The notes below the pieces were generated by a model. The model saw nothing but the letters and a program-made list of their open reading frames with translations. It was not told the DNA's origin and did not search any database. Shown in pieces: positions 1-23,117 of a DNA stretch of 23,117 nucleotides. The position numbers and the translations under genes are program-made. The stretch is from a virus, in the IMG/VR virus record IMGVR_UViG_3300020467_001373, positions 1 to 23,117 of that record, one strand, 5' to 3'. Within the stretch, counting starts at the first letter, position 1, and every line of letters starts with the position of its first letter.

Positions 1-92
1 AAAAGCTTACCACAATATTCTGAGGTATTACATATCCACTTCTCATAACCCCATCCTTTAGGAACAAACTTTATATCAGACGATTCTTTCAA
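1..92 (-). CDS. Probable sugar cupin (mannose-6-phosphate isomerase-like), 5' end only
   Basis: Only the first 30 codons are inside the window; the gene continues past base 1. The frame reads K-F-V-P-K-G-W-G-Y-E-K-W-I and then E-Y-C-G-K-L, which I recognise as the opening strands of small single-domain cupins related to mannose-6-phosphate isomerase type II that sit in phage and bacterial surface-sugar clusters. No ATG is available: an in-frame TAA lies five codons before a TTG at 92-90, and a GGAG (99-102) sits six bases ahead of that TTG. So TTG is the likely start, overlapping the end of the upstream kinase gene by 17 bases. The family call rests on a short N-terminal stretch. The role would be in nucleotide-sugar or sugar-phosphate metabolism with the genes upstream. 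Confidence 0.6.
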   Translation of the reverse strand, partial: MKESSDIKFVPKGWGYEKWICNTSEYCGKL

Positions 93-810
93 TATCTTCT
101 CCGTTTAAAATATATGTACCAGAATGTTGTACAGCAATTGCTGCCGCTTTGTTTCCCAACATAAGAGAATAATCTATATCATTAGTAGTTATATATCCAA
201 ACACTAGAGCAGAAAGAAAAGTATCTCCTGCACCGACTACATCAAAAACCTTTACTTTCTCTGATGGATATAATATATTATTGTATATACACCCTTCAGA
301 TCCTTTTGTTACTATTAAATTTTCTATATTATAATTATCTAGATTCTCATATTCTACATCATTTATCTTAATAAAACAATTAGGTTTGTTAGGAAGTATA
401 GTTTTCTTACTATCAATAAACACAGGACAGGTTGCACTCTCTACAATTTCAAATATCTTTTCTGTGGTTAAATATCCTTTATTATAATCCGATATAACAA
501 CAGCATCAAACCCATCAGTGGAAACAGGAATTAATAAAGGTCTTATCTTTTCCTCATTATCAACCCTAAGTATCTGTTGATTAGATTTCTCATCAATGAA
601 TCTAGTCTTTACTAATTGTTCATTATTAGTTAAGAATGTAATATCAATACCAAATGCTTGTAAGTTTAAACATACATTACCAGCCATACCAGAAGTGGTT
701 TTTATCTTAGCATAATCCAGCACAGGCACAGGTGCTTCTGGACTTATACGAGTACATCTACCATAGATGTACTCATCTTCACAACTATCTCCCAGTAACA
801 GTACTTTCAT
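76..810 (-). CDS. PfkB-family sugar kinase, HldA/RfaE N-domain-like (short form)
   Basis: This 244-aa protein resembles D-glycero-beta-D-manno-heptose-7-phosphate kinase, the N-terminal half of HldE, which phosphorylates heptose-7-phosphate at C1 on the way to ADP-heptose. Visible features: the N-terminal GDS..DEYIYG and R-I-S-P-E-A-P-V-P stretch typical of the family (residues 8-30), an S-G-M-A-G-N substrate loop (40-45), a KTRFID...QQILRVD segment (69-84), and the PfkB signature DVVGAGDTF (190-198) with Asp196 as expected catalytic base. At 244 residues it is clearly shorter than the usual kinase domain (over 300). I chose ATG at 810 because it forms an ATGA overlap with the upstream stop at 807; an in-frame upstream start at 843 would lie deep in the upstream gene. 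Sugar specificity cannot be told from sequence; another hexose/heptose phosphate is possible. Confidence 0.85.
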   Translation of the reverse strand: MKVLLLGDSCEDEYIYGRCTRISPEAPVPVLDYAKIKTTSGMAGNVCLNLQAFGIDITFLTNNEQLVKTRFIDEKSNQQILRVDNEEKIRPLLIPVSTDGFDAVVISDYNKGYLTTEKIFEIVESATCPVFIDSKKTILPNKPNCFIKINDVEYENLDNYNIENLIVTKGSEGCIYNNILYPSEKVKVFDVVGAGDTFLSALVFGYITTNDIDYSLMLGNKAAAIAVQHSGTYILNGEDIERIV

Positions 811-1391
811 CGGTAATCGTAAAAAGAATCTAACATACCACACTGACCAAAAGGCATAAAATTCATTGCTATAGAATACCTAGTTTCTTTATTATTATTA
901 ATTTGGACAGCATGGCTAAGATCACTAGGAAATACCAACATCTCACCGTAATTTGCAGGAAAATTAACATCACCAGACATTACTAAATCAACATCTGTAC
1001 TATTGGATTTTGGATTAATAGATGGATTGCGTTTGCAAAAAGTTATACTTGAATTATCTTTAACACTTTTTGAAAAATAAAAAACTGAACTCCAAGATGA
1101 GTTTGTGTGATAATGTTCTCTTTGACTCTGATACATATTGAGCCTATTAAACCAAGAAGTAGTCATTTTAAATGGAACTTCATATCTAATTTCAGATAAA
1201 CATTCATTTATCTTATCTTCAATTCTTTCAACCAATCCCATATTATACTTAAATAAAATTTTTTGATCGTTAGATATATTATTTCCTTCTTCCCACTTAG
1301 CATACTTAAGAATACTTTCTACATCATCAACTAGATCCATACAATCTACACAATAGACTAATGTTGGAAATATATTAAATCTTCTGTTCAT
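807..1391 (-). CDS. Putative 2OG-Fe(II) oxygenase (PF13759-type)
   Basis: This 194-aa protein has the layout of small phage 2-oxoglutarate/Fe(II) oxygenases (2OG-FeII_Oxy_5). The N-terminal half carries W-F-N-R-L-N (80-85). Next comes H-Y-H-T-N-S-S-W-S-S-V-F-Y (93-105), where the His residues should supply iron ligands. The distal motif G-E-M-L-V-F-P-S-D-L-S-H (149-160) supplies the last His, and Arg171 in R-Y-S-I-A-M-N-F would bind 2-oxoglutarate. Such enzymes hydroxylate proteins, sugars or small molecules; the substrate here is unknown. It overlaps the nucleotidyltransferase upstream by 17 bases and the kinase downstream by 4 (ATGA), so it is translated as part of the sugar operon. That favours a sugar or cell-surface substrate, but a virion-protein substrate (for example the collagen-like fibre) is possible. 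Confidence 0.75.
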   Translation of the reverse strand: MNRRFNIFPTLVYCVDCMDLVDDVESILKYAKWEEGNNISNDQKILFKYNMGLVERIEDKINECLSEIRYEVPFKMTTSWFNRLNMYQSQREHYHTNSSWSSVFYFSKSVKDNSSITFCKRNPSINPKSNSTDVDLVMSGDVNFPANYGEMLVFPSDLSHAVQINNNKETRYSIAMNFMPFGQCGMLDSFYDYR

Positions 1392-1785
1392 TAATCTTTT
1401 TGATTACATTACTACTAGCATATCCTCCCACTCTAGGAAGATGTCTTACCTCACCAGCGTGTTCCCAACCAACTACATCACCATCCCTCCAATCATCACC
1501 AAGTAATAATATATCAGGTTGATATAGTTCAATTAGATCTTCTAACTCTTGTCTACTACCAAAGGTATGGACAACATCAATATACTTAATTGCCTCAAGC
1601 ATAGCAACCCTATAATGAAGATCATTTATAGGGCGATGCTCTCCTTTATCAGTCCGAATCTTCTCATCAGTATCCGTAGCAACTATTACTTTTTCTCCTA
1701 GAGATCTAGCAACTTTGAATAGTTCTATATGACCTGGATGAAGAATATCGAATGTGCCGTTGCACCAAACAATATCATTTTGCAT
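1375..1785 (-). CDS. Cytidylyltransferase-family nucleotidyltransferase, HldC/RfaE C-domain-like
   Basis: This 136-aa protein is a complete single-domain nucleotidyltransferase. It has W-C-N-G-T-F-D-I-L-H-P-G-H (7-19) with the HxGH nucleotide-binding motif at 16-19, the K-V-I-V-A-T-D-T-D strand (32-40), the R-P-I-N-D...R-V-A-M-L segment (51-63), and a late S-S-N-V-I (124-128) where most relatives have a Ser/Thr-rich 'STT.II' motif. Family members join NTP and a sugar-1-phosphate or glycerol phosphate; this one looks most like the ADP-heptose-forming half of HldE. With the kinase at 76-810 it would give the two HldE activities as separate polypeptides. The start overlaps the carbamoyltransferase stop by 11 bases, implying translational coupling. 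Glycerol-3-phosphate cytidylyltransferase is the main alternative. Confidence 0.85.
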   Translation of the reverse strand: MQNDIVWCNGTFDILHPGHIELFKVARSLGEKVIVATDTDEKIRTDKGEHRPINDLHYRVAMLEAIKYIDVVHTFGSRQELEDLIELYQPDILLLGDDWRDGDVVGWEHAGEVRHLPRVGGYASSNVIKKINEQKI

Positions 1786-3625
1786 TAACTAAAAAATCGG
1801 AATTTGACTTTTTATTATCGTCTCTACAATTAGATTCATTCATAACTTCTTTATGTTTAAACTCATAATCATAAACACCATCTGTTAATATAAAATCAAC
1901 CTTTATTAATTTACCTATCTCTGGAAGATACATATAGCTAATCTCACTATAACCCAAACACTCCATTGCATCTTCAAGAGTTTCAACTAAAGGTTGACCA
2001 CCAAGATTAAATGATGTATTAAACAAAATAGGAGTATCAGAAAGTTTTTCAAATGCACTAATCAAATTATAATAATGCTCATTATGATCTTTATCAACTG
2101 TTTGTATTCTACAAGTACCATCTACATGAATTACTGATGGGATCTTTTCTTCAACACCTGGTTGACACTCAACAGCATACATCATATGTGGAGTATCATC
2201 CATTCCAGCAAGATCAAACCAATCATGAACCTTTTCTTTAAGAATTGAACAAGCAAATGGTCTAAAGAACTCTCTATGCTTTACCTTATTAATAATATCC
2301 TTACCATCCTTAATAGTAGGATCAAATAAAATAGATCTATTTCCAAGTGCTCTAGGACCACCTTCTGATTTTCCTTGGAAGATAGTTACAATATTACCTT
2401 CACGAATTACCTTAGCAACATCATCATAAGTTACATCACTAATTTCTATCCTATCATCACCCAAAGATTCTATGTAAGGCAAATACATCTGTGTATTGTA
2501 TTGAGGTCCATAATAAATTGTCTTCTGAGGTTTCATCTCAGAATATTCTCTCTGTTTTTTTAAATACTTATCATAATAAACAGAATAAGCACCACCTATA
2601 CATGTACCTCCATCATGTGATATTGGTTCAACAAAGATATTTAAGTTAGGGAATCGTTGTTTAAATTTATAATTAGCAACACAATTTAATCCATATCCAC
2701 CAGATATAACAATATTTTTCTCACCTGTAATATCTACTGCTTTTTCAATTAGATTGCCAATATAGATTTCACTTGCCTCTTGTATAGCATAAGCTAAATC
2801 TTTTTGATTTTCAGTATATTTGGCATCCTGTTTACCTCTATGAGACTCTTCCTCATCAACACTAAACATACCAGGAAATCTATCACAAATAATGTAAGCA
2901 CCATTTGGATAATTAGGCATAAAAAGATCTCTATTAACCCAACCATCCCTCACAATAGGAGGAAGATTAGGATTGGGTTTTCCATAAGGAGAAAGACCCA
3001 TTAGTTTTCCAGCATCAATAGATTGAAAACCACAATACCTAGTCACAGCTTCATATGCTTTAACTATACCTGGATGTTCAGTAACATATGTTCTTGTATC
3101 TTCATCTATAATATTAAAACCAACAGATTTATCAGTTCCTAAATGCTTATAAACTTGCTCAAATTCAAGAGGTTTCTTTGCTTTAAATATAGTTTCAAAT
3201 TCAAATAAAGTAGATCCATCAAATGAATCTGATTGTAAGAAACTTCCAGCACCATCAGCTATTAAACAAGCAGCAGTATCAAATCCAGAATGCACAAATC
3301 CACAAGCAGCATGCATCTGATGGTGTATAGTATCAATGAAAGTAACATCAAATTGAAACTTACCTCTGGATAATTTTCTCATCCATCCTTTATAAATGTC
3401 CTCTGCAGTCCAATCCGTTTGTGGACCTTCTCTATGTGTATGACAAACCACCAAATGATCTATATGATCAACATAATCAAAAACCTTTGCCAATCCCATA
3501 AGAGGAGTTCCATCCCTCTTAAATCTAGTTAATCTTTCCTCTTCCAGGTAAAAAACAATTTCACCATCAACAAGCAATGTTGTACTAGCATTATGACCAC
3601 GATTACAAGATACAATAATACTCAT
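1775..3625 (-). CDS. Carbamoyltransferase (NodU/CmcH/TobZ family)
   Basis: This 616-aa enzyme has both family domains. The N-terminal Kae1/ASKHA-like domain shows C-N-R-G-H-N-A-S (7-14), the metal-binding H-H-Q-M-H-A (101-106), A-D-G-A-G (123-127), a nucleotide-binding I-S-G-G-Y-G-L-N-C (307-315) and S-H-D-G-G (336-340). The C-terminal YrdC-like domain shows S-E-G-G-P-R-A-L-G-N-R-S-I-L (420-433), R-E-F-F-R-P-F-A (451-458) and F-N-T-S-F-N (535-540). Characterised relatives move carbamoyl from carbamoyl phosphate through carbamoyl-adenylate to a hydroxyl on a sugar or antibiotic. Full length and intact motifs suggest it is active. A GAGGT Shine-Dalgarno precedes the ATG; the gap to the glycosyltransferase stop is 8 bases. 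In this operon the likely substrate is a surface sugar; homologues are known in marine cyanophages. Confidence 0.93.
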   Translation of the reverse strand: MSIIVSCNRGHNASTTLLVDGEIVFYLEEERLTRFKRDGTPLMGLAKVFDYVDHIDHLVVCHTHREGPQTDWTAEDIYKGWMRKLSRGKFQFDVTFIDTIHHQMHAACGFVHSGFDTAACLIADGAGSFLQSDSFDGSTLFEFETIFKAKKPLEFEQVYKHLGTDKSVGFNIIDEDTRTYVTEHPGIVKAYEAVTRYCGFQSIDAGKLMGLSPYGKPNPNLPPIVRDGWVNRDLFMPNYPNGAYIICDRFPGMFSVDEEESHRGKQDAKYTENQKDLAYAIQEASEIYIGNLIEKAVDITGEKNIVISGGYGLNCVANYKFKQRFPNLNIFVEPISHDGGTCIGGAYSVYYDKYLKKQREYSEMKPQKTIYYGPQYNTQMYLPYIESLGDDRIEISDVTYDDVAKVIREGNIVTIFQGKSEGGPRALGNRSILFDPTIKDGKDIINKVKHREFFRPFACSILKEKVHDWFDLAGMDDTPHMMYAVECQPGVEEKIPSVIHVDGTCRIQTVDKDHNEHYYNLISAFEKLSDTPILFNTSFNLGGQPLVETLEDAMECLGYSEISYMYLPEIGKLIKVDFILTDGVYDYEFKHKEVMNESNCRDDNKKSNSDFLVNAK

Positions 3626-3633
3626 AATTTACC

Positions 3634-4800
3634 TCAAGATTTTTTTGATTCTATTTCCAACAATTCATCAATTGGTTTTTTCTTCTTTTTTGTTTTAGTA
3701 ACAAATGGTTTATCATATTTAACTGGTGGAGTCAATATAGATTTAACATTAGAAGAATCCTTTGGATTACTAAAAGAAACAGTTTCCTTTCTATCACCCC
3801 ATTTTGGATTACTCTCTATTAAATCACCCGAAGTGCTACCTCCTTGCTTCTTTACACCTAAAGTATTTGACAGATCTTTTTTACTAACACCAATCTTATT
3901 CTTAATACCCTTTATAATACTATCTACAGTTTTATCTTCTAAAACCATTAGATCCTCATTGGTTCTATCACCACATATATCCATTGTTAATCTAATTGGA
4001 CTATACTTTCTCTTACCTTTACCATTATCAATAATACTAAACTTCTTACTATCAGGATATGATATATTTTCAGGATAAGTAGATCCTATAACAACTGTAG
4101 TAGGTTTATTTAAAGAATATGCCATATGTTGCCCAACACTATCACATCCTAAGAAATAATCAGCAGCATTTATAACACCCATCCAACCATTCAATCCCAT
4201 ATTTTTGGGAGCCGCAATTCCAAGAGATTGCCAACCTGGAATCTCAATGTTTGACATAAGTATAATACCATAATCTTTATTAAGTTTTTCAATTAATTTA
4301 AGAATATTAGCAATTTCAAAACTTCTTCCAGAAGTATCGTAGATAAATTGCCCTTCAACTTTTACACCTTGTCCAAAAGGTTGAAATACAATAACCTTAT
4401 CTTTACCTAAAGTATTCTTTACTTCACCAACTACATTATGTCCGTTAATTTGATCTTCCTTATTAAGATCCAACTTAAGTTCCCTAGTTTCAGGAATCTC
4501 ATCAAGTTCATTAATTTCTATATCAAATGCCTGTATGAGATTACACCTCTGAGTAAAATATTCGTTTACTCTATATGGTTCGGGTGATATAATCTTCTTA
4601 TCTTTTAAATGATCTTCAAATAAATCCTTATGCCCAAGAGGAAAAACTTTTTCTCTCAATACTTTACTATTTAAATATAATTCCGACCAAGACTCTGATA
4701 CTATTATAAAATTATCGTGAGTTTCTGCATACCTTTCTAACGCAGGAATGGAGCACAGCACACGCCCTGCTCCACCGTTAATAAAAAAAGCTTTATTCAT
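3634..4800 (-). CDS. GT9-like glycosyltransferase (heptosyltransferase-like) with basic C-terminal tail
   Basis: This 388-aa protein opens with a Gly-rich nucleotide-sugar loop (F-F-I-N-G-G-A-G-R-V-L, 5-15). Its second Rossmann half carries the signature of family 9 glycosyltransferases: I-N-A-A-D-Y-F-L-G-C-D-S-V-G-Q-H (210-225), then L-N-K-P-T-T-V-V-I-G-S-T-Y-P (230-243). GT9 members such as WaaC/WaaF transfer heptose from ADP-heptose to lipopolysaccharide core. Identity to textbook members looks low, so donor and acceptor are inferred from the HldA/HldC-like neighbours. The fold appears to end near residue 305; residues 305-388 are a polar, low-complexity tail with K-T-K-K-K-K-K (369-375), not a usual GT9 feature. 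It is the first gene of the sugar operon, behind a sigma70-type promoter and a GAGG ribosome site 10 bases before ATG. Confidence 0.75.
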   Translation of the reverse strand: MNKAFFINGGAGRVLCSIPALERYAETHDNFIIVSESWSELYLNSKVLREKVFPLGHKDLFEDHLKDKKIISPEPYRVNEYFTQRCNLIQAFDIEINELDEIPETRELKLDLNKEDQINGHNVVGEVKNTLGKDKVIVFQPFGQGVKVEGQFIYDTSGRSFEIANILKLIEKLNKDYGIILMSNIEIPGWQSLGIAAPKNMGLNGWMGVINAADYFLGCDSVGQHMAYSLNKPTTVVIGSTYPENISYPDSKKFSIIDNGKGKRKYSPIRLTMDICGDRTNEDLMVLEDKTVDSIIKGIKNKIGVSKKDLSNTLGVKKQGGSTSGDLIESNPKWGDRKETVSFSNPKDSSNVKSILTPPVKYDKPFVTKTKKKKKPIDELLEIESKKS

Positions 4801-4824
4801 TCAAGTCAAACCTCAATGTTTAAT

Positions 4825-4853
4825 ATTATATCATTGGTTGATTATATAGTCAA
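4825..4853 (-). promoter_or_regulatory. Sigma70-type promoter of the sugar-gene operon
   Basis: Read on the minus strand: TTGACT (4853-4848), exactly 17 bases of spacer, then TATAAT (4830-4825), with the glycosyltransferase ATG 24 bases further on. Five of six -35 bases and all -10 bases match the bacterial housekeeping consensus at optimal spacing. No T4 late octamer occurs in this gap. The predicted start of transcription, near 4818, leaves a leader of under 20 bases carrying GAGG. This fits an early promoter used by host RNA polymerase. It is a prediction from sequence alone. Confidence 0.65.
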
Positions 4854-4856
4854 CCA
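4835..4856 (-). repeat. Inverted repeat over the -35 region (operator-like dyad or hairpin)
   Basis: TGGTTGA and TCAACCA (7-bp arms, 8-base centre CTATATAA) form a dyad that embeds the -35 hexamer and half of the promoter spacer. It could be an operator for a repressor or activator, or a hairpin ending transcription of the Cys-rich gene upstream. No T-tract follows it on the minus strand, which argues against a classical intrinsic terminator. Confidence 0.5.
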
Positions 4857-4883
4857 TATAAAGAATGTTAGGTTATGGTTATA

Positions 4884-5972
4884 CTACTTCCACTGAACGC
4901 AAACCATACCAAACTTACCAGAATCTCCACATAGACCGTTTCCACCACCCATAGCGTGTGAACCCCATCCACCAGCACCAGCAAATCTTAAACATCCATT
5001 ACCAGTCCAAGCACCACAATTATATCCACAACAGTTTCCACTACTAAAGGTAGGGCAACATATTGTATCAGATTCTGAACCAAGAACTGGAGCGTGTTGT
5101 TCCCAACCATAATGGTTAGTATCCCAACATTGCATCGGCCAAATACCTCTCAATCCGTAGATTGTATTTTCATATTGTGGATTCTCAATATCCTTTATAG
5201 ATCCGTGATATCCAGCACCAGAAATATAAGGTATACAATTAAAGGTTTCACCAGTAAAACACCAGTCACCACCATAGTTACATATTCTTGCACCTTGGTT
5301 ATCATTAGTTAAAGCAGCAATTCTACAAGTACAGTAATTACCTCTCATAGCATTCCAAGTACCTAGTGATCCTTGACCACCATCAGCACAGAAATTTTCC
5401 AATTTACAACCTTGAACATAAGAAGGGCATCCACTCCATCTCTGAGATCCAGATGTAGTATATGCATAACAACAATAAGCACATCCACCACAAAGTGTAT
5501 ATGTCCAACCACTTTGTACTGGAATAATTACAGATGCCCATGCACCTGTTGATCCAAATGGAGTATGACCACAACAGCAAGGAGCTTTATTTGCTCCACC
5601 ACCAGCACCCCAAATCTGGAATCGAGCACAAGTTGCACCACTTGGAACACTCCAAGTACAACTAGAACCACAACGATAATATCCTTGAGAATCACAAACC
5701 TCTATACCATCAGTCCAACCCGTTCCTTCATAAGGTTTCCATAAACTTGTTTCACCAGGACAAGCCCATATTTTTTTCTCAAAATTGTCACTATCAGGGC
5801 AGAACCATGCCTTAGCACAAATTTCTGCATTTACATCATAACTTCCACCACCGCCGCTACCTGATTCAGGTTGTTTATTTTCTTTAAGATCAAATAAACA
5901 CTGCTGCTTTTCGTGAATTTCTTTTTTTAGTGCTGCTTGTTCATTTAAAGCACTGTATACCAATACATCCAT
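4884..5972 (-). CDS. Cysteine-rich Gly-rich virion/adhesin-like protein, copy 2
   Basis: This 362-aa protein contains 32 cysteines (about 9%), including C-C-C (132-134) and L-C-G-G-C-A-Y-C-C-Y (160-169). Order: a short helical N-terminus starting D-V-L-V-Y-S-A-L-N-E (2-11), a Gly/Ser linker (37-44), then a W-S-V-P-S-G-A-T-C-A-R-F-Q-I-W-G-A-G-G-G core (107-126), Gly/Cys-rich loops, and a terminal strand G-M-V-C-V-Q-W. It is a paralogue of the gene at 6710-7801, with the core at the same residue positions. The core also parallels the Cys-poor Gly-rich proteins upstream (W-x-A-P-x-G-V-T-S-V ... terminal A-V-R-I-I-W), so I read it as the same beta-rich adhesin fold stabilised by disulfides or metal. 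No enzyme motif is seen. Translation is coupled: AGGAGGT (5982-5988) lies in the upstream gene's last codons and the stop abuts the ATG. Function is unknown; a virion role is inferred from context. Confidence 0.8.
   Translation of the reverse strand: MDVLVYSALNEQAALKKEIHEKQQCLFDLKENKQPESGSGGGGSYDVNAEICAKAWFCPDSDNFEKKIWACPGETSLWKPYEGTGWTDGIEVCDSQGYYRCGSSCTWSVPSGATCARFQIWGAGGGANKAPCCCGHTPFGSTGAWASVIIPVQSGWTYTLCGGCAYCCYAYTTSGSQRWSGCPSYVQGCKLENFCADGGQGSLGTWNAMRGNYCTCRIAALTNDNQGARICNYGGDWCFTGETFNCIPYISGAGYHGSIKDIENPQYENTIYGLRGIWPMQCWDTNHYGWEQHAPVLGSESDTICCPTFSSGNCCGYNCGAWTGNGCLRFAGAGGWGSHAMGGGNGLCGDSGKFGMVCVQWK
5595..5634. repeat. 40-bp perfect repeat, copy A (shared by the two Cys-rich genes)
   Basis: Forty consecutive bases identical to 7424-7463, encoding the C-A-R-F-Q-I-W-G-A-G-G-G core of both Cys-rich proteins. 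The flanking DNA is clearly diverged, so the identity suggests recent duplication, gene conversion or strong constraint at this point. Confidence 0.9.
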
Positions 5973-6659
5973 TTAAACACCACCTCCTGCAATACCAGAA
6001 CCAGAAACTTTATTAATTTCAACTTGAACATCAATAGGAATCTTTGGTGTGGATCCTACTGCATCTGGAATAGTAATATACTTCCAAGTTTTATAATCAG
6101 GATTATTACCAAGGAACGTATCAATAGCAGAAAGATAAGTAGTTATCTTAGTATTCATATCAGTTCCAAAGTCATACATATCAGCATAAGTTTTAATATA
6201 ATCCCTATTTTTCTTAGCAGCATCAGCATGTAGATTTTCTTGTACTTTTACAATCTGAACTAATTGCCAAGAACTAGTAGTAAAATTCCACTTCGCATCG
6301 TAAGCATCTTTTAAATCAGGATTATCAATCTTCTTATATACATCACCATTAGATTGAACTTCATCGGTATAAGTATAATCCCACTGATAGTTCTCATGGA
6401 ATTGATGAGAACAAACATATGCTATAGGTAATTGAGAACTGTCTTTAGCATTAACAGTCTTTCTTATATCAGCACCTGCCTCATTTGGTGGATCTACCGT
6501 AACACCAATACTTGTTATATCACCACTTTGTGGATTTATCCATACATCAAATTCTTCAGGTCCAGTATATGTGTAACTACCACTAATGTTAGTCGAAATA
6601 CCAGCAACGAATAGCTCAGTTGGAAGTAGATGAGTAAACGATGATGTAATGTTTGCCAT
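5973..6659 (-). CDS. Unrecognised protein between the Cys-rich genes (possible virion or tail-fibre accessory)
   Basis: I do not recognise this 228-aa protein. It starts MANITSSF, has a Ser/Thr-rich N-terminal beta-type region (about 1-110, with Y-T-G-P-E-E-F-D-V-W-I) and a more helical, charged middle (about 115-190, with D-L-K-D-A-Y-D-A-K-W and W-Q-L-V-Q-I-V-K-V-Q-E). It ends in a short A-G-G-G-V tail whose codons double as the ribosome site of the next gene. There is one cysteine, unlike its neighbours, and no signal peptide or membrane segment. Its position between two Cys-rich paralogues, behind its own late promoter (6692-6699), suggests a structural protein or a helper for them. The leader is A-rich (GTAAAAAACAATGG), without a clear Shine-Dalgarno. 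Confidence 0.75.
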   Translation of the reverse strand: MANITSSFTHLLPTELFVAGISTNISGSYTYTGPEEFDVWINPQSGDITSIGVTVDPPNEAGADIRKTVNAKDSSQLPIAYVCSHQFHENYQWDYTYTDEVQSNGDVYKKIDNPDLKDAYDAKWNFTTSSWQLVQIVKVQENLHADAAKKNRDYIKTYADMYDFGTDMNTKITTYLSAIDTFLGNNPDYKTWKYITIPDAVGSTPKIPIDVQVEINKVSGSGIAGGGV

Positions 6660-6691
6660 TGTTTTTTACAGTTCTCTGATTTTTCTTTAGT

Positions 6692-6699
6692 TATTTATA
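6692..6699 (-). promoter_or_regulatory. T4-type late promoter, TATAAATA
   Basis: Exact match to the T4 late -10 octamer on the minus strand, in the 50-bp gap before the gene starting at 6659. The distance to that ATG is 32 bases, leaving a short leader. Sliding-clamp-activated late transcription by a gp55-like sigma would use it. Confidence 0.65.
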
Positions 6700-6702
6700 A
6701 GG

Positions 6703-6728
6703 ATGTGTATCACATATAGGATACACAT
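6703..6728 (-). repeat. Inverted repeat across the stop codon of the Cys-rich copy 1 gene
   Basis: ATGTGTATC (6703-6711) and GATACACAT (6720-6728) form a perfect 9-bp stem with an 8-base loop spanning the TGA stop at 6710-6712. The late octamer begins three bases beyond it. No T-run follows, so it is a possible transcript-end or mRNA-stabilising hairpin rather than a textbook terminator. Confidence 0.45.
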
Positions 6729-7801
6729 ACCATTCCAGTTTTACCAATATCAGCACATCCATTAGTATCTCCACCGCAAGTTGAGTAACCCCATGCACCA
6801 GCACCAGGAATACAGCACATTGCTTGACAATAACACGCTTGATAGCAACATCCACCATTTTCATTACTCATACATGCACCGCAGCAAGAGCAATCTGCGA
6901 ATCCATACATACCAGGATGCTTATGACATGCTTGATCAGTACCATAATCATAAGCAAAGTATGACCATTGTCCAGGTAATCCGTATATCGTAGAACCAGC
7001 ACTTACAGTACCATAATGCTTTTTACAATTTGCAGTAGATTGATAACTTGCTTCTCTTCTACTTTCTGGATATCCAACACCAGGTGTCTCTGCTTGTTGA
7101 GAACAATAATCGGTTCCACTATTACAAATACAAGATCCCATATATTTACAAGCACTTTGCTCGCTAGGTCCTCTCAAACATCTATTTTTAGCTTCACAGA
7201 ATAGACTAGATTCACCACCTTCAGCACAGAAGTTAGTTAATCCAGGTCCTTGAACATATGATGGATTTCCACCAACAGTCATCTGTGACCTAGTTGTATA
7301 ACAACAGTAAGCACAACCAGCACAAAGAGTATATTGTTCTCCAGAAGTTACAGGCATAATAACAGATGCATATGCACCAGATCCACCATTAGGTGCTCCA
7401 CCACAACAACAACCAGTTCCTGATCCACCACCAGCACCCCAAATCTGGAATCGAGCACAAGTTATACCACCTGGAACAGTCCATTGACAGCAACAACCAC
7501 ATCTATGATACTGGGAAGTATCACAAACCTGAAATCCACCAGTCCAACTAGTTTGACCTTCAGCAAATCGAGGAATCATACAAGAAAGACCAAGATTAGG
7601 TGATCCAGCACCCTTCATTATTTCCTGAAGTCCAGCAGCACCCTCGGAAGCTGCAGGAGGTGGTCCTGGAGGACCTCCAGATCCTCCACCACATATGTCT
7701 TCTAATGCTAAAGTAATCGCAGATGTCAATCCTACAGATTCAGCTCGAAGTTCTTGGTTTATTTCTGCCAGAGCATTATATGTTAATACGTCTGCTGCCA
7801 T
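6710..7801 (-). CDS. Cysteine-rich Gly-rich virion/adhesin-like protein, copy 1
   Basis: This 363-aa protein contains 37 cysteines (about 10%), with many CC and CCC runs: C-G-C-C-C (101-105), C-C-C-G-G (131-135), L-C-A-G-C-A-Y-C-C-Y (159-168) and a dense C-terminal cluster. The N-terminus (A-D-V-L-T-Y-N-A-L-A-E) and the core W-T-V-P-G-G-I-T-C-A-R-F-Q-I-W-G-A-G-G-G (107-126) match the 4884-5972 paralogue. A G/P-rich hinge (38-50, with P-P-G-P-P-P) separates the head. The terminal strand G-M-V-C-V-S-Y corresponds to A-V-R-I-I-W in the Cys-poor Gly-rich proteins. Cysteines are dispersed through Gly-rich loops, not in regular zinc-finger or ferredoxin spacing, so disulfide cross-linking after lysis seems likeliest; metal binding is the alternative. 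The ATG has GAGGT about 9 bases upstream. No match to a characterised family is claimed. Confidence 0.8.
   Translation of the reverse strand: MAADVLTYNALAEINQELRAESVGLTSAITLALEDICGGGSGGPPGPPPAASEGAAGLQEIMKGAGSPNLGLSCMIPRFAEGQTSWTGGFQVCDTSQYHRCGCCCQWTVPGGITCARFQIWGAGGGSGTGCCCGGAPNGGSGAYASVIMPVTSGEQYTLCAGCAYCCYTTRSQMTVGGNPSYVQGPGLTNFCAEGGESSLFCEAKNRCLRGPSEQSACKYMGSCICNSGTDYCSQQAETPGVGYPESRREASYQSTANCKKHYGTVSAGSTIYGLPGQWSYFAYDYGTDQACHKHPGMYGFADCSCCGACMSNENGGCCYQACYCQAMCCIPGAGAWGYSTCGGDTNGCADIGKTGMVCVSYM
7424..7463. repeat. 40-bp perfect repeat, copy B (shared by the two Cys-rich genes)
   Basis: Identical over 40 bases to 5595-5634, in the same orientation and encoding the same core of the paralogous protein. 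It is long enough to serve as a recombination site between the two genes. Confidence 0.9.
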
Positions 7802-7836
7802 TTCTTATACCTCAGTAGTTTTATAAATCAACATTA

Positions 7837-8157
7837 TCAAACCGCTTGTTCTATACCATAAACACTAATGGATACATCAGATCCACTAGTATAAGCAACG
7901 ATATTCTTTCCTGCATTAAGAGATATTGCTGTTCTCTCAATAACTGCAGTCTTAGGAACAGCTACGTCATACTCAATATACTCTGCATTACCAGGACTAC
8001 CTGTTGAAGATAATGCCAACCTTACTGTGACAGCGTCAGTAGCAGATCGATTCAAAACATTAATATTGACAACTGCATGTGTTGAAGCAGGAACCGTATA
8101 TACCGTAGTATTTGTACTTGCTGACAATGCGGCTTGTCCTAAAATACCAGATGCCAT
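7837..8157 (-). CDS. Small beta-rich virion-type protein (106 aa)
   Basis: A 106-aa protein starting MASGILGQ, rich in Thr/Ser/Val and alternating beta-strand patterns (V-Y-T-V-P-A-S-T-H-A-V-V-N-I-N-V-L-N-R-S, about 19-38) and ending S-I-S-V-Y-G-I-E. Small proteins with this 'tVYtVPa.t.avvninv.Nr' opening are common in phage structural regions and probably form a single beta-sandwich; the exact role is unknown. It has its own exact late promoter (8186-8193) and an AAGGAAAG ribosome site followed by an A/T-rich spacer. There is no cysteine, signal peptide or membrane segment. Confidence 0.75.
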   Translation of the reverse strand: MASGILGQAALSASTNTTVYTVPASTHAVVNINVLNRSATDAVTVRLALSSTGSPGNAEYIEYDVAVPKTAVIERTAISLNAGKNIVAYTSGSDVSISVYGIEQAV

Positions 8158-8185
8158 TTTTTTAAAACTTTCCTTTGTCTTGTAC

Positions 8186-8193
8186 TATTTATA
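8186..8193 (-). promoter_or_regulatory. T4-type late promoter, TATAAATA
   Basis: Exact T4 late octamer on the minus strand in the 44-bp gap before the 106-aa gene, ending 28 bases from its ATG, with the AAGGAAAG ribosome site between. Confidence 0.7.
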
Positions 8194-8201
8194 GATGTAA
8201 G

Positions 8202-8221
8202 TTATTGGCAATTACCAATAA
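8202..8221 (-). repeat. Inverted repeat at the stop codon of the 1459-aa fibre gene
   Basis: TTATTGG (8202-8208) and CCAATAA (8215-8221) form a 7-bp stem with a 6-base loop that starts exactly at the stop codon. The late promoter lies 8 bases downstream. There is no T-tract; this is a candidate mRNA 3' hairpin at the unit boundary. Confidence 0.4.
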
Positions 8222-11200
8222 AGAATTCAGAGATTTGAACGTTCCTAGCAACCTCATTACTATTTTGTGTAATAGTTGCATTAACAGTTCCAATACCAGC
8301 AGTAAGATGACTTATTGCTGTATTCAATGCTGTTGCTATACCAGCCTGAGTATGTGCTCTCTCAGTAGATAATCCCAAAGCAGTATGAGATTGTGCTTGT
8401 AGTAGTTTAGCAGCTCCTTCAGTCTCAACATAAGTTCTAACTGCAGCCTGTGTTGGCACTTTCTCATTACTGTTTTGTGCCATTGTTCCGTCAGTTGAGA
8501 ACTCATTAACTTGAGCACCTAACTGAGCACCGATAGAACCCAATCGAATTGAGGTCAAACCAGATAGATCGAAACTATTTGCATTCAATGTTGCAGCACC
8601 AGTTGCCTGGTTTACACGGAAGTACTTACCAACCCTAAAGTTTCCTTGTTCATCAGTAGAAACATAGAATACCCTACCTGGGAAATCTTCTGTAATCTCC
8701 TGTGTCTGAACAGGGTCTTGTATTGGTGCTGATGGCCAGTTAGTTGTGGATGTTCCACCAGTTCCTACTTGTAAGAAGTCATGTCCAGTTAATCTTGCCT
8801 GACTAAAGATGTAACGAATCTTGATATCCTGTTGATCATATGCTTTAGCAGGTTTTTCTTCAACCAAAATTACTTGTGTAGTACCGTAAGTATCAGTAGT
8901 AACACCAGTAACTTTCATAAACTCATCATCAAACTTCATATAAGCACCAACAACATCCTCAAATCTTTGAGATAATGTTGCTCTGAATGAAGTGTCAGAA
9001 GCAGTGAAGTCTTTCAAAACTTCAGCAGCACTAACAAAACTAGTTGCACCAATTGAAGTAAATTGTGTTCCAATTGGCCATCCTTGTGCTGTATTAGCAC
9101 CATCTTGTTCTCTAATAACCTCCATTGAGTTTGCAGTTGGGAAACTAACAACCTTACATAATTCATTTGTTGGTGATAAGCAATACTCACCAGGGTTAAA
9201 TCCACTAATAGTACTAACACTAAATGTAGTATCACTTTGAGTTGCTGGAGTTAGTAGTGTGAAAGATCCTGTTTGAATTGGATATTTAATAAAGGTTGTA
9301 GATCCACCAGTATGAGCAGCACCAGCAGTAGTCCATTGTCCCCTATCAATCGAAACATTACCTTTTCCAACAGGTCCAGTTTGACTTACATTAGAAATCA
9401 CAAATGTAAATGGATCTGCACCACTAATATTATCACTATTATATCCACCATTACCAGATCCAGTAATAAACTCAATACTACCATTAACTTCAAGAGTTGG
9501 TGAAGTTCCTAATCCAGAAAGAACAAGTATTCTTCCACTTTGTCCTTCGTTTGCACTTGGATTATTAATAAGATTAGCAGTTGTGCCTGAAGTTTGTGCA
9601 GTGATTGTTTCACCAGGAGCAAATCCTGTACCAACTCCAACAGCACCTTCACTAATTATTGAATAGAAAATCCTATTTAAAGTAGTTCCTTGAACCGTAT
9701 GAATATAACCCCAAGCTTCAGAAGTATTACCTCTGATTCTTTCTCCTACTTGGAATCCAGGTCCTACCTGAGTATCAACATCAATTGTAAGTACTAAACC
9801 TTCAATAACACCTTCTCTTGCTTTTTCAATTGGACTGAATCCAGAACTTACAACACCATACTTACCCCATGAACTGTTTCCAACAAGAGATCTAAGTCTT
9901 CCACCACGAGTAGCAGCATAACTTATATGGTTATAATATGTAAAACAAGAAACTGTTTCTGCCACAGCACCATCTGTGATCCAGAATGCCATTCCTTCAT
10001 CGTGAATGTTTGTAAATGAGTCAAACACGATAGATTTGTTAGAAGGTGTCGATGATCCATCTATAAATTGTCTATGAACTCCACCGTCTACAATTGCACC
10101 AACACCTTTAGTTGATTTTGCAGAACAGTTTGATACATATGGAGATTTAATAACTCTACTTGATGGATTTAATGCAACAAACACACCTTTAATATGTGCA
10201 TTATTAGGATCATATTGATTTGCAGTAAATGTTAATGCAGTTGCACCAAGATTTTGTTGTTTATCAACCTCTATCTGAGTACCACTAATAAATCCACTAA
10301 CCTTTGTTCCAGTTGAAACACCAGCACCAGTTACTGTTGTACCAACTAAATCTGGAAATAAATCAGTACCAGTAACTATTGATCCACTAATACTACAAGT
10401 TTTAGTTGCGACTGTACCTGCTGGAGTAAATCCAGTAAGACCTTCCATCAAAATATCCTTAAGCATCGTTGCGTTGCTTAACTGGAACATTGTTGAATGT
10501 TCGTTAGGTCTAGTCTCAACTGCAGTAATTGTTATATCTGATACACCATTTTCCCAAGTATCTGATGTCGTCCATTCTCCACCAGCAATATTATAGATCT
10601 GTATTTTCTTCTCAGCGTAATCTGAATCTAAAACAACAGCCCACTTATCTCCAGCACCAGTTCTTATTGATGATCCATAGGAAACATAAGGAGATGCTTT
10701 CTGAATCGAACCAGCACCACCAGATACAAAATTATGTACCGATGTATCTGTAACAGCACCTTGTCCACCATTAACATTTACAGTAATACTATCTGCAGTT
10801 ACAGCAGTAATTGGTAAATCAGTATCATATGCATAATCAGCACCATCTGATGTAGCAGCACCAGATGCTCTTGGATATGTCTTCTGAGTTGTATTACCAT
10901 CACCATTATAGTCACAAGTAAATATTAAAGAATTTGCACTAATCCTAATACTATCATAAATTGTTAAAGTATGATCTCCAATAGTCACAACCATATCACC
11001 AGTTGTTGGATTATAATTAATCGCACTTGGTGTATAAGTTGCAGAAGGTGCAGATGCTAATGTTATATCTTGATGCTTAGATGCATTACCTTTACCAACA
11101 TTAACTGTAATTGTTGTACCTGTTGTTGCAGTGATAGGAAGAGTTGCACCAAATGCAGGATCTTTTGCTCTTGGATACTTATGCTGAGTAGCATGATTAT

Positions 11201-12581
11201 CCTGATCACAAGTAAATGTTAATGTACCATTTCCAATTGTAATTGTATTACCAGTAGTTAAACTATGAGTTCCAATTTCTAATACAAGATTTCCTGTTGT
11301 AGAATCGTAAGTTGTTCCACTTGCAGGTGTAACTGAGCTACCAGCATTAGGAGTGACTGCATCAATAGCAGCAGATACAAAAGTATGTGCGTAATGTGTA
11401 GCAGGCTTAATCTTAGATGTTCTTAAGTTATCACCAACTATAGAAACAGTATCTGGAACTACAATTGGAAGTTGTTCTGCGTAATTTCCAGCCTTTACAT
11501 AGATGGATGCTGGACCTTCTGCAACAGAACAAGCATGTCTAATAGAATGAAATGCTCTACTAATGTTTGAACCATCATTTTCATCGCTTCCTTCTTCTGT
11601 TACATAATAAACTGGATGCGTTACACTATTATTTTCCCATCCAGGAATTCCAGTTGGACTTACTGTTAATGTTTGTCCATTACTTCCTACAGGTAATCTT
11701 GCAGCACCTGTTGTATAGTAAACAAGGTCACCTTGGGTGGTCATCACATTGTTTGCTGCACCCTCAGCCAACATACTCCAATAAAGACCAGCACTATCTG
11801 TTGAAGGGTCTTGATTTAAACTACCAGCAGTAGCAACACCAATATAACTATTACTTAATCTCTTTACAGCATCACCTAACTGATAAGTTACTGTTGAATC
11901 CCAATTACCTTTCCAAGCAACACCTTTAGTTACTAAACTCCAATTAGAACTATTTGTTGCAGGTGTACTATTTGTACTAGTAGTGATAGCAACATAAGAA
12001 TATCCACCATATAATGCTAAATCACCTTGCTTATAATCTGTCGAAGAATCCCAAGTACCAACTACATTAAATCCAGTAGTTATAATATCCCAATCATTTG
12101 TTAGATTGTATGAAGGTGGTTTATTAACATGAACACTCTTTGCAACATAAGTATAACCACCATATGTTACAACATCTCCATCCTGATACTGTGTTGCAGC
12201 ATCCCAAGTATCTTCAAAGTTAAATGACTGTAAGTACTCAGTTGCATGAGCAATAGTATCTGCTTCACTAAATGAACCAGATGAAGTATGTCCAGAAGTT
12301 ACACGATATAGAGTATTACCATATTTGTATACATCATTTATCTTATACCATTGCCCACCAGTCCAATTACCTTTTTGAGCAAGACCCTCAGTATGTAAAG
12401 TCCAATTATCAGTTATATCCAGAGAGTAAAAAGAAGTTTCAGAATCAGCAGATGTGTGATTCTTTTTACAGACGTAAGTATTAGCACCATATTTTATGAT
12501 GTCGTCAATGACATAGGCAGTCGTAGTTTGCCAATCGCCACGCCAATTAAATTTTAATCTGCCAAGTCTAAATTCAGCCAT
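8202..12581 (-). CDS. Giant tail-fibre-like virion protein with carbohydrate-binding-like repeats and beta-helix
   Basis: At 1459 aa this is the largest gene. Residues about 12-275 hold five ~50-residue repeats of W....Y..GD.V.YG...Y (for example W-D-A-A-T-Q-Y-Q-D-G-D-V-V-T-Y-G-G-Y, 126-143), close to CBM5/12 chitin-binding-type modules. Residues 283-316 carry a G-D-L-V-Y...P-G-W hinge. Residues about 324-395 (Y-Y-V-T-E-E-G-S-D-E-N-D-G, I-Y-V-K-A-G-N-Y-A-E) are the usual opening of a right-handed beta-helix. Two tandem repeats follow (about 425-500 and 523-606), each with TG....G.H.LT, FTCD, YPRA, LPIT and ITVNV. A beta-helix-like stretch continues to about 900, and a fibre-type C-terminus ends in a helical segment. 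The role is probably tail-fibre or baseplate-attached receptor binding. The ATG follows an A-rich leader (AAGAAAAAACAATGG) with no strong Shine-Dalgarno, 16 bases after the preceding stop. Fold assignments are by eye. Confidence 0.85.
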   Translation of the reverse strand: MAEFRLGRLKFNWRGDWQTTTAYVIDDIIKYGANTYVCKKNHTSADSETSFYSLDITDNWTLHTEGLAQKGNWTGGQWYKINDVYKYGNTLYRVTSGHTSSGSFSEADTIAHATEYLQSFNFEDTWDAATQYQDGDVVTYGGYTYVAKSVHVNKPPSYNLTNDWDIITTGFNVVGTWDSSTDYKQGDLALYGGYSYVAITTSTNSTPATNSSNWSLVTKGVAWKGNWDSTVTYQLGDAVKRLSNSYIGVATAGSLNQDPSTDSAGLYWSMLAEGAANNVMTTQGDLVYYTTGAARLPVGSNGQTLTVSPTGIPGWENNSVTHPVYYVTEEGSDENDGSNISRAFHSIRHACSVAEGPASIYVKAGNYAEQLPIVVPDTVSIVGDNLRTSKIKPATHYAHTFVSAAIDAVTPNAGSSVTPASGTTYDSTTGNLVLEIGTHSLTTGNTITIGNGTLTFTCDQDNHATQHKYPRAKDPAFGATLPITATTGTTITVNVGKGNASKHQDITLASAPSATYTPSAINYNPTTGDMVVTIGDHTLTIYDSIRISANSLIFTCDYNGDGNTTQKTYPRASGAATSDGADYAYDTDLPITAVTADSITVNVNGGQGAVTDTSVHNFVSGGAGSIQKASPYVSYGSSIRTGAGDKWAVVLDSDYAEKKIQIYNIAGGEWTTSDTWENGVSDITITAVETRPNEHSTMFQLSNATMLKDILMEGLTGFTPAGTVATKTCSISGSIVTGTDLFPDLVGTTVTGAGVSTGTKVSGFISGTQIEVDKQQNLGATALTFTANQYDPNNAHIKGVFVALNPSSRVIKSPYVSNCSAKSTKGVGAIVDGGVHRQFIDGSSTPSNKSIVFDSFTNIHDEGMAFWITDGAVAETVSCFTYYNHISYAATRGGRLRSLVGNSSWGKYGVVSSGFSPIEKAREGVIEGLVLTIDVDTQVGPGFQVGERIRGNTSEAWGYIHTVQGTTLNRIFYSIISEGAVGVGTGFAPGETITAQTSGTTANLINNPSANEGQSGRILVLSGLGTSPTLEVNGSIEFITGSGNGGYNSDNISGADPFTFVISNVSQTGPVGKGNVSIDRGQWTTAGAAHTGGSTTFIKYPIQTGSFTLLTPATQSDTTFSVSTISGFNPGEYCLSPTNELCKVVSFPTANSMEVIREQDGANTAQGWPIGTQFTSIGATSFVSAAEVLKDFTASDTSFRATLSQRFEDVVGAYMKFDDEFMKVTGVTTDTYGTTQVILVEEKPAKAYDQQDIKIRYIFSQARLTGHDFLQVGTGGTSTTNWPSAPIQDPVQTQEITEDFPGRVFYVSTDEQGNFRVGKYFRVNQATGAATLNANSFDLSGLTSIRLGSIGAQLGAQVNEFSTDGTMAQNSNEKVPTQAAVRTYVETEGAAKLLQAQSHTALGLSTERAHTQAGIATALNTAISHLTAGIGTVNATITQNSNEVARNVQISEFFIGNCQ

Positions 12582-12597
12582 TGTTTTTTCTTAAATC

Positions 12598-12984
12598 CTA
12601 TTTTGGTCCTGCGGAATAATCATGATCACTAAAAGATACAGTTAGATATCCATCATCATCAATATAATAGGAGGTTCTCCTAAAATCAAATCTGAACTGT
12701 TGGTATTTATCGAACTCATTGTTCCTATAAGTTTTTTCTTCAGTGGTTTCATCCACATAATCCAATCCTTCTAAGAACTCTGGGTAAGGTGTCCCATCAA
12801 GCCTATGAGATACATCGGTTACAGTTTCATCAGTAGTCTTTACTTTAGTATACCTAAGCATACCATCATCATCTCTCCTTAATGCATGAACAGTAAATGT
12901 ATCCTGCTGACCAATTTGAAGTCCTCCACCGCCACCGCCACCGCTAGTGCCAGAAAGCATGCTTCCACTTAGGAACATTGTCAT
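12598..12984 (-). CDS. Small virion-region protein (128 aa, Gly-run N-terminus)
   Basis: The protein starts M-T-M-F-L-S-G-S-M-L, followed by a run of seven Gly (residues 15-21), then a compact charged domain with L-R-R-D-D-D-G-M-L-R-Y-T-K-V (35-48) and a C-terminal region rich in Tyr/Asp/Phe (Y-Y-I-D-D-D-G-Y-L-T-V-S-F-S). I recall similar 'RRDDDGML..TKV' small proteins in marine T4-like virion gene clusters, but none with a firm function. The start at 12984 is chosen because it forms an ATGA overlap with the upstream stop and has GGAGGG (12992-12997) seven bases before it; an upstream TTG at 12999 would lie over that ribosome site. Confidence 0.75.
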   Translation of the reverse strand: MTMFLSGSMLSGTSGGGGGGGLQIGQQDTFTVHALRRDDDGMLRYTKVKTTDETVTDVSHRLDGTPYPEFLEGLDYVDETTEEKTYRNNEFDKYQQFRFDFRRTSYYIDDDGYLTVSFSDHDYSAGPK

Positions 12985-13784
12985 GCAAATACCCTCCAAT
13001 AAGTGTTAGTCCAAACTAATTTTACAGTAGCACCATCGACATCACATGCTAAAGGAGAATCAATCACGCCTGAATAGTTCTTAAACTGCTCATTATTTTG
13101 GGTTGCAACCATAAGATTATTTATGCCCCAACTTACTTCCGTATCATGAAGCTCAATAAAGTCTCCAGCATTTTTAACAAGAGGAAGAGTCACAGTAAAT
13201 CCAGCACCAACAGTGTTTGTAAGATATCCACTATTAGACTGTAGTACAGCATCTGTAGACAGCACAGTTAATGGTGGAATTGTAGCATCAGCTCTAACAG
13301 CAAGGTTATTAAAATCAACAACTATAGTAGTACCATAACCAGTAACTGTTAAACCAGTACCAACAAAGTTAATATCAGTATATCCAGCACCAATTTTTGT
13401 TCCAATAAGTGCGGAGTTTGGGTTGACTGATGTAGATCCAATACCAACACCAGTAACAAATAATCTACCATCCTTATATAAATCACCACCAAAATCTATA
13501 TCACCATCAACAAATACATTATCCTTAAAGGTAGATACTCCAATAAAAGTAGAGAATCCACTAATCTGAATATTTCTACCAGTTACTTCATCATATACTA
13601 GGTCACCAGAAACATTTAAATTACCACTAACTCTAACATCACCAGCGACATCCAGTTTGAATTGAGGATCTATAGTCCCAATACCAACATTAGGTGATGT
13701 CGTACTAGTAATAGCAATCTTACCTGTAGTATCATCAACTACTAGATAATGACCAAATTGTGAAAGTTCTCTATTGAATGCCAT
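12981..13784 (-). CDS. Tail-fibre-like protein with VGIGT/VSGN repeats
   Basis: A 267-aa protein starting MAFNRELSQFGHYLVVDD. It carries the sequence P-N-V-G-I-G-T-I-D-P-Q-F-K-L-D-V-A-G-D (30-48), followed by V-S-G-N-L-N-V-S-G-D and V-D-G-D-I-D-F-G-G-D stretches typical of triple-stranded phage fibre shafts. The C-terminal part (about 155-267: T-V-L-S-T-D-A-V-L-Q-S-N-S-G-Y, and K-L-V-W-T-N-T-Y-W-R-V-F-A at the end) resembles the globular tips of such fibres. The role is inferred as a structural fibre subunit in host recognition or tail attachment. It is the first gene after a late promoter (13805-13812) and is translationally coupled to the 128-aa gene. No catalytic or membrane features. Confidence 0.8.
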   Translation of the reverse strand: MAFNRELSQFGHYLVVDDTTGKIAITSTTSPNVGIGTIDPQFKLDVAGDVRVSGNLNVSGDLVYDEVTGRNIQISGFSTFIGVSTFKDNVFVDGDIDFGGDLYKDGRLFVTGVGIGSTSVNPNSALIGTKIGAGYTDINFVGTGLTVTGYGTTIVVDFNNLAVRADATIPPLTVLSTDAVLQSNSGYLTNTVGAGFTVTLPLVKNAGDFIELHDTEVSWGINNLMVATQNNEQFKNYSGVIDSPLACDVDGATVKLVWTNTYWRVFA

Positions 13785-13804
13785 TATATGATTACTTTAT
13801 AAAG

Positions 13805-13812
13805 TATTTATT
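13805..13812 (-). promoter_or_regulatory. T4-type late promoter, AATAAATA
   Basis: Matches NATAAATA on the minus strand in the 32-bp gap before the fibre gene, ending 20 bases before its ATG. The palindrome ACTTTATAAAGT (13794-13805) lies directly downstream in the short leader. Confidence 0.6.
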
Positions 13813-13816
13813 GTGC

Positions 13817-15574
13817 TTAAACATCTGTAGTATTTGTTGAAGGGAATGCTCTTCCAGGACCCCATATAATTCTTACAGCACCTTTACCACCATTACCACC
13901 AAGGTTAGTAGGAGTGTTTTGCGGTCCACTACCAGTACCACCTGCACCTCCACCATAGTCTCCACCAGGACCACCAGTCACAGCGTTATAATAATTAGTA
14001 CCATCATCTAATGGAACTGTTCCATTTGTACCATTATCTCCACCTGATCCTCCTCCACCACCAAGCATGGTTCCACCATTAGTGTTATTAATTGGAGAAT
14101 TAGAACCACTCGCACCTTCACCTAGAATTCCTACTCCACCACCACCAGCACCACCACCAACTAAACCATTAGCAGAACCCCATCCACCAGCACCACCAGT
14201 TTCGCTATTACCATCTCCAGAATATCCACCAGCTCCACCGCCTCCACCATATGTCCGATGATCACCTCCATTACCACCACCATCACCTACAAAATCTCCA
14301 CCAGCTTTATCACTTCCACCTCCTCCACCACCTTTAACAGTAGTCGCATTTACAAAATATGAATCTCCACCATCAGTTCCACCAGAAGTATTTTGAGTTC
14401 CTCCATCACCAACTACTACAGTATAAGATTGTCCTGGTGTTACTGAAATATTATTCTTCCATCCAAGTCCACCGCCTCCACCTGCTTTAAAATCACCTTC
14501 TTCTCCACCACCGCCACCACCAACTGCAACAACAGAAACATCATAAACATTAGCAGGTGCTGTCCAACTATATGTTCCTGGTGTAGTATATGCCTGTTGA
14601 CCACTAACAGTTGTTGTATTACTAGTCATATCTGCTGTGTTTGTTGATGGGAATGCTCTTCCTGCACCCCATATAATTCTTACTGCTCCACCAGCAGAAG
14701 TTCCTACAGGTCCACCATCACCATAAGATCCAGCACCTCCACCATAATTTCCACCATCTCCTCCATCAGAAACATTTGTGCCACCACCATCAGAACCACC
14801 AGATCCACCACCTCCCATAGGAGTTGGATTACTACTATTATAAGTGTACTTAGTTCCACCAGTTCCATCAGCACCTTGTCCCAATAATCCTACACCACCA
14901 CCTCCAGCAGATCCTTTTCCAGCACCACCAGCTCCACCGCCACCGCCACCTTGACCAGGATTACCTAATCCACCTTGAGGTCCGTAACCATTTGGAGCAC
15001 TTTGTAATTGATAAGAAGATCCTCCTTTACCACCAGTTCCACCAGCACCTACATATCCACCAGCTCCACCGCCACCTCCAGCACCAGCACCGTAAGGATC
15101 GTAAGTCCATGGACCTCCACCCTGTCCACCATTACCACCACCATCTCCTACATAATTTCCACCATACGTTTGGTAACTACCAGTTCCACTATTATTAAGC
15201 CAACCACTACCACCTTTAACAGTGTTCTTGCTTATAAAATATGAATCTCCTGGTCCTTCATAATAAGTACTTCCTTGCCCAGATTGCCAAGGAGCACTGT
15301 TAGTATTATTAGGTTCTCCCACCTGTACAGTATAAGATTGACCTGGTGTTACTGTAATATTATTTTTCCATCCAAGTCCACCACCAGCATTTCCAGAAAA
15401 ACCACCAGGACCACCTGAACCCATACCAGATCCACCAGCACCAACAGCAACTACACAAACAGAGGTAACTCCATTAGGTGCAATCCAAGTATATGTTCCT
15501 GGTGTTGTATATTCTTGCTGTCCTACTACATCTACAGTTGTAACTGCTGATAGTAACATCTGTTGAATTGACAT
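13817..15574 (-). CDS. Duplicated Gly-rich adhesin-like virion protein
   Basis: This 585-aa protein is two tandem copies of one Gly-rich domain (about 18-318 and 325-585). Each unit opens G-Q-Q-x-Y-T-T-P-G-T-Y-x-W-x-A-P, passes through V-V-A-V-G-x-G-G-G, then G-L-G-W-K-N-N-I-x-V-T-P-G-Q-S-Y-T-V. It then holds long loops dominated by GG, GGG and GAGG and closes with A-V-R-I-I-W-G-x-G-R-A-F-P-S-T-N-T. The Gly-rich loops recall the polyglycine-II loops of T-even gp38-type adhesins, so a distal receptor-binding role is a reasonable inference. Unit boundaries share near-identical DNA (about 13831-13882 and 14639-14690), showing internal duplication. The ATG lies one base after the cupredoxin-like gene's stop. 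No enzyme motif. Confidence 0.8.
   Translation of the reverse strand: MSIQQMLLSAVTTVDVVGQQEYTTPGTYTWIAPNGVTSVCVVAVGAGGSGMGSGGPGGFSGNAGGGLGWKNNITVTPGQSYTVQVGEPNNTNSAPWQSGQGSTYYEGPGDSYFISKNTVKGGSGWLNNSGTGSYQTYGGNYVGDGGGNGGQGGGPWTYDPYGAGAGGGGGAGGYVGAGGTGGKGGSSYQLQSAPNGYGPQGGLGNPGQGGGGGGAGGAGKGSAGGGGVGLLGQGADGTGGTKYTYNSSNPTPMGGGGSGGSDGGGTNVSDGGDGGNYGGGAGSYGDGGPVGTSAGGAVRIIWGAGRAFPSTNTADMTSNTTTVSGQQAYTTPGTYSWTAPANVYDVSVVAVGGGGGGEEGDFKAGGGGGLGWKNNISVTPGQSYTVVVGDGGTQNTSGGTDGGDSYFVNATTVKGGGGGGSDKAGGDFVGDGGGNGGDHRTYGGGGGAGGYSGDGNSETGGAGGWGSANGLVGGGAGGGGVGILGEGASGSNSPINNTNGGTMLGGGGGSGGDNGTNGTVPLDDGTNYYNAVTGGPGGDYGGGAGGTGSGPQNTPTNLGGNGGKGAVRIIWGPGRAFPSTNTTDV
13831..13882. repeat. Direct repeat encoding the A-V-R-I-I-W-G..R-A-F-P-S end, copy A
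   Basis: Nearly the same DNA recurs at 14639-14690 in the same gene, sharing GGGAATGCTCTTCC and CCCCATATAATTCTTAC. A looser form occurs near 16585-16640 and 18570-18610 in the two upstream Gly-rich genes. Confidence 0.75.
14639..14690. repeat. Direct repeat encoding the A-V-R-I-I-W-G..R-A-F-P-S end, copy B
   Basis: The partner of 13831-13882; it marks the boundary between the two Gly-rich domains of the 585-aa protein. Confidence 0.75.
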
Positions 15575-15575
15575 A

Positions 15576-16361
15576 TTATGTTAATCCACTTCCAGACACT
15601 ACAAAAACATTGCTAGAAACACATAACACAGTTGCAACTCCCCTCTGAGCTAGAGTTCTACTTCCTGTAGTAGCAGTTCCTGCCAAATAAAATGTAACGT
15701 TAGTTCCCTGAGTAATGGTTATATTAGAAGCACTATTATTATAAATTGTAATTGCATCTCCAGCAGTAAAGATATCTTGATCCACTGTCACCGTAGTATT
15801 TGTTTGTACTAATGTACCAATATCAGAAGCAGTTAAAGTATATGAACTAGTTTTTGTTGTGCTTGAAAAATCTGGTCCAATATGAAGAACTCCACCCATA
15901 TTAGGATGAGCAGTACATTGATAGAATAAAGTATTTGGTGCATCTTGTGGAACTTCAAATACAATATCTGTTGGTGCAGCACCATCATTATTAGTTACAC
16001 CAATATTATATTGTGTACCTGTAGATCCATTAGGAGTACTTTGAATCCTAAAAGGATGACCTGAAGATCTATTATGAAAAATATATTTCTGCCCTCGAAC
16101 AAGATTTATATCTGGATCATTTACTGTGCCAGTTAATCCAGGTCCAGTAAATGTATAATGGTTTGATGCATCATTACCTAATATCCATCCACCCAAAGCA
16201 CCAACAAACTTACTAGCGGTACAGGTTGCACCTATTGATACATCAGTACTAATTGCAACATTTACGGCATTTAAATTTAAATTATTAGGGCTTTCAATTG
16301 TTGGAACACCAGAAGCTCCAATCAAATTAATTTCCTTTACGCCAAAACCTTTATCTGCCAT
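15576..16361 (-). CDS. Fibre-type virion protein with cupredoxin (type-1 copper) domain
   Basis: In this 261-aa protein, residues 1-58 are a fibre-like N-terminus (N-L-N-L-N-A-V-N-V-A-I-S-T-D). Residues about 60-163 form a cupredoxin-like domain: Y-T-F-T-G-P-G-L (69-76), I-F-H-N-R-S-S-G-H-P-F-R-I (94-106), V-P-Q-D-A-P-N-T-L-F-Y-Q-C-T-A-H-P-N-M-G-G (138-157). His102, Cys149, His152 and Met155 supply a full type-1 copper set; the C-x2-H-x2-M spacing is that of amicyanin. Residues 170-261 are a beta-rich fibre tip (D-A-I-T-I-Y-N-N-S-A-S-N-I-T-I-T-Q). There is no signal peptide, so it is not a periplasmic electron carrier, and virion location is inferred. A late octamer lies 13 bases before the ATG, in an A-rich leader without Shine-Dalgarno. 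Copper loading is unproven; the fold may be purely structural. Confidence 0.75.
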   Translation of the reverse strand: MADKGFGVKEINLIGASGVPTIESPNNLNLNAVNVAISTDVSIGATCTASKFVGALGGWILGNDASNHYTFTGPGLTGTVNDPDINLVRGQKYIFHNRSSGHPFRIQSTPNGSTGTQYNIGVTNNDGAAPTDIVFEVPQDAPNTLFYQCTAHPNMGGVLHIGPDFSSTTKTSSYTLTASDIGTLVQTNTTVTVDQDIFTAGDAITIYNNSASNITITQGTNVTFYLAGTATTGSRTLAQRGVATVLCVSSNVFVVSGSGLT

Positions 16362-16374
16362 TGTATTTTTTATC

Positions 16375-16382
16375 TATTTATT
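16375..16382 (-). promoter_or_regulatory. T4-type late promoter, AATAAATA
   Basis: NATAAATA match on the minus strand 13 bases before the cupredoxin-fibre ATG, overlapping the stop codon of the 44-aa ORF. The implied leader is very short (under 10 bases), so the start may be leaderless or the octamer may be fortuitous in AT-rich DNA. Confidence 0.45.
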
Positions 16383-16512
16383 TAATATATCCTAAAAGAA
16401 TATCATCATCAGACGAAAATAGGTGACGAACGTCACCCATTTTAGTATTAACATCATTATAGATCATAAAAGTTAAGTTTCTGCCTTCAAAAATTAAATG
16501 TATTATATACAT
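16378..16512 (-). CDS. Possible small coupled ORF (44 aa), unknown function
   Basis: An ATG formed by the TGATG at the end of the preceding gene (stop 16514-16512, start 16512-16510) opens a 44-aa reading frame ending in TAA at 16378. It starts M-Y-I-I-H-L-I-F-E-G-R-N, continues with M-I-Y-N-D-V-N-T-K-M-G-D-V, and ends F-S-S-D-D-D-I-L-L-G-Y-I-K. Composition is protein-like, hydrophobic first then acidic, with no cysteine and no clear membrane helix. It fills almost the whole of the longest gap in the window, and the stop-start overlap fits local gene style. Against it, there is no Shine-Dalgarno, and a strong hairpin (16416-16443) lies inside. I recognise no family. Confidence 0.45.
   Translation of the reverse strand: MYIIHLIFEGRNLTFMIYNDVNTKMGDVRHLFSSDDDILLGYIK
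16416..16443 (-). terminator. 12-bp hairpin, candidate (bidirectional) terminator
   Basis: On the minus strand AAAATGGGTGAC, loop GTTC, GTCACCTATTTT forms a 12-bp stem with a single G-T pair: GC-rich near the loop, A-rich on the 5' side and ATTTT at the 3' side. That symmetry is typical of a bidirectional intrinsic terminator, though the T-run is short. It follows the 547-aa gene and precedes the late promoter at 16375-16382. It also lies inside the 44-aa ORF, so it could act as a translation-sensitive structure. Confidence 0.55.
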
Positions 16513-18155
16513 CAATACATTTTTTGAGTACCATTAACGTCCTCGGCAGTTCCTCCATACTGGTCTGATCTATCCACATTAGTAGATGGGAATGCTCTAG
16601 CAGAACCACTTATTTGTCCCCAAATAATTCTAACCATACCATTTCCACCTCTTCCTGCAGGTGAACCACCATTTGCTCCACCAGCACCACCACCAGGGAA
16701 TCCACCATCAGGAGTTGTTCCACCACCCTGTCCATGTTGGTTTGATTGGCTTTGTCTATCGTAACCATTTCCCAAGTCAGTACCACAAGCATAAGTACTT
16801 TGATTACTATTATTTGAGTATCCTCTTAGTCCAGTATTATATGCGGTTGATCCACCTCCACCACACCAATGATACTCATTACTAGGTGAACCACCAGTAC
16901 TACCAGCAGTTCCATTAGAACCTTGTCCATAGACACCTGTTCCACCACCACCATTTGAATAATATGAAGAACCTCCATTAGCGGAGTGACCTCCACCACC
17001 ACCACCATTTTGTCCTGGTTCTGGGTTTACTCCCCAATATGGAGTATTTCCTGCACGTCCACTACCAGAATCTCCACCGCCATTATAACCACCAGCACCT
17101 CCACCAGGCATTCTAGATCCACCATAGTGAATACCAGATCCACCAGCACCACCACCATCACTATTAGTGTTAGGGAAACTACCAGAGTTAGAATACCATC
17201 CATTACCAGATGAACCTTGAGCACCTTCTCCACCATTAGCTACTGCATAGTTTGTTCCACCAACAGTAATGTAAGAAGACGACCCACTAGATGGATTAGT
17301 GTCTCCCCAGCTAGTAGCAAATCCTCCACCACCAACATAAACAGTAACTGTTTCACCACCTGTTACAGTAATATTATTCTTATAGGCTAATCCACCTCCA
17401 CCAGCACCAGCACCGTCATGGTTGGTTTCACCAGCACCGCCTCCACCAACACAAACAACAGATATGGAAGTTACTCCATTAGGAACAGACCAATTATAAG
17501 TCTCCTGAGTATTCCAACCATCAGCATGGAATATTGCTCCACCGATAGTTGGAGCTATTGAAGTGTCATTTATAGTAATATTAGCAGACTGTACAACTCT
17601 ATTAGTTCTAGCAGCATCTACATAAAGTGATACAAAGAATGTTTCAGTTCCTTCAGTTGATATATCATTAGCAGCAGTGACAGTGAATGAAGCAGTACTA
17701 CCAGTTATTGTAACTTGTCCACTTGATGTTGAAAAATCTGCAGGACTAGAAACGTCCCAATATAATACTGTTCCATCTGCTATTCTCTCAGTGTTTACAG
17801 TAAATGAAACAGAAGCTCCTTCATCTATTGCTGTAACACCACCGTCAATAGAAATACCAAATGCAGGGAATCTCTCTGCTTGAACAATATCAGTTATTAT
17901 ATTATTAGAATCATATGTAAGTGACCAACCCTTTATCTCATCTCCTATCTTTTCGTTATATGCAGTAATTAATCCAACACTATTATACATTATAGCTTCA
18001 TATTCATTCTCACCTAAAGTTACTTTAGTTACATTATTATTACCATCAGTTGTTATTCCTGAAGATCTATCAAATGCAGATGTTGTTATTATGGTTCCAC
18101 TACCACCTCCGCCACCTTTACCACGATTGTGACTAAGTCCTACATAACGTCCCAT
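16512..18155 (-). CDS. Calx-beta/Gly-rich adhesin-like virion protein, paralogue B
   Basis: This 547-aa protein has three parts. Residues 1-95 are a module starting M-G-R-Y-V-G-L, a Gly run (14-18), then I-T-T-D-G-N-N-N-V-T-K-V-T-L-G-E and W-S-L-T-Y-D-S-N. Residues about 100-198 are a Calx-beta-like domain (D-E-G-A-S-V-S-F-T-V, L-Y-W-D-V, A-D-F, S-T-E-G-T-E-T-F, I-T-I-N-D-T). Residues about 206-525 are a Gly-rich domain (Y-N-W-S-V-P-N-G-V-T-S-I-S-V-V-C-V-G-G-G-G-A-G, then V-R-I-I-W-G and A-R-A-F-P-S). Calx-beta domains often bind calcium and serve adhesion. It is a paralogue of the next gene upstream (18220-20046) but lacks that gene's second Calx-beta domain. Own late promoter at 18189-18196. 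A tip adhesin or fibre role is inferred. Confidence 0.8.
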   Translation of the reverse strand: MGRYVGLSHNRGKGGGGGSGTIITTSAFDRSSGITTDGNNNVTKVTLGENEYEAIMYNSVGLITAYNEKIGDEIKGWSLTYDSNNIITDIVQAERFPAFGISIDGGVTAIDEGASVSFTVNTERIADGTVLYWDVSSPADFSTSSGQVTITGSTASFTVTAANDISTEGTETFFVSLYVDAARTNRVVQSANITINDTSIAPTIGGAIFHADGWNTQETYNWSVPNGVTSISVVCVGGGGAGETNHDGAGAGGGGLAYKNNITVTGGETVTVYVGGGGFATSWGDTNPSSGSSSYITVGGTNYAVANGGEGAQGSSGNGWYSNSGSFPNTNSDGGGAGGSGIHYGGSRMPGGGAGGYNGGGDSGSGRAGNTPYWGVNPEPGQNGGGGGGHSANGGSSYYSNGGGGTGVYGQGSNGTAGSTGGSPSNEYHWCGGGGSTAYNTGLRGYSNNSNQSTYACGTDLGNGYDRQSQSNQHGQGGGTTPDGGFPGGGAGGANGGSPAGRGGNGMVRIIWGQISGSARAFPSTNVDRSDQYGGTAEDVNGTQKMY

Positions 18156-18188
18156 GTTTCTCTATTCAGATAGTACCAGTTCTCTATA

Positions 18189-18196
18189 TATTTATC
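18189..18196 (-). promoter_or_regulatory. T4-type late promoter, GATAAATA
   Basis: NATAAATA match on the minus strand in the 64-bp gap before the 547-aa gene, 33 bases from its ATG; a weak GAGAA ribosome site lies between. Confidence 0.6.
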
Positions 18197-18201
18197 AGTT
18201 T

Positions 18202-18218
18202 TAAATTTATTAAATTTA
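18202..18218 (-). repeat. AT-only inverted repeat between stop codon and late promoter
   Basis: TAAATTT (18202-18208) and AAATTTA (18212-18218) form a 7-bp stem with a 3-base loop just after the TAA at 18220-18222. Being all A-T it is a weak hairpin and may be chance, but it takes the same position as the hairpins at 6703, 8202 and 16416. Confidence 0.3.
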
Positions 18219-18219
18219 G

Positions 18220-20046
18220 TTAGGTAATACTAGTATCATTAATTGTTATATCAGAACTTTGTGCAACTTGATTTGTCCTAGCAGAATCAGTAAATAATCT
18301 TGCCTTAAATGTCTCAGCTCCTTCAGTTAATCCATCTGCTTCAATATCTACTGCAAAGGTTCCTGTATTATTAGTAATTGTAACTGTTCCAACCATTACT
18401 CCAGAGACAAAGTCAGGACTTGTTGCACCACTTACTGTCGCAACATCCCAATAAAGAGTTGTTCCACTAGCTATATGTGTAGTTGTCACACTCATACTAC
18501 ACGTAGCACCTTCATTTACACTACTAGGAACACTAATATTATATGTTGGAAAAATATCAGGATGATTACTTGGGAATGATCTATCACCATACCATATAAT
18601 TCTCACTGCACCCTGTCCACCAGATCCACCGTTTGAACCATATCTTCCAGCACCTCCACCTCCACCATAATCACCAGCATTTCCACCAGTATTACCAGAT
18701 CCACTACTACCAGCATTACCACCATATCTTCCTACTCCACCACTAGCATTTCCATCATATGTGCCAGAACCATTATAAGATCCATCAGTTACTCCCCAAC
18801 TACCATCCTGTACAAGACCTACACCACCACCTCCACCACCAGTACCATATCCACCGCCTCCACCAGAGTAGTAACCATTTCCATTTAAATGTTCTCTTCT
18901 ATTACCATTACCAGTAGCACCACCAGTAGATCCACCATTAGTTTGATTAACTCCTTGTCCAGAATAAGTATAATCACTTCCACCCAATCCACCACCATCA
19001 CCAACTACAACATCTCCAGCATTGCAGCTACTATGACCACTCCAAGTTCCAGCACTAGCATGGCATAAAGCAGTGCCACTTCTTTCTACTTTACTAGGTC
19101 CACCATCTCCACCTTGATTTACAGGATGATTGGAACCACCTCCACCAGATCCACCATTACCAACAGTAACAGTCAATGTTTCACCAGCTGTCACAGTAAC
19201 ATCATTGGCATAAGCACCACCACCTCCAGCACCACCAATTGCAGAATATCCACCGCCACCGCCTCCACCGCCTCCAGCTCCTCCACCTATACAAAGAATA
19301 GAGATTTTATTTGTAAATGGAGGAACAGTAAAACTATAGGTTCCAACAGAAGTAAAGTTCTGTTGTCCTGGTGGACCTTGATAAGAAGTATCGAGAATAT
19401 CTACTAATGAACTTATAGCAACTTGATTTGTCCTAGCAGAGTCTGTATAAAGTTTAGCCTGAAATTCTTCTACACCTTCTGAGGTAAAATCCTCAACTGT
19501 TATGGGTGTAGTAAATGATGCTGTACCATGCCAATTAATTTCAGGTGCAGTTAAAACATTTGTTATTTGACCTTCAATAGAACCACTAAAATCACCAGCA
19601 GTAGCAATACCCACTAAACTCCAATATAAAGGTTTTCCATCATCTACACCAACAGTTGCTATACTAAAGGTTACAGACTCTCCTCCTTCAGTTATTGGTG
19701 TTGCACTTGGTGGATTAAATGAATATGATTCTGGTGGTCTTGGACCTCTTTCAACAATAGAAGTAACTAATCCAACAGAATCATAGTTTATAGACCATCC
19801 AGTTTCAGTATTATCTATAGTTTGATTAAATGAAGTAATCCTATTATTACTATCATATGCAATATAAGTATAAGTTCTTTCACCAAGAGTTATCTCTGTT
19901 ACATTATTATTACTATCTGTTGTTATTCCAGTTGCATTTCTAATCCACTCTTGAGTTGATAATATATCAGCAGTTCCAGAACCACCATTACTGAATATAC
20001 TTCCAGGATAATCTCTTTTAATCGCTAATCCTATAAATCTACCCAT
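18220..20046 (-). CDS. Calx-beta/Gly-rich/Calx-beta adhesin-like virion protein, paralogue A
   Basis: This 608-aa protein begins [11 protein letters not shown]. Its N-terminal module matches paralogue B (I-T-T-D-S-N-N-N-V-T-E-I-T-L-G-E, G-W-S-I-N-Y-D-S-V-G-L). A first Calx-beta-like domain follows (about 110-230: T-E-G-G-E-S-V-T-F-S-I, L-Y-W-S-L, S-E-G-V-E-E-F, Y-T-D-S-A-R-T-N-Q-V-A). Then a Gly-rich domain (about 235-500, with a nine-Gly run and closing A-V-R-I-I-W-Y-G-D-R-S-F-P-S) and a second Calx-beta-like domain (about 505-608, N-E-G-A-T-C-S-M-S-V, L-Y-W-D-V, F-T-D-S-A-R-T-N-Q-V-A). The start at 20046 is chosen because it matches the paralogue's M-G-R start and overlaps the protease stop in ATGGGTAG; a longer in-frame start at 20067 is less likely. 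The role is inferred as adhesin or fibre. Confidence 0.8.
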   Translation of the reverse strand: MGRFIGLAIKRDYPGSIFSNGGSGTADILSTQEWIRNATGITTDSNNNVTEITLGERTYTYIAYDSNNRITSFNQTIDNTETGWSINYDSVGLVTSIVERGPRPPESYSFNPPSATPITEGGESVTFSIATVGVDDGKPLYWSLVGIATAGDFSGSIEGQITNVLTAPEINWHGTASFTTPITVEDFTSEGVEEFQAKLYTDSARTNQVAISSLVDILDTSYQGPPGQQNFTSVGTYSFTVPPFTNKISILCIGGGAGGGGGGGGGYSAIGGAGGGGAYANDVTVTAGETLTVTVGNGGSGGGGSNHPVNQGGDGGPSKVERSGTALCHASAGTWSGHSSCNAGDVVVGDGGGLGGSDYTYSGQGVNQTNGGSTGGATGNGNRREHLNGNGYYSGGGGGYGTGGGGGGVGLVQDGSWGVTDGSYNGSGTYDGNASGGVGRYGGNAGSSGSGNTGGNAGDYGGGGGAGRYGSNGGSGGQGAVRIIWYGDRSFPSNHPDIFPTYNISVPSSVNEGATCSMSVTTTHIASGTTLYWDVATVSGATSPDFVSGVMVGTVTITNNTGTFAVDIEADGLTEGAETFKARLFTDSARTNQVAQSSDITINDTSIT

Positions 20047-21898
20047 TAGATACAGAAACCCCCTCAAGACTTACACCAACCATAGACGCTTTCCCATTGT
20101 TGCAGAAAGGATTATATAATATTCTTCTTGGAGAACTCTTCAAACTATAAGTATTGCTCCAATAATTTGAAGTATTACTATCTTGATAAGGGTCATAAAA
20201 TTCTGAAGTATCAACTTCTACAGAACCATGAGTCAATAACCAATTTCTAGCCTCTACTCTAGTTGCATTTGGTTGCGACTCCATATACAATGCCATCACA
20301 CCAGCAACTTGTGGAGATGCCATACTAGTCCCACTTATAGCATAATTATCAAAATTAGGATTTCTTGGATCAGCATAACCAACACTATATGGACTGAGAA
20401 TATGTGATCCTCCAGCCCATACATCAATATTTGGTCCCCTACAACTAAAATTAGAACATCTTTCTTGAGATCCTGTCTGCCTTGCAGAATCTATAGCACC
20501 AACAACTATAGCAGCATCAGGTTGACCCTGTTTAGTTACAGCAGGTGTTCCAGATCTATTATAATGACTATCATAAGTATTTTGAGCATAATAAAAAGTA
20601 CCCGTTAAGAATTCATTTTCATAATCCTCACCTTGCATATAATCTTGCTTATCGTCAGAATTACCTGCAGCGAAAACCCATACAATATCTTGACAATCAG
20701 GATCATTGAAAGCTTCATTTGCTTCTTCCTGACCAGCTATTTGTGTAGCAGTAAATTGTTTATAACCCTCATTTAACATTGACATGTAGTTTATAGCTGG
20801 TGCAACACTACTACTTACCTGTGTATTATCAACTTGAGTACCCCTATATGTTGCAGTATAAGGTTGTTGAGATGCAATGAATTGTCTATGACCCCAACTA
20901 CCATTAACAACTGTAGGATTTCTTCTTCCAGTTTCTGGATTAATTGGTTTATTTTTATGCCATATTCTAATATAATCAAATCCAGAAGAAGGACTTGACC
21001 ATCCACAATCACCTCTATCAACACAAGCAATAGACCATATGTTTGATTCAAACGCATGACCAAATTGATTTCCTGCAACAGTTCCAGCAACGTGACTACC
21101 ATGCCAACTAATACTCCAAGGATAAGAAGTATATCCTTTTTCATGCAATAATGCAGATTCAACTTTATAATTTCCCAATGCTCCTGATCCAGCAGCATCT
21201 AGTCCATAGGAAGACCAATTAATACCATATTCAGATGCACCGTGAATCAATATATCTCTAACTCTAGTTTCACTTTCACAAGCAAGATTATTTTGAACTT
21301 GAGTTATTTTTCCTAATAAAAATTCTGGATGATCCCAACGAACTCCAGTATCCATTATAACAACATCAACATTCTTTCCACTTAAAGTATATTGACTATC
21401 TGAAGATACTATAGTATTCGCATTAAAATTATTTGTCCTTGACGAATGGCGAAGAATACCCCACTGAGTAAAATCAAGTGCTGCAGTACCTGGATTGCCA
21501 CCACCCGATACTGATAATCTTCTATTCTGACATAGGAACTTATATCTATTAGTCATAAGATGACTATCAAATTCCTGATCATAAACCCTTTGTTTTAACG
21601 GTACTTCATTAAACAAAGTGGATCTTTCTACCCAATCTATTTTAGGATGATTTTTTAAAACATCAGCTTCAAGTGGAGATATTTCATAAACACTCCTTTT
21701 AGTAGAACACTGCATCTCGGAAGTACAGTCTATTCTTCTATTTGGTATATTGTCTATTTCATTTTCATTAATAATATAATCGTGTATCTCTACCCAATCA
21801 GAAGGATCCTTTACACAAACAGTATATGGTTGAACATCATTGTCACTTGTAGTAACAATAACTCTACCAGTATTAGCATCGATAGATGTAGAAATCAT
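20039..21898 (-). CDS. Subtilisin-like serine protease (S8 family)
   Basis: This 619-aa protein contains a complete catalytic set: Asp183 in [13 protein letters not shown], His266 in [12 protein letters not shown], oxyanion Asn413 in F-A-A-G-N-S-D-D, and Ser525 in [12 protein letters not shown]. Residues about 25-125 ([11 protein letters not shown]...W-V-E-R) look like a propeptide/inhibitor region, and 585-619 form a short tail. There is no signal peptide, so the protease is presumably packaged in or on the virion or acts in the infected cell. Translational coupling on both sides (ATGA at 21895-21898 with the collagen-like fibre; ATGGGTAG with the adhesin) places it in a structural transcript. 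Substrates could be neighbouring fibres (maturation), itself, or host surface proteins. An active enzyme is likely from motif integrity. Confidence 0.95.
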
Positions 21899-23117
21899 GA
21901 TAGTTCATTTCGCAACCATTTATATTCAATAGTATTACCATTATACCCAGATCCATCTGGGGTTGCTTGTAGTATCATATTACCACCACTAATTGTTACG
22001 CCAACATTAACAATTAAATCACTATCAAACACAACTCCATACTCCTGAGAATATGCTGTAGATCCATCATTCATTAAAATAACTTTCTGTGACTGCCTAC
22101 TAGTAGTACCAGAATCATAAAAATATAATAAGTATTCAGCAGTAACATTAGATACTGCGATACTGTCTATATTTTCAGCAGTTCCAGCTCCAGCAGTCCA
22201 TGACCCAGATCCAGTTGTTCCACCAGAACCACCACCAGATCCAGGAGGACCTGCAGGACCAGGAGGACCTGCAGGACCAGGAGTACCATTAGTACCAGCA
22301 GGACCAGTAGGACCTGGAGGACCACCAGCAGGACCTGGAGGACCTGGAGGTCCATCTCCACCAATAATTTTTGTAGGTGTAGATTCATATACTATAAGAA
22401 CACCACCAAAAGTAGAAGGATCTAATGGACTTGTTCCTGCATTATCCAACCATCTTGCAGTAAATCCTGATGCGGTTTTATTCATGATACTTACAGTATG
22501 AGTATCATACTGTTCTCTCTCTGCTAGAACATAATAATTTGAATCAGTTAAAACATTAGTAAAGGTAAAATCCATATCACCATTACTACTATTATATGCA
22601 CCCCACGACATATTAGTTCCTTGACCAGCATTATTAGTGTTTACATAAGCATACGCTGAAGGAATAATTTGTGTAGTAGAAGGTGCAGCACCTGGAGGAC
22701 CTGGAGGACCATCTGCACCTTGTCCACCAGCAGGACCTGCAGGACCAGTAGGACCAGTAGGACCTGGAGGACCACCAGAAGGACCAACAGGACCAGTAGG
22801 ACCTGGAGGACCATCAGCACCAGTAGGACCATCTTGACCTGGAGTACCTGGAGAACCAGAAGGACCAATTGGACCAGCAGCACCAGCAGGACCAGGAGCA
22901 CCAGCAGGACCAGTTGGACCAGCAGTACCTGCAATATTTGTTATACCTGAACCATCACCAAATAAAGTAGAAGCAGTTACAGAAGAACCTACAGATACAT
23001 TATGTGCAACATCCAAATCATAAAAGTATGAAGTTCCTGTTGTACTAATACCTGGAATAGTAGCAGCATTAATAGTGGTTATACCAACTTTCCAAGTTGT
23101 TCCATCCCACTTCCATG
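21895..23117 (-). CDS. Collagen-like tail-fibre protein (5' end outside window)
   Basis: The frame is open from the window edge: codons before the TTG at 23016 read [12 protein letters not shown] and [10 protein letters not shown], a usual phage-fibre lead-in, so about 406 C-terminal residues are visible and the start is missing. Two G-x-y collagen-like blocks (DNA about 22691-22928 and 22241-22356) flank a globular insert with [13 protein letters not shown] and [12 protein letters not shown]. Both blocks contain G-G-P-P-G interruptions. The C-terminal domain ([29 protein letters not shown]) resembles beta-rich fibre tips. The likely role is a trimeric fibre in adsorption. It overlaps the protease gene by ATGA. 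Confidence 0.88.
22241..22356 (-). repeat. Collagen-like (Gly-x-y) coding repeat, distal block
   Basis: Tandem nine-base units of the form GGA-CCT/CCA-GGx encode P-G-P-A-G-P-P-G type triplets in the fibre gene. The repetition is at both codon and amino-acid level, allowing slippage-driven length change. Confidence 0.85.
22691..22928 (-). repeat. Collagen-like (Gly-x-y) coding repeat, proximal block
   Basis: The longer of the two collagen-like blocks, about 26 triplets, mainly G-P-T, G-P-A and G-P-P, with one G-G-P-P interruption. DNA units are near-identical (GGACCAGCAGGACC type). Confidence 0.85.

Follow-up and report, generated by a model that had tools for sequence, protein, structure and literature searches.

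Cysteine-dense tail-tip proteins of ocean cyanophages accompany a glycosyltransferase and a carbamoyltransferase: a possible S-linked glycosylation system for viral adhesins

Glycocins, such as sublancin, are small bacteriocins in which one cysteine is modified by a GT2-type enzyme. They resemble the system proposed here in that cysteine receives a sugar from an enzyme that serves only this purpose and whose gene adjoins that of the substrate, whereas our candidate substrate is a structural protein with 20-50 cysteines and the enzyme is GT9-like. Heavy modification of an adhesin by a heptosyltransferase with a WaaC-like GT-B fold is known from the TibC/TibA and Aah/AIDA-I systems (PMC4358343), a likeness of functional analogy; the acceptor there is serine, and the enzyme has an iron finger and forms a dodecamer, whereas a cysteine-dense phage tip is the proposed substrate here. 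A comparable fibre is gp24 of the cyanophage Pam3, with an N-terminal helix and a TNF-like plus Gly-rich body, accompanied by the adjoining chaperone gp25 with a β domain and a helical domain (PDB 7YPX; PMC9608196). Pam3 has a single fibre gene and a homotrimeric fibre, of a type with a polyglycine II lattice, and its description does not mention cysteine (PMC9608196), whereas the phages considered here carry two or three paralogous tips of 6-12% cysteine with a glycosyltransferase (GT) and a carbamoyltransferase nearby. The same sugar genes have been described in P-SSM2 and S-SSM7 as "LPS gene clusters" of unknown purpose or as possible stuffer DNA (PMC3037559); that work does not tie them to cysteine-rich proteins, and the word cysteine is absent from it. 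In the open-access literature, we found no paper on cysteine-rich cyanophage tail proteins or on S-glycosylated phage proteins.

The window analyzed here is a stretch of 23,117 nucleotides, positions 1 to 23,117 of the IMG/VR virus record IMGVR_UViG_3300020467_001373 (Table 1). A sequence-only reading of this DNA had pointed out a pair of extremely cysteine-rich paralogues among cysteine-poor genes. Both open reading frames (proteins A and B) were recovered with the cysteine counts and CCC runs claimed for them, and the neighbors are indeed poor in cysteine, with 1 of 228 residues in the middle gene, 4 of 388 in the next gene, and 0 of 106 upstream. The two proteins are 41% identical across the core. 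PSSM2_304 is the orthologue of protein A and PSSM2_306 that of protein B, which forms a separate position-specific lineage.

Table 1. Features of the tip cassette and the adjoining sugar genes in the window.
Feature	Position	Strand	Length	Remarks
HldE-type heptose-7-phosphate kinase half	76-843	-	255 aa	TIGR02198 2.5e-42, under cut-off
2OG-Fe(II) oxygenase-like protein in sugar cluster	807-1391	-	194 aa	TIGR02466 1.8e-13, under cut-off
HldE-type heptose-1-phosphate adenylyltransferase half	1375-1785	-	136 aa	TIGR02199 9.5e-31, under cut-off
NodU/NolO-type O-carbamoyltransferase	1775-3625	-	616 aa	NF041651 E 2.8e-38
GT9/heptosyltransferase-like glycosyltransferase	3634-4800	-	388 aa	phrog_8954; weak PF01075
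Cys-dense predicted tail-tip protein B	4884-5972	-	362 aa	32 Cys, one CCC run; paralogue of A
Putative divergent tail-fibre assembly chaperone	5973-6659	-	228 aa	1 Cys; profile-profile; phrog_9740
Cys-dense predicted tail-tip protein A	6710-7801	-	363 aa	37 Cys, two CCC runs; phrog_35878
Long tail fibre protein, upstream of tip cassette	8202-12581	-	1459 aa	phrog_9851 tail fiber protein, E 0

The pair belongs to a large family. A profile gathered 288 unique relatives, every one of them containing 6-12% cysteine, compared with 0-1% among the Gly-rich relatives gathered. The whole-family alignment was too diverse for contig scans, and searches of prokaryote genomes for tip relatives returned none. 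The complete genome of P-SSM2 has 170 open reading frames of at least 150 residues, and none but the two orthologues contains a 150-residue stretch with at least 7% cysteine. The cysteine richness of the tip proteins is thus not a matter of chance. Members in P-SSM2, S-SSM7, S-CAM1, S-CAM3, and Sf-FS3 are annotated as hypothetical proteins, and neither PHROG 35878 nor PHROG 4205 has been given a function; the earlier remark that no characterized family of this kind is known holds as far as we checked.

From the line-up of their core and last strand with Gly-rich proteins, the sequence-only reading had proposed a Gly-rich adhesin scaffold for both proteins. Structure searches, Pfam, and the comparison of profiles support such a tip fold (PF21722, TNF-like). 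In a profile-profile alignment (hhalign) of 81 columns, the tip family matched the Gly-rich proteins with E 4.7e-7, a score of 55.7, and a probability of 92.6, whereas reversed or column-shuffled controls scored 10-15. The Gly_rich_2 profile PF21722 matched 10 of 71 family members with E no higher than 0.1, the best being 5e-6; the cysteine-rich proteins of S-CAM1 and S-CAM3 at the same locus reached 40.4 and 33.9 bits over almost the full profile (Pfam cut-off, 24.3 bits), and the window pair itself did not match it. The AlphaFold2 tip model (pTM 0.77) has an N-terminal helix at residues 5-37 of protein A, followed by the Gly-rich/TNF-like body. Foldseek searches with this model returned phage proteins with Gly-rich domains (E down to 3.7e-8), the fibre of cyanophage Pam3, and the glycine-rich domain of ALK, at moderate TM-scores of 0.30-0.45; the best PDB match was 7YPX (E 1.5e-4). 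The tips share the core W-x-P-x-G-V-T, GGG, and VTPG-x-x-Y with Gly_rich_2 tail proteins such as the one at positions 13817-15574 of the window. The last strand reads GAVRIIW in the latter and GMVCVSY in the tips, with the intermediates GMIRISYK and GVVRITYV among relatives. The presence of paralogous subunits suggests that the tip may be a hetero-oligomer.

The middle gene between the two tips probably encodes a divergent tail-fibre assembly chaperone, judged from its PF16778-bearing relatives. Its profile aligned over 192 columns with that of the S-SSM7/Sf-FS3 family carrying PF16778 (Phage_tail_APC), with E 4.7e-12 and a probability of 97.6; the reversed control scored 13.8. A direct Pfam search with the middle gene found no match. 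The model (pLDDT 93.8) consists of an N-terminal β domain and C-terminal helices. A gp25-like assignment by structure was rejected, as Foldseek gave no PDB match with E below 0.07 and none to gp25 or a solved Tfa, and the chaperone reading stands on the profile evidence.

The GT of the window matches the GT9 profile PF01075 with E 0.002 and 17.9 bits, under the cut-off of 22 bits, and NCBIfam heptosyltransferase III weakly. Homologues exceed the PF01075 cut-off, one of them with E 3.1e-5; the scores are 23.9 bits for homologue L036 and 25.4 bits for a Vibrio homologue. The GT is conserved across the aligned loci; in P-SSM2 it is PSSM2_307, and PSSM2_308 is the carbamoyltransferase. PDB sequence searches matched it to no solved structure even with E as high as 10, and neither these nor NCBIfam (E up to 0.1) gave a match to models or structures of bacterial autotransporter heptosyltransferases (BAHT). 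Of the enzyme loci, 121 extend 5.5 kb or more downstream, and every one of these has a carbamoyltransferase homologue. Heptose genes lie near the GT in only part of the 121 loci (one HldE half in 87, the other in 83, GmhA in 30), so the sugar may differ among phages.

The link between cysteine density and the GT and carbamoyltransferase, which lie outside coordinates 4884-7801, is the new element. Searching outward from the tips, we had 126 loci in which the sequence runs on for 3.5 kb or more downstream, and all 126 carry the GT within 3.5 kb. The converse search, started from the GT without reference to cysteine, found a protein with at least 6% cysteine within 4.5 kb upstream in 114 of 123 loci; the loci counted are not independent, as many of the phages are related. 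In 62 of these 114 loci, the dense proteins belong to sequence families unmatched by Gly-rich profiles, and dense proteins still form approximately 32 sequence clusters when cysteine and glycine are masked. In AG-345-O18, for example, a 758-residue protein with 73 cysteines and a 290-residue protein with 31 precede the PF16778 chaperone, the GT, and the carbamoyltransferase. Four GT loci without a dense neighbor have three dense tips each elsewhere on the contig, i.e., all four testable unlinked cases. The whole genomes of P-SSM4, S-RIM44, ACG-2014d, and S-RIM8 have neither the GT nor a Cys-dense gene. The few open reading frames flagged as Cys-dense in these four genomes overlap longer open reading frames or genes annotated on the opposite strand; those of S-RIM8, which overlap longer frames or run antisense to annotated helicase, gp23, and head-protein genes, were rejected. 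Four GT relatives in prokaryote genomes stand beside the same cassette, on contigs that resemble phage DNA binned into MAGs. Because the density follows the GT across sequence families, also where the two are unlinked, cysteine density tracks the sugar pathway and not one fold.

As an explanation, we favor S-linked glycosylation of the tip cysteines, to which we would give an even chance. Proteins A and B would be subunits at the tip of a cyanophage tail fibre and would rely on the middle-gene chaperone for folding, and their Cys-dense body would be a substrate or partner of the adjoining sugar pathway. The HldE halves may supply a phage-made, nucleotide-activated heptose-type sugar, which the GT9-like enzyme would transfer onto many tip cysteines in the reducing host cytoplasm; the NodU/NolO-like enzyme could then carbamoylate the sugar, leaving a tip thickly coated with small glycans and facing the host surface. 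This full scheme, from the Gly-rich/TNF-like tip and its chaperone to the Cys-dense body serving the sugar pathway, seems to us about equally apt to hold or to fail. Counting against it, the GT is only weakly GT9-like by Pfam and NCBIfam and has no sequence match among solved structures, the cysteines show weak local preferences but no fixed sequon, heptose genes accompany the GT in just part of the loci, the loci are not independent, and the largely conserved cysteines of the S-type family would fit disulfides too. With slightly less confidence, we propose that this is a viral S-glycosylation system for adhesins, in which the GT and carbamoyltransferase would sugar-coat tens of cysteines on tips of several unrelated folds, the cysteine density being the acceptor signature and the fold exchangeable.

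The tip decides which cyanobacteria a phage infects, and cyanobacteria are among the most abundant photosynthesizers on Earth. Tips with approximately one cysteine per ten residues, in the same ocean cyanophages as the GT, suggest that the cysteines are sugar attachment points on the part that contacts the host. If they are acceptors, a viral protein would be densely S-glycosylated, and the enzyme would represent a new class. Should they not be, it is still rare, and useful for predicting substrates, to see the composition of proteins follow an enzyme through different sequence families. The cassette also gives a common context to the unannotated cyanophage genes of PHROGs 35878, 4205, 9740, and 8954, and makes the purpose of the sugar genes of large cyanophages testable.

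Disulfides often stabilize extracellular structures, and the main rival to S-linked glycosylation, which we regard as unlikely but serious, is a disulfide-hardened tip. Its cysteines would stay reduced in the cytoplasm and, once the cell lyses, would oxidize to form a dense network of disulfides, some of them between subunits, with the GT glycosylating other tip residues (Ser/Thr/Asn) or serving otherwise. The S-type family agrees with such a tip, having 23 cysteine columns conserved to at least 80% and 24.4 of its 27.1 cysteines in majority columns. A few pairs of cysteine columns are gained or lost jointly (e.g., 319/342, phi 0.69, uncorrected for ancestry and hence not proof), and P-SSM2 has a glutaredoxin gene approximately 8 kb away. 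In the family of the window pair, however, about half of the cysteines fall in columns without a cysteine majority while the total stays high. Proteins with even and with odd numbers of cysteines are also about equally common (45 even and 40 odd; 101 even and 90 odd), so strict pairing is not evident. Where cysteine varies, it is replaced by Lys, Arg, Trp, Tyr, Asn, or Gly rather than Ala, Val, Leu, or Ser, as expected of exposed sites and unlike the small or aliphatic residues typical of buried ones. A dense disulfide or metal-thiolate network, as the sequence-only reading had supposed, explains less than S-linked glycosylation and gives no reason why the density extends to families unmatched by Gly-rich profiles and follows the GT and carbamoyltransferase even when unlinked.

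It is less probable still that LPS or another glycan at the host surface is what the GT and carbamoyltransferase act on, the Cys-dense tips being a recognition type for hosts altered in this way, with cysteines serving folding. The earlier LPS reading of the cluster (PMC3037559) and the adjoining heptose-activating genes speak for this. The LPS of the marine Synechococcus strains WH8102 and CC9311 contains no heptose (PMC4515613), which leaves the phage heptose pathway without an obvious LPS target, though phage-driven addition is possible. Host-surface modification also gives no reason for cysteine density in several sequence families or for tips, chaperone, and GT forming one compact cassette.

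We consider it quite improbable that tips, chaperone, and sugar genes merely travel together as a host-range cassette without functional dependence, cysteine density being a peculiarity of the lineage. The genes do adjoin in most loci of these partly related phages, but the same GT accompanies all the sequence clusters of dense proteins, and both were kept in every testable unlinked case. Moreover, more distant GTs, of the Aeromonas phage HJ05 and of Vibrio phages, adjoin tail proteins containing stretches of 9-11% cysteine; a search of viral contigs with the Aeromonas GT found none. Least probable is a metal-thiolate tip, metallothionein- or multi-zinc-like, with cysteine clusters binding Zn, Cu, or Fe in the cytoplasm, given that half of the family's cysteines lie outside conserved columns, that Pfam, PDB sequence, and Foldseek searches matched no metal or disulfide family, and that the GT link is left unexplained, even though the most conserved cysteines are those of CxxCxxCC and CCC clusters and histidine is mildly enriched at positions +1 and +3 of cysteine.

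The two predicted cysteine-dense tail-tip proteins of this 23-kb virus record, tips A and B, are present as the sequence-only reading had described them; the paralogues are 41% identical in their core, and the adjoining genes are Cys-poor. Both match phrog_35878 (function label: unknown) with E-values no higher than 1e-128, phrog_4205 giving weaker matches; in Prochlorococcus phage P-SSM2, the proteins PSSM2_306 and PSSM2_304 are 62-64% identical to them. Scans of viral contigs yielded 44 and 18 loci, to which the S-CAM1 and S-SSM7 types added 7 and 79 loci. The Cys fraction is 6-12% across 288 unique Cys-dense proteins and 0-1% in nine Gly-rich relatives collected alongside. The cassettes lie at a common site, with the gene for the long tail fibre on one side and a sugar cluster on the other, and are of three types: tip-chaperone-tip-GT (the window and P-SSM2), tip-tip-tip-chaperone-GT (S-SSM7 and Sf-FS3), and a second three-tip type (S-CAM1 and S-CAM3). 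GT denotes the gene downstream of the tips, tentatively assigned from its sequence as GT9/heptosyltransferase-like. A tree of 138 tips places the cassette positions in largely separate lineages, with 14 changes of position label against a minimum possible of 7 and a shuffled mean of 88. The paralogues are therefore old and were retained together, which suggests that the tip may be a hetero-oligomer. Cyanobacterial hosts are indicated by the isolates with names and by photosystem genes (PF00124) on long contigs from this family. Three GTDB contigs (L382, L383, and L384) bearing the whole tip-chaperone-GT-carbamoyltransferase cassette are filed under Gammaproteobacteria, Neomarinimicrobiota, and Euryarchaeota MAGs, and look like phage contigs inside MAG bins.

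The Gly-rich adhesin scaffold proposed earlier for the tips is supported by several comparisons. The window pair found no match in Pfam; PF21722 (Gly_rich_2) is matched by 10 of 71 family members (best 5e-6), and the third tips of S-CAM1 (25 Cys) and S-CAM3 (24 Cys) exceed its cut-off with nearly the whole profile covered. Profile-profile alignment of the tip family with the window Gly-rich proteins gave an E-value of 4.7e-7 over 81 core columns only, with a score of 55.7 vs 10-15 for reversed and shuffled controls. The AlphaFold2 tip model (pTM 0.77) retrieved, with moderate TM-scores, Gly-rich-domain phage proteins (E-values to 3.7e-8), the fibre of cyanophage Pam3 (1.5e-4), the glycine-rich domain of ALK, and the tail tip of a mycobacteriophage. 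Pam3 gp24, composed of helix, TNF-like, and Gly-rich domains and served by its own dedicated chaperone, matches the layout of the window tips (PMC9608196).

The middle gene between the tips has no Pfam match, and its high-confidence model (pLDDT 93.8; a beta domain with C-terminal helices) matched none of the solved structures. Its family aligns over 192 columns with that of the gene holding the corresponding position in S-SSM7-type cassettes (E 4.7e-12; reversed control score 13.8), and S-SSM7-type members carry PF16778 Phage_tail_APC (5e-11 and 1e-9). From its sequence, we call it a putative divergent tail assembly chaperone.

Features of the window and of related loci
Feature	Position	Strand	Description
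Tip A	6710-7801	-	363 aa, 37 Cys
Tip B	4884-5972	-	362 aa, 32 Cys
Middle gene	5973-6659	-	228 aa, putative chaperone
GT	3634-4800	-	putative GT9/heptosyltransferase-like
Carbamoyltransferase	1775-3625	-	NodU/NolO-type
HldE halves	1375-1785, 76-843	-	
S8-like protein	20039-21898	-	619 aa, subtilisin-like (S8) motifs
Collagen-like protein	21895-23115	-	GPP/GPA repeats
L156	7733-10510		distant GT9-like, tail protein with 9-11% Cys stretch
L292	7729-12660		as L156
L291	5309-6988		as L156
L206	6995-11629		GT and carbamoyltransferase apart from tips
L231	6995-11620		as L206

Something in these phages appears to require Cys-rich tips and, along with them, a GT and a carbamoyltransferase, regardless of tip sequence. 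GT relatives of at least 35% identity occur in 23 records of the phage collection (P-SSM2, P-SSM5, S-SSM7, S-SSM6a, S-CAM1, S-CAM3, Sf-FS3, and four single-cell virus records), compared with approximately 458 cyanophage records with phoH, and all 23 are phages with Cys-dense proteins, by tblastn or by inspection. In the single-cell records AG-345-O18 and AG-345-P14, the dense proteins preceding the GT (758 aa with 73 Cys, 290 aa with 31 Cys, and 282 aa with 26 Cys) have no Pfam or PHROG match; AG-345-O18 carries a PF16778 chaperone between them and the GT. Following these records, we reversed the search, probing viral contigs with GT sequences alone and counting loci with >2.5 kb upstream. In 114 of 123 loci, many of them related and not independent, a protein with 6% Cys or more lay within 4.5 kb upstream of the GT, and 62 of the 114 belong to none of the Gly-rich Cys families. 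Once Cys and Gly were masked, about 32 clusters of dense proteins emerged; most of the non-Gly-rich ones have 235-1156 aa, with up to 145 Cys. Two groups may be remote Gly-rich relatives (weak PF21722 matches), so the groups count as unrelated in sequence only. Four of the nine exceptions could be traced along the contig, each having three dense Gly-rich-type tips elsewhere; the others comprise a short contig, a protein at 5.6% Cys, and three loci with a distant Vibrio-phage GT, which in the one examined adjoins a tail protein containing a stretch of 8.7% Cys. Searched from the tips, the GT was present in all 126 loci whose downstream sequence reached 3.5 kb or more, again related rather than independent. 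Where 5.5 kb or more follows the GT (121 loci), the carbamoyltransferase is always present, the HldE halves in 87 and 83 loci, and GmhA in 30. Four cyanophage genomes without the GT contained no Cys-dense gene after removal of overlapping and antisense ORFs; P-SSM2 has exactly two such genes and S-CAM1 three, plus a 154-aa ORF that runs antisense to the S-CAM1 tips. GT relatives of 25-29% identity in Aeromonas phage HJ05 and Vibrio phages (Schitoviridae SBP1 and related) adjoin a tail protein in which one stretch has 9-11% Cys, and may represent a separate case of the link. On L041 and L044, two GT9-like genes in a row follow the dense tips, which have up to 51 Cys. On L206 and L231, with dense tips elsewhere, the GT and carbamoyltransferase adjoin a NUDIX-like gene and two nearly Cys-free proteins of 490-500 aa.

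The simplest reading of this coupling is that Cys would serve as the sugar attachment site, with a cytoplasmic GT acting on the reduced thiols of the tip. The working model would resemble TibC/TibA (PMC4358343), except that the acceptor there is Ser; we infer acceptor, sugar, and direct GT action on the tip alike. Sugar on Cys fits because Cys positions drift while the total number stays high, even counts are not preferred, and lost Cys residues are replaced by exposed-type residues, not by A, V, L, or S. Marine Synechococcus LPS is without heptose (PMC4515613); a phage heptose pathway there therefore needs another target. Disulfide hardening of the tips, as the sequence-only reading had envisaged, may occur instead or could coexist with sugar on Cys.

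Elsewhere in the window, the S8-like protein lies within the tail-fibre cassette; its P-SSM2 counterpart, PSSM2_297, is annotated PF00082. It is unusual for tail genes to include a protease. The collagen-like protein extends past the contig end.
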